Shown: in pieces, positions 1-54,472 of the stretch | Position numbering within the stretch: position 1 is the stretch's first letter | How the letters are laid out: every line of letters starts with the position of its first letter | Assembly (NCBI GenBank): GCA_902765395.1 | Contig: CACWZP010000021.1 | Coordinates: forward strand, 1-54,472 | Origin: an uncultured Eubacteriales bacterium | GTDB taxonomy: Bacteria > Bacillota > Clostridia > Christensenellales > Aristaeellaceae | Reading direction: 5' to 3' | Length of the DNA stretch: 54,472 nt | The notes under the pieces: model-generated | Database searches by the model: none | The model's input: the letters and a program-made list of their open reading frames with translations, nothing else | Told to the model about the DNA's origin: nothing | Program-made: the position numbers and the translations under genes

Positions 1-1420
1 AGCGGCCCATGCGCCGCTGGGAGTCCCTTTGCAGGATCATTCGGCACACCACGAAGCCCAGGATGCCCCAGGCCGCGAGGATCAGGTAGGATTCCGTGGA
101 CAAGGTCTTGACGGAGGTCAGGTTCGGGATCAAAAACTCCAGCGCGAACAGCACCGACACCACCAGGCCCATCAGGCCCAGGGCTTTCATGCGGCCGTTT
201 CTCTCCAGCCGGGCCGTCTTCCAGGCGGAGGCGGAGGTGAAGGCATAGGCGATGGTGGCGCCGACGGTGGTCACGTCCACGATCCAGCTGATGGCCGTGC
301 GCCCAAAGAAGGGCAGCACAACGGACACCGCCAGGATCGAGAGTATGGCGCGTCTGGGCACTCGGTTCTTGTCCAGCTGGCCCACCCAGCCGGAGAGCAT
401 GCCGTCCTCCGACATGGCACACAGCAAGCGGCTGAGGGCAATGGTGTTACCCACCAGGCCTGTGAGGATGGCTCCCAGCGCCGCCACGCCCATAAGCGCG
501 GAGCCCGCTCCGCCCAGCGCGGACTGCGCCGCATAGAAGGCGGGCTGGGAGGCCGCGCCGCTGAACTGGTCCATGTGCTGAACATAGTCCGTCCATCCAG
601 CGACGCCCTCGGGCTGCGCGGACGCCGCCATCACGCCAAGGGCAATATAGGCGAGCGCTGCCGTGACCAGCGCGACTGCCATCACGCCAAAGGCGCGCTT
701 CATCGGGAACTTCGCCTCGGCTGCGGAATGAGAGATGGATTCAAAGCCCACGAAGGCCCAGGGCGCCAGCGCGAATATGGTGAAGCTGCCGCCCAGGGCG
801 GAGTGATTCGGCGAGAAGGCCGGCGCCATCGAAGAAGCGCCCCTGGCCATGGCGGCGACAAAGCAGACCACCACGCCCGCCAGCAGCGCAATGGCGCTGG
901 CGACCTGCACCCGCTGGGAGAGGCTCCTGCGCAGGCATACCAGCCCCGCGATCAGCAGCGACGCGATGGCCAGCAGGATCTCTCCCATGTAGACGTGGAA
1001 GCCCGCGATCTCATAGTTGAAGCCGAACTGGAACACGCCGGGCAGCAGCGTTCGCGCGATCAACGGCAGCGCCGTGGCGTTGGCCCAGATGATGGCCACA
1101 TAGGTCAGTATCAGGAACCATGCACTCAAAAAGCCGTGGTCATAGCCGAAACAGCGCTTGGTGTAGGTATAGGTGCCGCCGCCGTCGGGGTAGCGGTTCA
1201 TGAGGTAATGGTAATTCACTGCCAGGATCAGCATCACCAGCGCGCCGACGGCGATACCCAGGGCTGTGCCCGCAGGGCCCGCAATGGGCAGGAAGGTGGT
1301 GCCTGGCATGACAAAGGCGCCCCAGCCCACGCTGCACCCAAAAGCCAGCGCCCATGCGCCAAGGGTCGACAGATAGGGGGCGGTCTTATGCCCGTCCCGA
1401 TTGACAGACATGTGATTCAT
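1..1420 (-). CDS. APC-superfamily amino acid permease, 3' end beyond the left edge
   Basis: This integral membrane transporter probably carries amino acids or related solutes across the cytoplasmic membrane. The ATG at 1420 has an AAAGGAG ribosome binding site 13 bases upstream. The first helix carries the sequence FGCSVGWGAFVMPG, which matches the glycine-rich unwound helix 1 of APC permeases, and about a dozen hydrophobic segments follow. The frame stays open for 473 codons to the window edge, about the length of a full permease (440-500 residues), so the cut lies near the end of the transport domain. It starts 41 bases after the HPt gene and is probably the last visible gene of the kinase operon. 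Some Clostridia fuse such permeases to kinase or receiver domains, so the missing C-terminus matters. The substrate cannot be read from the sequence. Confidence 0.8.
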   Translation of the reverse strand, partial: MNHMSVNRDGHKTAPYLSTLGAWALAFGCSVGWGAFVMPGTTFLPIAGPAGTALGIAVGALVMLILAVNYHYLMNRYPDGGGTYTYTKRCFGYDHGFLSAWFLILTYVAIIWANATALPLIARTLLPGVFQFGFNYEIAGFHVYMGEILLAIASLLIAGLVCLRRSLSQRVQVASAIALLAGVVVCFVAAMARGASSMAPAFSPNHSALGGSFTIFALAPWAFVGFESISHSAAEAKFPMKRAFGVMAVALVTAALAYIALGVMAASAQPEGVAGWTDYVQHMDQFSGAASQPAFYAAQSALGGAGSALMGVAALGAILTGLVGNTIALSRLLCAMSEDGMLSGWVGQLDKNRVPRRAILSILAVSVVLPFFGRTAISWIVDVTTVGATIAYAFTSASAWKTARLERNGRMKALGLMGLVVSVLFALEFLIPNLTSVKTLSTESYLILAAWGILGFVVCRMILQRDSQRRMGR

Positions 1421-1461
1421 GGTCTGAATCAGGCTCCTTTCGCCGGAAGCCCGGCGTTGCT

Positions 1462-1830
1462 TCAATTCTGTTCGTACTGGCGGACGCCATCTACCGCCCT
1501 GCGATACAGCGCGGCGATCTCATCCAGCTTTTCCCTCACCTGGCCGTCTGTCATGGTACGCGGGTTGCCCGGGCGAACCTCCTCGGCGATCTCCGACGCC
1601 AGGTCGGAGAGCTTCTTCAGGCCCAGGTTGCCGCACATGCCCTTGGATGCGTGGGCAGCGTCGAACATCTGCGCGGGATCCATGGCCTCGCCCGCCGCGA
1701 TCAGCTGCTCCACCACGCCGCCTTTCGTCAGCTTGCGGATGTGCTTGTCCATCAGCTTTTCCACACGCAGCACCCGCAGCGCCTGGTCGTAATCGCCGCC
1801 GATGATCTCATACAATTCCTTAAGCGTCAT
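1462..1830 (-). CDS. Stand-alone histidine phosphotransfer (HPt) protein
   Basis: This is a small cytoplasmic relay protein of 122 residues that would pass a phosphoryl group between receiver domains. It is helical throughout, and the sequence AHASKGMCGNLG places the phosphorylatable histidine at about residue 60, in the HxxKG setting typical of HPt domains. An AAGGGG site lies upstream. Both the ATG at 1830 and a TTG at 1833 are possible starts, and I chose ATG. The gene begins six bases after the response regulator stop, so the kinase, response regulator and HPt form one transcription unit. Together they supply every part of a His-Asp-His-Asp relay. Confidence 0.85.
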   Translation of the reverse strand: MTLKELYEIIGGDYDQALRVLRVEKLMDKHIRKLTKGGVVEQLIAAGEAMDPAQMFDAAHASKGMCGNLGLKKLSDLASEIAEEVRPGNPRTMTDGQVREKLDEIAALYRRAVDGVRQYEQN

Positions 1831-1836
1831 CAAGGT

Positions 1837-3531
1837 CTATCCCCTTTCAACGTTCATTTCCCGCTCGATCAGTGCCTCGAAGGCCTCGGCCGGCAGCGGC
1901 CGGGAGAAGTAGTAGCCCTGCACCAAATCGCAGTCGGCGTCCTTCAGCAGATTCAGCTGCCCTGCGGTCTCAACACCCTCGGCCACCACCCGCAGCTTCA
2001 AATACCGGGCGATGTCCAGGATCAGCTTCACCAGTCGCATGTCCGTGGCGCTGGATTCGATGTTGCGCACGAACTTCATGTCCATCTTCAATACATCCAG
2101 CGGCATGCCCGAGAGCATATTCAGCGACGAATAGCCGCTTCCGAAGTCGTCCATCTCGATCTCAAAGCCGAGTTGGCGCAGATCGCGCACCGTCTCCAGC
2201 AGCTCGCCGGCGTTTTCGGTGTAGGCGGATTCCGTGATCTCCAGCTTCATGTCCTTGAAGTCCAGACCGTTTTCTTCGATGATCCGTGCCAGGCGATCCA
2301 CCAGCGTGGGGTCGAACACATCCGCCCGGGACAGGTTCACGGATACCGGCAGCTTTATGCCGTACTTGTCGCGCCAGCGCACGATCTGCTGTGCCGCCTC
2401 CTGCCAGACATAGCTGTCCACCACGCTGATCAGGCCGTTGCCCTCGAACAGCGGCACGAAGTCGCAGGGTGAAATCATGCCCAGTTCCGGGTGGTTCCAG
2501 CGAATCAGCGCCTCCGCGCTGCTCAGCCGGGGCGGATCGCACTGGATGTCGTACTTGGGCTGGTAGTAGACGGTGAGCTGCCGCTCCTCCACCGCGCTCC
2601 TCAGGTCATTCAGCAGGCGCTGGTTCAAAAGCTCCCGCTTGCGCATGTCCTCGTCGTAGATCTTCAGCGGGTTCTGGTAGTCGCCCCGGGCCATGTTGCA
2701 GGCCGCGCGGGCGCAGTCGAACAGGAACGTCGGGTCCGTCCCCTCCTGCCAGGGCTTCACGCCCATGCGCAGGTGCACGCTGACGTTGGGGGATATGCCG
2801 TTGACTTTGCCCTGGATCCGGTCCAGCAGGGCCTGGTAATCATCCTGCGGGGCGCAGTAGAAGGCGAAGCGGTCCCCCTCGAAGCGGGTGGCGATGCCAT
2901 GGCTCTCCGACAGGAACGCGCGGATCTCCGCGCCGATCACGCGGATCACGTCGTCGCCAAAGTCCCGCCCATTGACGGCGTTGATGGTGTGGAACTGCTC
3001 GATGTTCATCACCACGGCGTCCAGCCTGAGCCCCGGCGTGTAGTGGAACAGCCTGTGGGCGTATTCAAAGAAGAAGTTGCGGCTGTAGAGCATGGTGAGT
3101 CGGTCGTGCTCGGCGGCGGAGATCAGCTGGCGACCCTCGCTGAGCTCGATGATCCTGGCCACGCGGGCGATGATCACCTCGGGCACGTCGAAGGGCTTGG
3201 TGATGAAGTCGGACGCTCCCATCTGCAGGGCTTTCAGCTCCGCATTCTTTTCCGCGGTCAGCACGATGACGGGAATGTGGTTCAGGTGCTCGTCGGCGTT
3301 CACCCGCTTCAGCACCTCAAAGCCGTCCATCACAGGCATCATCAGGTCCAGCAGTACGACGGAAAGCCGATCGACGTTGCTCTCGATGGCCGCCAGGGCC
3401 TGAGCGCCGTCCTCGGCATAGATGATTTCATAGTCGTCCTCCAGGATCACGCCCAGTGCGTCCCGGTTGATCTCCTGGTCATCCACCACCAGGACCAGCT
3501 TTTGCCTCTGTATCTGTTTGGAATGGATCAT
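1837..3531 (-). CDS. Response regulator with REC, degenerate GGDEF and intact EAL domains
   Basis: This 564-residue output protein would control cyclic di-GMP. Residues 10-130 are a receiver domain with phospho-acceptor Asp62 in LLDLMMP and the conserved Lys in ITKPF. A GGDEF-fold domain follows, but its active-site loop reads FEGDRF instead of GGDEF, so cyclase activity is probably lost. The C-terminal EAL domain (about 300-560) keeps the residues expected of an active phosphodiesterase: AEAL, VNLS, EITES, DDFGSGYSSL, LKMD, AEGVET and QGYYFSRPL. The likely reaction is phosphorylation-dependent hydrolysis of c-di-GMP. The gene starts six bases after the hybrid kinase stop, and the kinase/HPt pair is the obvious source of phosphate. 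Confidence 0.9.
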   Translation of the reverse strand: MIHSKQIQRQKLVLVVDDQEINRDALGVILEDDYEIIYAEDGAQALAAIESNVDRLSVVLLDLMMPVMDGFEVLKRVNADEHLNHIPVIVLTAEKNAELKALQMGASDFITKPFDVPEVIIARVARIIELSEGRQLISAAEHDRLTMLYSRNFFFEYAHRLFHYTPGLRLDAVVMNIEQFHTINAVNGRDFGDDVIRVIGAEIRAFLSESHGIATRFEGDRFAFYCAPQDDYQALLDRIQGKVNGISPNVSVHLRMGVKPWQEGTDPTFLFDCARAACNMARGDYQNPLKIYDEDMRKRELLNQRLLNDLRSAVEERQLTVYYQPKYDIQCDPPRLSSAEALIRWNHPELGMISPCDFVPLFEGNGLISVVDSYVWQEAAQQIVRWRDKYGIKLPVSVNLSRADVFDPTLVDRLARIIEENGLDFKDMKLEITESAYTENAGELLETVRDLRQLGFEIEMDDFGSGYSSLNMLSGMPLDVLKMDMKFVRNIESSATDMRLVKLILDIARYLKLRVVAEGVETAGQLNLLKDADCDLVQGYYFSRPLPAEAFEALIEREMNVERG

Positions 3532-3537
3532 AGGATA

Positions 3538-5052
3538 TCAATCCTCTTTTCCCTTGCCATTGTTTATCCATTTGCCCAGCGCGGCATAGAGCTTTTCCGC
3601 GTCCACGGGCTTGACCAGGTGGTCGTTCATGCCCGCCTGAAGGGAGTTTTGCACGTCGCTCTCGTAGGCGTTTGCCGTCAGGGCGATGATGGGCATCTTT
3701 TTCGCGTCGGGGCGATCCAGCGCTCGGATGCGTCGCGCCGCCTCCATGCCGTCAATCACAGGCATACGAAGGTCCATCAGGATCGCGTCATAGTAATCCA
3801 AATCGGACGCTGCCACCCGGTCCACGGCGGCCTGCCCGTTGTCAGCGGTGTCGCAGGCCACGTCCTCCAGCTCCAGCAGGTCGGACACGATCTCGACGTT
3901 CCCGGCCATGTCGTCCACCACCAGCACGCGCCGACCCGCAAGGCTCGCGGACGGAGTATCTGCCGGACTGACTGTTTCGTTTTCGCCCGTCTCGGCATTC
4001 CCGCTGCCCTCCGAAACGAACCGGCGCATCGGCAGGGCGATGGTGAAGGTGGAGCCCTCGCCCTTGCGGCTATCGATCTCGATCGTTCCGCCCATGTGGG
4101 TGATGAAGGCTTTGGCCACCGGCAGGCCGATGCCGCTGCCACCGAAGCGGTTGGTGAAGCTGGCGTCCTCCCGGGCGAATGCCTCGAAGATTTTGGGCAG
4201 GAAGGCCTCATCGATGCCCACGCCGGTGTCAGAGACGACGAAACGCAAATGGACGCTGCCGTCCCCCGCTCCAGTGGTTTCCACATCGAACTGCACCGTT
4301 CCCGGGGCGTCGGTGAATTTCACGGCGTTGTCCAGCAGGCACATCAGCGCCTGCTTCAATCGCGCGGCGTCACCGGTATACTCTCCCCGGGCAGCCTCGG
4401 CGAAATGGCTCTGATAGGTCAGCCCCTTCTCCTCGCACATCGCGCCGGCGAGGACGTCGACCTGCTCCATCGCCTCTTTGAGGGAAAAGGGCTCGCTGTG
4501 GATCACCAGCTCGCCGCTCTCGATCTGCTGCATGTCCAGCATGCCGTTGATCAGGTCGGACAGGTGATGGGCGCTGGCGCCGATCTTTTCCAGGTGTTGC
4601 CGCGTCTCTTCGGACAGGTCCGGTTTTTTCAGGGCCAGCGTATTCTGGCCGAGGATCACGTTCATGGGCGTGCGCATCTCGTGGCTGACGGTGGCCAGGA
4701 AGCTGGCCTTGACGCGGTTGCTTTGCTCGGCGGCCAGCAGCTCCGCCTCCAGGTGCTCAATCTCAAACACCTTTTGGGTGATGGAACTGATCAGCCGCAC
4801 CATCACGAACACGAATATGCTGCCGCCGAAGAGTATCCCTGCGACCAGGAGATCCGGCCTTCCGAAAAAGCCCACCATCAGATAGCCCAGCAGGAAGGAG
4901 ACGAGCAGCGCGATGGGAATATCGAGGATGCGCCTGCCCCAACGCCACAGCTTCATGCCGCGAATGTAGCGGGCAAACCGAACAAAGCCGATGATGTTGT
5001 ATACCATCAGCGCGCTTCCCAGATACACCATGGCGTATATGGCCCAGGTCAT
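3538..5052 (-). CDS. Membrane-bound hybrid sensor histidine kinase
   Basis: This 504-residue kinase has three N-terminal membrane segments (about 5-22, 43-62 and 69-88) and almost no extracellular loop, so it must sense through its membrane part or a partner. A short coiled region leads to the dimerisation domain with His124 in SHEMRTPMN. The ATPase domain follows with an N box (LLDNAVKF), G1 (DTGVGID) and G2 (GGSGIGL). A C-terminal receiver has acceptor Asp427 in LMDLRMP and a conserved VKP lysine. The start is set by GGGGAGG upstream of ATG 5052. The absence of a sensor domain, together with a permease gene at the end of the operon, suggests the transporter may supply the signal. Confidence 0.9.
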   Translation of the reverse strand: MTWAIYAMVYLGSALMVYNIIGFVRFARYIRGMKLWRWGRRILDIPIALLVSFLLGYLMVGFFGRPDLLVAGILFGGSIFVFVMVRLISSITQKVFEIEHLEAELLAAEQSNRVKASFLATVSHEMRTPMNVILGQNTLALKKPDLSEETRQHLEKIGASAHHLSDLINGMLDMQQIESGELVIHSEPFSLKEAMEQVDVLAGAMCEEKGLTYQSHFAEAARGEYTGDAARLKQALMCLLDNAVKFTDAPGTVQFDVETTGAGDGSVHLRFVVSDTGVGIDEAFLPKIFEAFAREDASFTNRFGGSGIGLPVAKAFITHMGGTIEIDSRKGEGSTFTIALPMRRFVSEGSGNAETGENETVSPADTPSASLAGRRVLVVDDMAGNVEIVSDLLELEDVACDTADNGQAAVDRVAASDLDYYDAILMDLRMPVIDGMEAARRIRALDRPDAKKMPIIALTANAYESDVQNSLQAGMNDHLVKPVDAEKLYAALGKWINNGKGKED

Positions 5053-5134
5053 TGTGCGCGTCCCTCCCCTCTGTCAGCATCGCGGCATTCCATGGGCGTA
5101 CTTGAGCATATACGCCTCCAATTTACCGACTATA

Positions 5135-5163
5135 ATAATACCACATTTCTCCTCTGTGTGCAA
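5135..5163 (-). promoter_or_regulatory. Sigma-A-type promoter for the kinase operon
   Basis: Read on the minus strand, a TTGCAC -35 box (5158-5163) and a TATTAT -10 box (5135-5140) are separated by exactly 17 bases. Transcription would start near 5128, leaving a leader of about 75 bases before the kinase ATG. Confidence 0.55.
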
Positions 5164-5231
5164 TAAGTAATCACGCCTGTCCGAGCAGATGAAGCACCTT
5201 TCGGAGCGATTGACCCGAGGGCCCCGTTATG

Positions 5232-5269
5232 CCCTGAAACGGACGCCTGCGCAGGCGTCCGTTTCAGGG
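5232..5269. terminator. Perfect 38-base palindrome after the branching enzyme gene
   Basis: Nineteen bases on each side of 5250/5251 are exact reverse complements, running from CCCTGAAACGG to CCGTTTCAGGG. It sits 12 bases past the branching enzyme stop and upstream of the kinase promoter. A folded RNA would be very stable, but neither strand has a T-run after it. It may therefore work as a U-less terminator, an RNA end protector or a dyad binding site. Confidence 0.5.
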
Positions 5270-5280
5270 TCAAAGGCGGC

Positions 5281-7299
5281 CTACCACTCCACCTTCTGCA
5301 GCGCCACGCCGCAGCGGCAGGGCAGGTAGATCTGGATGCCGTAGCCGAATTCGGTGTCCCGGGCATGGTAGACGAAGTTCATGTCGGTGCGGCTCTGGCC
5401 GCCGAAGGGCCAGTCGTCGGTGGACAGCGCCAACCGGTACCCGCCGGGGCCGGTGACGCGGCAGTCGATGAACACGTTCTCCTGGCTCCAGGTGGGGTGC
5501 AGGTTGAAGGCGTACAGCAGCCCGCCGCGCTCGAAGATCAGCAACTTTCGCCCGTTGTCGATCCAAAGGCTCTCGGCGGGGCCGGAGCAGTGCACCCTGC
5601 GGGTGTTCATCAGGTAGGTCATGGAGCGGTCAAAGGCGGCCAGCCAGTCGAATTTCATGCCCCCGTTCTGAACCAGCGACCACTGCCTTCGGGCGTAGTG
5701 ATAGCTCCAGTTGTTGCCCTCCCGGGGAAAGTCGATCCACTCGGGATGGCCGAACTCGTTGCCCATGAAGTTCAGGTAGCCGTTGCCCGCCGTGGCGCAG
5801 GTCAAAAAGCGGATGACCTTGTGCATGTCGATGGCCCGGTCCATGGTGGGGCTGTGGTACTCCTTCTTCATGCCGTCGTACATCTCCGCGTCCGCCAGCT
5901 GGAACATCAGCGTCTTGTCCCCCACCATGGCCTGGTCGTGGGACTCGGCATAGCCGATGCTCATCTCGCCGGGGCGGCCGGCGGTCAGCTCGTGCCACAG
6001 GTAGTGCATGTCCCAGTCGTCCTGCATGGTGTCCTTCACCAGCTTGATCCATATGTCCGGGATGCCCATGGCCAGCCGATAGTCGAAGCCCACGCCGCCG
6101 TACTCCAGCGGCAGGCACATGCCCGGGAAGCCGCTCATGTCCTCGGCGACGGTCATGGCCTTGGGGTTGTAGTCGTGGATCAGCTCGTTGGCCAGCATCA
6201 GGTAGACGCGCCCGTCCACGTTGGTGTTCACGGAGAACATGGATGGATAGCCGGCAAAGCCGTTCAGACCGTGATCCTCGTACATGATGGAGGTGACGCC
6301 GTCGAAGCGGAAGCCGTCGAAGTGGAACTCCTCCATCCAGTACTTCAGGTTCGACAGCAGGAAGTGCAGCACCTCGTGCTTGGAATAGTCGAAGATGCGG
6401 GTCTTCCAGCCCGCGTGCCAGCCACGTTCGCCATCGTGGAAGTATTGATAATCCGTACCGTCCAGCTGGTTGAGCCCCTCGCCGATGTTCGGGCAGGCGT
6501 GGCTGTGCACCACGTCCAGCAGCACCGAGAGGCCCATGCCATGGGCTTTGTTGATAAGGTGCTTCAAATCCTCCGGCGTGCCGTAGCGGTGGGACGGCGC
6601 AAAGAAGTTGGTCACCTGGTAGCCGAAGGAGGCGTAGTAGGGGTGCTCCTGGATGGCCATCAGCTGCACGGTGTTGTAGCCCGCGCCCTTGATCCAGTCG
6701 AGGGTGTTGTCCGCAAACTCCCGATAGGTGCCGATGTGGCCGTGCTCCTGGGCCATGCCGATATGGGCCTCGTAGATCATCGGCGATTCCGGCCGCTGCT
6801 GCCGGAAGAAGTCCCGGTCGGTCCACTCGAAGGGCTCGTCCGGCATCCAGATCTGGCCGCAGAGGGTCTCGGTGGACATGTCCATCACGCAGCGGGTCAT
6901 ATAGGCGGGGATGCGCTCGAAGCTGGAGCCCTGCTGCCCCACCAGCAGCTTGATGAACTGCCCGTGCTTGAGGGCGTCCCAGCCCTCCAGCTCGATCTCC
7001 CACACGCCGCCGCCGATGTGCTTCAGAGGGTATTCCCACTTCGCCCAGAAGTTGAAGTCGCCGGTCAGTCAGGCCGCGTCCGCGCCGGGCAGCCACTCCC
7101 GGAACACCCATCCGGTCTCGGTGCGGTGGAAGCCGAAGTAGCGGTGGCCGTTGGCGAAGTCGCAGAGGGTACGCCACTCGTTCAGCGACCAGCGCCGGTC
7201 GTTGAAACGGTCCAGGTGCATCCTGATCTCCCCGGCGTAAGGGGTCAGGGTCGGGTCCTTCTCCATCAACAGCCACAGCGCGTCATCCACGTGTATCAT
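5281..7299 (-). pseudogene. glgB: 1,4-alpha-glucan (glycogen) branching enzyme, interrupted by in-frame TGA
   Basis: The intact product would be a GH13 enzyme of about 672 residues that makes alpha-1,6 branches in glycogen. The motifs fit the eukaryote-like branching enzyme subfamily: DVVHSHA, then GFRFDGVTS with nucleophile Asp near residue 333, then TVAEDM with acid/base Glu near 386, then ESHDQ. The frame opens at ATG 7299. A single TGA at 7069-7071 splits it after LPGADAA, inside the N-terminal CBM48-like domain, and the same frame resumes with LTGDFNFW and stays open to 5281. The position would suit a TGG tryptophan codon. TGA is a normal stop elsewhere in the window, so recoding is unlikely; a real nonsense mutation or a base-call error are the choices. 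No other glycogen genes are nearby. Confidence 0.85.
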
Positions 7300-7361
7300 G
7301 GATAAGCCTCCTCCATCGCGGTCGTTCCGGTCGTCATGCGTGCGCGGCAGTATATGCCCTT

Positions 7362-7390
7362 ATTCTGTCATACCGCATCCATTTTTGCAA
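7362..7390 (-). promoter_or_regulatory. Possible promoter for the branching enzyme gene
   Basis: On the minus strand TTGCAA (7385-7390) and CAGAAT (7362-7367) are 17 bases apart, upstream of ATG 7299. The -10 box is weak, so this is tentative. Confidence 0.3.
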
Positions 7391-7431
7391 TAGGTTACCG
7401 TGTAATTCTTGCATATTTTTCTCTGTCGCTC

Positions 7432-7460
7432 TTGAAATCGCGTCCGGGGTAATGTATCAT
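7432..7460 (+). promoter_or_regulatory. Promoter for the phosphatase gene
   Basis: TTGAAA (7432-7437) and TATCAT (7455-7460) are 17 bases apart. Transcription would start near 7467, about 32 bases before the ATG at 7499. Confidence 0.6.
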
Positions 7461-7498
7461 AATCATTGAATTACTGTGCGGGGCATCGGAGGCAGACA

Positions 7499-9670
7499 AT
7501 GAAAAAGATCAAAAACATCGTGCTCGGCGGCATCCAGCAGAAAATGTTCAACCTGGTGCTGTTCGTAATCATACTGATGATGGCAGCCTACACGGTGGTC
7601 ATCATCCACCAGGCCGGGCGCATCGGCACCCTGGTGACGGAGACCAACGAGAAGCAGAAGCAGGCCATCTCCGACACATCCAAGCAGACGATGGACGCCG
7701 TGATCTCCCAGAGCATGGGCCAGAGCACCCAGATGGAGGCCTATATCGCCAACGACCTGTTCGAGGACCTGGCGGACACGGTGAACATGCTGGGCGACTA
7801 CGCGGGCAACATCTTCCGCGATCCCGAGGCCTACTCCACCCAGCCCTATGCCCTGCCCGATCCCGCCAAAGAGGGTGAGATCACCGTGCAGCTGCTGACG
7901 GAGGAAGGGCTTGACCTCACAGGGCGCGAGCTTTCTGAAAAGCTGGGTCTCGTCGCCAACATGTCCGACATGATGAAGGCGCTGTACGCCAACGGCAACG
8001 TGAACTCCTGCTACATCGCCCTGCCGGAGGGCGCGATGCTGCTGGCGGATGACCACTCCGCTGCGAAGTTCGGCGAGGACGGCGCGCTGACGCCCATCCC
8101 CATCCGCGAGCGGGACTGGTACAGGGGCGCGAAGGAGACCGGCCACCTGTTCTATACCGACGTGGTGCAGGACGTGTTCACCGGACAGATCGGCATCATG
8201 TGTGCGCTGCCGGTGTACCAGGGCAACCGGCTGGCCGCCGTGGTGGGCGCGGACCTGTTCCTGGACAACATGTCCGATTCCATCTCCCGCACCGCCCGCA
8301 ACGGCTCGTTCACCTTCATCGTGAACCAGTACGGCCACGTGGTGTTCTCTCCATTGACGGAGGGCGCGCTGCGCGTGCGCGAGCCCTCCGAGGCCCAGGA
8401 CCTGCGCGCCTCTGACGAGGACGACCTGGGCGCGTTCATGGAGGAGGCGCTGATGGGCGTCACCGACGTGACGGAAGTGACGGTGGACGGCGTGGCCTAC
8501 TACATGGTGGGCGCGCCGGTGGAGGCCGTGGGCTGGACGGTGGTCTCCGCCGTCACCCAGGAGGCGGCCAACTCCCCGACGGCCATGATGGAGCAGCAGT
8601 ACGACGACATCCTGGGCGAGGCACAGGGCGCCTTCAACGACGGCCTCGGGCACGCCAGGAACACCATCCTGGTGCTGCTGGGCGTGATCCTGGTGATGGG
8701 CATCACCGGCGCGCTGGTGCTGTCCAAGCGCATCGTCAAGCCCCTGGGCATCATGACGGAGAAGGTGCAGTCCCTGGGCGGCAACAACCTGCAGTTCTTC
8801 ATGGAGGACGCCTACCGCACGGGCGACGAGATCGAGGTGCTGGCGGATTCCTTCGCCACGCTGTCGGCCCGCACGCTGCAATACGTGGACCAGGTGAAGC
8901 GGGTCACCGCCGAGAAGGAGCGCATCGGCGCGGAGCTGAACATGGCCACGGACATCCAGGCCAGCCAGCTGCCCCGGCTGTTCCCCGCCTTCCCGAACCG
9001 GCCGGAGATTGATGTATACGCCAGCATGACCCCCGCCAAGGAGGTGGGCGGCGACTTCTACGACTTCTTCCTGGTGGACGACGACCACATCGGCCTGGTG
9101 ATGGCGGACGTGTCCGGCAAGGGCGTGCCCGCGGCGCTGTTCATGATGATCTCCCGGGTACTGATCAAGTCTCACCTGCAAAACGGCGAGACCCCCGGCG
9201 AGGCGCTGGAAAACGTGAACGACCAGCTGTGCGAGGGCAACGACGCGGAGCTGTTCGTCACCGTCTGGCTGGCCGTGCTGGAGATCTCCACCGGCAAGGG
9301 CGTGGCCGCCAACGCGGGCCACGAGCATCCCACCATCCGCCGCGCCGGCGGCCAGTACGAACTGGTCACCTACCGCCACTCCCCCGCCGTGGCCACCCTG
9401 GAGGGCATCCCCTACAAGGAGCACACATTTGAGATGCGGCCCGGAGACAGCCTGTTCGTCTACACCGACGGCGTGGCCGAGGCCACCAACGCGGATAACG
9501 AGCTGTTCGGCACGGAGCGCATGCTGAAGGCCCTGAACCGCGATCCCGACGCCGATCCCGAGGGCGTGCTGCACAACGTGATGGAGGGCATCAACACCTT
9601 CGTGGCCGGTGCGGAGCAGTTCGACGACATCACGATGCTCTGCCTGAAGTACATCGGGCCGAAGAAATAG
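7499..9670 (+). CDS. Membrane sensor PP2C/SpoIIE-type serine phosphatase (Cache-like, HAMP)
   Basis: This 723-residue protein probably senses an extracellular cue and dephosphorylates a cytoplasmic serine/threonine phosphoprotein, typically an anti-sigma antagonist (RsbU-like logic). It has a membrane helix at about 15-38, a Cache-like outside domain to about 380, a second helix (about 385-410), a HAMP linker with IVKPLGIM, and a PP2C domain from about 480. The phosphatase motifs include KEVGGDFYDFF, ADVSGKGVPAALFM, NAGHEHPTI, YTDGVAEA and DDITML, which supply the metal-binding aspartates. The ATG at 7499 is chosen because GGAGG stands just before it; an upstream in-frame start at 7466 has no such site. 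No anti-sigma factor or antagonist gene lies next to it, so its partner is unknown. Confidence 0.88.
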   Translation: MKKIKNIVLGGIQQKMFNLVLFVIILMMAAYTVVIIHQAGRIGTLVTETNEKQKQAISDTSKQTMDAVISQSMGQSTQMEAYIANDLFEDLADTVNMLGDYAGNIFRDPEAYSTQPYALPDPAKEGEITVQLLTEEGLDLTGRELSEKLGLVANMSDMMKALYANGNVNSCYIALPEGAMLLADDHSAAKFGEDGALTPIPIRERDWYRGAKETGHLFYTDVVQDVFTGQIGIMCALPVYQGNRLAAVVGADLFLDNMSDSISRTARNGSFTFIVNQYGHVVFSPLTEGALRVREPSEAQDLRASDEDDLGAFMEEALMGVTDVTEVTVDGVAYYMVGAPVEAVGWTVVSAVTQEAANSPTAMMEQQYDDILGEAQGAFNDGLGHARNTILVLLGVILVMGITGALVLSKRIVKPLGIMTEKVQSLGGNNLQFFMEDAYRTGDEIEVLADSFATLSARTLQYVDQVKRVTAEKERIGAELNMATDIQASQLPRLFPAFPNRPEIDVYASMTPAKEVGGDFYDFFLVDDDHIGLVMADVSGKGVPAALFMMISRVLIKSHLQNGETPGEALENVNDQLCEGNDAELFVTVWLAVLEISTGKGVAANAGHEHPTIRRAGGQYELVTYRHSPAVATLEGIPYKEHTFEMRPGDSLFVYTDGVAEATNADNELFGTERMLKALNRDPDADPEGVLHNVMEGINTFVAGAEQFDDITMLCLKYIGPKK

Positions 9671-9680
9671 TGGGCATTGT

Positions 9681-9720
9681 AAAAGCGGAAGTCAGGTTGT
9701 ACCTGACTTCCGCTTTTTCA
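9681..9720. terminator. Bidirectional intrinsic terminator
   Basis: A 15-bp perfect stem (AAGCGGAAGTCAGGT and its complement) with a three-base loop has A/T runs on both flanks. It lies between two converging genes and overlaps the stop codon of the minus-strand exporter gene. Confidence 0.9.
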
Positions 9721-11320
9721 TGGTATCTCGCCTTGCCAATGCCATGGCGCGCCAGTAGCTCAGCGCCGCCAGCAGCGTTGCCGCCGCCGTGAAGATCAGC
9801 GCCAGCAGCAGGCGGTTCATGCGCAGGCCGAGCACGACCGACAACACGGCCAGGCCCATCACCACGAACATGTTGGGCAGCATGTAGATGGCCACCGCCG
9901 CGCCCTGCTTGATGACCTCGATCTCGTTCTCCCAGTCGAGGCGCATGTGTTTGATGCCGCAGACGCAGCCCCAGGCCGTAGAGAACGCGCACAGCGTCAG
10001 GCCCAGCAGCAGGTAGAGCGCCGTCTCGACCGCCGGAACCTTTCCGGCCACGCACAGGCACAGCGTGGAGAAGGCCATGAACGGCACCGTCATTGCCATG
10101 TTGTAGAGCATCTTGCCCTGGTACACGGTCTTCTTCTCGATGGGCAAACTTTGCAGGATCCAGTAGTTCTTCCCCTCCAGCGACGGCGAGCAGGCCGTGG
10201 TGGCCACCATGCCGATGAAGAAATAGACGATGAACGGGATGGCCGGATGGAGCATGGTGGGGTCGACGGGCGCGTCATGGGTGACCACCTGGATGATCCT
10301 GTCCGGGCCGATGACCAGCGTCAGCAGGCCCACCAGCGCCGCAAGGATCACGCCGATGCCGGCGTTGACCAGATAGGCGGTGGAGCCGGTCATGCGCCGG
10401 AATTCCTTGAAGGCGATGGCGCGCACCACGCCGCGCTGCTTCTGGGCGGACATCCTGAACCGCCGAGCCGCCGCGTGGGATTTCAGTGCGGAATTGATGC
10501 TGCGGTAGGACCGGCCCACCACGGCGAACACCGCCGAAAACAGCGCGATGCTCACCCCTGCCAGCAGCAGCATGGACGACATGCTGCCCTTCGTGACGGC
10601 CTCCGTGAACCAGGCCGCGGGCAGGTAGACGCGGGAAGCGCCGCCGGTCAGCGCCGAAGCCGCCTGAAGCGTGGCCTCGACCCGGTTGTTTCGGAGCAGG
10701 TCCTCGATAACAAAGCGCAGCGAGAAGGCGGCGAGGGTGAAGATCAGCGTGAGCACCGTCTGGATGGCGTTCGTCCTGCGGAAGCCCGAGCTGATCCGGG
10801 CGATCAGAAAGCCCAGGAAGGACGCGATCAGCATCGGGATCAGCGGCAAAAGCAGCGACAGCACGATCCACACCGGGTAGATCGCCCAGGAGGGCCGGGC
10901 GTACACCCCGTAGCCGATCAGCATGGCCAGCGAAATGCTGGCGTACCAGGCCAGGCTCTTGATGTACATGTACAGGAACTTGCAGCCCGCCACCGTCCTG
11001 GACTCAAGGGGCAGCGACATCAGCATGTCGTATTCCCTGAAATTGAACAGGTAGCTGTTGGTCTTGAACAGCGTGAACACGAAGGCGAGGGCGCTGATCA
11101 TCAGCGCGCACATCTCGGGCACGGCGCGAACGAGGCCGATCCTGCCAAAGCCGATGCACATGGCCACGCACAGGGCCATCAGCATGGCGTACAGCACGAC
11201 CACGCCCACGGCGCTGCCGATGATGCGGCGGCGCTTCTTCTTGTCCGTGGAATGCCTGCGGATATTCCGGCCGCTGGTGGACAGCAGCAGGGTCCTGAGC
11301 AGCACGATGCCGTTATTCAT
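9692..11320 (-). CDS. Membrane subunit of an ABC exporter
   Basis: This 542-residue polytopic protein is the membrane half of an ABC-2-like export system. A basic N-terminal stretch (DKKKRRR near residue 27) is followed by about twelve hydrophobic segments in two clusters separated by a charged region (about 270-310). Its ATG at 11320 overlaps the end of the ATPase gene by eight bases, so the two are translationally coupled. The pair resembles the large-permease ABC exporters common in Clostridia. I cannot identify the substrate; no lantibiotic or peptide gene is adjacent. Confidence 0.8.
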   Translation of the reverse strand: MNNGIVLLRTLLLSTSGRNIRRHSTDKKKRRRIIGSAVGVVVLYAMLMALCVAMCIGFGRIGLVRAVPEMCALMISALAFVFTLFKTNSYLFNFREYDMLMSLPLESRTVAGCKFLYMYIKSLAWYASISLAMLIGYGVYARPSWAIYPVWIVLSLLLPLIPMLIASFLGFLIARISSGFRRTNAIQTVLTLIFTLAAFSLRFVIEDLLRNNRVEATLQAASALTGGASRVYLPAAWFTEAVTKGSMSSMLLLAGVSIALFSAVFAVVGRSYRSINSALKSHAAARRFRMSAQKQRGVVRAIAFKEFRRMTGSTAYLVNAGIGVILAALVGLLTLVIGPDRIIQVVTHDAPVDPTMLHPAIPFIVYFFIGMVATTACSPSLEGKNYWILQSLPIEKKTVYQGKMLYNMAMTVPFMAFSTLCLCVAGKVPAVETALYLLLGLTLCAFSTAWGCVCGIKHMRLDWENEIEVIKQGAAVAIYMLPNMFVVMGLAVLSVVLGLRMNRLLLALIFTAAATLLAALSYWRAMALARRDTMKKRKSGTT

Positions 11321-12047
11321 CGCCGTCCGCCTCCAAAAACGCCTCTTCCAGGGAATGGCCCTCGGTCAATTCCTCCATGGTGCCGGAGGCGATGATCCGG
11401 CCGTGCTTGATGATGGCCACCTTGTTGCACAGCTTCTCCGCCACGTCCAGCACGTGGGTGGAGAAGAATATGGCCGTGCCGTTCTGGCACATCTCGCGCA
11501 TGATCTCCTTCAGCGTGAAGGCGGCCTTGGGATCCAGGCCCACGAATGGCTCGTCCAGCACCAGCAGCCGGGGCTTGTGGATCAGCGCGGAGATGATGGC
11601 CAGCTTCTGCTTCATGCCGTGGGAATAGGCGCCGATGAGGTCGCCCAGGTCCCCGGTGATCTCAAACAGGTCGGCGTACCTGCGGATGCTCTGCTCCCGT
11701 TCCCGGGCGTCGATGCCGAACACGTCCGCCACGAAGTTCAGGTACTGTATGCCGGTCAGGTTCTCGTAAAGGTCGGGGTTGTCCGGGATATAGGCGGTCA
11801 CGCGCTTGCAGGCCATGGGCTCGTCCTTCACGGAATGGCCGTCGATGAAGATGTCGCCCTCGGTGAAGTCCAGCACGCCCACCACGGCGCGAATGGTGGT
11901 GGACTTGCCGGCGCCGTTGTGGCCGATGAAGCCGCAGATGTCACCGCCCATGACGGTGAGGTTCACGTCGTCCACGGCCCTCTTCTCCGATCCGTAGGAT
12001 TTGGAATAGTGCCTGATCTCAAGCATCGCGTTGTCGTTGGTACGCAA
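11313..12047 (-). CDS. ABC exporter ATPase
   Basis: This 244-residue ATPase drives the exporter encoded downstream. It has Walker A GHNGAGKST, a signature in the variant form SHGMKQKL, and Walker B with D-loop LLVLDEPFVGLDP, then the switch histidine in FFSTHVL. The start is taken as TTG 12047, because AAAGGAG lies nine bases before it; the first ATG, at 12026, would be about 30 bases from that site. The variant signature (YSHGMKQK) is common in the CcmA/NatA-type export branch. It shares a promoter region with the divergent diguanylate cyclase gene. Confidence 0.9.
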   Translation of the reverse strand: MRTNDNAMLEIRHYSKSYGSEKRAVDDVNLTVMGGDICGFIGHNGAGKSTTIRAVVGVLDFTEGDIFIDGHSVKDEPMACKRVTAYIPDNPDLYENLTGIQYLNFVADVFGIDAREREQSIRRYADLFEITGDLGDLIGAYSHGMKQKLAIISALIHKPRLLVLDEPFVGLDPKAAFTLKEIMREMCQNGTAIFFSTHVLDVAEKLCNKVAIIKHGRIIASGTMEELTEGHSLEEAFLEADGDE

Positions 12048-12103
12048 CGAAGCTCACTCCTTTGAACGATGGTCGCATGACGCCTTTTGCGCCGCGCAGC
12101 ATT

Positions 12104-12132
12104 ATCATAGCGCACATCTCCCTGTCGTTCAA
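12104..12132 (-). promoter_or_regulatory. Promoter for the ABC exporter operon
   Basis: On the minus strand TTGAAC (12127-12132) and TATGAT (12104-12109) are 17 bases apart, about 57 bases ahead of the TTG start. Confidence 0.6.
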
Positions 12133-12216
12133 GGCCTGTCGCTTCAATTGTCACCCGGATCGTCCCAATCGTCGGCAAAACCATCCAAAAAGTTTTCCGT
12201 GATGGCCGTATAGGGC

Positions 12217-12246
12217 TGGACACAAAGCCAAGTAAGCTGATATAAT
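12217..12246 (+). promoter_or_regulatory. Promoter for the diguanylate cyclase gene
   Basis: TGGACA (12217-12222) and a consensus TATAAT (12241-12246) are 18 bases apart, about 55 bases before the start codon. Confidence 0.55.
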
Positions 12247-12305
12247 GATATTGGTATTTTTCCGTATATCCAATTCAGTTCAAAACAGCAGGAGCATTTG
12301 AACAG

Positions 12306-13376
12306 ATGTACACAAAGGAACAGCTTGTTAAATACGAATATTTTGATGAAGCGCTGGGCAGGCGGGAGGTTTCCAACGTGCTGGACCCGCTGACGGGGCT
12401 GATCTCCCGGCAGTACATACTGGGGTTCGCCCGCTGGCTGATCGAAAAGGGCATCCCCTTCACCTTTGGCATGCTGGATCTGGACAACTTCAAATTCGTC
12501 AACGACGCCTACGGCCACCACGCCGGCGACCGAGTACTGATCCGCGTGGCGGAGGGCCTCATCGGCTACCTGGACGGCTTCGGCCTCGCCGGTCGGTTCG
12601 GCGGCGACGAATACCTGTGGATCAACCTGCGCGACCGGGAATACGCGGACAAGAAGGCCTTCCTGGCGGATCTGTACGGCAGCGAGCGGGTGGTGCGCAG
12701 GAACGTGGCGTTGGAGGACTGCGCCCCGTTCATCACCGGCACCGTCGGCTGCGCCACCTTCCCCGACGACGCCGGGGACTGCGACAGCCTGTTCGCCATG
12801 ATCGACAAGGCGCTCTACCGCGGCAAGAGCAAGGGCCGCAACTGCTACATCATCTATGTGAAGGAAAAGCATGCCGACATCGACATCCAGCGCATCGCCC
12901 GCAAGGGTGTGTACACAACCATGTGCAACGTGGTGCGGATGTTTGAGATGGTGCCGGGGCTGGAGAACAAGCTGCACTCCGTGGCGCCGGTGCTGATGGA
13001 GGAACTGCGGCTGACGGATCTGTACTACATCGGCGGAGACCGGGTGTTGCGGGCCGTGCGCACCCAGGGCGTGGCGGAGCCGGCGTGTGACATCGACAAC
13101 CTGATGAGCGACGAGCTGTTCACCGCCAACAGCCTGGAGCAGGTGCAGGCGCGCTGTCCCGCCTTCTGCGATGTGCTGAAAAGGCGCGAGGTGGAATCTC
13201 TTATGGTGGTGCGCGTGGGCATGGACAACGCGGCGGCCGACGGCTATCTGGTGTGCGCCGAGCCCCACAGCCTGCGCATCTGGCAGGAGGATGAATGCGC
13301 CGTGATGTTCTTCCTGGCAAAGCTGATCGCCGCCCGGATCCGCATCGACGGTGAAACGCTGGGCGGCCGACCGTAA
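12306..13376 (+). CDS. Diguanylate cyclase with C-terminal GAF-like region
   Basis: This soluble 356-residue protein makes cyclic di-GMP from two GTP. The GGDEF domain (about residues 18-180) contains DPLTGL, the metal-binding LDLDNFKFVND and an intact RFGGDEY active site. No RxxD inhibitory site is evident before it. The C-terminal half is less familiar. Its end, near EPHSLRIWQEDECAVM, looks like the last strands and helix of a GAF or related sensor fold, an order opposite to the usual sensor-then-GGDEF. There is no signal peptide or membrane helix. It could be the counterpart of the EAL phosphodiesterase at 1837-3531. Confidence 0.88.
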   Translation: MYTKEQLVKYEYFDEALGRREVSNVLDPLTGLISRQYILGFARWLIEKGIPFTFGMLDLDNFKFVNDAYGHHAGDRVLIRVAEGLIGYLDGFGLAGRFGGDEYLWINLRDREYADKKAFLADLYGSERVVRRNVALEDCAPFITGTVGCATFPDDAGDCDSLFAMIDKALYRGKSKGRNCYIIYVKEKHADIDIQRIARKGVYTTMCNVVRMFEMVPGLENKLHSVAPVLMEELRLTDLYYIGGDRVLRAVRTQGVAEPACDIDNLMSDELFTANSLEQVQARCPAFCDVLKRREVESLMVVRVGMDNAAADGYLVCAEPHSLRIWQEDECAVMFFLAKLIAARIRIDGETLGGRP

Positions 13377-13398
13377 CACATTACAGACTTTGGTCTAT

Positions 13399-13424
13399 AC
13401 AGACTGAAGTCTGTTTATTTTTTA
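13399..13424 (+). terminator. Intrinsic terminator after the cyclase gene
   Basis: An ACAGAC/GTCTGT stem closed by a TGAA tetraloop is followed at once by a T-rich stretch (TTATTTTTTA). Confidence 0.75.
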
Positions 13425-13479
13425 CTTAATTCGACCGTTGTCTGTTGTAGATAAATTTCTTAACGAACGTGCCAAATTA

Positions 13480-13508
13480 TTGACACATCCCATAAACGAT
13501 GGTATAAT
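13480..13508 (+). promoter_or_regulatory. Consensus promoter of the pectin transport operon
   Basis: TTGACA (13480-13485) and TATAAT (13503-13508) are perfect consensus boxes with a 17-base spacer. A CCTAT/ATAGG inverted repeat (13509-13524) lies on the predicted start site and could be a repressor site. The leader of about 77 bases is T-rich and ends in the GGAGG before the first gene. Such a strong core promoter implies tight repression, perhaps by a LacI-type protein. Confidence 0.8.
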
Positions 13509-13591
13509 CCTATTGATGCATAGGGTTATTTTTTGCAATTATTGAGGCTTTTTTGTCAACCCATGAGCATTTGCAGGCTGGAGGTGGGCGC

Positions 13592-14185
13592 TTGAAGGGA
13601 CAGCGGACGATCCGGCAATACCGGGCGATGGACCTGGCGATGTTCGCCGTCATGCTGGCGGTGTTCGAGTCGCTGGTGGTCGTCGCCGCCCGCCGCTGGT
13701 TCCCCAACGAACCCTACACCGTGTCCGTGACCCCCGCCATCACCTGCATCGTGCTGATGCGCTGGGGCCCATGGGCGGGCCTCCACGCGGCGCTGGGCGG
13801 CGCGGTCTTCTGCCTGGTGTCCGGCGCCCGTCCGGCCCACTACGCCGTGTATACCATTGGCAACCTGCTGTCGCTGGGCACGCTTGGGCTGATTCGGGCA
13901 TGGACGCCCGAGGGCATTCACGAGAGCGTGGCGAAGTCCCTGCTGCTGGCGCTGTGCGTGACGCTTTCAATGCAGCTGGGCCGGGCCGTCGTCTCCGTGG
14001 CCACGGGGTCTCCCCTGGCATCGGCGCTGGGCTTTTTCACCACAGACGCGATCACGCTGCTGTTCACACTGGTGCTGATCTGGATCGTACGTCGGCTGGA
14101 CGGCATGTTTGAGGAACAAAACCACTACCTGCAAAGGCTTCACCGGCAGGAAGAAGAGGAAAGAGGAGGATTTTATGAGAGATAA
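13592..14185 (+). CDS. Six-helix membrane protein resembling an ECF S-component
   Basis: This 197-residue integral membrane protein has about six helices. The stretch around VTPAITCIVLMRWGP and the glycine-rich loop after it resemble substrate-binding S-components of ECF transporters, but no ECF A or T components are present. The start is TTG 13592, eight bases after GGAGG; an upstream in-frame TTG at 13553 has no such site. Its end overlaps the first permease gene by 11 bases, and the permease ribosome binding site lies inside it, so the two are coupled. As first gene of a CUT1 sugar transporter operon it is out of place. It may be an accessory or sensing subunit, or an independent vitamin-type uptake protein; the function is unknown. 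Confidence 0.75.
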   Translation: MKGQRTIRQYRAMDLAMFAVMLAVFESLVVVAARRWFPNEPYTVSVTPAITCIVLMRWGPWAGLHAALGGAVFCLVSGARPAHYAVYTIGNLLSLGTLGLIRAWTPEGIHESVAKSLLLALCVTLSMQLGRAVVSVATGSPLASALGFFTTDAITLLFTLVLIWIVRRLDGMFEEQNHYLQRLHRQEEEERGGFYER

Positions 14186-15233
14186 GGGAGCGGATTTTCT
14201 GATTTTCGATCAGGCCAGCGGCACTTATCGCGAAAGTCCCGAACAGATGGTGCGCGACGATGTGGAGAAGCACTACTGGCTGCACGTGGGCCGCACGATC
14301 CTCAAGGACTGGCGCCTCTACCTGATGCTGCTGCCCACCATCCTGGTCTTCCTGTTCTGGCGCTACCTGCCCATGTACGAGCTGCTGGGCGCGTTCAAGG
14401 TGGGCGACCAGGTGAAGAGCGTGTCGGAGCAGTACTTCGCGGGTTTTTCCTATTTTAAGACCCTGCTGGTCGGCGGCGGCACCGGCGGCCTGTCCATGGA
14501 GTTCTGGCGGGCGCTGCGCAACACGTTCCTGCTGAGCTTCTACGGCCTGTGCTTCGGCTTCCCGATGCCGATCATACTGGCGCTGTTCTTCAACGAGGTG
14601 CGCTCCAACATCGCCCGCAGCGTGTACCAGGTGCTCACCTACCTGCCCAAGTTCATGTCCACCGTCGTCATGACCTCGCTGGTGATGATGCTGGTGAAGC
14701 AGGGCTCGCTGACCAGCGGTGCGGGCATCGTGTCCCGCTTCCTGGCGCGCATCGGGCTGATCTCCGAGGAGATGGCCAACGCGGGCCTTCTGAACAACCC
14801 CAGCTTCTTCCGGGGCATCTACCAGATCAGCGGCATCTGGGAGACGGCGGGCTACGACAGCATCGTGTTCTTCGCGGCCATCATCGCCATCTCCCCCACC
14901 AGCTACGAGGCGGCGCAGATCGACGGCGCCGGCAAGATGGCGCAAATGCGCTACGTGGTGCTGCCCAGCATCCTTTCCACCATTGTCATCATGCTGATCA
15001 TGCGCATCGGCTCGCTGCTCAACATTGGATATGAAAAGGTGCTGCTGCTGTACAACAACAACACCTACGTGACCGCCGACGTGGTGTCCACCTTCGCCCA
15101 GCGCTACGGCCTGGCCGGCGCCCAGAAGGGCATCGCCTCCGCGGCGGAGATGATGAACAACGTGGTGGGCATGCTGCTGGTCATCGGCGCGAACACGGTC
15201 GCCCGCAAGGCGAGCAACGTGTCGCTGTATTAA
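14175..15233 (+). CDS. CUT1 sugar ABC transporter permease, LplB/YteP type
   Basis: This 352-residue inner-membrane subunit forms half of the pore for oligosaccharide uptake. It has an N-terminal cytoplasmic extension of about 50 residues, six helices, and the EAA loop YEAAQIDGAGKMAQMRYVVLP that contacts the ATPase. The ATG at 14175 follows AGAGGAGG; the open frame extends further upstream but has no ribosome site. LplB-type permeases in Bacillus accompany rhamnogalacturonan enzymes, and here GH28, GH105 and CE8 lie downstream. The next gene encodes its partner. Confidence 0.9.
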   Translation: MRDKGADFLIFDQASGTYRESPEQMVRDDVEKHYWLHVGRTILKDWRLYLMLLPTILVFLFWRYLPMYELLGAFKVGDQVKSVSEQYFAGFSYFKTLLVGGGTGGLSMEFWRALRNTFLLSFYGLCFGFPMPIILALFFNEVRSNIARSVYQVLTYLPKFMSTVVMTSLVMMLVKQGSLTSGAGIVSRFLARIGLISEEMANAGLLNNPSFFRGIYQISGIWETAGYDSIVFFAAIIAISPTSYEAAQIDGAGKMAQMRYVVLPSILSTIVIMLIMRIGSLLNIGYEKVLLLYNNNTYVTADVVSTFAQRYGLAGAQKGIASAAEMMNNVVGMLLVIGANTVARKASNVSLY

Positions 15234-15248
15234 AGGAGGGATTCAGTC

Positions 15249-16139
15249 GTGAAAAGAAAGCTTGAAGCCTCCGAGCTGATCTTCAAGATCATCAGCTATA
15301 CGCTTTTGACGGTGTTCGCCCTGGGCTGCCTGTACCCGTTCGTGTACGCGGTCTCGGCCTCCATCAGTGGCCGCCACGCCGTAGATTACGGCGAGGTGGT
15401 GCTGTTCCCCAAGGACGTGCAGTTCGACGCCTTCCGCAGGATGTTCAACGACAACATGTTCTGGAATTCCTATTCCAACACGCTGTTTCTTACGGTCTAC
15501 GGCACGGTGTGGGCGCTGGGCGTGGCCATCCTGGGCGCCTACGCGCTGAGCAAGAAGCGGCTGCTGTTCCGCAAGTTCTTCAACTTCTATCTGGTGTTCA
15601 CCATGTGGTTCTCCGCGGGCATTGTGCCCCAGTACCTGAACTACCTGGCCACCAAAAAGGTGTTCAACGGCATCGGCATCATGGACGACAAGTGGCTGGT
15701 GGTCATCGCCATGGGCATGGCGGCCATGAACATCATCCTGCTGCGCAACGCCTTTGAGAACGTGCCCAGCGAGATCGAGGAGGCCGCCATCGTGGACGGC
15801 GCTACGGAGTTCGGCGTGCTGAGCAAGGTGTTCATCCCGATGAGCAAGTCCACCATTGCCACCGTCGCCCTGTTCTTCGCCATCTCCCGCTGGAACGGCT
15901 ATTTCTGGGCGCGCCAGATGATCTCCAACGCCCACGAGCATCCCCTGCAGGTGTTCATACGATTGACGCTGGAGGATTACACGAACTCGGAGACCATGGC
16001 CGGCTGGAACGAGGTGTACGCCTCGGATTCGGTGATCTACGCGCTGATCGTGTGCTCCATCGTGCCGATCCTGATCATCTATCCCTTTATCCAGAAGTAC
16101 TTCGCCAAAGGCACCAATGCCGGCGGTGTGAAGGAATAA
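15249..16139 (+). CDS. CUT1 sugar ABC transporter permease, LplC/YtcP type
   Basis: This is the second pore subunit, 296 residues with six membrane helices and an EAA loop reading EEAAIVDGATEFGVLSKVFIP. It starts at GTG 15249 behind AAAGGAGG. Together with the preceding permease it makes the heterodimeric pore of a YtcP/YteP-like transporter for rhamnogalacturonan or oligogalacturonide fragments. The solute-binding protein gene follows after 20 bases. Confidence 0.9.
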   Translation: MKRKLEASELIFKIISYTLLTVFALGCLYPFVYAVSASISGRHAVDYGEVVLFPKDVQFDAFRRMFNDNMFWNSYSNTLFLTVYGTVWALGVAILGAYALSKKRLLFRKFFNFYLVFTMWFSAGIVPQYLNYLATKKVFNGIGIMDDKWLVVIAMGMAAMNIILLRNAFENVPSEIEEAAIVDGATEFGVLSKVFIPMSKSTIATVALFFAISRWNGYFWARQMISNAHEHPLQVFIRLTLEDYTNSETMAGWNEVYASDSVIYALIVCSIVPILIIYPFIQKYFAKGTNAGGVKE

Positions 16140-16159
16140 TATGAAGGAGGAACCCCCAC

Positions 16160-18217
16160 ATGAAGAAACTTCTGTCGATCCTGCTGGCCCTCGCGATGCT
16201 GCTTGGCTGCGCCGCGATGGCCGAAGGCACCGTGCTGCGCATGGCCACCGGCTACAACAGCACCAAGACCGGTATCGCCTTTGACGCCGAGACGGCGGGC
16301 AGCGGCGTGACCCTGGCCGACGGCAACACCTACAACACCGGCGACCTGAAGCCCACCTGGGTGGAAATGGAGAAGATCCTGGACGTCAAGTTCGAGGACA
16401 AGTACCAGGGCAACAGCGCCGCCAAGGAGTTCGAGTTCTGGAAGGACCGCCTGAACGAGGTGGACATGATCAGCGGCACCGCCGCCACGCTGTCCGAGTA
16501 CGGCGAGGCCGGCAGCCTGGTCAACCTGGCCGAGTACCTGGACCAGATGCCCAACTTCAAGGCCTATCTGGAAGCCAACCCCATCGTGCGCCTGTCCATC
16601 ACAGGCAACACCTCCACCGGCGCCATCTACTTCAGCCCCTATTTCGACGGTGTCAACGACATCGAGCGCATGCCCCTGATGCGCGTGGACTGGGTGCAGA
16701 AGCTGCTGGACGGCGAGGGTGAGTTCACCGCCGACGCCTGCAATAACCTGGCTCCCGTGGTCTACGAGCCCTACATGCCCACCAGCGGCTCCATCGAGAT
16801 CGAGACCGTGACCCTGGACGGCACCGGCACCGAGACCGTCACCAAGAACTACGACGCCTTTGGCAATGTCGTGGCGATCATGAATGACGCGGGCGAGCTC
16901 ACCGGCGTGGACGCCGTGAACCTGCTGCGCAACTACATTGACGCCGCCTACGACGGCTACTATGGCACCGAGCGGTCCAACCTGTTCGTCGGCCAGAACG
17001 CCGCCTGGGACGCCGACGAGATGGTTGCCCTGCTGCGCTGCGTCGTGGCCAACCCCCAGACCCTCAACGGCACCGATTCCGTGCAGGGCCTGTTCACCCG
17101 CGAGGAGAACAACAACCAGCGCCGCGTGGATATGATCCGCCTGGCCGGCCACCTGTTCGGCGTGCGCGGCATGGAGTCCCGCCAGGACTACCTGTATGTC
17201 GGCGCTGACAATGAGCTGCATGACGCCCGTCAGGACGTGGCCGCCTATGAGGCCATGGGCCGCATGCACGCCATGGTGGAAGAGGGGCTGATCTCCAAGG
17301 CGTTCCTGGATTCCTCCGAGGAGAACAGCGGCACCTACTTGGAGAACGACATGGGCTTCATGTCCTACGACTACAACCAGACCCAGACCATCATGAACGC
17401 CACCAAGCTGCAGGAAGGCGAGAAGTACATGGCCGTGATGGTTCCCGTGGCGCGCTGGTATGACGGCACCGACGAGAACGGCGTGTACATGCGCTTCACC
17501 GAGTCCTGGCGCTCTGTCAAGACCGACGGCTGGGCCATCTCCAAGGCCGGCGTGGAAGGCGACGAAGCCAAGCTGAACGCCGCCCTGGCGCTGATCGATT
17601 ACGCCTTCTCCGAGCAGGGCCAGATCCTGATGAGCTATGGCCCCGACGCCTTCATCAAGACCAAGGACGACGGCTCCTACGAGACCTTCGTGTTCAACGG
17701 CAAGGAGATGCCCGTCATCGCCGACGCCACCTATGAAGAGCTGTGGGAGAAGGCCAGCGGCAACTATACCAACTACGCCCGCATGTACCTGGGCTCCACC
17801 CTGTCCTTCGCCAAGAGCCAGGCCTTCGAGTATCAGTGCACTCACGAGGTCGGCAAGGAAGGCGCGGGCCACATCTCCGTGGCCATCGGCCTGGGCACCA
17901 TCAAGCATCCCGAGCTGGCCCTCGCTGAGAACCCCTGGTACACCTCCGTGCCCACCGTGCTGCCCAACACCAAGGTGGAGAACGACGAGCTGAACAGCTA
18001 CACCGAGCTGACCGCCAACGGCAAGTTCGGCCTGGGCAAGGACGGCGAGAACGCGTTCGTGAACCTGATCGTGAACGGCTTCACCCTGGACGGCATGACC
18101 TCTCCCGAAGCGGCCGCCCAGACCGTGGACACCGACTGGTACGGCTATGACTACCTGCTGCTGAAGGGCGACGCCTGGGCTCGCCTGCTGGATTACTACA
18201 CCAGCCTCGCCGAATAA
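16160..18217 (+). CDS. Large extracellular sugar-binding protein of the CUT1 transporter
   Basis: This 685-residue protein captures the sugar outside the cell and delivers it to the permeases. It begins MKKLLSILLALAMLLGCAAM, a signal peptide with a lipobox-like LLGC, so lipid anchoring at Cys17 is likely; cleavage after AMA is the alternative. It is longer than the usual 420-550 residues, in keeping with LipO/YtcQ-type proteins that bind longer oligosaccharides. The sequence is rich in Tyr, Trp and acidic residues. It is followed by a strong RNA hairpin, which may raise its yield over that of the downstream genes. Confidence 0.88.
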   Translation: MKKLLSILLALAMLLGCAAMAEGTVLRMATGYNSTKTGIAFDAETAGSGVTLADGNTYNTGDLKPTWVEMEKILDVKFEDKYQGNSAAKEFEFWKDRLNEVDMISGTAATLSEYGEAGSLVNLAEYLDQMPNFKAYLEANPIVRLSITGNTSTGAIYFSPYFDGVNDIERMPLMRVDWVQKLLDGEGEFTADACNNLAPVVYEPYMPTSGSIEIETVTLDGTGTETVTKNYDAFGNVVAIMNDAGELTGVDAVNLLRNYIDAAYDGYYGTERSNLFVGQNAAWDADEMVALLRCVVANPQTLNGTDSVQGLFTREENNNQRRVDMIRLAGHLFGVRGMESRQDYLYVGADNELHDARQDVAAYEAMGRMHAMVEEGLISKAFLDSSEENSGTYLENDMGFMSYDYNQTQTIMNATKLQEGEKYMAVMVPVARWYDGTDENGVYMRFTESWRSVKTDGWAISKAGVEGDEAKLNAALALIDYAFSEQGQILMSYGPDAFIKTKDDGSYETFVFNGKEMPVIADATYEELWEKASGNYTNYARMYLGSTLSFAKSQAFEYQCTHEVGKEGAGHISVAIGLGTIKHPELALAENPWYTSVPTVLPNTKVENDELNSYTELTANGKFGLGKDGENAFVNLIVNGFTLDGMTSPEAAAQTVDTDWYGYDYLLLKGDAWARLLDYYTSLAE

Positions 18218-18237
18218 TCGGCCAATCGACCTAATCT

Positions 18238-18270
18238 GCCTCCCCTCCCGCCCTCCGGCGGGAGGGAGGC
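18238..18270 (+). promoter_or_regulatory. GC-rich intercistronic hairpin after the binding-protein gene
   Basis: A stem of about 14 bp (GCCTCCCCTCCCGCC against GGCGGGAGGGAGGC, one bulge) with loop CTCC starts 20 bases past the stop. No T-run follows. Such hairpins are known to protect upstream mRNA ends in operons, and may partly terminate. Confidence 0.6.
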
Positions 18271-18303
18271 ACCCTTACACTCTTGGATCGGGGGAAGTTC
18301 GAC

Positions 18304-18894
18304 ATGTATAAGAAACAGATGAAGCTGCAGCGCATCGCGTGCTTTCTGTCCATCGCGGCCGGCGCGCTGGTATTTTTGTACGTGCTGGGCATGATGACGG
18401 ACCTGTACGACATGCTGTACACCATGGTCCCGGTGCCCGACGATCCATCCTCGGTCAAGGTGGCCGGCGCCATGATCTACTATGACATGCAGGGCTTCAA
18501 TCGCGCGTTCCTGCGCGTGGCCATCGGGCTGCTGCTGGCGGCCTGCCTGCTGTTCATCACCAACACCCATTCACGCCGGAAATACTACATCGGCAACTAC
18601 GCGGCCATCGGCATCGACGCCGTCGCCAACGTTGCCGCGGCCATCTGGGCCCACGGTCAGATCGCGGCCTTCAAGACCCAGTACCTGACCACCGTGGATT
18701 TCGAGCAGCTGGCGCGCCGCCTGGCGAGGGCAGGCACCTACACCGAATCCACCTTCTGGTTCGACGCCCACCTGGGCGTGTTCGCCTTCGCGCTGATCGC
18801 GGTGATCCTGCTGGTCGCCTGCGCGGTGTGGAAGCAATCGCTGATGAAGAACGAAAGAAAGCTGATTGAAGCTGGAAAGGCGGCGAACGCATGA
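18304..18894 (+). CDS. Four-helix membrane protein, transporter-operon accessory
   Basis: I do not recognise this family. The 196-residue protein has a short basic N-terminus (MYKKQMKLQR), four predicted helices (about 12-32, 69-89, 97-115 and 156-178), a polar loop of about 40 residues between the third and fourth, and a charged C-terminal tail. ATG 18304 is preceded by GGGGGA at eight bases; an upstream TTG at 18283 is less likely. It overlaps the next gene by four bases (ATGA), so the two products are probably made in equal amounts and may form a complex. Its place between the binding protein and the ATPase suggests a role in the sugar transporter. It is not a normal CUT1 subunit. Confidence 0.7.
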   Translation: MYKKQMKLQRIACFLSIAAGALVFLYVLGMMTDLYDMLYTMVPVPDDPSSVKVAGAMIYYDMQGFNRAFLRVAIGLLLAACLLFITNTHSRRKYYIGNYAAIGIDAVANVAAAIWAHGQIAAFKTQYLTTVDFEQLARRLARAGTYTESTFWFDAHLGVFAFALIAVILLVACAVWKQSLMKNERKLIEAGKAANA

Positions 18895-19376
18895 TGAATG
18901 AACAATCCGTCCGGCTCGACCGCATGCGCTTTACAAAGAACACCACGTCCTCCCGCCTGGCGATCCTGGCCATCGTGTTCGACGTGTTCTACTTTGTCAG
19001 CCTCTACAAGATCAATGTGGATTATTACTACTCCCTCATCATGGGCGCCTCGATCCTGTACAACCTGGTGTTCATGCTGGCGGCCTTCCTGTCCTCGGAG
19101 GGAGTGAAAAATTATAAGCAGGGCTTCTCCTGGGTGCTCTGCGTGCTGGGTATCATCCAGATCGCCCGGATATTCATACTGCCCGTGCCCGCCCACGCCA
19201 CCACCGTCTCGGTCGGCGGCACGGAGCTGCTGGCCATGGGCGACGGCCAGTTCGTCCGAGTCGTCATCTATCTCATCGCCTCGGCCGTCTGCCTGTTCGC
19301 GGCGGCGGCGGTGAACCTGGTCAAGAGCCGCGCCCTGAAGGCGCATATCGCGGGCCTCGAAGGCCAAGGGGCATAA
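18891..19376 (+). CDS. Four-helix membrane protein, partner of the preceding gene
   Basis: I do not recognise this family. The product has 161 residues with helices at about 22-40, 46-68, 82-98 and 125-145, a basic N-terminus and a short outside loop containing TTVSVGGTELLAMGDG. It starts at ATG 18891 inside the end of the previous gene. The ATPase gene follows after 12 bases. The tight packing within the transporter operon is the only clue to function; a regulatory or assembly role for the permease complex is a guess. Confidence 0.68.
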   Translation: MMNEQSVRLDRMRFTKNTTSSRLAILAIVFDVFYFVSLYKINVDYYYSLIMGASILYNLVFMLAAFLSSEGVKNYKQGFSWVLCVLGIIQIARIFILPVPAHATTVSVGGTELLAMGDGQFVRVVIYLIASAVCLFAAAAVNLVKSRALKAHIAGLEGQGA

Positions 19377-19388
19377 GGAGGGCGCACG

Positions 19389-20468
<1,080 letters not shown>

Positions 20469-20471
20469 GTC

Positions 20472-21035
20472 ATGGCAAGCCAGCCCAAGGGCATCAAAGA
20501 ATTCATCCGCAAGCGCATCGTGGCGCTGAAGCGCAAGCCCCAGACCATCGCCCTGTTGGCGTTTGGGCTCGCCTTCGTCTACTATTCCCTGAACCTGACG
20601 AAGATTTCTGACACCACGGCCTACATCAACCTGCCGGGCATGGGCCTGGCGGGTTTCGCCACCATGCTGTTCTCCATCCTGCTGATGGTGTGCTTCATGA
20701 ACGCGTTCCCCCACCGCAAGAAGGTGAACATCCCCATGCTGGCGCTGATGTTCGTGCTGGTGGGCATCATCATCTACGCGGGCATCTTCTACCAGGGCCG
20801 CATCACCGAGGCGCTGACCCGCGAGGTGAACCCCATCACGGTGGGTTCCGACAAGACCTACATCACCGCCGCCATGAAGATGCTGAACGTGCACCGTATC
20901 ATGCTGATCGTGGGCGTGGCGCTGGTGGCGCTGCTGCCGGTGTACTCCAAGCTGCTGAAGAAGATCAACACCAACGTGGAGGTCGAGGACAACGGCGGCA
21001 TGGCGGCCATCGACATCAGCGGCGAGGACGCGTAG
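20472..21035 (+). CDS. Four-helix membrane protein with acidic C-terminal tail
   Basis: I do not recognise this family. The product has 187 residues. A strongly basic N-terminus (IRKRIVALKRK) precedes helices at about 26-43, 54-74, 84-106 and 142-162, and the last 20 residues are acidic (NVEVEDNGG and ISGEDA). It starts three bases after the ATPase stop, suggesting coupled translation, and is followed 14 bases later by another membrane protein. It may dock on the ATPase or the permeases. No catalytic motif is visible. Confidence 0.68.
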   Translation: MASQPKGIKEFIRKRIVALKRKPQTIALLAFGLAFVYYSLNLTKISDTTAYINLPGMGLAGFATMLFSILLMVCFMNAFPHRKKVNIPMLALMFVLVGIIIYAGIFYQGRITEALTREVNPITVGSDKTYITAAMKMLNVHRIMLIVGVALVALLPVYSKLLKKINTNVEVEDNGGMAAIDISGEDA

Positions 21036-21049
21036 CGTCTGCGTAAGAC

Positions 21050-21688
21050 ATGGCTCGCAACAAGAAAACGGCGCCTCCCGAGGCCCATAAGTCCGCGGCG
21101 GATTACTACAGGCTGAACCTGAAGGCCGTGGACGACCTGGTGACCGCCGATGAATCCAACTCCCCCAGGGTGAGCGAGGCGGAGCTGCGCAAGTACCGCT
21201 CCGGCCCGAAGCTGAAGCTGTCGGACACGGTGAAAGCGCTGCTGATCAAGGCCTGGTTCGCCGGGGCAACCTGCTTCTTCTTCCTGTGGGGGCTGGGCAC
21301 AATGCTCACCCACTGGCTGGATCAGCTGGTGGTGCTGGGGCTGGCCCTGGGGGCCGTGACGGACCTGCTGACCAACAACCTCTATCGGTTCTACGCCAAG
21401 ATCCCCGGCGCGAACGACCGCTGGATGATGTTCCCCCAGAAGGCGTTTTACACGCTGCCGCTGAACATCGTGTACGCCTACGTGCTGCTGTTCCTGGTGG
21501 TGACTACCTACAACGTGGTCAACGCGGCGATCCTCGGCATGGGCCTTGCCCAGGGCGGCACGCCGCTGGGCGTGGGGCCGATCCTGTTCGGCGTGTTCAC
21601 CGCGGCGTGGGACACGCTGCTCATCCAAATCAAGCGAACGGCGCAAAACGTCCTGGCGGACGCCAGGCGCAGCGCGAAGGGAGATTGA
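21050..21688 (+). CDS. Membrane protein with soluble N-terminal domain, partner of the preceding gene
   Basis: I do not recognise this family. The 212-residue product begins with about 60 polar residues rich in Lys, Glu and Ser, then has four hydrophobic segments (about 65-83, 87-105, 128-152 and 167-190) and a basic C-terminal tail. The ribosome site is weak. The reading frame ends inside the leader of the GH28 gene. With the three other small membrane proteins it brackets the ATPase gene symmetrically (two before, two after). Function unknown. Confidence 0.68.
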   Translation: MARNKKTAPPEAHKSAADYYRLNLKAVDDLVTADESNSPRVSEAELRKYRSGPKLKLSDTVKALLIKAWFAGATCFFFLWGLGTMLTHWLDQLVVLGLALGAVTDLLTNNLYRFYAKIPGANDRWMMFPQKAFYTLPLNIVYAYVLLFLVVTTYNVVNAAILGMGLAQGGTPLGVGPILFGVFTAAWDTLLIQIKRTAQNVLADARRSAKGD

Positions 21689-21695
21689 CCTCATC

Positions 21696-23246
21696 GTGTT
21701 TCACAGCATTTATGTCGGGTCCACCTCCGCGTGCTTCGAGCTGGACAACCGCGCGCCGTTCCTCTCCCCCACTCCCTACAGCGTATCTCTGGACGGCGTG
21801 GAAAAGCTGAACGGCACGGAGAACGTGTTCTCGCTGTTCGACCTCGCGCCCGACCGGGATTACGCGGTGGCGCTGCGCATGGGCGGCGAGGAAGCGCGCC
21901 TCGCCATTCACACTCGGCCCGAAACCTGCGCCATCAGCGTCCGCGCGTTCGGCGTCGTGGGCGACGGCGTGACCGACGACACCGCGGCCATCCAGCGGGC
22001 CGTCAACCTGCTGCCCGAGGGCGGGCGGCTGGTGGTCCCCGAGGGCGCCTATCTCACCGGGCCGATCCTGCTCAAGAGCCACATGACGCTGGAGCTGCAG
22101 GCCGGCGCGACGCTGCTGGGCCGCACGGACAAGGCGGCCTACCCGGCGCTTCCCGCCACGGCAGAGGATATCGACGGCGGCAAGCCCGTGCACTTCGGCG
22201 CGTTCGAGGGCCTGGCGCGGGATATGTACGCCTCGCTGATCACCGCCGAGTACGCCCGGGACATCGCGATCGTCGGCCAGGGCAGGCTGGACGGCAACGC
22301 CCAGAATGCCGACTGGTGGCAGACCTTCAAGGATGACCCGGTGGCCCGCCCCCGCGTGCTGTTCATGAACCGGTGTGAGGACGTGACGGTCCACGGCGTT
22401 ACCGCCTGCAACTCCCCCTCCTGGCACCTGCATCCCTACTACTGCAAGGGCGTGGCGCTTTACGACGTGTCGGTCTCCGCTCCAAAGAACAGCCCGAACA
22501 CCGACGCGCTGGACCCGGAGTGCTGCGACGGCGTGGAAATCGTAGGATGCCGCTTCTCCGTGGGCGACGACTGCATCGCTATCAAGTCGGGCAAGCTGCC
22601 CCTCTATCGCATGTGCCCCGCCGCGGCCACGCGCCACACCATCCGCAACTGCCTGATGTCCTTCGGGCACGGGGCGGTCACCCTGGGCAGCGAGATCTCC
22701 GGCGGCATCCGGGATCTGTCCGTCAGCCAGTGCCTGTTCCGGCAGACGGACCGGGGGCTGCGCATCAAGACCCGCCGGGGCCGCGGCCAGAGCTGCTATA
22801 TCGACGGGATCGCCTTCGACAACATCCGCATGGAGGGCGTCGTGACCCCCATCGTGATGAACATGTGGTATCGCTGCGTGGACCCGGACGGCGATTCCGA
22901 GTACGTGCAGGGCCGCGCGCCCCTGCCGGTGGACGAGCGCACGCCCCGGCTGGGCCGGTTCCGCTTTTCCAACATGGACTGCGTGGATGCTCAAGCCGCG
23001 GCCTGTTACTGCGACGGCCTGCCGGAGATGCCCATCGACGAGGTGACGTTTGAGAACGTGCGCGTGGCCTTTGCCGACGACGCCAAACCCGCTGTGCCCA
23101 GCATGTTCACCGGCGCGCCGGAGCGCTGCCGAATGGGGCTGTACTTTGAGAACGTGCGCCGGGTGGTGCTGAAAAACGTGCACATCGACGGTCAGGCGGG
23201 CGAGCCCGTCGTCACCCTTGGCGTGGACGAGATCGTCGCTGAGTAG
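21696..23246 (+). CDS. GH28 polygalacturonase/rhamnogalacturonan hydrolase, cytoplasmic
   Basis: This 516-residue enzyme hydrolyses alpha-linked galacturonic acid chains. A small N-terminal beta domain (1-75, fibronectin-like) precedes the right-handed beta-helix. The GH28 catalytic motifs are all present: NTD at 268-270, GDD at 290-292, GHG at 324-326 and RIK at 356-358. No signal peptide is seen, so it acts on imported oligosaccharides. The start is GTG 21696 behind AAGGGAG; the open frame extends into the preceding gene but without a better start. An exo-acting enzyme is likely from the cytoplasmic setting, but that is inference. Confidence 0.93.
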   Translation: MFHSIYVGSTSACFELDNRAPFLSPTPYSVSLDGVEKLNGTENVFSLFDLAPDRDYAVALRMGGEEARLAIHTRPETCAISVRAFGVVGDGVTDDTAAIQRAVNLLPEGGRLVVPEGAYLTGPILLKSHMTLELQAGATLLGRTDKAAYPALPATAEDIDGGKPVHFGAFEGLARDMYASLITAEYARDIAIVGQGRLDGNAQNADWWQTFKDDPVARPRVLFMNRCEDVTVHGVTACNSPSWHLHPYYCKGVALYDVSVSAPKNSPNTDALDPECCDGVEIVGCRFSVGDDCIAIKSGKLPLYRMCPAAATRHTIRNCLMSFGHGAVTLGSEISGGIRDLSVSQCLFRQTDRGLRIKTRRGRGQSCYIDGIAFDNIRMEGVVTPIVMNMWYRCVDPDGDSEYVQGRAPLPVDERTPRLGRFRFSNMDCVDAQAAACYCDGLPEMPIDEVTFENVRVAFADDAKPAVPSMFTGAPERCRMGLYFENVRRVVLKNVHIDGQAGEPVVTLGVDEIVAE

Positions 23247-23261
23247 ACGGAGGAAATGACC

Positions 23262-24392
23262 ATGTATGAAGCCATTGACCGCTATGTGTTCAGCCTGATC
23301 GAGCGTTCCTCGCCCGAGCGCACCGCCTGGAACATCGAAAAGGTGCGCCAGGGCGTGCCCACCAACTGGAATTACATCGACGGCTGCATGATCTCGGCCC
23401 TGCTTGCCATGGCCGACATACTGGGCGACGAGCGCTACTTCGACTTCTCCCGCCGGTTCATCGACGCCTTTGTGGGCGAGGACGGCACAGTGCGCACCTT
23501 CAACCCGTCCAAGCACACGCTGGACGACATCAACGAGGGCCGCGTGCTGTTCGCGCTGTACGACCGCACGGGCGACGGGAAGTACCGCCGCGCGGCGGGC
23601 ACGCTGAAGCGGGCGCTGGACGATCAGCCGCGCACCTTCGAGGGCAGCTTCTGGCACAAGCAGATCTATCCCAACCAGGTGTGGCTGGACGGCATCTACA
23701 TGGCCATGCCCTTCCTGGCGCTGTATGAGGGCCACTTCGGAAGCGGCGACTATAGCGACATCCTCCGACAAGTCGAGACCGTGCGTGACCGCATGCGTGA
23801 CGGCGCCACTGGCCTCTACTATCACGGCTACGACGCCAGCCGCAGCGCCTTCTGGGCCGACCCGGTCACGGGCCTCTCCAGGAGCTTCTGGCTGCGCAGC
23901 ATCGGCTGGTTCGCCGTTGCGCTGGCGGACCTGATCGAGTTCGTCCCCGCGGACGCGGGCCGGGAGACGCTCACCGCCATCTTTGCCGACCTGATGGACA
24001 GCGCCTGGCGCTTCCACGACCCGGACACCGCCATGTACTGGCAGGTGCCCGATCGCCCCGGCGAAGCGGGCAACTACCTGGAATCCAGCGGCAGCGCCAT
24101 GCTGGCCTATGCCATGCTGAAGGGCGCGCGCCTGGGCGCGCTGGACGCGGTCTTTGCCGAGCGCGGGCAGCAGACCTTCGACGGCATCGTCAGGCATCAG
24201 CTCACCTTTGACGACGACGGCGAACTGAACCTGGGCGGCATCTGCCTGGTGGCGGGACTGGGGCCGGAGGACAACCGGCGCCGGGACGGCACCTATGAAT
24301 ACTATATCTCCGAGCCCGTCGTCAAGAACGACGCCAAGGGCGTGGCTCCCTTCGTGCTCTGCTACACGGAGGTCAAGCGGCGCCAGGGCTGA
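23262..24392 (+). CDS. GH105 unsaturated rhamnogalacturonyl hydrolase, cytoplasmic
   Basis: This 376-residue (alpha/alpha)6-barrel enzyme removes the 4,5-unsaturated galacturonyl residue left at the non-reducing end by lyases. The motif KQIYPNQVWLDGIYMAMPF places the catalytic Asp at residue 143, the same number as in Bacillus YteR; WNYIDGCMI and FWLRSIGWF also match. The start at 23262 is chosen because GGAGG lies eight bases upstream; the ATG at 23256 is only two bases from it. Its substrate implies a pectate or rhamnogalacturonan lyase elsewhere in the genome, as none is in the window. Confidence 0.93.
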   Translation: MYEAIDRYVFSLIERSSPERTAWNIEKVRQGVPTNWNYIDGCMISALLAMADILGDERYFDFSRRFIDAFVGEDGTVRTFNPSKHTLDDINEGRVLFALYDRTGDGKYRRAAGTLKRALDDQPRTFEGSFWHKQIYPNQVWLDGIYMAMPFLALYEGHFGSGDYSDILRQVETVRDRMRDGATGLYYHGYDASRSAFWADPVTGLSRSFWLRSIGWFAVALADLIEFVPADAGRETLTAIFADLMDSAWRFHDPDTAMYWQVPDRPGEAGNYLESSGSAMLAYAMLKGARLGALDAVFAERGQQTFDGIVRHQLTFDDDGELNLGGICLVAGLGPEDNRRRDGTYEYYISEPVVKNDAKGVAPFVLCYTEVKRRQG

Positions 24393-24431
24393 CAAAACGG
24401 CAACCACAGCAACACTCAAGGAGGCGGCGAT

Positions 24432-25505
24432 ATGGCGTATTTGACGCTGAAGAACATCAACAAGATTTACCCGAACGGCTATCACGCGGTGCACAACTTC
24501 AATCTCGAAATTGAAAAGGGTGAATTTGTTGTATTCGTGGGGCCCTCTGGCTGCGGCAAGTCCACCACGCTGCGGATGATCGCGGGCCTGGAGGACATCT
24601 CCGGCGGCGAGTTCCTGATCAACGGCAAGCGCGCCAACGAGATGGGGCCCCGGGAGCGCGAGGTGGCCATGGTGTTCCAGAGCTACGCCCTCTACCCCCA
24701 GATGACGGTCTATGACAACATCGCCTTCGGCCTGACGCTGCAGGGCGTGGACGAGGACGTGATCGAAAAGCGGGTGGAGAACACGGCGCGCATCCTGGGC
24801 CTGACGGATTACCTGGATCGCCTGCCCCGGGCGCTGTCCGGCGGCCAGCGCCAGCGCGTGGCCATTGGCCGCGCCATCATCCGCAAGGTGGGCATCTTCC
24901 TGATGGACGAGCCGCTTTCCAACCTGGACGCCAAGCAGCGCGTGACCATGCGCTATGAGATCGCCCAGATCCACCGGGAGACCGGCGCGACCACCATCTA
25001 CGTCACCCACGACCAGACCGAGGCCATGACGCTGGCGGATCGCATCGTGGTGATGAAGGACGGCTATGTCCAGCAGATCGGCACGCCCTACGAGCTTTAC
25101 TACAAGCCGGCCAATGTGTTCGTCGCGGGCTTCATCGGCGAACCGCCCATGAACTTCGTGCGCGGCACTGTGAAGGACGGCTGCATCGCCATGGGCGACA
25201 ACCGGCTGGATCTGAGCAGGAAATACGCGGGCATCGGCCAGTACGAGGGCAGAGAGATCGTGCTGGGGTTCCGGCCCGAGGCCATCTCCCTGGGCGAGAC
25301 GGATGGCTACAGCGTCAACTGCCGGGTGGAGCTGACGGAGATGCTGGGCGACAACACCAATGTATACGTATCCGCCGGCGAGACCCAGGCCATCCTGAAG
25401 GTGGACTCCCACGACACCCCCGAGACCGACGTGGACATCACCTTCTCCATACCGCTGGAGGGCGTGTATCTGTTCGACGCGGAGACGGAGAACGTGATCG
25501 AGTGA
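24432..25505 (+). CDS. Second MsmX/UgpC-type sugar transporter ATPase
   Basis: This 357-residue ATPase has Walker A GPSGCGKST, signature LSGGQRQRVAIGRA, Walker B IFLMDEPLSNLDAK, switch His in YVTHDQTEA and a TOBE tail. ATG 24432 follows AAGGAGG. It is clearly related to the ATPase at 19389 but differs along its whole length, so it is not a recent duplicate. No permease lies next to it. It may serve other CUT1 transporters in the cell while the first ATPase is dedicated to this one, or the reverse. Confidence 0.92.
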   Translation: MAYLTLKNINKIYPNGYHAVHNFNLEIEKGEFVVFVGPSGCGKSTTLRMIAGLEDISGGEFLINGKRANEMGPREREVAMVFQSYALYPQMTVYDNIAFGLTLQGVDEDVIEKRVENTARILGLTDYLDRLPRALSGGQRQRVAIGRAIIRKVGIFLMDEPLSNLDAKQRVTMRYEIAQIHRETGATTIYVTHDQTEAMTLADRIVVMKDGYVQQIGTPYELYYKPANVFVAGFIGEPPMNFVRGTVKDGCIAMGDNRLDLSRKYAGIGQYEGREIVLGFRPEAISLGETDGYSVNCRVELTEMLGDNTNVYVSAGETQAILKVDSHDTPETDVDITFSIPLEGVYLFDAETENVIE

Positions 25506-25523
25506 GCATCCTGCAAAGCGATA

Positions 25524-25549
25524 CCCCCGGCACAGCCTGTCGGGGGTTT
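25524..25549 (+). terminator. Weak terminator after the second ATPase gene
   Basis: A CCCCCG/CGGGGG stem around an 11-base loop is followed by TTTGT. It may only partly stop transcription into the isomerase and pectinesterase genes. Confidence 0.5.
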
Positions 25550-25571
25550 GTCATGGAAATTGGAGGTCGAA

Positions 25572-26402
25572 ATGATGAACATCGGCATTCGCCTGCACGA
25601 CACCGCGGCCGGCTCGCTGGAGGAGCGGCTGGACTTCGCCAAAGCCCAGGGCTTTTCCTGCGCCCACCTGGCGCTTTCAAAGGTACTGCCCGGGTTTTCG
25701 ATGAACGACGCGCCCCATCTGATGGACGACGCGCTGGCCGGGTGCGTCCGGCGCGCCTTTGAGGAGCGCGGCATGGGCTGCGCGGTGCTGGGCTGCTATC
25801 TGAAGCTGGCCACCGACGACGCCCAAGCGCTGGAGCGCACCCGGGACATCTACCGCGCGCACCTGCGCTTCGCCGGAAAGATCGGCGCGGGCGTGGTGGG
25901 CACCGAGACGCCCCTCTCCCCCGGCCTTGCCATGGCGCCGGACTCCGGAGAGGCGTTCAAGCTGTTCCTGAAATGCGTTGAGCCGCTGGTGCGCTGCGCC
26001 GAAGAGGAGGGCGCGCTGCTGGCCATCGAGCCGGTGGTGGATCACATCGTGAATACCCCGGAGAAGGCCGAGCGCATGCTGGAGGCGCTGAACAGCGACC
26101 ACGTGCGCATCATACTGGACGCCGTGAACCTGCTGACCAATGAGAACTGCGCCCGGGCCGACGCCATCATCGACGAGGCCATCCGCCGCCTGGGCGACAG
26201 GATCAGCGTGCTGCACCTGAAGGACTACACCGTCGATCCGGGCGCCTTCCGGGTGAAGGCCTGCGCCTGCGGTACGGGCGTGATGCGATACGACCGTCTG
26301 CTGGCCTTTGGCCGCGAGCGCGGCCTGCCCATGACCCTTGAAAACACCCGGCCCGACAACGCCGAGGCGGCGCGACTGTTCCTGGAGGGGTTGGCCAAAT
26401 GA
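25572..26402 (+). CDS. TIM-barrel sugar (phosphate) isomerase/epimerase family protein
   Basis: This 276-residue protein belongs to the AP-endonuclease-2/xylose-isomerase-like barrel family, which isomerises or epimerises sugars and keto-acids. Typical strand-end motifs are seen: MNIGIRLHD at the start, LLAIEPVV with a metal-binding Glu, RIILDAVN with Asp, VLHLKDY with His/Asp, and LENTRP near the end. It starts at ATG 25572 behind GGAGG. The stop overlaps the CE8 start (ATGA), so the two genes are coupled. A role in converting galacturonate, rhamnose or their keto-products is likely, but the substrate is not readable. Confidence 0.8.
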   Translation: MMNIGIRLHDTAAGSLEERLDFAKAQGFSCAHLALSKVLPGFSMNDAPHLMDDALAGCVRRAFEERGMGCAVLGCYLKLATDDAQALERTRDIYRAHLRFAGKIGAGVVGTETPLSPGLAMAPDSGEAFKLFLKCVEPLVRCAEEEGALLAIEPVVDHIVNTPEKAERMLEALNSDHVRIILDAVNLLTNENCARADAIIDEAIRRLGDRISVLHLKDYTVDPGAFRVKACACGTGVMRYDRLLAFGRERGLPMTLENTRPDNAEAARLFLEGLAK

Positions 26403-27343
26403 GACATGTGATTTCGCCCGATGCGGGCCTTCAGGCCGCCGTGGATGCCGCGCGGGACGGCGACACGCTGGTGATGCTCCCCGGGGAGTACCGGGAGCGG
26501 GTGGTGATCCACAAGAGGGGCCTCACCATCAAAGCGGAGGACGGCGCGGTGCTGATCGGCTCCGGCTGCGCCAAGGACACATATCCCGACGGCCGGGAAA
26601 AGGGCACGTTCCTGTCCGCCACGCTGCTGGCGCTGGGCGACGACGTGACCATGGAGGGACTGACCGTGCGCAACGACGCCGGAGATGGCCGGGACGTGGG
26701 CCAGGCCGTGGCGGTCTATGCCGCGGGCGACCGGGGCGTGTGGAGGAACTGCCGGTTCATCGCCCACCAGGACACGCTGTTCTGCGGGCCGGTGATGCAA
26801 AAGGTGCTGGACGAGATCGCGCCGCGCTCGCTGGAAGGCGTGGAGTGCGTGCCCTCCGTCGGTGACTGCCCACCTACCCGGGGCAGGCAGTACTTTGAGA
26901 ATTGCTTTATACAGGGCGACGTGGACTTCATCTTCGGCCCCTATCGCTGCTGGTTTGAGGGCTGCACGCTGCACATGAACGAGCGGGGCGGCTGGTACAC
27001 CGCCGCCAACACCCCCGAAGCGCAGCCTTGGGGGCTGGTGTTCAACCGCTGCCGGCTGACCGGCGACTGCGCAGAAGGCGCGGGCAAGCTGGGGCGGCCC
27101 TGGCGCGCCTTCGCCCGGACGTTGTTCCTGGGCTGCGACATGAACGAACACGTCAGCCCCGCCGGATTTGAGGACTGGCAGAACTGGGACGGCGTGCGCG
27201 AAATCACGGGGCGCTGCGGCGAATGGGGCACAACGGGCGTTCGTGCCGACCTGTCCACGCGGCACCCAAAGGCAGCCAGGCTATCGGACGAGGAGGCCGC
27301 GGCCGTCACGCGGGAGACTGTGCTGAACGGATGGAAGCCATAA
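26399..27343 (+). CDS. CE8 pectinesterase, cytoplasmic
   Basis: This 314-residue beta-helix enzyme removes methyl esters from galacturonate residues. Key CE8 motifs are present: GQAVA (Gln102), HQDTLF (Gln124, Asp125), GDVDFIFG (nucleophile Asp176), YTAANT and LGRPWR (Arg233, Trp235). There is no signal peptide, while most known pectinesterases are secreted; this one must act on imported methylated oligogalacturonides. It is coupled to the barrel isomerase gene by a four-base overlap and followed by a good terminator. Confidence 0.92.
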   Translation: MRHVISPDAGLQAAVDAARDGDTLVMLPGEYRERVVIHKRGLTIKAEDGAVLIGSGCAKDTYPDGREKGTFLSATLLALGDDVTMEGLTVRNDAGDGRDVGQAVAVYAAGDRGVWRNCRFIAHQDTLFCGPVMQKVLDEIAPRSLEGVECVPSVGDCPPTRGRQYFENCFIQGDVDFIFGPYRCWFEGCTLHMNERGGWYTAANTPEAQPWGLVFNRCRLTGDCAEGAGKLGRPWRAFARTLFLGCDMNEHVSPAGFEDWQNWDGVREITGRCGEWGTTGVRADLSTRHPKAARLSDEEAAAVTRETVLNGWKP

Positions 27344-27346
27344 AAA

Positions 27347-27372
27347 CGGGACTGGGTTTTTTTCCAGTCCCG
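27347..27372 (+). terminator. Intrinsic terminator after the pectinesterase gene
   Basis: A nine-bp stem (CGGGACTGG/CCAGTCCCG) has a T-rich loop and is followed by ATTCATTTGG. Confidence 0.75.
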
Positions 27373-27387
27373 ATTCATTTGGTTTGA

Positions 27388-27414
27388 AGATCTCCGGCTC
27401 CGCTCAGGATGGCA
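27388..27414. repeat. Single arm of a dispersed REP-like repeat
   Basis: This 27-base sequence, containing GCTCCGCTCAGGATG, matches an arm of the element at 39574-39657 at 22 of 27 positions. In translation such repeats give the familiar false peptide CHPERS. It lies between a terminator and the end of the GH4 gene. Confidence 0.6.
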
Positions 27415-27471
27415 GGCCCATGCGGGCATCTGAAACTATGAGCATATCGTAAGCCGCAGGCAGAGAATCAT

Positions 27472-28869
27472 TTACCTGAACCAGCCTTCCGGGAGGTACT
27501 TGCGCTGGTTTTCCAGCATGTCGTCAAACAGCTTCCGTCCGTCCTCCATCCGAATGCCGCTCATCTGAGGGTCGTTCATGAAGGTGGCAAAGCCCAGCTT
27601 CCGGTCACAGTTCAGCGCAGCCTTAAGGGTGTTTTCCTGGTTCAGCACGTGCCGCGCCACCAGCGGCAAAAGGCCGTCCGGCATCGGCCCTGCACAGACG
27701 GGCTCGATGCGGTCCAGACCGAACAGCGCGTTGGTCTCCACCACGCTGCCCAGCGGCAGGTCGGGCACCTGGCCCCGGTTGGGCACGTTCACGTTGGACA
27801 CCACGTCGCCCAGGCCCAGCAGCGCCTTGAGCAGCAGGTGTCCCTCCTCGCCGGAGGGCTTCAGGTTCAGCGGCTCCTCGCCGGAGATCAGCCGGTCGGA
27901 GCGCTCGAGCCGATCGCCCAGATCCTTCACGCGCCAATCCACGCTGGTCAGCTGGAACTTCCATTCGCGCACCGTCTCCGGATCCCGGGTGTACAGCGGC
28001 GCGATGAACTCCGCCAGGTGCCTGTCCCCCGCCGCGGCAATGGCGCCATAGCGGCGAAACAGGTCGAACTTGACCCGGTGGGCGCACTTGAAGTGGTTGT
28101 TCATCCAGTTGTCGTCCCCGCCGTCGTCATAGCCCGTCTCGAAATACCTGTCCGCAAATTTGGCGTACAGCGGCATCAGGTCGATGTCCCGGTAGCTGGC
28201 CCGGGTCAGCCAGGTAAAGTGGTTGATGCCGGTGACGGTGGTGTACAGCTGTTGGCGCGTCACGCCAGGGATGCCGTACTCCTTCTCAAGCATGTCACAC
28301 AGCAGCTTCTGGGTGCCGAACACCTCGTGGCAGCAGCCGAAGGCCTTGATGCCGGGGAACACGTGGTAGAGCGTGCGCACGCACAGGCTCATGGGGTTGG
28401 TGTAGTTGATGACCCAGGCGTTGGGCGCGTGTTCGCGTATGGCCTCGGCGATTTCCACGAACATGGGAATGGTGCGCATGGCGCGCATGAAGCCGCCCGC
28501 GCCCACGGTGTCGCCCACGGGCTGCCAGACGCCCAGTCGCTCCGGCAGGTGCACGTCCGAACGCATCTCCTCAAAGGTGCCCGGCAGGATGGAGATCACC
28601 ACGAAATCCGCGCCGGTCAGCGCCTCGGCCAGGGTGTCGCTCACCTGATAGCGCCAGCGGGACAGGGCGTCCGGGTGGGCGCTGATGCGGTTGCCGATGG
28701 TCTCGTTTCGCCGTGCCGCCGCTTTGTCGATGTCATACAGCCGGACCGTGCCGCACATGTCGCCGTCCATGGCCAGATCCGTCATCAGCCCCCAGGCCCA
28801 GCCGCGGGAGCCGCCGCCGATGTAGGCCACAGTCAGGTTCTTTTCACGCTGTTTGCTCGCAATGCCCAT
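27472..28869 (-). CDS. lplD: GH4 alpha-galacturonidase, LplD type
   Basis: This 465-residue NAD- and metal-dependent enzyme would release galacturonic acid from short oligosaccharides by redox-assisted elimination. It has the nucleotide-binding GGGSRG (18-23), YTNPM (156-160), the metal motif CHEV at 180-183 and GINHFTW. The CHEV form is the one described for the GH4 alpha-galacturonidase LplD of Bacillus subtilis; alpha-glucosidases and alpha-galactosidases of the family carry CHSV. ATG 28869 is chosen because GAGGAGG is six bases upstream. It ends the minus-strand group with GH88 and the discoidin-like protein, and complements GH28 and GH105 across the locus. Confidence 0.9.
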   Translation of the reverse strand: MGIASKQREKNLTVAYIGGGSRGWAWGLMTDLAMDGDMCGTVRLYDIDKAAARRNETIGNRISAHPDALSRWRYQVSDTLAEALTGADFVVISILPGTFEEMRSDVHLPERLGVWQPVGDTVGAGGFMRAMRTIPMFVEIAEAIREHAPNAWVINYTNPMSLCVRTLYHVFPGIKAFGCCHEVFGTQKLLCDMLEKEYGIPGVTRQQLYTTVTGINHFTWLTRASYRDIDLMPLYAKFADRYFETGYDDGGDDNWMNNHFKCAHRVKFDLFRRYGAIAAAGDRHLAEFIAPLYTRDPETVREWKFQLTSVDWRVKDLGDRLERSDRLISGEEPLNLKPSGEEGHLLLKALLGLGDVVSNVNVPNRGQVPDLPLGSVVETNALFGLDRIEPVCAGPMPDGLLPLVARHVLNQENTLKAALNCDRKLGFATFMNDPQMSGIRMEDGRKLFDDMLENQRKYLPEGWFR

Positions 28870-28897
28870 ATATACCTCCTCGTAGTCAGTAAGCACG

Positions 28898-29680
28898 TCA
28901 TTTCGCGTCCGAGCCGTAGACCTCCCACTGGATCAGCGCCGGGAAGGCTGACGGGGCGTCGCTCTTGATCATGTTCTGAAGCCGCAGCCAGCGGACGCGG
29001 TGCCTGCCCAGTTCGATGACCTGCCGGTCGCCGGTCTTCTTCAGGGGATAGTCCACGACGGCTCCGTCGCTCAGTTCCACCTGTCCGCGCACCCACCAGG
29101 CGTCGTGGGAAAAGTCCGTGCGCAAGGTAAGCGCCATGGCGTCCACGTCCACCTCCCTGCCCAGATCCAGCAGGCACCAGGCGTCCTCGCGGGCGCCGAT
29201 GCCCCAGCTCTGGAACGGCCATTCGCCGTGGAAGGTGTTGTAGCGCAGTCCGTCGATCACGTTCCGGGCCGCAAAGCAGCTCTCGCCCCGGGTCTCCACA
29301 TTGGCGGTGCAGTGCGGGAAGAAGTCGATGTTGCCCCGCAGGTCAGCGGGATTGGCCGCCAGATTTCGACGCGCGGCGATCTCCCCCGCCGTCATGGCCC
29401 GGGCAGAGACGATGTGCCTCGTCTCCGCGAACGCCCCGGGGCGGTAGGCCAGTCGATGCTCCCCGCAGGGCACCCGCCAGGTCATCCTCCCGCCGGGCAG
29501 GTAGACCTCCCCCGGCAGCAGGGACGCGTCCAGCTGCGCCCACAGGTGCCTGTCATTGGATATGATCTCGATGAAATCCCCCTCGGCGTAATCCCGGTCG
29601 AAGCACAGCAGCGCCTCGTAATCGTGCTGCGCGTGGGCCAGCGCGTTGCCGGCCGCATCCCGCGTGGTGATCTCAATCAT
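28898..29680 (-). CDS. Discoidin (F5/8 type C)-like carbohydrate-binding protein
   Basis: This protein of about 260 residues has no catalytic motif I recognise. The first third is beta-rich with a PGEVYLPGGRMTW stretch. The remainder, with ENVIDG-like ARNVIDGL, then GAREDAWCLLDLGREVDVDAMAL and an ending VRWLRLQNMI, reads as an F5/8 type C fold as in CBM32. There is no signal peptide, so the binding fold appears to work in the cytoplasm. Either ATG 29680 (eight bases after GGAGG) or ATG 29686, overlapping the GH88 stop, can be the start. A non-catalytic helper for the GH88 or GH4 enzyme, or an uncharacterised enzyme, are both possible. Confidence 0.7.
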   Translation of the reverse strand: MIEITTRDAAGNALAHAQHDYEALLCFDRDYAEGDFIEIISNDRHLWAQLDASLLPGEVYLPGGRMTWRVPCGEHRLAYRPGAFAETRHIVSARAMTAGEIAARRNLAANPADLRGNIDFFPHCTANVETRGESCFAARNVIDGLRYNTFHGEWPFQSWGIGAREDAWCLLDLGREVDVDAMALTLRTDFSHDAWWVRGQVELSDGAVVDYPLKKTGDRQVIELGRHRVRWLRLQNMIKSDAPSAFPALIQWEVYGSDAK

Positions 29681-29685
29681 ACGCA

Positions 29686-30795
29686 TTACCTCCGCCAGAG
29701 CATCGGGTCCGTGCCGACCAGCTTCGCCAGCGCCTCGATGAAGAAATAGTCGCCATAGACGATGTTGGTGTGCACGCCCGCCGCGTCGTCGTGATAGCTG
29801 GCGGTGCACTTTTGAAGCAGCCCGAAGGTGTCCTTGGAGAAGTCGCAGCAGTGGTCGATCAGCCCATCCAGCAGCTTCCCCGCTGCAGCGAGATAGATGT
29901 CTTCGCCTGTGATCCGGTTCAGCTCGATCAACCCGGACGCGGCGCAGGCCCCGGCAATGCTGTCGATGCGCTCGGGCGAGGCGGGCTGGAGGAAGTCGCA
30001 GTCCGTCAGGCCGTCCGGACGGATGTGGTCCATGAAGAACGCGGCCACGCGCCGGGAAGCCGTCAGGTAGCGCTCGTCCCCGGTGTTTTCATAGGCCAGC
30101 GCGAAGCCGTGCAGCGCCCAGGCCTGGCCGCGGGACCAGGCCGTGCCCTCGGCATAGCCCTGGCCGCCGTGCTCGCGCACCATGGCGCCGGTCTGCGGGT
30201 CGAACTCCACGATGTGGCACACAGAGCCGTCCGCCCGTACAAACGCCTTCAACGTGGTGTCCGCGTGGGCGCGGGCGACGTGGCTGAAGCGCGGGTCGCC
30301 GGTCATGTCGCTGGCCCAGAACAGCAGCGACAGGTTCATCAGGCAGTCGATGATGGCGTAGCCCACCCGCTCCGGCTCGTTCCAGGCGCGGATGTAGCCC
30401 GCGGGGTTAAAGCGGCCCATCAGCAGGCTTGCCGCGTGCAGCGCGTCCGTGCGGGCCTGCTCGTCGCCCAGCAGCTTGAAGTGGGCGCCGCAGGACAGCA
30501 GGTACATGAAGCCCACGTCGTGGTTCAGCTTGTTGAAGGTCCGAAACTCTGCTGTGAGCAGGTCCTCGGCGCGAAGGGCCTCGCCCTTGAACCAGTCGTC
30601 CCCGGTCGCCTTCCACAGCTGCCACATCAGCCCGGGCCAGAAGCCGCCCGTCCACCAGCTGTTGCCGTCGAAGGGCGATTCCATCCAGCGCGCGCCGCCT
30701 CGATAGGGCAGCATGTCGGCCTCGGCGGCCAGCGGCGCGGTGGCACGATACTTTTCCGCCGCGCGGCGCAGGATATCAACGGCATTGTTCCGCAA
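29686..30795 (-). CDS. GH88 unsaturated glucuronyl hydrolase, cytoplasmic
   Basis: This 369-residue (alpha/alpha)6 enzyme hydrates and releases unsaturated uronic acid ends. LNHDVGFMY places one catalytic Asp at residue 93 and YAIIDCLMNL the other at 150, matching Asp88 and Asp149 of the Bacillus enzyme; TAWSRGQAW is also conserved. It starts at TTG 30795 behind GAGGTG, inside the end of the upstream fragment at 30776-31033. Known members act on glycosaminoglycan or gellan fragments, and some on pectic or arabinogalactan side chains. Here it complements the GH105 enzyme at 23262, which prefers rhamnogalacturonyl ends. Confidence 0.9.
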   Translation of the reverse strand: MRNNAVDILRRAAEKYRATAPLAAEADMLPYRGGARWMESPFDGNSWWTGGFWPGLMWQLWKATGDDWFKGEALRAEDLLTAEFRTFNKLNHDVGFMYLLSCGAHFKLLGDEQARTDALHAASLLMGRFNPAGYIRAWNEPERVGYAIIDCLMNLSLLFWASDMTGDPRFSHVARAHADTTLKAFVRADGSVCHIVEFDPQTGAMVREHGGQGYAEGTAWSRGQAWALHGFALAYENTGDERYLTASRRVAAFFMDHIRPDGLTDCDFLQPASPERIDSIAGACAASGLIELNRITGEDIYLAAAGKLLDGLIDHCCDFSKDTFGLLQKCTASYHDDAAGVHTNIVYGDYFFIEALAKLVGTDPMLWRR

Positions 30796-31033
30796 TTTGA
30801 ATCACCTCTTCAGGGATGTTTTCCGGCAGGTTTTCGTCCTCGGTCGCGCACACGGCGCAGATCAGCCGCGTTTCGCCGGACTGGATTTCTGTGCGCAGGG
30901 TGGGGATCAGCGTCCTCGGCCAGATCAGGCTGGTGTTGGGCTCGGCCTCCACCACCTCGCCGCGGCTGTAGCCCTCGATGGCGAATATGGCGCAGGAGCC
31001 CAAGTCGCAGCTGGCGGGGGTCTCCCTCGCCAC
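30776..31033 (-). pseudogene. 3' fragment of a larger gene, possibly DUF2264 family
   Basis: The 85-codon frame ends 20 bases inside the GH88 gene, an overlap expected of an upstream operon partner. The part from about EGYSRGEVVEAEPNTSL through LIWPRTLIPTLR resembles the C-terminal end of DUF2264 proteins, which are several hundred residues long. The first 15-20 codons look unrelated and coincide with the antisense of the LacI gene. No ribosome site precedes the first ATG. I read it as what is left after a deletion or rearrangement removed most of the gene. The family match is from memory and uncertain; a small intact gene is the alternative. Confidence 0.4.
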
Positions 31034-32015
31034 GGTGTCCAGGGTGCTCTCCGGCGGCAGCGCCAGCGCCGCCGTCCGGGAAAAGGTGGAAGCCGCGGCG
31101 TGCCAGCTGGGCTATCGCAGGCCCGGTGCGGAAAAGCGCCAGGAGTCCGGACGGGACCACGCCCTGGCGCTGGTGATCTCCGACCTCACCAATCCCCATT
31201 ACAGCGTGCTCTGCGACGGCGCGGAGCAGGCGGCCCGCCGGGCGGGCTGGCCGCTGATCCTGTGCCAGCCGGCGTTTGCCGGCGCGGAGGACGCGGAGCT
31301 GGAAAGCCTTCTCAACCTGCCGGTGAGCGGCGCGGTGGTGGTGGGCGCTGCCATGGAGCAGGGCGATCTGGACGGCATCCGCAAGCGCCTCTGCCGCATC
31401 GCCCAGCGCATGCCCATCGTCACCATCGGGCCGCGGGTGGAGGGCGTCAGCTGCGTGAACATCAGGTCCGACCTGTCGCTGAGCGTTCGCAAGTCCCTGG
31501 CGCACCTGGTCACGCTGGGCCATCGTCGCATCGCCTTCATCGGCGGCTCCGGCGGCATGCGCTCCTCCAGCACCCGGCGCAGGGCCTTCTATGAGGAGAT
31601 GGAGCGGCTGGGCCTGCCCTCCGACCGGGAGATGCGCACCGACGCAGGCTTCACGCCCCAGGCGGGCGAGTTCTGCGTGAACCGGCTGTACAGCGGCGTG
31701 GCGCCGGAGAAGCGGCCCACCGCCATCATCGCCATCAACGACCTGGTGGCCCTGAGCGCGCTGCGGCAGCTGCAGCGCATCGGGCTGCGGGTTCCGGAGG
31801 ACGTGGCGGTGATCGGCTGCGACAACCAGTTCTTCACGCCCTACCTGAACCCCTCGCTGACCACCGTGGACCTGCACCCCTTCGACCACGGCGTGACCGC
31901 CATCGAAGAGCTGATCGGCAGCCTGAACGGCGGCGGCTCCTATTCCCAGATCCGGGAGTGCAGCCTGATCGTTCGGGAGAGCTGCGGCGCGATGCTGGGC
32001 GCTCGAAGCTTCTGA
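30978..32015 (+). CDS. LacI-family transcription regulator with abnormal N-terminus
   Basis: This 345-residue protein is a sugar-responsive DNA-binding regulator. The recognition helix AGVSLATVSRVLSGG is intact and the sugar-binding domain is complete (ALVISDLTNPHYS, GHRRIAFIGG, PTAIIAINDLVALSAL, VPEDVAVIGCDN, LTTVDLHP). The first helix of the HTH, normally like TIKDIAKLAGVS, is replaced by MANMAQEPKSQ, with a proline where a helix is needed. No ribosome site precedes ATG 30978 or 30987. The gene is probably cut at its 5' end at about 31008, exactly where the opposing fragment loses its homology. If the loss is real the repressor is likely non-functional; a natural target would be the pectin operon. 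Confidence 0.8.
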   Translation: MANMAQEPKSQLAGVSLATVSRVLSGGSASAAVREKVEAAACQLGYRRPGAEKRQESGRDHALALVISDLTNPHYSVLCDGAEQAARRAGWPLILCQPAFAGAEDAELESLLNLPVSGAVVVGAAMEQGDLDGIRKRLCRIAQRMPIVTIGPRVEGVSCVNIRSDLSLSVRKSLAHLVTLGHRRIAFIGGSGGMRSSSTRRRAFYEEMERLGLPSDREMRTDAGFTPQAGEFCVNRLYSGVAPEKRPTAIIAINDLVALSALRQLQRIGLRVPEDVAVIGCDNQFFTPYLNPSLTTVDLHPFDHGVTAIEELIGSLNGGGSYSQIRECSLIVRESCGAMLGARSF

Positions 32016-32031
32016 CGCAGACACTGAATAC

Positions 32032-32070
32032 CCCACCTGATAAGCGCGGGTGGGATATTTGTTTGTGTTT
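32032..32070 (+). terminator. Intrinsic terminator after the LacI gene
   Basis: A CCCACC/GGTGGG stem with an 11-base loop is followed by a T-rich run (ATATTTGTTTGTGTTTT). Confidence 0.7.
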
Positions 32071-32126
32071 TCACGATCATCGGACGGGCCGGCAAGACAG
32101 TCGACGAGCGGTCCGGCGTGGGCCGC

Positions 32127-32954
32127 TTACTCGACGGAGTCCTCCGGCATGACCACCTTTTCAAAGCGCATGTCCTCGGCGGCGTTCTCCACCTTGTCCT
32201 CCCAGATGAGGAAGCCCTCGTCGTCGATGCGGAACACGGCCTCGCCGTTGTCGTAAACCTGTTCCTCGGCGGCGATCTCGCCGTCCTCGCCGAAGGTCAC
32301 ATAGGCCAGCACGCCGTCCGGCTGGGAGACCAGGCAGTCGTTCTCCGCGTCGTAATCGCAGGCATACTCCCAGCGGGCGGACTCCGACGCGCTGTTGCCC
32401 CACATCACGGTGACGTAGATCACGTCGTCCAGGCTTTCGATGGTCATCGTCGCCCGGCCGCAGCCCCAGATGCCCTCAAAGGCGTCCTCCGGGCCCACGG
32501 GCGCTTCCGTGTCCACCTTTTCAAACACGATCTCGTTCTCACCGGGGGCTTCCTTGAAGTCCGTCCAGGTGAGCGTGCCGTCGTCGTTGATGGCGAAGGA
32601 CGCCGCGCCGTCCTCGTAGTAGACCGGTTCGGAGGTCAGCAGCTCGCCGAATTCATCGTTGACAAAGTCGAACTTCGCGCCGATTTCCCGACTGGTCAGC
32701 GCCTTGCCCACGTCGTCATAGGAGCAGGCGTCGTAGATCCAGCGCACGCCCGCGTTATCCTCCTTGTATTGGCTGATGATGCAGTTGAGCAGACTCGGGT
32801 CGTCATCCATGGGCACGATCTCCAGGATCATGTCGTCCACGGCCCAGGTGCCGACAAACGCCTCCGTCTCCGGGTTGGCGGCGGAAGCGCTTTCCGCCAG
32901 CGCGCAGGCGCACAGCAGCACAAGTACGGTCAAAATGCTCAAAATCTTCTTCAT
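32127..32954 (-). CDS. Secreted protein with two tandem homologous domains
   Basis: The 275-residue product begins MKKILSILTVLVLLCACALA, a signal peptide, and so is exported, perhaps as a lipoprotein. The mature part is very acidic and consists of two copies of a domain of about 110 residues (about 33-150 and 162-270). Each opens with F-x-G-x-W, has an EPVYYEDGAASF or EQVYDNGEAVF segment and a W-x-D turn, and ends in FEKV. The layout of beta strands suggests a lipocalin-like fold; this is inference. ATG 32954 is chosen over GTG 32960 because GGAG is nine bases from it. It is the last gene of the sugar-acid operon, 27 bases after the RraA-like gene. Function unknown. Confidence 0.75.
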   Translation of the reverse strand: MKKILSILTVLVLLCACALAESASAANPETEAFVGTWAVDDMILEIVPMDDDPSLLNCIISQYKEDNAGVRWIYDACSYDDVGKALTSREIGAKFDFVNDEFGELLTSEPVYYEDGAASFAINDDGTLTWTDFKEAPGENEIVFEKVDTEAPVGPEDAFEGIWGCGRATMTIESLDDVIYVTVMWGNSASESARWEYACDYDAENDCLVSQPDGVLAYVTFGEDGEIAAEEQVYDNGEAVFRIDDEGFLIWEDKVENAAEDMRFEKVVMPEDSVE

Positions 32955-32981
32955 GTTCACACTCTCCTTATTCTTGTATTA

Positions 32982-33884
32982 TTACAAACGAACCTTCGCG
33001 GGTCCATTGTCCTTTTCTGCCTCCCGGGCCTCCTCCAGCTCCTTCTCCCAGGTCAGGTGGCGATATTCCTCCGCCCGGGGATCGGTCGCAAACCAGTTGA
33101 GGAAGTCCTCCATCATGGGCAGCGTCCAGCGGGTGTCGATCTGGGCGGTGGTGTAGGTCTTGCTCTGCAGGCGGTCGAAGCCGAAGATGTCGCGCACATG
33201 GGACTTTTCCGCGTTCTCCACCACGTGCTCGGCGTGCTGGGCGGGAATGAAGATCACGCCGGAGATGGTGCCCAGCACCACGTCCCCGGGCATGCACACC
33301 GCCTTGCCCACCCGGCAGGGCAGGTTGTAGCCGGTCATCATGCAGTTGCCGATACCGGTGGGATCCACGCCGCGGTAGTAGATCTGCAGGCCGTCGATCT
33401 TCACGATCTGCTGCAAATCCCGCACGCCGCCCCAGATCACCGCGCCGCCCCGCTTGGTGCGGGTGTGGATGGCGGTGGACAGGTTGCCGCCCACATAGGT
33501 GCCCTCGAAGATCTTGTCGTAAAGATCCACCACAACCACGTCGTCCTCCACCAGCTTGTCGATGACCCACTGGTTGTAGAAGCCCTTGTGGCCCTCGCTC
33601 TCGCCGATGCCCCGCAGCGCCTTGTCCAGATCCGGCCGAAAGGGCATCATCACGGCGGTCACCGCGCGGCCCACCAGGATGTTGTCCCCGTGGGTCATCT
33701 TGAAGTCGCACTCCCAGTTGTTGCGGTAGCCCATGTTCCACAGGGGCCCCCAGGCCTCCTCAAAGGTGATCTTCCGCATCCGGTTCAGCACGTCCGAACT
33801 CACCTTCGGCCGTCCGTCCGGCAGGCGCTCCCCCGTCCATTCCGGGGTGAGGCGAATGATGGTCTCCGGGTCGTTGAAAAACAT
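32982..33884 (-). CDS. RraA-like / HMG-aldolase family protein, long form
   Basis: This 300-residue protein contains the RraA fold in its middle (about 65-225), including GGAVIWGGVRD with Arg155 and Asp156, the metal- and pyruvate-binding motif of 4-hydroxy-4-methyl-2-oxoglutarate aldolases. It has N- and C-terminal extensions of about 60 residues each, absent from the 160-residue RraA. Standing with a lactonase, a dehydratase and dehydrogenases, it most likely cleaves a 2-keto acid made by that pathway into pyruvate or a similar unit. A purely regulatory RNase E inhibitor role is unlikely here. The start at ATG 33884 follows CGGAGGG. Confidence 0.8.
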   Translation of the reverse strand: MFFNDPETIIRLTPEWTGERLPDGRPKVSSDVLNRMRKITFEEAWGPLWNMGYRNNWECDFKMTHGDNILVGRAVTAVMMPFRPDLDKALRGIGESEGHKGFYNQWVIDKLVEDDVVVVDLYDKIFEGTYVGGNLSTAIHTRTKRGGAVIWGGVRDLQQIVKIDGLQIYYRGVDPTGIGNCMMTGYNLPCRVGKAVCMPGDVVLGTISGVIFIPAQHAEHVVENAEKSHVRDIFGFDRLQSKTYTTAQIDTRWTLPMMEDFLNWFATDPRAEEYRHLTWEKELEEAREAEKDNGPAKVRL

Positions 33885-33911
33885 GGATATTCCCTCCGTT
33901 TGTCTCGTCGG

Positions 33912-34676
33912 TCAGATCAGGATCAGGCCCTTGTCCACCCGGATCCCGTCGCCCGTGACGGCCTGGGCCTGGGGTGTGCACAGATAGCACACCAGCTCGC
34001 CCACGTCCCGGGGCGTCACCTGGCGAAAGCCGTTCATGTCCGGGTTGTTGCAGTCCAGCGGGTTGTGGGCGCGGATGGGCGCGTTGCCGGTCTTGAACTC
34101 GATCTTGCAGCCACCCAGGTCGACGGCGTTCACGGTGATGCCGTCGGCGTACAGCTCCAGCGCCAGCTCCCGCGTGAACATGCGAATGGCGCCTTTGGTC
34201 ATGGCGTAGCCCGCGTCAAAACCGGTGGGCCGCTTGCCGTGGATGCTGGAGATGTTCACGATGCGGCCGCAGTCGCTCTTTTTCAGATGCGGCAGGCAGG
34301 CGCGCGCGGCGTGGAAATAGCCGCCGATGTTGATCTCCCACAGGCGGCGCAGGGTGGCGTAGTCGTACATGTCGATGAACAGGTTGGGCTGCATGGCAGC
34401 GTTGTTCACCAGGATGTCCAGCCTGCCCCATCTTTCGATGACCGCGTCCACCATGCCCTGAAGCTGCGCTGCGTCGGTGACGTCTGCCTGGAACACGAAG
34501 CCCTCTCCCCCGGCGGCCTCCACCTGGCGCAGAGTCTCCTCGGCCATGGCGCGGTTGGTGTTGCAGTTGATGCAGACCTTCGCGCCCTTTTCCGCCAGCG
34601 CCTTCACCACGCCCGCGCCGACGCCCTTGCCGCCGCCCGTCACCAGGGCAACGCGGTCACGAAGACGGCCAGTCAT
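33912..34676 (-). CDS. Short-chain dehydrogenase/reductase, catalytically complete
   Basis: This 254-residue classical SDR has the nucleotide motif TGGGKGVGAG, NNAA, and a catalytic triad in SSIHGKRPTGFDAGYAMTK (Ser, Tyr, Lys). It probably oxidises or reduces a sugar or sugar acid with NAD(P). ATG 34676 follows GGGAGG and lies 20 bases inside the upstream SDR-like gene, so the two are translationally coupled. The segment SIHGKRPTG matches SIHAEKPVG in that neighbour, pointing to common ancestry and perhaps a heteromer. Confidence 0.88.
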   Translation of the reverse strand: MTGRLRDRVALVTGGGKGVGAGVVKALAEKGAKVCINCNTNRAMAEETLRQVEAAGGEGFVFQADVTDAAQLQGMVDAVIERWGRLDILVNNAAMQPNLFIDMYDYATLRRLWEINIGGYFHAARACLPHLKKSDCGRIVNISSIHGKRPTGFDAGYAMTKGAIRMFTRELALELYADGITVNAVDLGGCKIEFKTGNAPIRAHNPLDCNNPDMNGFRQVTPRDVGELVCYLCTPQAQAVTGDGIRVDKGLILI

Positions 34677-35373
34677 AGTAAGGCCTCCCTTCCACCTTGC
34701 GTCGATGGGTGTAGTATTGGGTCATGGCGCCGTCGGCCATCAGATCGCTGCCGTTCAGCGGCCAAGCTTCCGGCGTCAGCAGGAAGGCGATCAGCCCGTT
34801 CAGCTGGTCCTCCTCCGGCATTTTGCGCGTGGGATAGCGCATGTCCACGCCATAGTACACGCTGGAGACGGGGCTCTTGCTGTCCGGGTCGCTCTGGGTG
34901 ATGCCCTTCTGGATGAAGAAGGACCTGACGCCAAACTGGCCGTAATCCTGCGCAACCTCCCTGGCCAGCATCTGCGCCGCGGCGCAGCCCATGCTGTACA
35001 GCGCACCGAGGCCCACGGGCTTTTCGGCGTGGATGCTGTTCAGGTAGATCATGCTGCCGCCGCCATTTTCCTTCATGTTGCCGCAAAACACCTTGGTGAC
35101 GCACCAGGCCGCCATGGGGCCCTCGTCCGCAGCGCGGCTCCAGTCCTCCTCGGACACGGCCTCCACACCGCCCAGTATGCGCGGCGGTGCGGGATGGATC
35201 ACGCCCGCGATCTCCCCCGCCAATGGCTCCGCCCAGGCGCTCAGGGCGGCCTCGTCCCACAGGCAAATATCCTTTGGAACCGTCTCAACGCGCCAGCCCT
35301 GCCCGGCCAGATACTCTCCGGCCAGTCGCGCCTCGGCCATGCGCACGTCCGTCAACACGACGATGTTCTTCAT
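34657..35373 (-). CDS. SDR-like protein lacking the cofactor and catalytic motifs
   Basis: This 238-residue protein is related to the SDR encoded next to it (shared LNSIHAEKPVGLGALYSMG block, C-terminal layout). It differs at key points: the TGxxxGxG loop reads TDVRMAEA, and the catalytic Lys of YxxxK is a Cys (YSMGC). It is therefore probably not an ordinary dehydrogenase. It could be a structural partner for its neighbour, or an enzyme of altered chemistry. ATG 35373 follows GGAGG. It overlaps the active SDR by 20 bases and lies 11 bases after the dehydratase gene. Confidence 0.75.
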   Translation of the reverse strand: MKNIVVLTDVRMAEARLAGEYLAGQGWRVETVPKDICLWDEAALSAWAEPLAGEIAGVIHPAPPRILGGVEAVSEEDWSRAADEGPMAAWCVTKVFCGNMKENGGGSMIYLNSIHAEKPVGLGALYSMGCAAAQMLAREVAQDYGQFGVRSFFIQKGITQSDPDSKSPVSSVYYGVDMRYPTRKMPEEDQLNGLIAFLLTPEAWPLNGSDLMADGAMTQYYTHRRKVEGRPYYDWPSS

Positions 35374-35384
35374 CGATTCCTCCG

Positions 35385-36743
35385 TCAGCTCCACAGCCGG
35401 TCGTGGGAATAGACGTCGTCCCAGCGGCTGGTCTCGGCCCACAGCTCGGGATAATCCGGATGCAGGTGCTCGCGAATCACCTCGTCGTTGTAGTCGTCCA
35501 CGCCCAGCCCGGGCCTGTCCGGCACCTCGATGAATCCGTTTTCCACGATCTTCTTCGGCGCGCCGATCACCATGTCGTCCCACCAGGGCACGTCCACGGA
35601 GTGATTCTCCAGCACATAGAAGTTCTCGGTGGCGGCCACGGAATGCACGCAGGCGTAGGCCGAAACCGGGCTCTCCGCCATGTGCACGGCCATGGCCACA
35701 CCGTGGCGCTGGGCCAGGTCGCCGATCTTCTTGTTCTCCAGGATGCCGCCGGAGGACAGGATGTCCGGGTGGATGACGCTCACAGCCCGGTTGGTCAGCA
35801 GCGGCTCGAAGCCCTCAGCCAGGAAGATGTCCTCGCCGGTACAGATGGGCACCGTGGTCGCCTCGCTGAGCCGCTTGTACTGGTCGGTGTACTGCCAGGG
35901 GATCATGTCCTCGGCCCAGGCGATGTTGTATTTTTCAATGCGGCGGCACAGCCGGATGCAGTCCTCCACGCAGATGTGGCCGAAGTGGTCGATGGCCAGC
36001 GGGATCTCATAGCCGATGACGTCGCGCACGTCCTTCACGTACTGCTCCAGCACGTCCAGGCCCTTCTCCGTCACGTGAATGCCGGTGAAGGGGTGCGGCA
36101 CGTTGAACAGGTCATAGGCCCGGTTGCGCAGCTGGCGCTTCTCCTCGGGGCCGGCGGAGGATGCCCAGGCCATGCCTTCGGCAGCGTTCATCTCCTCCAT
36201 CAGGCCCAGCGGCGCGCAGACCGTGCCCGGCTCGCCCTTCAAAATGCCCAGGCCCAGGTCCATCTTCAGGAACGTGAAGCCCTTGTCCATGCGGGCCTTC
36301 AGCGCCTTGCCCATGTCGGTGCCGGTGTGCTTGCCGTCCACGTCGGTGTCGCAGTAGATCCTGATCCTGTCCCGGTACTTGCCGCCCAGCAGCTGGTACA
36401 CCGGCACGCCGTAGGCCTTGCCGGCCAGATCCCACAGGGCCACCTCCACGCCGCAGACGCCGCCGCCCTGGCGCGCGGGGCCGCCGAACTGCTTGATGCG
36501 GCGGAACAGCTTCTCCACGTTGCATGGGTTTTCACCCAGCAGGCGGCTCTTGAGCATCTCGGCGTAGACGCGGTTGCCCGCGTCGCGCACCTCGCCCAGG
36601 CCCACGATGCCCTGGTTGGTGTAGATCTTCATCAGCGTGCAGTGCATGGGCGCGCCCACCACGTCCGTGAAGCGAATGTCGGTGATGCGAAGCTGGCTGG
36701 GGCTGGAATTGCGGTTGACCGAGTCGGCGATGATTCTCTCCAT
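35385..36743 (-). CDS. Enolase-superfamily sugar-acid dehydratase (mandelate racemase type)
   Basis: This 452-residue enzyme would abstract a proton next to a carboxylate, usually dehydrating an aldonic or uronic acid to a 2-keto-3-deoxy acid. It has the N-terminal cap, GVEVALWDLAGKAYGVP, KMD at the general-base position, metal ligands Asp252 (AIDHFGH), Glu278 (WAEDMIP) and Glu304 (CTGEDIF), and a late His in HMAESP. It is longer than most relatives through an insertion of about 60 residues (165-230). ATG 36743 follows AAAGGAG. Coming directly after a lactonase gene, its substrate is probably the acid that the lactonase releases. Confidence 0.88.
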   Translation of the reverse strand: MERIIADSVNRNSSPSQLRITDIRFTDVVGAPMHCTLMKIYTNQGIVGLGEVRDAGNRVYAEMLKSRLLGENPCNVEKLFRRIKQFGGPARQGGGVCGVEVALWDLAGKAYGVPVYQLLGGKYRDRIRIYCDTDVDGKHTGTDMGKALKARMDKGFTFLKMDLGLGILKGEPGTVCAPLGLMEEMNAAEGMAWASSAGPEEKRQLRNRAYDLFNVPHPFTGIHVTEKGLDVLEQYVKDVRDVIGYEIPLAIDHFGHICVEDCIRLCRRIEKYNIAWAEDMIPWQYTDQYKRLSEATTVPICTGEDIFLAEGFEPLLTNRAVSVIHPDILSSGGILENKKIGDLAQRHGVAMAVHMAESPVSAYACVHSVAATENFYVLENHSVDVPWWDDMVIGAPKKIVENGFIEVPDRPGLGVDDYNDEVIREHLHPDYPELWAETSRWDDVYSHDRLWS

Positions 36744-36760
36744 GGCGATTCTCCTTTGTT

Positions 36761-37777
36761 TTATTGCTGTTGCAGCGGGCAGAGGCACACCGGATGGCCG
36801 ATTTCAAGGCCCATGCCCGTGTCCTCCAGCCGCAGTGTTTCACGGTTCAGGCGATAGGCGCGGATAACGTAATCCCGCTGGCTGGCGGCGAGGACGTACT
36901 CCCCGCAGATGAGGAAGTCCCGGGGCTCGGCCACGCAGGGCGAGAGCACCGGCGCGCCCAGGGCGCCGTCCGCGTCCAGCGGCACCACGGCGATGCTGTC
37001 GTGCCCCCGGTTGGAGGCCAGCAGCAGGCCTCCGTCGCCGGTGATGTGGATGGCAGCGGCGGTGTTGGGGCCGTCGAAGTTCGCGGGCAGTATGGACACG
37101 GAATGGTCTACCACGCACCCGGTTTCCGACCGCTTCAGCGCGTAGACCCTGCCGTTCAGCTCCGAGACGCAGTAGAGCCAGCCGGGGTGCTTCGCGCTGT
37201 GGGCCAGGTGCCTGGGGCCGGAGCCAGCGGGCATGGCGATGCGGCCCATCTCGTGCAGCAGGTCGTCGCTGTTCTGATAGGTCACGATGGCGTCGATGCC
37301 CAGGTCGCAGACAAATATGAGGCCGTCCAGCGCCGTGGAGAAGTGGACGTGGGCCGCCTCCTGTCGCTGGGGATTGGGGCCGGAGCCAGTGTGCTGCCGA
37401 AGATCCGTCCGGCGGATGATATTGCCGGAATCATTCAGCGCGAAGGCCGCCAGGCTGCCGCTGGAGTAGTTGGCGGCATACAGGTACCGCGCGTCCTCCG
37501 AAAGCGCCAGGTGGCACGGGCTCGCGCCGAGGGTGGCAAAACTCTGTTCCTCCAGCGCAAGGCTTCCCTCCAGGCTGCCTGCCCGAACGCGGCCCTCCTC
37601 CGCCTCCTCCACGGCATAGAACACGCGCCCGTTGGGATGCGACAGCACAAAGCTGGGGTTCACGCAACCCGCCACGGACGCCAAGACCTGAAAGCCGGCA
37701 TCTGGATCAAAGCCGACCCTGCATATGCCCTTTTCGTCCCGACCGGCATAGCTGCCCGTCAGGAATTCGTATTTCAT
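36761..37777 (-). CDS. Seven-bladed beta-propeller lactonase (6-phosphogluconolactonase family)
   Basis: This 338-residue cytoplasmic protein opens sugar lactones. It begins YEFLTGSYAGRDEKGI and has the repeated propeller pattern with SPCHLALSEDARYLYAANY, GSGPNPQRQEAAHVHF, SGPRHLAHSAKHPGWLYCVSELNG and EPRDFLICGEYVLAASQ, all typical of the PF10282 lactonases. ATG 37777 is chosen since homology begins there; the open frame extends 46 codons further into the promoter region. It is the first gene of the six-gene operon. Confidence 0.9.
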   Translation of the reverse strand: MKYEFLTGSYAGRDEKGICRVGFDPDAGFQVLASVAGCVNPSFVLSHPNGRVFYAVEEAEEGRVRAGSLEGSLALEEQSFATLGASPCHLALSEDARYLYAANYSSGSLAAFALNDSGNIIRRTDLRQHTGSGPNPQRQEAAHVHFSTALDGLIFVCDLGIDAIVTYQNSDDLLHEMGRIAMPAGSGPRHLAHSAKHPGWLYCVSELNGRVYALKRSETGCVVDHSVSILPANFDGPNTAAAIHITGDGGLLLASNRGHDSIAVVPLDADGALGAPVLSPCVAEPRDFLICGEYVLAASQRDYVIRAYRLNRETLRLEDTGMGLEIGHPVCLCPLQQQ

Positions 37778-37809
37778 AGGCGCAAGCCCTTTCTCCAAAA
37801 TTATTAAGC

Positions 37810-37831
37810 TTACCAGTAAACTTACTGTTAA
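37810..37831. promoter_or_regulatory. 22-bp palindromic operator at the sugar-acid operon start site
   Basis: Arms CAGTAA and TTACTG (37814-37827) form a perfect 6-2-6 dyad, extended by TTA/TAA on the outside to 20 of 22 symmetric positions. It lies immediately downstream of the -10 box and so covers the predicted start of transcription, a repressor position. A GntR- or LacI-like protein is plausible; none in the window is an obvious match. Confidence 0.65.
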
Positions 37832-37832
37832 A

Positions 37833-37861
37833 AGTATATAATGCGTAAGTGTTTTTGTCAA
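37833..37861 (-). promoter_or_regulatory. Promoter of the sugar-acid operon
   Basis: On the minus strand TTGACA (37856-37861) and TATACT (37833-37838) are 17 bases apart, a near-perfect sigma-A promoter leading to the lactonase gene. Confidence 0.8.
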
Positions 37862-37897
37862 GCGAAACACGCGCTTGCCGGCGGTGAAATTCAAGGC

Positions 37898-37934
37898 AAA
37901 AAACGACCGCCGCATTTGAGCGACGGCCGTTTTG
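37898..37934 (-). terminator. Intrinsic terminator after the SDR gene
   Basis: On the minus strand a stem of about 14 bp (AAAACGGCCGTCGC paired with GCGGCGGTCGTTTT, two wobble pairs) ends in six T residues. It separates the SDR gene from the sugar-acid operon promoter. Confidence 0.8.
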
Positions 37935-37945
37935 TCGGCTTGCCT

Positions 37946-38725
37946 TTAGTTCGGCGCGGCCACCTTGCTGTCCACATGCATGCCCATGCCGGCGGTATGG
38001 GCGGAGACCTCGCTGGACAGGTAGAGGACTGCGTTGGCCACCTCTTCCGGCTTGACGTAGCGCTTGTCCATGGCATAGTTGCCGGCCAGCAGCGCCATGG
38101 CCTCTTCGTGGGTCATGGTGTCGCCGAAGAAGTCCTTCTCGATGCGCAGCATCATCGGCGTGTCCACCGGGCCGGGGCACACGTAGTTCACGTGGATGCC
38201 GTTCGGGCCCAGCTCCATGGCGACGCACTTGGTCAGGCCCGCCACGGCGTACTTGCTGGAGACATAGGCGCTGTTGCCCGCGGTGGGCTCATAGGCCGCC
38301 GCAGAAGCCACGACCACCACCGCGCCGCTCTTCTTCTCGATCAGCGTCGGGGCCGCGTACTTCATCAGCAGCATCACGGAGAACACGTTAAGCATATAGG
38401 TCTGCTGGAACAGCTCCAGGGTCATGTCCTGCACGGGATGGGCCTTGCCCTCGTAGCCCGCGTTGGGAACCACGATATCGATGGTGCCGAACTTCGCCTT
38501 AGCGTTCTCGACGAATGCCTGGATGTCCTCTTCCCGGTTCATGTCCGCCACGAAGCCCGCCACGTCGCCTTGAAGCGTGGGCAGCAGCGCGTCGATCTTG
38601 GCCTGGCTGGTGGAGGAGAAGGCCACCTTCGCGCCCTCGGCCAGATAGGCCTTCACAATGGCGGTGCCGATGCCGCCGGTGCCGCCGGTGACCAGTACGA
38701 CTTTGTCCTTCAGTTTCAGATCCAT
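37946..38725 (-). CDS. Short-chain dehydrogenase/reductase, single-gene unit
   Basis: This 259-residue classical SDR has TGGTGGIGTA at the cofactor site, NAG, and a complete active site (Ser in VASAAAYEP, Tyr and Lys in YVSSK). The acidic or basic residue that would decide NAD versus NADP is not clear (FSSTSQ after strand 2). It has its own promoter and terminator and stands just upstream of the lactonase operon. It may supply the first oxidation, sugar to lactone, for that pathway, which otherwise would rely on the SDR at 33912; this is inference. Confidence 0.87.
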   Translation of the reverse strand: MDLKLKDKVVLVTGGTGGIGTAIVKAYLAEGAKVAFSSTSQAKIDALLPTLQGDVAGFVADMNREEDIQAFVENAKAKFGTIDIVVPNAGYEGKAHPVQDMTLELFQQTYMLNVFSVMLLMKYAAPTLIEKKSGAVVVVASAAAYEPTAGNSAYVSSKYAVAGLTKCVAMELGPNGIHVNYVCPGPVDTPMMLRIEKDFFGDTMTHEEAMALLAGNYAMDKRYVKPEEVANAVLYLSSEVSAHTAGMGMHVDSKVAAPN

Positions 38726-38760
38726 GGGTTTGCCTCCTTTTTCTGCTTCACTGTGTATTT

Positions 38761-38789
38761 ATCCTACAGTTAAATGCATCAAACGTCAA
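38761..38789 (-). promoter_or_regulatory. Promoter of the single SDR gene
   Basis: TTGACG (38784-38789) and TAGGAT (38761-38766), read on the minus strand, are 17 bases apart, between the kinase stop and the SDR start. Confidence 0.55.
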
Positions 38790-38795
38790 TACCCA

Positions 38796-39548
38796 TTATT
38801 GATACTCCGCCACGCTGATCCACTTTTCGAGCAGTTCGCGCTCGGCCTCCCGGTGCTTGGTCAGCTGCTGGGCGGCGACGACGGGCATCCAGGTCTGCAC
38901 GTACTGGATGGCCATGTCCGCCTTCTTGCAGAACAGCCGCAGGTACTTCTCCGCCAGCTCCGGCCTGTCCAGCGAGAAGCGCAGGTAAGTGATGGCGGCG
39001 TCCGCCCCGGCGTTTCCGGCGGAGGCGTGGGCCCAGTCGAGAACGCAATAGCTGCCGTCCTCCCGCAGGACGATGTTGCTGGGCACCAAGTCCCCGTGGC
39101 AGAGCTTCGAGTGCTGGGCCATGCCGTGGACGCGCTGCAGAAGCTCATAGCGGGTGCTGGCGTCGATCTCGGTGAGGCTCTGGATGGCGTCGATCATCTT
39201 CTGGCGGGTGTTGCGCAGGTTCGGCACGCGATACTTGCCCGTGGCCAGCTGGATGTCCACCAGCTTCTCCAGGTACTCGTCCGTCTTGTCCGGATTCTCG
39301 TCCATAAGTTCGGCCAAAGTCTTGCCGGAGACGTACTCCATGGCGATGCTCCAGCCGCCGTTTTCAGAGGGCGTGACGCCCAGCAGCCGCGGCACCGGCA
39401 CGCCCGCGTCCTCCACGCAGGCATGGATATAGGCCTCGTTCAGCACGCCGGACATGGGATGGGAGGCGGTGAATTCCTTGACGATTCGGCTGCCCTCCCG
39501 ATAGACCGTCTTGTTCGCGGCCTGTTCAAGGATGATTCTTTCTGACAT
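38796..39548 (-). CDS. Aminoglycoside-phosphotransferase-fold small-molecule kinase
   Basis: This 250-residue protein has the APH/choline kinase fold. The N-lobe has the Lys-containing RIVKEF and the C-lobe CHGDLVPSNIVL with the catalytic Asp and metal-binding Asn, followed by VLDWAHA with the second metal Asp. ATG 39548 follows AAGGAGG. The substrate cannot be told; it is as likely a sugar, amino-alcohol or homoserine-type kinase as a resistance enzyme. No neighbour explains it. Confidence 0.82.
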   Translation of the reverse strand: MSERIILEQAANKTVYREGSRIVKEFTASHPMSGVLNEAYIHACVEDAGVPVPRLLGVTPSENGGWSIAMEYVSGKTLAELMDENPDKTDEYLEKLVDIQLATGKYRVPNLRNTRQKMIDAIQSLTEIDASTRYELLQRVHGMAQHSKLCHGDLVPSNIVLREDGSYCVLDWAHASAGNAGADAAITYLRFSLDRPELAEKYLRLFCKKADMAIQYVQTWMPVVAAQQLTKHREAERELLEKWISVAEYQ

Positions 39549-39573
39549 AATTCGTTCCTCCTTGGAACCTTTA

Positions 39574-39657
39574 AGATTCTTCGACTTCGGCTTCGCCTTC
39601 GCTCAGAATGACACCGACAAAGCGCAGCCCTGTCATCCTGAGCGGAGCAAAGGATCT
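39574..39657. repeat. REP-like inverted repeat pair
   Basis: The left arm, AGATTCTTCG through CAGAATGACA, faces a right arm, TGTCATCCTGAG through AGGATCT, forming an imperfect inverted repeat of about 84 bases between the kinase start and the AdhE end. Such GTCATCCTGAGCG arms are common dispersed repeats in bacterial genomes and give the spurious peptide CHPERS. A single arm lies at 27388. Confidence 0.65.
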
Positions 39658-39685
39658 GTACGAATGGTTCAGGACTGCATTTTGT

Positions 39686-42316
39686 TTATATCTTTTCTGC
39701 CTCTTTGGTCGGCTTGCCGTAATACGCCAGCAGGTACAGCTGCTTGATCTCGCTCATCAGCGGATAGCGGGGGTTCGCGCCGGTGCATTGGTCGTTGAAG
39801 GCGTTCTCGGTCATCTCGTCGAGAGTTGCGAGGAAGTCCTCCTCCTTGACGCCGAAATCCTTGATGGAAGCCGGGATGCCGATGGTCTTCTTCAGTTCCT
39901 CCAGCCTGTCGATCAGCAGATCGAAGGTCTCTTTATCGTTCTTCCCCACCAGGCCGTTGTAGCGGGCGATGTCGCAATAGCGCTGGAGCGTGTGCGGGTA
40001 CTCATACTGCGGGAAGGTGCCCATCTTCGTGGGAATGTCGCTGGCGTTGTAGCGCATCACATAGGTCAGGATCAGCGCGTTCGCCACGCCGTGGGGAATG
40101 TGGTGGTACGCGCCCAGCTTGTGAGCCATGGAGTGGTTCACGCCCAGGAAGGCGTTGGCGAACGCCTCGCCCGCCAGCGTGGACGCCATGGCCATGTGCT
40201 CCCGCGCCTTCGGGGCCTTCGCGCCCAGGTTGTAGGCATCGGGAAGGTTGTCAAACACCAGCTTCGTAGCCTTCAGCGCGATGCCATCGGTCATGTCGGA
40301 CGCCATCACGGACACATACGCCTCCAGCGCGTGGGTCATCACGTCGATGCCGCTGGCCGCGGTCAGGCCCTTGGGCTGGTTCATCATGTTGTCCACATCC
40401 ACGATCGCCATGTTCGGCATCAACGCGTAGTCCGCCAGGGGCCACTTGGTGCCGGTCTCGGCGTCGGTGATGATGGCGAAGGGGGTCACCTCGCTGCCCG
40501 TGCCGGAGGACGTGGGGATCGCCACGAAATAGGCCTTCTTCCCCATCTCAGGATAGGTGTAGACGCGCTTTCTAATGTCCATGAAGTCCATGGCCATGTC
40601 CTCGAAGTTGGCGTCCGGATGCTCGTAGAGAACCCACATGATCTTCGCCGCGTCCATGGGCGAGCCGCCGCCCAGGGCGATGATCACGTCCGGCTCGAAG
40701 GAGCGCATCTGCTTCACGCCCTCCAGCGCGCACTGCAGCGTCGGGTCGGGAGCGACGTCCCAGAAGCAGCTGTGCTGGATGCCCATGGAATTGAGTTTAT
40801 CCTCGATGGGCTTCACGTAGCCGTTCTTATACAGGAAGGTGTCGGTGACGATGAAGGCCTTCTTCTTGTGCATCACATTTCCCAGCTCGTCCAGCGCCAC
40901 GGGCATGCAGCCCCGCTTGAAATACACCTTCTCGGGCAGACGCAGCCAAAGCATGTTCTCTCTCCTCTCCGCCACCGTCTTGATGTTCAGAAGGTCAAAC
41001 GCGCCCACGTTGTGGGACACGCTGTTGCCGCCCCAGCTTCCGCAGCCAAGCGTCAGCGAGGGCGTAAGCCGGAAGTTGTAGATATCGCCGATGCCGCCGT
41101 GGCTGGACGGGGTGTTCACCACGATGCGGCTGGCGTGCATCCGCGCGGCATGGGCGGCCAGCTTTTCCTTCTCGGCGGGGTCGATGAAGATCGACGCGGT
41201 GTGGCCGGGGCCGCCGTCCATCAGCAGCTGCTCGGACATGTCCAGCGCCTGCTCGAAGGTCTCGGCCCTGTACATGGCCAGCACGGGCGACAGCTTCTCG
41301 TGGGCGAAGGGCTCGGAGATGTCGGTGCTGGTGACCTCGCCGATCAGGATCTTCGTCTTCTCCGGCACCTTCACGCCTGCGAGTTTCGCGATATTGCAGG
41401 CGCTCTGGCCGACGATCTTCGCGTTCACGCCGCCGTTGATGATGACGGTATTCCCCACCTTCTCGATCTCCTTCCCCTTGAGGAAGTAGCAGCCCCTGCG
41501 CTCGAACTCAGCCTTGACTTCGTCATAGACGTCCGCCAGCACCGTCACGCTCTGTTCGGAGGCGCAGATCATGCCGTTGTCGAAGGTCTTGGAGTGAATG
41601 ATGGAGTTGACGGCCAGCTTGATGTCGGCTGTGCTGTCGATGATGGCTGGGACGTTGCCCGCGCCCACGCCCAGCGCCGGCTTGCCGGAGGAGTACGCCG
41701 CGCGCACCATGCCCGGGCCGCCGGTGGCCAGGATGATGTCCGCCTCCTTCATCACCTTATTCGTGAGCTCCAGGGACGGCTCGTCGATCCAGCCGATGAT
41801 GTCCTTCGGCGCGCCGGCCGCCACCGCCGCCTCGTAGACGATCCGCGCCGCCTCGATGGTGCACTTCTTGGCCCGGGGATGGGGGCTGATGATGATGGCG
41901 TTGCGGGTCTTCAGGCAGATCAGCGTCTTGAAGATCGCCGTGCTGGTGGGGTTGGTGGTCGGGATGACCGCCGCCACCAGACCGATGGGCTCCGCAATCT
42001 TCTTGATGCCGTAGGCTGCATCCTCCTCGATCACGCCGCAGGTCTTGGCGTTTCGGTAGGCGTTGTAGATGTACTCGGCGGCGTAGTGGTTCTTGATGAC
42101 CTTGTCCTCCACCACGCCCATGCCGGTCTCCTCCACGGCCATCTTCGCCAGCGGAATCCTCGCCTTGTTCGCCGCCATGGCCGCGGCCTGGAAGATCCTG
42201 TCCACCTGCTCCTGGCTGTACTTTCCGAACTCCCGCTGGGCCGCGCGCATTGCGTTCATGCGCGCCTCCAGCTGCTCCAGATTGGTTACGCGGGTTCCAT
42301 TCTGCTTTTCAGCCAT
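39686..42316 (-). CDS. adhE: Bifunctional acetaldehyde/alcohol dehydrogenase
   Basis: This 876-residue two-domain enzyme converts acetyl-CoA to acetaldehyde and then ethanol, using two NADH, and forms filaments (spirosomes) in known cases. The N-terminal aldehyde dehydrogenase half (1-440) has catalytic Cys251 in NGMICASEQ; the C-terminal iron alcohol dehydrogenase half has GGGSPMDAAK and the iron ligands in HSMAHKLGAYHHIPHG. ATG 42316 is chosen over TTG 42343 because family members begin here. It marks a fermentative anaerobe that disposes of electrons as ethanol. It is transcribed alone. Confidence 0.95.
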   Translation of the reverse strand: MAEKQNGTRVTNLEQLEARMNAMRAAQREFGKYSQEQVDRIFQAAAMAANKARIPLAKMAVEETGMGVVEDKVIKNHYAAEYIYNAYRNAKTCGVIEEDAAYGIKKIAEPIGLVAAVIPTTNPTSTAIFKTLICLKTRNAIIISPHPRAKKCTIEAARIVYEAAVAAGAPKDIIGWIDEPSLELTNKVMKEADIILATGGPGMVRAAYSSGKPALGVGAGNVPAIIDSTADIKLAVNSIIHSKTFDNGMICASEQSVTVLADVYDEVKAEFERRGCYFLKGKEIEKVGNTVIINGGVNAKIVGQSACNIAKLAGVKVPEKTKILIGEVTSTDISEPFAHEKLSPVLAMYRAETFEQALDMSEQLLMDGGPGHTASIFIDPAEKEKLAAHAARMHASRIVVNTPSSHGGIGDIYNFRLTPSLTLGCGSWGGNSVSHNVGAFDLLNIKTVAERRENMLWLRLPEKVYFKRGCMPVALDELGNVMHKKKAFIVTDTFLYKNGYVKPIEDKLNSMGIQHSCFWDVAPDPTLQCALEGVKQMRSFEPDVIIALGGGSPMDAAKIMWVLYEHPDANFEDMAMDFMDIRKRVYTYPEMGKKAYFVAIPTSSGTGSEVTPFAIITDAETGTKWPLADYALMPNMAIVDVDNMMNQPKGLTAASGIDVMTHALEAYVSVMASDMTDGIALKATKLVFDNLPDAYNLGAKAPKAREHMAMASTLAGEAFANAFLGVNHSMAHKLGAYHHIPHGVANALILTYVMRYNASDIPTKMGTFPQYEYPHTLQRYCDIARYNGLVGKNDKETFDLLIDRLEELKKTIGIPASIKDFGVKEEDFLATLDEMTENAFNDQCTGANPRYPLMSEIKQLYLLAYYGKPTKEAEKI

Positions 42317-42475
42317 ATTGAAAACCACCCTTTCCTTGCTCAATCACATTCCTATTCTAACAGAATTTGATTAATTTCAAACGCCTTCCGTATGAAGAAA
42401 TCAGTCTCGCGGCGTGCAATGCAAAACAGCCTTCCAGCGCCGGAAGTCCAGCACGGGAAAGCTGTGTCAATTTCG

Positions 42476-43867
42476 CTATCGCTCGGGCTGCCAGGTCGCC
42501 AGGGCGGCGCAGCCCTCCGGGGTGACGGGCTTGATCCACTTGCCCCTGAACAGGTGCACCTGCATCAGCACATAGCGGATGGGCTCGTCCACATAGCAGC
42601 AGGCGAACACGACGAGGGTGGGCAGGTGCCACACCATGCCTGTGAGCCACACGCAGGGCAGCACCATCAGCCACATGAACACGATCTCCAGCACCGTGCC
42701 ATAGGTGGCGTCCCCGGCGGCGCGGAAGGTGTCGTTCTGGGTCCAGTTGCCCATGCGGATCAGGGCCGCCACGGCATAGACGCAGATCAGCCCGAAGGCA
42801 ATGTGGAAGCTCTCGCCCCGCATGCCCATCATGTTCAGTATGGGCGTGTGCAGCGCGATCAGCAGCGCGCCGATCAGGCCGATGAAGCCCTGGCACAGGT
42901 ACACCAGCCGCCAGGCCCGCTTGTAGGCCGTATCCAGCCGCCCCGCGCCCACCTCCGTGCCCACCAGCACCGAGGAGGCGTTGGAGAAGCCGGCGAAGAA
43001 GCCGATGACCAGGCCCTCCAGCGTGCGGAACACGGCGATGGCGGCGATGGCCTCCTCCGGCTGCCTGCCCAGCACGATGTTGATGACCATGTTGCCCAGG
43101 CCGATCAGCACCTCGTTGCAGATGATCGGGAAGCATTTCCTGAAATACGTGCCCACCAGCGCCTGGTCCCAGCGGAAGTGACGCGTGATGGCCAGCAGGT
43201 AGGGATGGCCCTTCGCCTTGGCCAGCGTCACCACCACGATCAGGTTCACGCCCTGGGCGATCAGCGTGGCCAGCGCCGCGCCGCGCACGCCCATGGCGGG
43301 AAGGCCAAAGTGGCCGAAAATGAGCACCCAGTTCAGGAAGATGTTCACCGCCACGGCGCTGAGGGAGCCGTACAGCGGCAGGCGCACCTGGCCCGTGCAG
43401 CGCAGCAGCGCGGACATGGCCATGGAGAGCACCATCAGCGGGTAGGAGAAGCCCACGATGCGCAGGTACTGGACGCCGATGGCCTGGATGGACGCCTTGT
43501 CGGTGTACAGCTTCATCACCAGCTCCGGAAACAGCGTTGCAAAGGCACAAAACAGCACCGCCACCGTCATCATGCAGGTGAGCGTCAGGCCGTAGGAGCG
43601 GTTGATGCCGTCGTCGTCCTTTGCGCCCCAGTACTGGGAAAAGAACAGCATGCCGCCGCCCACGAAGCCCCAGTAGGCCGAGAACATCAGCGAGGAAAAC
43701 TGGGCGCACAACCCCACCGCGCCCACCTCCAGGTTGCCCAGGGAGGCGATCATCATGGTGTCCACCATGGAACCGGTGGTGGTCAGCAGGTTTTGAAGCG
43801 CCACGGGCACGGCGATCACCGCGACCTTCCGCAGAAAGTCGCGCCAGGGAAAGGGAGTGGTTCTCAT
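42476..43867 (-). CDS. MATE-family multidrug/solute exporter
   Basis: This 463-residue membrane protein has twelve helices in two related bundles, as in Na+- or H+-driven MATE exporters. Typical features are VALQNLLTTTGSMVDTMM in helix 1, GVRGAALATLIAQG in the sixth helix region and ISTG-like loops. It starts 30 bases after the GNAT gene and is probably co-transcribed with it. Export of drugs or metabolites is possible; nothing identifies the substrate. Confidence 0.9.
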   Translation of the reverse strand: MRTTPFPWRDFLRKVAVIAVPVALQNLLTTTGSMVDTMMIASLGNLEVGAVGLCAQFSSLMFSAYWGFVGGGMLFFSQYWGAKDDDGINRSYGLTLTCMMTVAVLFCAFATLFPELVMKLYTDKASIQAIGVQYLRIVGFSYPLMVLSMAMSALLRCTGQVRLPLYGSLSAVAVNIFLNWVLIFGHFGLPAMGVRGAALATLIAQGVNLIVVVTLAKAKGHPYLLAITRHFRWDQALVGTYFRKCFPIICNEVLIGLGNMVINIVLGRQPEEAIAAIAVFRTLEGLVIGFFAGFSNASSVLVGTEVGAGRLDTAYKRAWRLVYLCQGFIGLIGALLIALHTPILNMMGMRGESFHIAFGLICVYAVAALIRMGNWTQNDTFRAAGDATYGTVLEIVFMWLMVLPCVWLTGMVWHLPTLVVFACCYVDEPIRYVLMQVHLFRGKWIKPVTPEGCAALATWQPER

Positions 43868-43897
43868 ATCGGCGGGATTCCTCTCGGTTGTATCTTT

Positions 43898-44404
43898 CTA
43901 TTGTACGGACGTCTTTTCGTAGGCCAGCCGGGGATCGTTGTCCTCGTACACATAGATCGTGCCGCAGTGGACAAAGCCCAGCTTTGCGAGCAGGCTCTGC
44001 ATGACGGTGTTGTCGCCGTGGGTATCGATGCGCAGGTGCCCGCACTGTTCAAACGCCCAGTCCAGGCAGAAGCGGCCGACGCCCTTCTCGGAGCCGTCCG
44101 TGGCGATGCGGTGCACGACGCCATAGGGGCTGTCGTCCAGCCACGCGCCGTCATTGATGACGCGGTAGGTCGGCTCGATGTCCCTGCCCTGGATGAAGAA
44201 AAACGTGCCCACGACGGCGCCCGCGTCGTTCAGGCAGACATAGCTGTTGCCGTTCTGGATATCGCTTCGGATCAGCGCCTCCGGCGGCCAGTTCCGGGGC
44301 CCCCACTGGTTCGGGTTGCCGTGCTCGGCCATGAAGCGCCGGGCGTAAGCATAGATCTCCATCATCCGCGCCACGTCTCTTTCGGTGGACTTCCTGATTT
44401 GCAT
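43898..44404 (-). CDS. GNAT-family N-acetyltransferase
   Basis: This 168-residue acetyl-CoA-dependent acyltransferase has the GNAT fold with a V-V-G-T-F-F-F strand, a pyrophosphate-binding loop in the divergent form GSEKGVGRFCLDW, and the late motif LRIDTHGDNTVMQSLLAKLGF. The start at ATG 44404 is favoured by GAGGTG seven bases upstream. Its gene leads the MATE exporter gene. The acceptor is unknown; small-molecule detoxification with export is one possible pairing. Confidence 0.85.
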   Translation of the reverse strand: MQIRKSTERDVARMMEIYAYARRFMAEHGNPNQWGPRNWPPEALIRSDIQNGNSYVCLNDAGAVVGTFFFIQGRDIEPTYRVINDGAWLDDSPYGVVHRIATDGSEKGVGRFCLDWAFEQCGHLRIDTHGDNTVMQSLLAKLGFVHCGTIYVYEDNDPRLAYEKTSVQ

Positions 44405-44423
44405 CCGCAATCACCTCACGCCC

Positions 44424-44451
44424 ATTATAGCATCAAATCGCGGAATGTACA
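44424..44451 (-). promoter_or_regulatory. Promoter for the GNAT-MATE pair
   Basis: On the minus strand TGTACA (44446-44451) and a consensus TATAAT (44424-44429) are 16 bases apart, close to the start codon. Confidence 0.5.
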
Positions 44452-44474
44452 GATAAGGTTAGTATAAACGTCTG

Positions 44475-44978
44475 TTATCTGTGGATATACATCCGCGACA
44501 TCTGCGGCTCGCCGTCGCCCTGGACCATGCAGAGAAACTCCCAGCCGTAGCGCTCGTAGAAGCCGATGTGGTCGGTGACCAGGTACAGCGGCGAAACGCC
44601 CCTCTGGCGCATGTCCTCCGCCGCCAGCTCCAGCAGCCGCCCCGCGATGCCACGGCCCCGGCAGGCCTCCTCCGTGTAGACGGCGCAGACGTTGGGCGAA
44701 AGGTCCCTGCGGTCGTGGAAGTCGTTTTCGATGATGCCCAGACCGCCGACGATGCGCTCGCCGTCCAGGCACAGGTACCAGCCGTAATCCGTCTCGCCGT
44801 CGATCAGGGCCTGCATGCGCACCCGGTAGGCTTCCTCCGGCACGCCCCACTTCCCGTGGAACCAGGCCGCCGCGCTCTGAAGCAGCTCCGGCCTGTCCCG
44901 CAGGCAGACCAGATGCCAGTCCCGATCTTCCCGGGCAGCGCCGCGATCCGGCCCGGCAGAGGTGATTCTTTCGTTCAT
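44475..44978 (-). CDS. GNAT-family N-acetyltransferase
   Basis: This 167-residue acetyltransferase has the classical coenzyme A loop in EEACRGRGIAGRLLE (Q/RxxGxG/A form), preceded by the strand LSPNVCAVYT and followed by LVTDHIGFYERYGWEFL. ATG 44978 follows GAGGG by seven bases. It has its own consensus promoter, so it is not part of the GNAT-MATE pair. Substrate unknown. Confidence 0.88.
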   Translation of the reverse strand: MNERITSAGPDRGAAREDRDWHLVCLRDRPELLQSAAAWFHGKWGVPEEAYRVRMQALIDGETDYGWYLCLDGERIVGGLGIIENDFHDRRDLSPNVCAVYTEEACRGRGIAGRLLELAAEDMRQRGVSPLYLVTDHIGFYERYGWEFLCMVQGDGEPQMSRMYIHR

Positions 44979-45037
44979 ATCCAAGCCCTCGCTTCATCTG
45001 TCGACAGTTGCCGCTTGCTCGGTATTCAACGCCTGTA

Positions 45038-45066
45038 ATTATACTGTCGCGCCGCGGCCATGTCAA
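45038..45066 (-). promoter_or_regulatory. Consensus promoter of the second GNAT gene
   Basis: TTGACA (45061-45066) and TATAAT (45038-45043), read on the minus strand, have a 17-base spacer: a perfect sigma-A core promoter. Confidence 0.75.
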
Positions 45067-45082
45067 TAAACGGCAAGCGAAT

Positions 45083-45105
45083 GCCGCCGGGATGCTCCCG
45101 GCGGC
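45083..45105 (-). terminator. Perfect GC-rich hairpin after trxB
   Basis: Ten-bp arms GCCGCCGGGA/TCCCGGCGGC enclose a three-base loop, 26 bases past the trxB stop. There is no good T-run, so termination may be partial. Confidence 0.55.
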
Positions 45106-45130
45106 ACATGATACTTGGAATACGGGGTTG

Positions 45131-46042
45131 TCAGTGCGCCTCGTTCACGTACTTCACGGCCTCGGTGGCGGCCATGGCGCCGTCGGCGGTGGCGGTCACC
45201 AGCTGGCGCAGGGCCTTGGCCCGGTTGTCCCCGGCCACGAACAGGCCCGGCGTGCGGGTGTGGCAGTCCTCGCCGGATGCGGCGTAGCCCGCGTCGTCCA
45301 GCTGCACAAGGGACGCAAAGTTCTGGTTCTCGGGCACCCGGCCCACGGCGATGAACAGGCCGTTCAGCTCGATCTGGCGGGTACTGCCGTCCAGCTTGTC
45401 GGTCACCTCGATGGCCTTCAGCCGCTTTTCGGCGATCAGACCGGTCACGTTGGCGTTGTAGATGATCTCCACGTTCGCCTTCTCCTTCAGGCGCGCGGCG
45501 TTGGTGTCGTCGCCCCGGAAGCTGTCGCGGCGGTGGATGAGATACACCTTCTGCGCCAGGTCGGAAAGGTACAGCGCGTCCTCCAGGGCGGTGTTGCCGC
45601 CGCCGACCACGGCCACGGTCTTGTTGCGATAGAAGTTGCCGTCGCAGGTGGCGCAGTAGGACACGCCCCGGCCCACCAGCCTGTCCTCGCCCTCCAGGCC
45701 CAGCTTGCGGTTCTCCGAGCCTGTGGCCAGGATGACGGCCTTCGCCTGGTAGCGGTTCTTGGGGGTGACGACGGTCTTAATGCCGCCCTCGTCCACGATC
45801 TCAACCGCCTTCTCGAACACGAACTCCGCGCCCAGGCCCTTGGCCTGCTCGTAGACTTTGTTGGAGAACTCGAAGCCGGAGATGTGGGCCTCCACGGGAT
45901 AGTTCTCGATATCCGGCGTGTTCAGGATCTGGCCGCCGAAGGTGACCGCCTCCAGCACCAGCACGGTTTTGGCGGCGCGGCGGGCGTAGATGGCCGCGGT
46001 CATGCCCGCGGGGCCCGCGCCGACGATGATGATGTCGTACAT
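45131..46042 (-). CDS. trxB: Thioredoxin reductase
   Basis: This 303-residue flavoprotein reduces thioredoxin with NADPH. It has the FAD motif IVGAGPAGM at the start, the redox pair Cys130/Cys133 in CATCDG, the NADPH motif VVGGGNTALEDALY, and GLFVAGDNR near the end. ATG 46042 follows GGAGGG. One base separates it from the trxA stop region, so the two are coupled. It is the last gene of the peroxide-stress operon. Confidence 0.95.
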   Translation of the reverse strand: MYDIIIVGAGPAGMTAAIYARRAAKTVLVLEAVTFGGQILNTPDIENYPVEAHISGFEFSNKVYEQAKGLGAEFVFEKAVEIVDEGGIKTVVTPKNRYQAKAVILATGSENRKLGLEGEDRLVGRGVSYCATCDGNFYRNKTVAVVGGGNTALEDALYLSDLAQKVYLIHRRDSFRGDDTNAARLKEKANVEIIYNANVTGLIAEKRLKAIEVTDKLDGSTRQIELNGLFIAVGRVPENQNFASLVQLDDAGYAASGEDCHTRTPGLFVAGDNRAKALRQLVTATADGAMAATEAVKYVNEAH

Positions 46043-46043
46043 A

Positions 46044-46355
46044 TCAGCCCTCCACCAGCGCGGCGATGGCATCCCTGGGGATCAGGCCCACGTTGCGGTT
46101 GACCTCCTCGCCGCCCTTGAACACCACCAGGCAGGGGATGGACGTCACGTCGTACTCGTCCGCCAGCTCGTCCTCCTCGTCGATGTCGATGGACACGATC
46201 TTGTAGCCGGGGTTGCCCGCGGCCAGCTCGTCCAGCATGGGCTTCATGGCCTGGCACGGGCCGCACCAGCCCGCGTTGAAATCCGCCAGCACCGGGATGT
46301 CGTTCTTCAGAACTTCGCTTTCAAAATTGGCCTTGGTCACTTCGATCACAGACAT
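46044..46355 (-). CDS. trxA: Thioredoxin
   Basis: This 103-residue thiol-disulphide protein has the active site WCGPC (Cys31, Cys34) and the cis-proline motif TSIPCLVVFKGG. It starts at ATG 46355, four bases after the MarR-type gene. It would recycle the peroxidase encoded two genes upstream and be recycled by TrxB. Confidence 0.95.
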   Translation of the reverse strand: MSVIEVTKANFESEVLKNDIPVLADFNAGWCGPCQAMKPMLDELAAGNPGYKIVSIDIDEEDELADEYDVTSIPCLVVFKGGEEVNRNVGLIPRDAIAALVEG

Positions 46356-46358
46356 GTT

Positions 46359-46802
46359 TCACAACTCCTTTTCGATATTCATGAGTACTTTTCCGATGAG
46401 TTCGCCCAGCCGGATGGCCTCATCTGCGGACAGGCCCAGGCAGTTCGCCATCTTCTCGGGCACGGAAAGGGCTTCGTCCTGAAGCCGCTCCCCCGCCTCC
46501 GTCAGGTGGATGATCAGGCTGCGCTCGTCCCGGGGGTCGCGTCGGCGGGTCAGGTACCCCTTCTGCTCCAGCTTTTTGAGCACGGGCGTCAGCGTGCTGG
46601 GGTCCAGCAGCAGCGCCCGGCTCACGTCCTTGGCGCTGCCGCCGCCCATCTCCCAGAAGTACATCATCACCACGTATTGTGTGTAGCTCAGGTTCAGCTT
46701 ATCCAGCATGGGCTGGTAGCGCCGGGTGATCTCCTTGGAGCAGAGGTACAGCGGAAAGCACAGCTGGTTGCGCAGGCGCAGGCTTTCGTAGGGATCGGCC
46801 AT
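46359..46802 (-). CDS. ohrR: OhrR-type organic-peroxide sensing repressor (MarR family)
   Basis: This 147-residue winged-helix protein probably represses its own operon and lets go when its cysteine is oxidised. LRNQLCFPLYLCSKEI puts a Cys at position 15, the same position as the sensing Cys15 of Bacillus OhrR, and a second Cys at 21. The DNA-binding part has LLLDPSTLTPVLKKLEQKGYLTRRRDPRDERS. It lies between gpx and trxA, and a matching operator sits on the operon promoter. No ohr gene is in the window, so here the regulator is tied to a glutathione-peroxidase-like enzyme. Confidence 0.9.
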   Translation of the reverse strand: MADPYESLRLRNQLCFPLYLCSKEITRRYQPMLDKLNLSYTQYVVMMYFWEMGGGSAKDVSRALLLDPSTLTPVLKKLEQKGYLTRRRDPRDERSLIIHLTEAGERLQDEALSVPEKMANCLGLSADEAIRLGELIGKVLMNIEKEL

Positions 46803-46803
46803 A

Positions 46804-47343
46804 TCAGATCAGCGCGGCGATGTCCGCCTCGAAGGAGGCCGGTTCGCTGGTGGGATTATAGCGCTTGACCACGTTGCCCTCCCGGTCCACCAGGAACTTG
46901 GTGAAGTTCCACTTGATGTCACCCGGCTTCTTGCAGGTGGTGCTGATCTTGGCGATCATGGCCATGGCGGCCTTGTTCTTCATGCCCTCCACCTTCTCGT
47001 CGGGCTGGGCTTCCTTCAGGAAGGTGTACAGCGGCTCCTCGCCTTCGCCGTTCACGTCGATCTTGGCCAGCTGGTCGAACTGGGTCTTGTACTTGGCGGT
47101 GCAGAACTCGTGGATCTCGCTGTCGTCACCGGGGGCCTGGTGGCCGAACTGGTTGCAGGGGAAGTCCAGCACCTCGAAGCCCTGGTCGTGATACTTCTCA
47201 TACAGCGCCTCCAGCGCCGCGTACTGGGGCGTGAAGCCGCAGCCGGTGGCGGTATTGACGATCAGCAGCACCCTGCCCTTCAGGTCGGCCAGGTTCAAAG
47301 TGGCGCCCTTGCGGGCCTTGACGGTGTAATCATAGATGCTCAT
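46804..47343 (-). CDS. Glutathione-peroxidase-family thiol peroxidase
   Basis: This 179-residue enzyme reduces hydroperoxides, in bacteria usually with thioredoxin as donor. The peroxidatic Cys35 lies in NTATGCGFTPQY (a Cys, not selenocysteine), with FPCNQFG and KWNFTKFLVD completing the tetrad. ATG 47343 follows AAAGGAGG. It is the first gene of the gpx-ohrR-trxA-trxB operon, and the thioredoxin system encoded downstream fits the donor role. Confidence 0.93.
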   Translation of the reverse strand: MSIYDYTVKARKGATLNLADLKGRVLLIVNTATGCGFTPQYAALEALYEKYHDQGFEVLDFPCNQFGHQAPGDDSEIHEFCTAKYKTQFDQLAKIDVNGEGEEPLYTFLKEAQPDEKVEGMKNKAAMAMIAKISTTCKKPGDIKWNFTKFLVDREGNVVKRYNPTSEPASFEADIAALI

Positions 47344-47367
47344 GGTGTGAACCTCCTTTATTTTGTT

Positions 47368-47382
47368 TACAAATTGATTGTA
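47368..47382. promoter_or_regulatory. OhrR-like operator on the peroxide operon promoter
   Basis: The 15-base sequence TACAAATTGATTGTA has TACAA/TTGTA arms like the known OhrR boxes of Bacillus, and it overlaps the -10 box. The repressor gene is second in the operon, so this is probably autoregulation released by peroxide. Confidence 0.7.
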
Positions 47383-47405
47383 TCAAATTAATTTAGCCCT
47401 GTCAA
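47377..47405 (-). promoter_or_regulatory. Promoter of the peroxide-stress operon
   Basis: TTGACA (47400-47405) and TACAAT (47377-47382), read on the minus strand, are 17 bases apart, giving a leader of about 25 bases before gpx. Confidence 0.75.
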
Positions 47406-47426
47406 TAGGTTATTGAAGCCTATTGA
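47402..47426. repeat. Inverted repeat overlapping the -35 box
   Basis: Eight-base arms TCAATAGG and CCTATTGA are perfect complements around a nine-base spacer. The left arm covers the -35 box of the peroxide operon, so it could be a second regulator site. Confidence 0.5.
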
Positions 47427-47501
47427 TGTTAATATTATGTAAATCCAAAAGACTGCAAGAACCGACGGCTTCATCTTGGGTTCTTCACGTTTCCTGGGAA
47501 T

Positions 47502-47621
47502 CCCCCTCTCAGGCAGCCAGCGGCTGCCAGTTCTCCCCCTCACGGGGGCGAGCCAAGCGCAAACAGAAACCGTTGCTCACTTCCGTTGGAGGGATGCTTC
47601 CCCATATTTCCGTGATGATCC
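47502..47621. repeat. Dispersed intergenic element, short copy
   Basis: The first 56 bases (47502-47557) match 50384-50439 closely, including the hairpin-forming CCCCCTCACGGGGG and GAGCCAAG. The last 24 (47598-47621) match 50666-50689 at 20 positions. The inner part is about 40 bases, against about 226 in the other copy. No open frame of note is present. With the gpx promoter, this accounts for the gene-free stretch 47344-47656; nothing else is seen in it. Confidence 0.6.
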
Positions 47622-47656
47622 TCATTCTTCCCGGCTCATGGCCGTCGTATGCTCGA

Positions 47657-48523
47657 TCAGCAGAACTCCATCGAGTATGCGATTTCCCGCGCCTCTCCGG
47701 CCTCCAGGCACTGGATGCCCTTCTTCTGGTCGATGGTGCCGGCGAAGCCCTCGTCGTCGGTGCGTCCGAACCAGGGCTCCAGGCAGATGAAAGGCCCCTT
47801 GGGGTTGGCCCAGACAGCCAGCATCGGGAACCCGGCGCAGTCCAGCATCACCCAGGGCTTCCCGTCCGGCCCGGCGATGCCCACGCGCTGCACCTGGCCG
47901 TCCTCGAAGATCCAGGTGTCCGGAATGTCCGAACGGTATTTGGCGCGGCCATCCGCCAGCGGGATCGGCTTCTCTTCCGTCACGGCGTAGCCCGCGGGGC
48001 TGGCGCTGACGCAGCGCAGCGCATTCGCGCCGGGGAACAGTATGGAGCAGTCCTCCTTGGCCACCCCAGGCGGCAGCATGAACCCAGGATGCCCGCCGAT
48101 GGAGAAGTACATCCGCCCGTCGCCCCGGTTCTCAACCGTCCATCCCACATGGAGCTGCCGCTCCTCCAGGCGGTGGGACACGGTGAGGCGGAATTCATAG
48201 GGATAGCGCTCCCGCGTCCAGTCCGTGGCCTTGAGGCGGTGCGTGACGGTCCCGTCGCCCGCCTCCAGGCAGGCGAAGTCCAGGTCGCGGGCAAAGCCGT
48301 GCTGGGTGGGCATGGGATACTCCCGGTCACCCACGCGGTACTTTCCGTTCATCACCTTGCCCACGAACGGGAACAGGATCGGGGCGTGACGGTTCCAGAC
48401 GGCGGCGTCGCCGGTCCAGATGCGCTCCAGCTTTCGCGCCTTGTCGTAGACGCTGACCAGCTCCGCGCCGGCGTCGGCGACGCTCACCCGCAGGGCTTCG
48501 TTTTCAATGATATGTGTGGACAT
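47657..48523 (-). CDS. Aldose 1-epimerase-like protein
   Basis: This 288-residue beta-sandwich protein probably interconverts the alpha and beta anomers of a sugar or sugar phosphate. It has the family features RHAPILFPFVGK, a conserved His in PTQHGFARDLDF and another in IGGHPGFMLP, and the late acidic residue in FICLEPWFGRTD. ATG 48523 follows AGGAGGTG. It resembles the LacX-type subgroup. It is divergent from the sirtuin gene and has no pathway partner next to it. Confidence 0.87.
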   Translation of the reverse strand: MSTHIIENEALRVSVADAGAELVSVYDKARKLERIWTGDAAVWNRHAPILFPFVGKVMNGKYRVGDREYPMPTQHGFARDLDFACLEAGDGTVTHRLKATDWTRERYPYEFRLTVSHRLEERQLHVGWTVENRGDGRMYFSIGGHPGFMLPPGVAKEDCSILFPGANALRCVSASPAGYAVTEEKPIPLADGRAKYRSDIPDTWIFEDGQVQRVGIAGPDGKPWVMLDCAGFPMLAVWANPKGPFICLEPWFGRTDDEGFAGTIDQKKGIQCLEAGEAREIAYSMEFC

Positions 48524-48624
48524 GCCGCACCTCCTGAAATATGTTTTCCGTCCTTTTCCAACATTATAGCAGGCGGCCTCGCCCGCTGTCCAGCGTGTGG
48601 GGAAATTATGCCCGCTCCACGCGG

Positions 48625-48653
48625 TTGAAAATGACTGGCCGCTGTGGTATGCT
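48625..48653 (+). promoter_or_regulatory. Promoter of the sirtuin gene, suggesting a leaderless mRNA
   Basis: TTGAAA (48625-48630) and TATGCT (48648-48653) are 17 bases apart. Transcription would begin at about 48659-48661, on the ATG itself. Confidence 0.5.
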
Positions 48654-48659
48654 AAGATC

Positions 48660-49457
48660 ATGAAGACGGATTTTTCGACAGAGCGTGAAAAGCACAACTA
48701 CTTCAGCCGCATGAGCGACGCCCAGCGGCTGGATGCCTTTGCCACGATGCTCGCCTGGGCGGAAAGCGCCGTGTTCCTGGGCGGCGCGGGCGTGTCCACC
48801 GAGAGCGGCATCCCCGACTTTCGCAGCAAAAACGGCTTGTACCACAGGAGCGAAAAGCGCTTCTCGCGATACAAGCCGGAATACCTGTTGAGCTATGACT
48901 GCCTGCGCAGCGAGCCGGAGGTATTCTTCGACTTCTACCGCCGCAATCTGGACGCGCGAAACGTCGAACCCAACGCGGCTCACCTGCGCCTGGCGGAATG
49001 GGAAGCCTCCGGGCGGCTGACGGGTGTCGTCACCCAAAACATCGACGGCCTCCACCAGAAGGCCGGAAGCCGGAACGTTCAGGAGATCCACGGCACCATC
49101 TGGAAGAGCCACTGCGTGTCCTGCAAGGCGGCCTACGGCGTGGATTTCATATTCGACAGCCCCGACCCCGTGCCCCGCTGTCCGAAGTGCGGCAAGATGG
49201 TGCGGCCCGACGTGACGCTGTACGGCGAGTTCCTTCCCAAGGAGGCCCACGCCAACGCCCTGCGCATGATCCAGCGGGCGGACCTGCTGATCATTGGCGG
49301 CACATCGCTGGAGGTGGGCTCCGCGGCCAACCTGGCCCACCAGTACCACGGCAAATACCTGGTCATCGTCAACAAGGGCAAGACCCACATGGAGGGCATG
49401 GCCGACCTGGTGTTCCACGACAGCATCGTGAAGGTGCTGACCGCTGTATCGCCGTAG
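48660..49457 (+). CDS. cobB: Sirtuin, NAD-dependent protein deacylase
   Basis: This 265-residue enzyme removes acyl groups from protein lysines using NAD. It has GAGVSTESGIPDFRS (43-56), TQNIDGLHQKAG, catalytic His144 in EIHGT, four zinc cysteines (152, 155, 174, 177) and the late GTSLEVGSA. ATG 48660 has no ribosome site; the open frame extends upstream to 48597 but the promoter lies within that part. The fructosamine kinase gene starts 34 bases after its stop, and the two are probably co-transcribed, joining deacylation with repair of sugar-damaged lysines. Confidence 0.93.
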   Translation: MKTDFSTEREKHNYFSRMSDAQRLDAFATMLAWAESAVFLGGAGVSTESGIPDFRSKNGLYHRSEKRFSRYKPEYLLSYDCLRSEPEVFFDFYRRNLDARNVEPNAAHLRLAEWEASGRLTGVVTQNIDGLHQKAGSRNVQEIHGTIWKSHCVSCKAAYGVDFIFDSPDPVPRCPKCGKMVRPDVTLYGEFLPKEAHANALRMIQRADLLIIGGTSLEVGSAANLAHQYHGKYLVIVNKGKTHMEGMADLVFHDSIVKVLTAVSP

Positions 49458-49491
49458 ACAGATTACACAAAGCCGCGAGGAGGACTGAACG

Positions 49492-50349
49492 ATGCTCCGG
49501 GAAACCCTCGAAAACCGCTTCGGCGCTCAGCTGGCGGACGCCGCGCCCGTCTCAGGCGGCGACATCAACGCCGCTTATCGCCTGACGCTCACGGACGGGA
49601 CCCGCGTCTTCATGAAGGCCAATCGCGCCGCCTCCCCCGCCTTCTTCCAGGCGGAGGCGGACGGCCTCGCCGCCATTCGGAACACCGGGGCCATCGGCGT
49701 GCCGGAAGTGATCGCCGCCGGAAGCGACGAAGGATACGGCAGCTTCCTGCTGCTGGAATGGATCGAGGCTGCGCCGCAGAAGCGCGACTTCTGGGAGGCC
49801 TTCGGCCACAGCCTGGCTCGGATGCACCTCGCCCACGCGGATCGCTTCGGCTGGGTGCGGAACAACTACATCGGCTCCAGCCCGCAGGTCAACGCGCCCC
49901 GCGAAAGCTGGATCGCCTTCTTCCGGGACTGCCGCCTCGCGCCGCAGTTCAAGCGAGCGCAGCACCGGTTTGACACGGATATGCGCAGGCGCGTCACCTG
50001 CCTGCTGGACCACCTGGGCGATTGGCTCGTCGAGCCGCCCCGCCCTTCCCTGCTCCACGGCGATCTCTGGTCCGGCAACTTTATCACCGGCACTGACGGC
50101 CAGGCCTGGCTCATCGACCCGGCGGCGTATGTCGGTCACGCGGAGGCAGATCTTGCCATGACAGAGCTGTTCGGCGGCTTCCACCCGCGCTTCTATGCCG
50201 CTTACCAGGAGGTCAATCCGCTCCAAAACGGCTACGACGAACGCCGCGACCTGTACAACCTCTACCACCTGCTGAATCACCTGAACCTGTTTGGAAGCGG
50301 TTATCTTTCCCCGGTGGAGCGCATCATAAGGCGATATGCCGGGCGGTGA
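49492..50349 (+). CDS. Fructosamine-3-kinase family protein
   Basis: This 285-residue kinase would phosphorylate the sugar attached to glycated lysines or small amines, which makes it fall off. It has APVSGGDINAAYRL at the N-lobe, FMKAN with the ATP-binding Lys, LLHGDLWSGNF with the catalytic Asp and Asn, and IDPAAYVGHAEADLAM, which is characteristic of the FN3K family. It starts at ATG 49492 behind GAGGA. A ribulosamine- or erythrulosamine-type substrate is also possible. Confidence 0.9.
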   Translation: MLRETLENRFGAQLADAAPVSGGDINAAYRLTLTDGTRVFMKANRAASPAFFQAEADGLAAIRNTGAIGVPEVIAAGSDEGYGSFLLLEWIEAAPQKRDFWEAFGHSLARMHLAHADRFGWVRNNYIGSSPQVNAPRESWIAFFRDCRLAPQFKRAQHRFDTDMRRRVTCLLDHLGDWLVEPPRPSLLHGDLWSGNFITGTDGQAWLIDPAAYVGHAEADLAMTELFGGFHPRFYAAYQEVNPLQNGYDERRDLYNLYHLLNHLNLFGSGYLSPVERIIRRYAGR

Positions 50350-50383
50350 CATAAAAAAGGTTCATCGCGTTATCCTGGAAATG

Positions 50384-50689
50384 CCCCCTCTCAGCCAGCC
50401 TTCGACTGCCAGCTCTCCCCCTCACGGGGGCGAGCCAAGGCTGCCGCAAAGCGCTATCCCTCTCGCCTCGTCCCCGTGAGGAGGTTCGAGCGCCTGGAAA
50501 ACAGTCCAGCGGACTGCATGGACGCTTCGATAGACGCCCTTCGGGGCTTGCAGCAAGAACGGGTCCGGTCGTGCGCGATGGGACCCAATGCGCCAGCATT
50601 GGGCGCGCGCGTTTGGCAGACCCTTGTTCGAGGTGCCCGCAGGGCGGAGAGTGGGCCTTCCTCAATTCCCCATGTTCCCGTGAGGAGCC
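50384..50689. repeat. Dispersed intergenic element, long copy
   Basis: This fills most of the gene-free stretch 50350-50731. It shares its first 56 bases and last 24 bases with the copy at 47502-47621. The inner 226 bases contain several short palindromes, among them ACAGTCC-AGC-GGACTG and CCCAATGCGCC-AGCATTGGGC, so the RNA would fold strongly. Short frames across it have no ribosome site and no recognisable protein. It has no transposase and I cannot place the family. Confidence 0.55.
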
Positions 50690-50693
50690 ATAA

Positions 50694-50722
50694 AAAAGGC
50701 GCTGAACAAGTCAGCGCCTTTT
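50694..50722 (-). terminator. Intrinsic terminator after melA
   Basis: An eight-bp stem (GGCGCTGA/TCAGCGCC) with a five-base loop has T-runs on either strand, ten bases past the minus-strand stop. Confidence 0.85.
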
Positions 50723-50731
50723 GTCACGTCC

Positions 50732-52159
50732 TCAATGGTACTTCGGCATCCAGTCGCCGTGGGCCTCGATCAGCTCGTCGCACATGTCCACGATGTCGTC
50801 GATGGACAGCTCCGCGCCGGCGTGGGGATCCAACATCACGGCCTGGTAGATGTAATCCTTCTTCAGCGTGCGGGCGGCCTCGATGGTCAGCAGCTGCACG
50901 TTGATGTTGGTGCGGTTCAGCGCCGCGCACTGCTCCGGCAGGTCGCCGATATAAGTGGGCTGCACGCCGTTTTTGTCCACCAGGCAGGGTACCTCCACGC
51001 AGGCGTTTCGGGGCAGGTTGGTGATCAGAGCGTTGTTCAGCACGTTGCCGCCGATCTTCGTGGGCCGGCCGGTCTCCATGGCCTCCATGATGTAGCTGGC
51101 GTACTCCTGGCTGCGCACGTGGGTGAGGGTCGGGTTTTTGGTCAGCTCGTGACCGCGCTCCTTCCACTCCTGGATCTGGTGGATGCAGCGGCGGGGATAC
51201 TCGTCCAGCGGGATGTTGAACCGGTCGATCAGCTCGGGATAGCGTCCCTTGATGAACCAGGGGCAGTATTCGGAGTTGTGCTCGCTGGATTCGGTGATGT
51301 AATAGCCGAAGCGGCGCATCAGCTCCAGGCGCACCATGTCGCCGTGGACGCCCTTGGTCCTGTATAGCTCGTACTCCTCCTTCAGGCGCTCGATCCACTT
51401 GCCCGGCAGTTCCTCGCCCTCGGTGAGCTTTGCAATGCGCTCCTCGCAGGTGCCGATGTCCAGCTTGCCCTGGTTGTACAGCAGCGCCCGGCGCTTCACC
51501 TCGGGATACAGGTCCACGCCGTCCTTCGTCAGTTCCAACAGCCAGGCCTGGTGGTTGATGCCGGCGATCTTCCACTGCACGGTGTCGTCATAGGGCATGT
51601 CCAGCTCCTTGAGCAGCGTGGACGCGCACACCTGCACGCTGTGGCACAGGCCCACGGTCTTCACGCCCGTCAGCCGCAGCATCGCGCCGGTGAGCATGGC
51701 CATGGGGTTGGTGTAGTTCAGCAGCCAGGCGTTCGGGCAGACCTCCTCCATGTCCCGGGCGAAGTCCAGCATCACCGGGATGGTGCGCAGCGCGCGGAAC
51801 ACGCCGCCCACGCCCAGAGTGTCGGCGATGGTCTGCTTCAGGCCGTACTTCTTCGGGATCTCGAAGTCCGTGATGGTGCATGGGTCGTAGCCGCCCACCT
51901 GGATGGCGTTGACCACGTAGTTCGCGCCGCGCAGGGCGTCCTTGCGGTTCTCCACGCCCAGGTATTTCTCGATCCGGGCCTTGGAGCCGTTGTTGCGGTT
52001 GATGGCCTCCAGCATCCGGGCGGATTCGTCCAGCCGCGTGGCGTCGATGTCGTACAGCGCGATGGTGCTCTCCGCCAGCGCCGGGGTCATCATGCTGTCG
52101 CCCAGCACGTTCTTGGCAAACACCGTGGAGCCCGCGCCCATGAATGTGATTTTCGGCAT
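50732..52159 (-). CDS. melA: GH4 alpha-galactosidase, MelA type
   Basis: This 475-residue NAD- and manganese-dependent enzyme hydrolyses alpha-galactosides such as melibiose or raffinose. It follows Escherichia coli MelA closely in its motifs: ITFMGAGSTVFAKNVLGD, QVGGYDPCTITDFE, IADTLGVGGVFRALRTIP, the metal motif CHSVQ (172-176), GINHQAW, and ITESSEHNSEYCPWFIK. ATG 52159 follows AGGAGG. It is the last gene of an operon with a GH36 enzyme and a sugar transporter ATPase. Confidence 0.95.
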   Translation of the reverse strand: MPKITFMGAGSTVFAKNVLGDSMMTPALAESTIALYDIDATRLDESARMLEAINRNNGSKARIEKYLGVENRKDALRGANYVVNAIQVGGYDPCTITDFEIPKKYGLKQTIADTLGVGGVFRALRTIPVMLDFARDMEEVCPNAWLLNYTNPMAMLTGAMLRLTGVKTVGLCHSVQVCASTLLKELDMPYDDTVQWKIAGINHQAWLLELTKDGVDLYPEVKRRALLYNQGKLDIGTCEERIAKLTEGEELPGKWIERLKEEYELYRTKGVHGDMVRLELMRRFGYYITESSEHNSEYCPWFIKGRYPELIDRFNIPLDEYPRRCIHQIQEWKERGHELTKNPTLTHVRSQEYASYIMEAMETGRPTKIGGNVLNNALITNLPRNACVEVPCLVDKNGVQPTYIGDLPEQCAALNRTNINVQLLTIEAARTLKKDYIYQAVMLDPHAGAELSIDDIVDMCDELIEAHGDWMPKYH

Positions 52160-52173
52160 AATGGTCCTCCTGA

Positions 52174-53787
52174 TTATTCCTCTTCTGTCGGTGGATTGTC
52201 GTCAAAGCATACCCGCGCGCCCCGCGGGCCGTACCAGTGGAAGGCGGCGGCCTGTCCGTCGATCTGCCACAGCCGGGGCTGGGTGGTCTCCTGCCAGTCC
52301 AGGGGGCGGGCGGCCTCCCGGTATACGGAATTGTCCGCCAGCATTCGCCTGAGCTCGGCCTTCTTGTCCTCCGGCAGCGAATTCGGCGCCACGGAGACGA
52401 ACATCGAGGTGCCGCTTCGGCTGAGCAATTCGCCCCACTGGCGGTTGAGCGACCAGTCGATGTGCTCGGTGATACCGATGCAGTCGGCATCCGCGTCGAA
52501 GAAGGCTCGATGCTGGGGCATCCTGAAGGCCAGCGCGTTCACGCCGTTCTTCAGCGTCCGTTCCCACACCAGCCCGCTGGTGTCCTCGCCCACGCGGTTC
52601 AGGTGCATCAGCCCCGCGCCCAGGTGCCCGACGGCGTTGCAGCCCAGCACCAGCATGCCGTGGGGACGGGCGGCCTCGAGGATCGCCCGGTAGAAGTCCA
52701 CGATGATCTCGGCCGTGGTGCGGGTGCGGTCGGCAAAGCGCCAGCCGTCGCCGGTCATCTCATGGGGCATCTGCCAGCCCCAGAGGCCGGTGATGTCATA
52801 GGTGGAAAAGTCGTGCTTGAGCAGCCGGTAGCCCCAGCGGCCGATTCGGTCCACGATGCCGCGCACATGGTCCAGCACCTCCGGCCGCGAGGGATCCAGC
52901 ATGCCGGTTTCAAGCCGCCATTGACGCGGAATGTCCACGCTGTCGTCCTGGAGCAGCCGCACCCAGATGCCCGGGATGACGCCCCTGCGGGCCATCTCCC
53001 CCGCCAGCGCCGCCATGTCGCCGAAGCGGTCGTTCGGCAGCCAGGGGCCGCCGTTGTAAACCTCCTCATAGGCGCCGTCCGGCCTGTACCTGCCCACCTG
53101 CCAGCCGTCGTCGATCACCACATAGGGCCGGTTCTCCAGCCCCTCGGTCAGTCTGGCCATGTAGTCCGCTTCAGAGAGGATCCTCTCGGCGGAGCTGCGG
53201 CCATAGGCGTAGTACCAGTTGTTGGAGCCGTACACCGGCTTCGGTGGCAGGATCGGGTCGACGCACATGCGCCGGCAGAAGTCCCGGGCTGCGTCGAAGG
53301 GATCCATATTCGAATACACCCTGGAAACCACCCGCGCCGCCGCGAGCCGCCGTCCGCCCAGCCGCACGCCCTCGCCGCCGCTGCGCACGTCCAGCCAGAG
53401 GGTGACGCCCTCCGGGTCCAGCTGCCAGCTGCAAATGGCGCCGGGACGCACCATCACGCCGTAGGCCGCGGTGTCCGGGCCCTCATTCACCAGCGCGTAC
53501 CAGGGCAGGGTTCGGAAGGGGTTGACGCTGGCCCACTCCATGTCGCCGTAGGCGCGCTCCCAGGCGTCGCCCAGGATCCGCCCGCGCAGCTCCTGGCTGA
53601 ATTGCCAGCGCAGGCGCACCCGCCGAACGGGCGTCGCCGCCGCCTGGATGAATATCTCAAGGGTATCGCCCTGCCGTCGGCAGGACACGCGCACGTCGCC
53701 GCGCGCATAGCTGTCTTCGCCATCCCGCCGCGCAGCAATGTTTTCCACCAGCACGCGGTCCGGCGCCCTCAGAATCGTCTCGAACAT
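52174..53787 (-). CDS. GH36-like alpha-galactosidase, cytoplasmic
   Basis: This 537-residue retaining glycosidase has an N-terminal beta domain and a TIM barrel with YVVIDDGWQ, GIWVRLL and LLKHDFSTYD, whose Asp fits the GH36 nucleophile. RVGEDTSG later in the barrel may hold the acid/base Asp. The protein is shorter than the 700-residue GH36 enzymes and has no signal peptide. ATG 53787 and ATG 53790 are both close to GGAG. It shares an operon with MelA, so two unrelated chemistries for alpha-galactosides are found side by side; a different linkage or aglycone preference is likely. Confidence 0.83.
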   Translation of the reverse strand: MFETILRAPDRVLVENIAARRDGEDSYARGDVRVSCRRQGDTLEIFIQAAATPVRRVRLRWQFSQELRGRILGDAWERAYGDMEWASVNPFRTLPWYALVNEGPDTAAYGVMVRPGAICSWQLDPEGVTLWLDVRSGGEGVRLGGRRLAAARVVSRVYSNMDPFDAARDFCRRMCVDPILPPKPVYGSNNWYYAYGRSSAERILSEADYMARLTEGLENRPYVVIDDGWQVGRYRPDGAYEEVYNGGPWLPNDRFGDMAALAGEMARRGVIPGIWVRLLQDDSVDIPRQWRLETGMLDPSRPEVLDHVRGIVDRIGRWGYRLLKHDFSTYDITGLWGWQMPHEMTGDGWRFADRTRTTAEIIVDFYRAILEAARPHGMLVLGCNAVGHLGAGLMHLNRVGEDTSGLVWERTLKNGVNALAFRMPQHRAFFDADADCIGITEHIDWSLNRQWGELLSRSGTSMFVSVAPNSLPEDKKAELRRMLADNSVYREAARPLDWQETTQPRLWQIDGQAAAFHWYGPRGARVCFDDNPPTEEE

Positions 53788-53816
53788 CATATAATCTCCG
53801 GAAAAAGATACAGCAA

Positions 53817-53853
53817 GGGCTGAAAGGGTGGGTTTTTCCGCCCTTCCAGCCCC
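53817..53853 (-). terminator. Terminator or attenuator after the ATPase gene
   Basis: A GGGCTG-AAGGG-GG type stem of about 15 bp with two mismatches and an A/T loop follows the ATPase stop. With no clean T-run it may only reduce read-through into the GH36 gene. Confidence 0.55.
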
Positions 53854-53864
53854 ATTCGCAACGG

Positions 53865-54472
53865 TTAGAAGTTGTACTCCTTGCAGACGGGGGCGTCCGC
53901 CTTGGCGGATTCCTCGTCGAACCAGATCAGGTTGTTCTGGGTCTCCTTGTCGAACAGCTGGATCAGCCTGGGCTGGGTGGTGAAGCGAATGGTCTTGCCC
54001 ATGCTCACGTCCGTCTCCAGGTTCATGGTCGGGATGACCATGACCACGTGGTCGCCCTCGCAGTCGGTGTGCAGGTTGACCTCGTTGCCCAGCATCTCGG
54101 ACACCTCCACCTTCGCGGTCAGCTCGCCCTCGTCCAGCAGGATGTGGCAGGGGCGGATGCCGGCGATGATGTCGCAGGGCTTCTGGTTGTTCTGGGTCAG
54201 CGCCTTCTGCTGGAACTCGGAGAGCTCAAACTTGGCGTTGTGGATCTGGGCATAGTACTTGCCATTCTCCAGCAGCAGCTTGGAGCCGTCGAAGAAGTTC
54301 ATCACCGGCATGCCGATGAAGCCGGCTACGAACAGGTTCACGGGCTTGTTGTACAGATCCTGCGGCGCGCCGATCTGGTTCACATAGCCATCCTTCATGA
54401 TGACGATGCGGTCGCCCAGGGTCATGGCCTCGGTCTGGTCGTGGGTGACGTACATGAAGGTGGTGTTGATGC
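53865..54472 (-). CDS. MsmX/UgpC-type sugar transporter ATPase, 5' end beyond the right edge
   Basis: Only the last 202 codons are in the window. They hold the switch histidine in [17 protein letters not shown], the segment [17 protein letters not shown] and a complete TOBE regulatory domain ending in [10 protein letters not shown]. Walker A, signature and Walker B lie outside. It is the third ATPase of this class in the window and opens the visible part of the galactoside operon, so it may be the ATPase of a raffinose-type transporter or a shared one. Confidence 0.9.

What the first reader, a model, noticed from the sequence alone, without database searches (positions are those of the whole stretch)
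13592..21688. Five extra membrane proteins built into a CUT1 pectin transporter operon
A CUT1 transporter needs a binding protein, two permeases and an ATPase. Here the operon also encodes an S-component-like six-helix protein fused by overlap to the first permease gene, and four unrecognised four-helix proteins placed two before and two after the ATPase gene. Overlaps or gaps of 3-14 bases tie them to the ATPase. Several have basic N-termini and charged tails that could dock on the ATPase or permeases. This could be an enlarged, regulated importer or a transporter coupled to a sensing module. The arrangement and topology are seen; the role is inference.
Basis: partly seen in the sequence, partly recalled or inferred. 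Interest (0 to 1): 0.72.

Follow-up and report, generated by a model that had tools for sequence, protein, structure and literature searches.

The report
Nine-gene pectin importer in gut bacteria
A sugar-uptake machine, probably for pectin fragments, in rumen and gut bacteria is encoded together with five extra membrane proteins in nearly every copy examined, one of them folded like the vitamin-catching part of a quite different transporter, which suggests a more elaborate importer than the usual four-part design.

The parts
13592..14185 (+). SLP: 197-aa membrane protein with predicted ECF S-component fold and a conserved cytosolic tail (consensus RRLDGxFEDQKHYLLR)
   Evidence: alignment; fold; no conserved AXXXA
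14175..15233 (+). LplB: AlgM1-like CUT1 permease with a conserved N-terminal extension of about 40 residues
   Evidence: BPD_transp_1; AlgM1 4tqu, E 2.3e-66, aligned from residue 40; conserved extension
15249..16139 (+). YtcP: AlgM2-like CUT1 permease
   Evidence: (AlgM2 4tqu, E 1.2e-77)
16160..18217 (+). SBP: 685-aa extracellular substrate-binding protein, distant relative of AlgQ1/AlgQ2
   Evidence: family profile to AlgQ1 E 5.2e-21; single sequence finds no relative and no Pfam family
18237..18271 (+). Hairpin in the SBP-M1 spacer, probably an internal attenuator or mRNA-end stabiliser
   Evidence: -39.1 kcal/mol for the 86-base spacer 18218-18303, z -2.25; spacer folds better than shuffles in 70 of 72 loci; stem of 10 or more pairs in 69 of 72
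18304..18894 (+). M1: accessory membrane protein, conserved RRxYYxxNY loop and charged C-terminal tail
   Evidence: no family
18891..19376 (+). M2: accessory four-helix membrane protein, conserved SEGVKxY loop
   Evidence: no family
19389..20468 (+). Dedicated MalK-type ATPase (MsmX/AlgS-like) with intact nucleotide-binding motifs
20472..21035 (+). M3: accessory membrane protein, basic N-terminus (LKRKPQ) and acidic tail
   Evidence: no consistent family
21050..21688 (+). M4: accessory membrane protein, cytosolic N-terminal region then four helices
   Evidence: no family and no matching fold found
21696..23246 (+). GH28 polygalacturonase-like enzyme without a signal peptide by hydropathy (GTG start inferred)
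   Evidence: (PF00295, E 1.2e-35)
23256..24392 (+). GH88/GH105-type unsaturated uronyl hydrolase without a signal peptide by hydropathy
   Evidence: (PF07470, named GH88 in Pfam, E 2.7e-79; the GH105 label is recalled)
24432..25505 (+). Second MalK-type ATPase gene without permease genes beside it; perhaps a shared MsmX-like ATPase (inference)
   Evidence: a similar gene recurs in other loci of the set
26399..27343 (+). Pectinesterase-like enzyme without a signal peptide by hydropathy
   Evidence: (PF01095, E 4.9e-32)

Best explanation
The operon encodes one uptake machine for long, partly esterified pectin fragments. Outside the cell, a large AlgQ-like binding protein captures a galacturonate oligomer and hands it to an AlgM1/AlgM2-type permease pair (LplB-YtcP) driven by a dedicated MalK-type ATPase. 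The five extra proteins (SLP with an S-component fold, and M1-M4) are membrane subunits around this core: they probably hold, gate or widen the translocation path or dock the ATPase, through their conserved cytosolic loops and tails. The fragment enters the cytosol and is de-esterified and cut there by the pectinesterase, GH28 and GH88/GH105-type enzymes. Shown: gene order, co-occurrence, core relationships, predicted fold of SLP, lack of signal peptides on the enzymes by a simple hydropathy rule. Inferred: pectin as substrate, import as long fragments, physical assembly, and the part each extra protein plays.
For: Order and strand agree in 89 of 89 loci in which all nine genes were recognised. 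Of the best 80 of 157 loci found with SLP, 58 of 58 with at least 9.3 kb after the SLP start have all nine (in 3 of them LplB is in two ORFs). Among 367 genomes of the order, SLP is in 23 and M2 in the same 23 plus one variant. M3 was in 25 of 396 of another draw of the order: 23 full modules, one contig-cut (G748) and one chance match (G522). M1-M2, M2-ATPase and ATPase-M3 have median gaps of -4, 12 and 3 bases, under 30 bases in 94-98% of loci. The window's genome has 17 other LplB-like permease genes but single matches for SLP, M2, M3 and M4 (M1 was not searched there), so its other CUT1-type importers do without. Core close to the alginate importer: AlgM1 E 2e-66, AlgM2 E 1e-77, AlgS E 2e-96, AlgQ1 E 5e-21 by profile. 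Module LplBs form one group apart from the 17 paralogues (quick tree). Homologues of the GH88/GH105-type enzyme lie in 68, of GH28 in 61 and of the pectinesterase in 51 of 79 distinct loci, at least one of the three in 73. With any upstream start allowed, a signal-like stretch is seen in 0 of 56, 1 of 60 and 5 of 51 of these, against 71 of 79 binding proteins. A variant keeps the four M positions although its proteins have diverged far and SLP is absent.
Against: No physical contact was tested; co-conservation shows shared function, not a complex. No joint structure prediction was possible. The M3-M4 spacing is looser (median 32 bases, under 30 in 44% of loci) and SLP-LplB is under 30 in 79%. 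The hydropathy rule is crude: at the inferred starts it found a signal in only 18 of 65 binding proteins, because starts were placed too far in; the fairer comparison allows any upstream start. The G493 variant lacks SLP, so SLP is not essential to an M1-M4 core. Its gene at the M3 place is not recognisably homologous to M3 (probability 5.6%). Eleven of 79 loci show no GH88/GH105-type homologue in the stretch held and 18 no GH28, though some are cut by contig ends.
Confidence: 0.58

Rival explanations
1. The five proteins form a sensing or control unit, not part of the translocation path. SLP would bind a pectin-derived ligand in its S-component pocket, as the same fold does in 5TMR histidine kinases, and through M1-M4 switch the ATPase on or off or report on flux.
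For: The S-component fold is shared with sensor kinases of the 5TMR group (PMC11109136; abstract, passages and section 10 read). SLP lacks a conserved AXXXA motif, like the receptors and MreD. It has conserved polar residues inside the helices (E26 in 83 of 87 rows; N91 and R131 in 90% or more). It has a conserved cytosolic tail.
Against: No kinase, cyclase or other output domain is in the module; a homologue of the GGDEF gene upstream was found in only 13 of 79 distinct loci. Five separate proteins are more than a sensor would seem to need. The G493 variant keeps M1-M4-like genes without SLP.
Confidence: 0.2
2. The five proteins act in the same pathway but as a separate membrane complex: assembly or insertion factors for the importer, or a carrier for a by-product of pectin breakdown such as methanol, acetate or a cation.
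For: Co-occurrence needs only a shared pathway. None of M1-M4 resembles an ABC subunit, and the M4 model found no solved counterpart. The M3-M4 gap is often longer than 30 bases.
Against: M1-M2 and M3 lie within 30 bases of the next gene around the ATPase in 94-98% of loci, a placement usual for subunits made in fixed ratio; an exporter for methanol or acetate would not be expected to be tied to the ATPase gene. A variant beside a different enzyme (DUF4962 in G493) keeps the same four positions.
Confidence: 0.17
3. The genes are passengers kept together by chance or recent descent.
For: Many loci come from related gut clostridia, so the copies are not independent.
Against: Order is kept while the small proteins fall to 22-35% identity with the window's across several families. 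The module sits in three MAGs labelled Chloroflexota, nested among Bacillota, so it seems to move as a block. A variant at very low similarity keeps the layout.
Confidence: 0.02

Closest known systems
AlgQ1/AlgQ2-AlgM1M2SS alginate importer of Sphingomonas sp. A1 (PDB 4tqu, 4tqv, 4xig, 4xtc)
   Same: AlgM1 and AlgM2 are the nearest solved relatives of the permeases, AlgQ1/AlgQ2 of the binding protein by profile, and AlgS is among the nearest of the ATPase, after MsmX. Polymer import followed by cytosolic lyases is described for it (PMC7055323, passages read) and fits the cytosolic-looking pectin enzymes here.
   Different: The chains of 4tqu that matched are AlgQ2, AlgM1, AlgM2 and AlgS; nothing in it matched SLP or M1-M4. 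The binding protein here is about 670-880 residues against about 500. The substrate context is pectin.
S-components of ECF transporters (ThiT, PanT, RibU, BioY, FolT)
   Different: No conserved AXXXA motif (best register 19 of 87 rows), no EcfT-like or ECF ATPase gene in the module, no detectable sequence relation, and it comes with a binding protein and CUT1 permeases.
MsmX/MalK-dependent CUT1 importers of Firmicutes (LplB-YtcP type; recalled from general knowledge)
   Same: Permease and ATPase families; the host genome has 17 further LplB-like permease genes.
   Different: As recalled, those have no integral accessory subunits; this genome has single matches for SLP, M2, M3 and M4.
TogMNAB oligogalacturonide importer of Dickeya dadantii (from PMC7055323, passages read)
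   Same: ABC import of pectin fragments.
   Different: Four components named there; not compared by sequence here.

Membership tests
CUT1 / AlgM1M2SS-type ABC importer | Two BPD_transp_1 permeases | tested here: met
CUT1 / AlgM1M2SS-type ABC importer | MalK-type ATPase with OB/TOBE region | tested here: met
   (ABC_tran 3.3e-31, OB_MalK 3.6e-13; TOBE_2 below its cut-off)
CUT1 / AlgM1M2SS-type ABC importer | Extracellular binding protein of the AlgQ kind | tested here: met
   by family profile only; the single sequence finds nothing
CUT1 / AlgM1M2SS-type ABC importer | Transport of polymeric or long acidic oligosaccharide | not testable with these tools
   inferred from cytosolic-looking pectin enzymes
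ECF transporter S-component | Six-helix S-component fold | tested here: met
ECF transporter S-component | AXXXA motif in helix 1 for docking on EcfT (PMC11109136 section 10) | tested here: not met
   best register A19..A23 in 19 of 87 rows; any register in 26 of 87
ECF transporter S-component | EcfT and EcfA partners in the module | tested here: not met
   no CbiQ/EcfT match listed for M1-M4; the only ATPase is MalK-type. The rest of the genome was not searched for an ECF module
5TMR-type sensor kinase membrane domain | Cytosolic output domain after the six-helix fold | tested here: not met
   SLP ends after one cytosolic helix (176-195)
MreD | PF04093 match | tested here: not met
Any known family, for M1-M4 | Consistent profile match | tested here: not met
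   only scattered sub-threshold matches
Any known fold, for M4 | Structural match to a solved chain | tested here: inconclusive

The most novel reading that the evidence does not exclude
A hybrid importer: a binding-protein-dependent CUT1 transporter and an S-component-fold subunit, from two importer types held to be distinct, work in one complex with four previously undescribed small membrane subunits, making a machine of nine different proteins that pulls polymeric pectin through a Gram-positive-type membrane in one step.
Probability: 0.4. Interest if true: 0.86.

Novelty: new variant of a known kind. Interest (0 to 1): 0.7.

Why it matters
CUT1 importers are taught as four kinds of part. 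Here is a sub-type, found in rumen and gut clostridia and in three MAGs labelled Chloroflexota, that in every uncut copy examined here comes with four or five more. If they are subunits, they show how an ABC importer may be rebuilt for large, charged, esterified cargo, and they join the S-component fold to a transporter class in which my eight literature searches did not find it described. It also points out five unannotated families tied to pectin use by gut microbes, each directly testable.

Tried and rejected
Chance or artefact: rejected.

M1-M4 as copies of one another: four of the six pairs were compared by profile and gave no clear relation; best was M2 against M3, probability 22%, 72 columns, in register. 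M1 against M4 and M2 against M4 were not compared. M1-M4 as CysZ/EI24, SpoIIIAC or others: sub-threshold and inconsistent (7 of 76 M3 members for EI24, 8 of 78 M1 members for SpoIIIAC). SLP as EMC4 of the ER membrane complex: E 0.0098 and 0.011 over 57 positions, taken as chance.

M4 away from the module: the one foreign phylum-wide hit (G201) proved to be the low-complexity start and first helix of an unrelated permease. M3 away from the module: one weak hit (G522) with no module around it. M2 away from the module: one (G493), which turned out to be a divergent module.

Fusions among the nine genes, as evidence of contact: none in the loci (looked for; the loci were not included). One locus (L076) has an M3 preceded in the same frame by a weakly M3-like half (i-E 0.012).

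ATPase positions that set module copies apart from 17 other MalK-type copies were listed; a run of them lies at 89-106, just after the Q-loop (recalled), but two separate clades differ at many sites anyway, so this is not counted as evidence.

Literature: eight searches returned no listing that describes this arrangement; only listings and starts of abstracts were seen for most papers, and most subscription papers are not held, so absence in print is not claimed.

Rows dropped before counts: of 80 loci, 22 were left out of the 58 (21 with under 9.3 kb after the SLP start, two of which still hold all nine, and L131 with a partial SLP). Profiles left out rows with a stop in the stretch taken or odd length (for example M1 of L028, taken with a stop ahead of its ATG). 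The deep alignments were picked by hand from the rows available, near-copies left out (SLP 87 rows, SBP 34, M1 78, M2 75, M3 76, M4 75). One GH28 and 12 GH88/GH105-type hits at contig edges were left out. Spacers under 50 or over 250 bases were left out.
Full report
What is there. The window (G000:C21, a 3.38-Mb genome in 53 contigs, about 96% complete) holds nine + strand genes in a row: SLP 13592-14185, LplB 14175-15233, YtcP 15249-16139, SBP 16160-18217, M1 18304-18894, M2 18891-19376, ATPase 19389-20468, M3 20472-21035, M4 21050-21688, then GH28 at 21696 and a GH88/GH105-type gene at 23256 (the Pfam model is named GH88, the GH105 label is recalled). SLP overlaps LplB by 11 bases, M1 overlaps M2 by 4, and the gaps M2-ATPase, ATPase-M3 and M3-M4 are 12, 3 and 14 bases. 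The window's five extra proteins match no Pfam or NCBIfam family above its cut-off.

Is it more than chance? The same nine genes were looked for around relatives. In the first set, 12 of 15 loci have all nine and the other 3 are cut by contig ends. In the second, 20 of 22 have all nine and 2 are cut. A scan of named genomes with SLP gave 157 relatives, of which the best 80 were kept. Of these 80, 58 have at least 9.3 kb after the SLP start. All 58 have all nine, 55 with every gene whole and 3 with LplB in two ORFs; of the 22 others, 2 still have all nine and the rest are cut. Altogether 89 loci have all nine genes recognised, and in 89 of 89 order and strand agree. Ten pairs were the same contig fetched twice, leaving 79 distinct by sequence; L028 and L092 are a further pair, so 78 by contig. 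The named loci are mostly rumen and gut Clostridia MAGs, with three labelled Chloroflexi, Flexilinea or Anaerolineaceae (L100, L102, L126) and one Solobacterium (L149). Median gaps are -4 for M1-M2, 12 for M2-ATPase and 3 for ATPase-M3, under 30 bases in 94-98% of loci; M3-M4 is looser (median 32, under 30 in 44%) and SLP-LplB is under 30 in 79%.

Co-occurrence by genome. In one draw of 367 genomes of the order, M2 matches in 24 and SLP in 23; the 23 are shared. The extra M2 genome, G493, carries a divergent variant: LplB, YtcP, SBP, an M1-like, an M2-like, an ATPase, a small membrane protein at the M3 place and an M4-like gene, in the same order, with no SLP found upstream but an IclR-looking regulator on the other strand (label by eye, no family search), and a DUF4962 enzyme downstream. 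Its M1, M2 and M4 are recognised by the family profiles (43, 35 and 59 bits); the gene at the M3 place is not. Its M4 used as a query in 19 genomes around it found four more genomes, and all four hold the ordinary nine-gene module. M3 had been found in 25 of 396 genomes of the order: 23 lie in full modules, one on a contig that ends (G748), and one (G522) is a chance match without a module. The module is patchy even among close kin (M3 in 16 of 60 relatives). In wider draws it is rare: M2 in 4 of 391 genomes of the class (the window's own, two full modules and one cut by a contig end) and M4 in 2 of 398 of the phylum, one being the window's own and the other a false hit. M1 to M4 look like the constant part; SLP marks the main, pectin-linked type. 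That rests on one variant.

The core. The nearest solved relatives of the two permeases are AlgM1 (E 2.3e-66) and AlgM2 (E 1.2e-77). The ATPase is nearest to MsmX (E 1.2e-104) and also close to AlgS (E 1.6e-96). The SBP, about 670-880 residues in the family, has no convincing Pfam match in 34 members and none in the PDB as a single sequence, but its family profile finds AlgQ1 and AlgQ2 (E 5e-21 and 9e-20). So the core is of the kind of the Sphingomonas alginate importer, for which polymer import and cytosolic lyases are described (PMC7055323, passages read). LplB carries about 40 conserved residues ahead of the AlgM1-like part, a possible docking site (inference). The window's genome has 17 other LplB-like permease genes but single matches for SLP, M2, M3 and M4. 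In the quick tree the 80 module LplBs are one group apart from those 17 (support 100), with the three Chloroflexota copies inside Bacillota; the careful tree was not finished, long branches among paralogues are noted there, and MAG binning errors cannot be excluded.

Substrate. tblastn with the window's enzymes finds homologues of the GH88/GH105-type enzyme in 68, of GH28 in 61 and of the pectinesterase in 51 of 79 distinct loci, at least one of the three in 73, in stretches of 9 to 20.6 kb, some cut by contig ends. None of 60 GH28, 56 GH88/GH105-type or 51 pectinesterase homologues has a signal-like stretch at the inferred start; with any upstream start allowed the counts are 1, 0 and 5, against 71 of 79 for the SBPs (at the inferred start the SBP control was only 18 of 65, so the second comparison is the one to trust). 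An intracellular pectin methylesterase was called unusual in Paenibacillus (PMC6339884, passages read). Together this suggests that esterified oligogalacturonides are brought in and processed inside. The G493 variant sits beside another enzyme type (DUF4962, with a sub-threshold alginate-lyase match), so the M1-M4 core may serve other acidic polysaccharides too.

Expression. Between SBP and M1 there is a strong hairpin: the spacer folds at -39.1 kcal/mol in the window, z -2.25. In 70 of 72 loci this spacer folds better than shuffles (z below -2) against 15 of 61 for the YtcP-SBP spacer (single-base shuffles); 69 of 72 have a stem of 10 pairs or more but only 3 have five or more T in the next nine bases. 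Hairpins after binding-protein genes that set the ratio of binding protein to translocator are known in cellulolytic Clostridia (PMC9045158, abstract and passages read). Here the hairpin would place M1-M2-ATPase-M3-M4 in one expression block, apart from the SBP.

Mechanism. I favour an enlarged AlgQ/AlgM1M2-type importer in which SLP and M1-M4 are subunits. Shown: order, co-occurrence, relations, predicted fold. Inferred: substrate and its size, complex formation, individual roles. The chief rival is a sensing unit. It is helped by the receptor kinship of the S-component fold and weakened by the absence of an output domain and by the variant that keeps M1-M4-like genes but not SLP. A separate assembly or by-product system cannot be ruled out. 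Contact between proteins was not tested at all.

Novelty. The core is a known kind. The set of five extra membrane proteins, one with an S-component fold, is not described in anything my eight literature searches listed. I therefore class it as a new variant of a known kind, with potential for more if the complex is shown.

Noticed in passing
L198:1746-10806 (G493): Divergent eight-gene version of the module without SLP, beside a DUF4962 enzyme with no evident signal peptide (by eye) and an IclR-looking regulator (by eye); suggests a wider family of M1-M4 importers for other acidic polysaccharides.
   Followed up: partly
18218-18303: Strong hairpin in the SBP-M1 spacer, found at the same place in nearly all loci examined, mostly without a U-tract.
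   Followed up: yes
24432-25505: Second MalK-type ATPase gene with no permeases beside it; a similar one follows M4 in other loci.
   Followed up: no
L076:9536-10570: M3 frame is nearly double length; its first half looks weakly like a second M3 domain, hinting that M3 may sit beside another M3.
   Followed up: partly
L100, L102, L126: The module in MAGs labelled Flexilinea, Chloroflexi and Anaerolineaceae, nested among clostridial copies in the LplB tree: likely transfer between phyla, if the bins are right.
   Followed up: partly
12306-13376: GGDEF-domain protein just upstream of the operon; a homologue lies near the module in 13 of 79 distinct loci.
   Followed up: no
27472-43867 (- strand): Genes for a GH4 enzyme, an RraA-like protein, two short-chain dehydrogenases, an enolase-superfamily enzyme, a lactonase, an APH-fold phosphotransferase, an aldehyde/alcohol dehydrogenase and a MatE transporter: probably uronate breakdown and fermentation.
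   Followed up: no
30978-32015: LacI-type regulator on the + strand, a candidate regulator of the pectin island.
   Followed up: no
9692-12047 (- strand): ABC_tran_2 membrane protein and an ABC ATPase beside the island, on the other strand.
   Followed up: no
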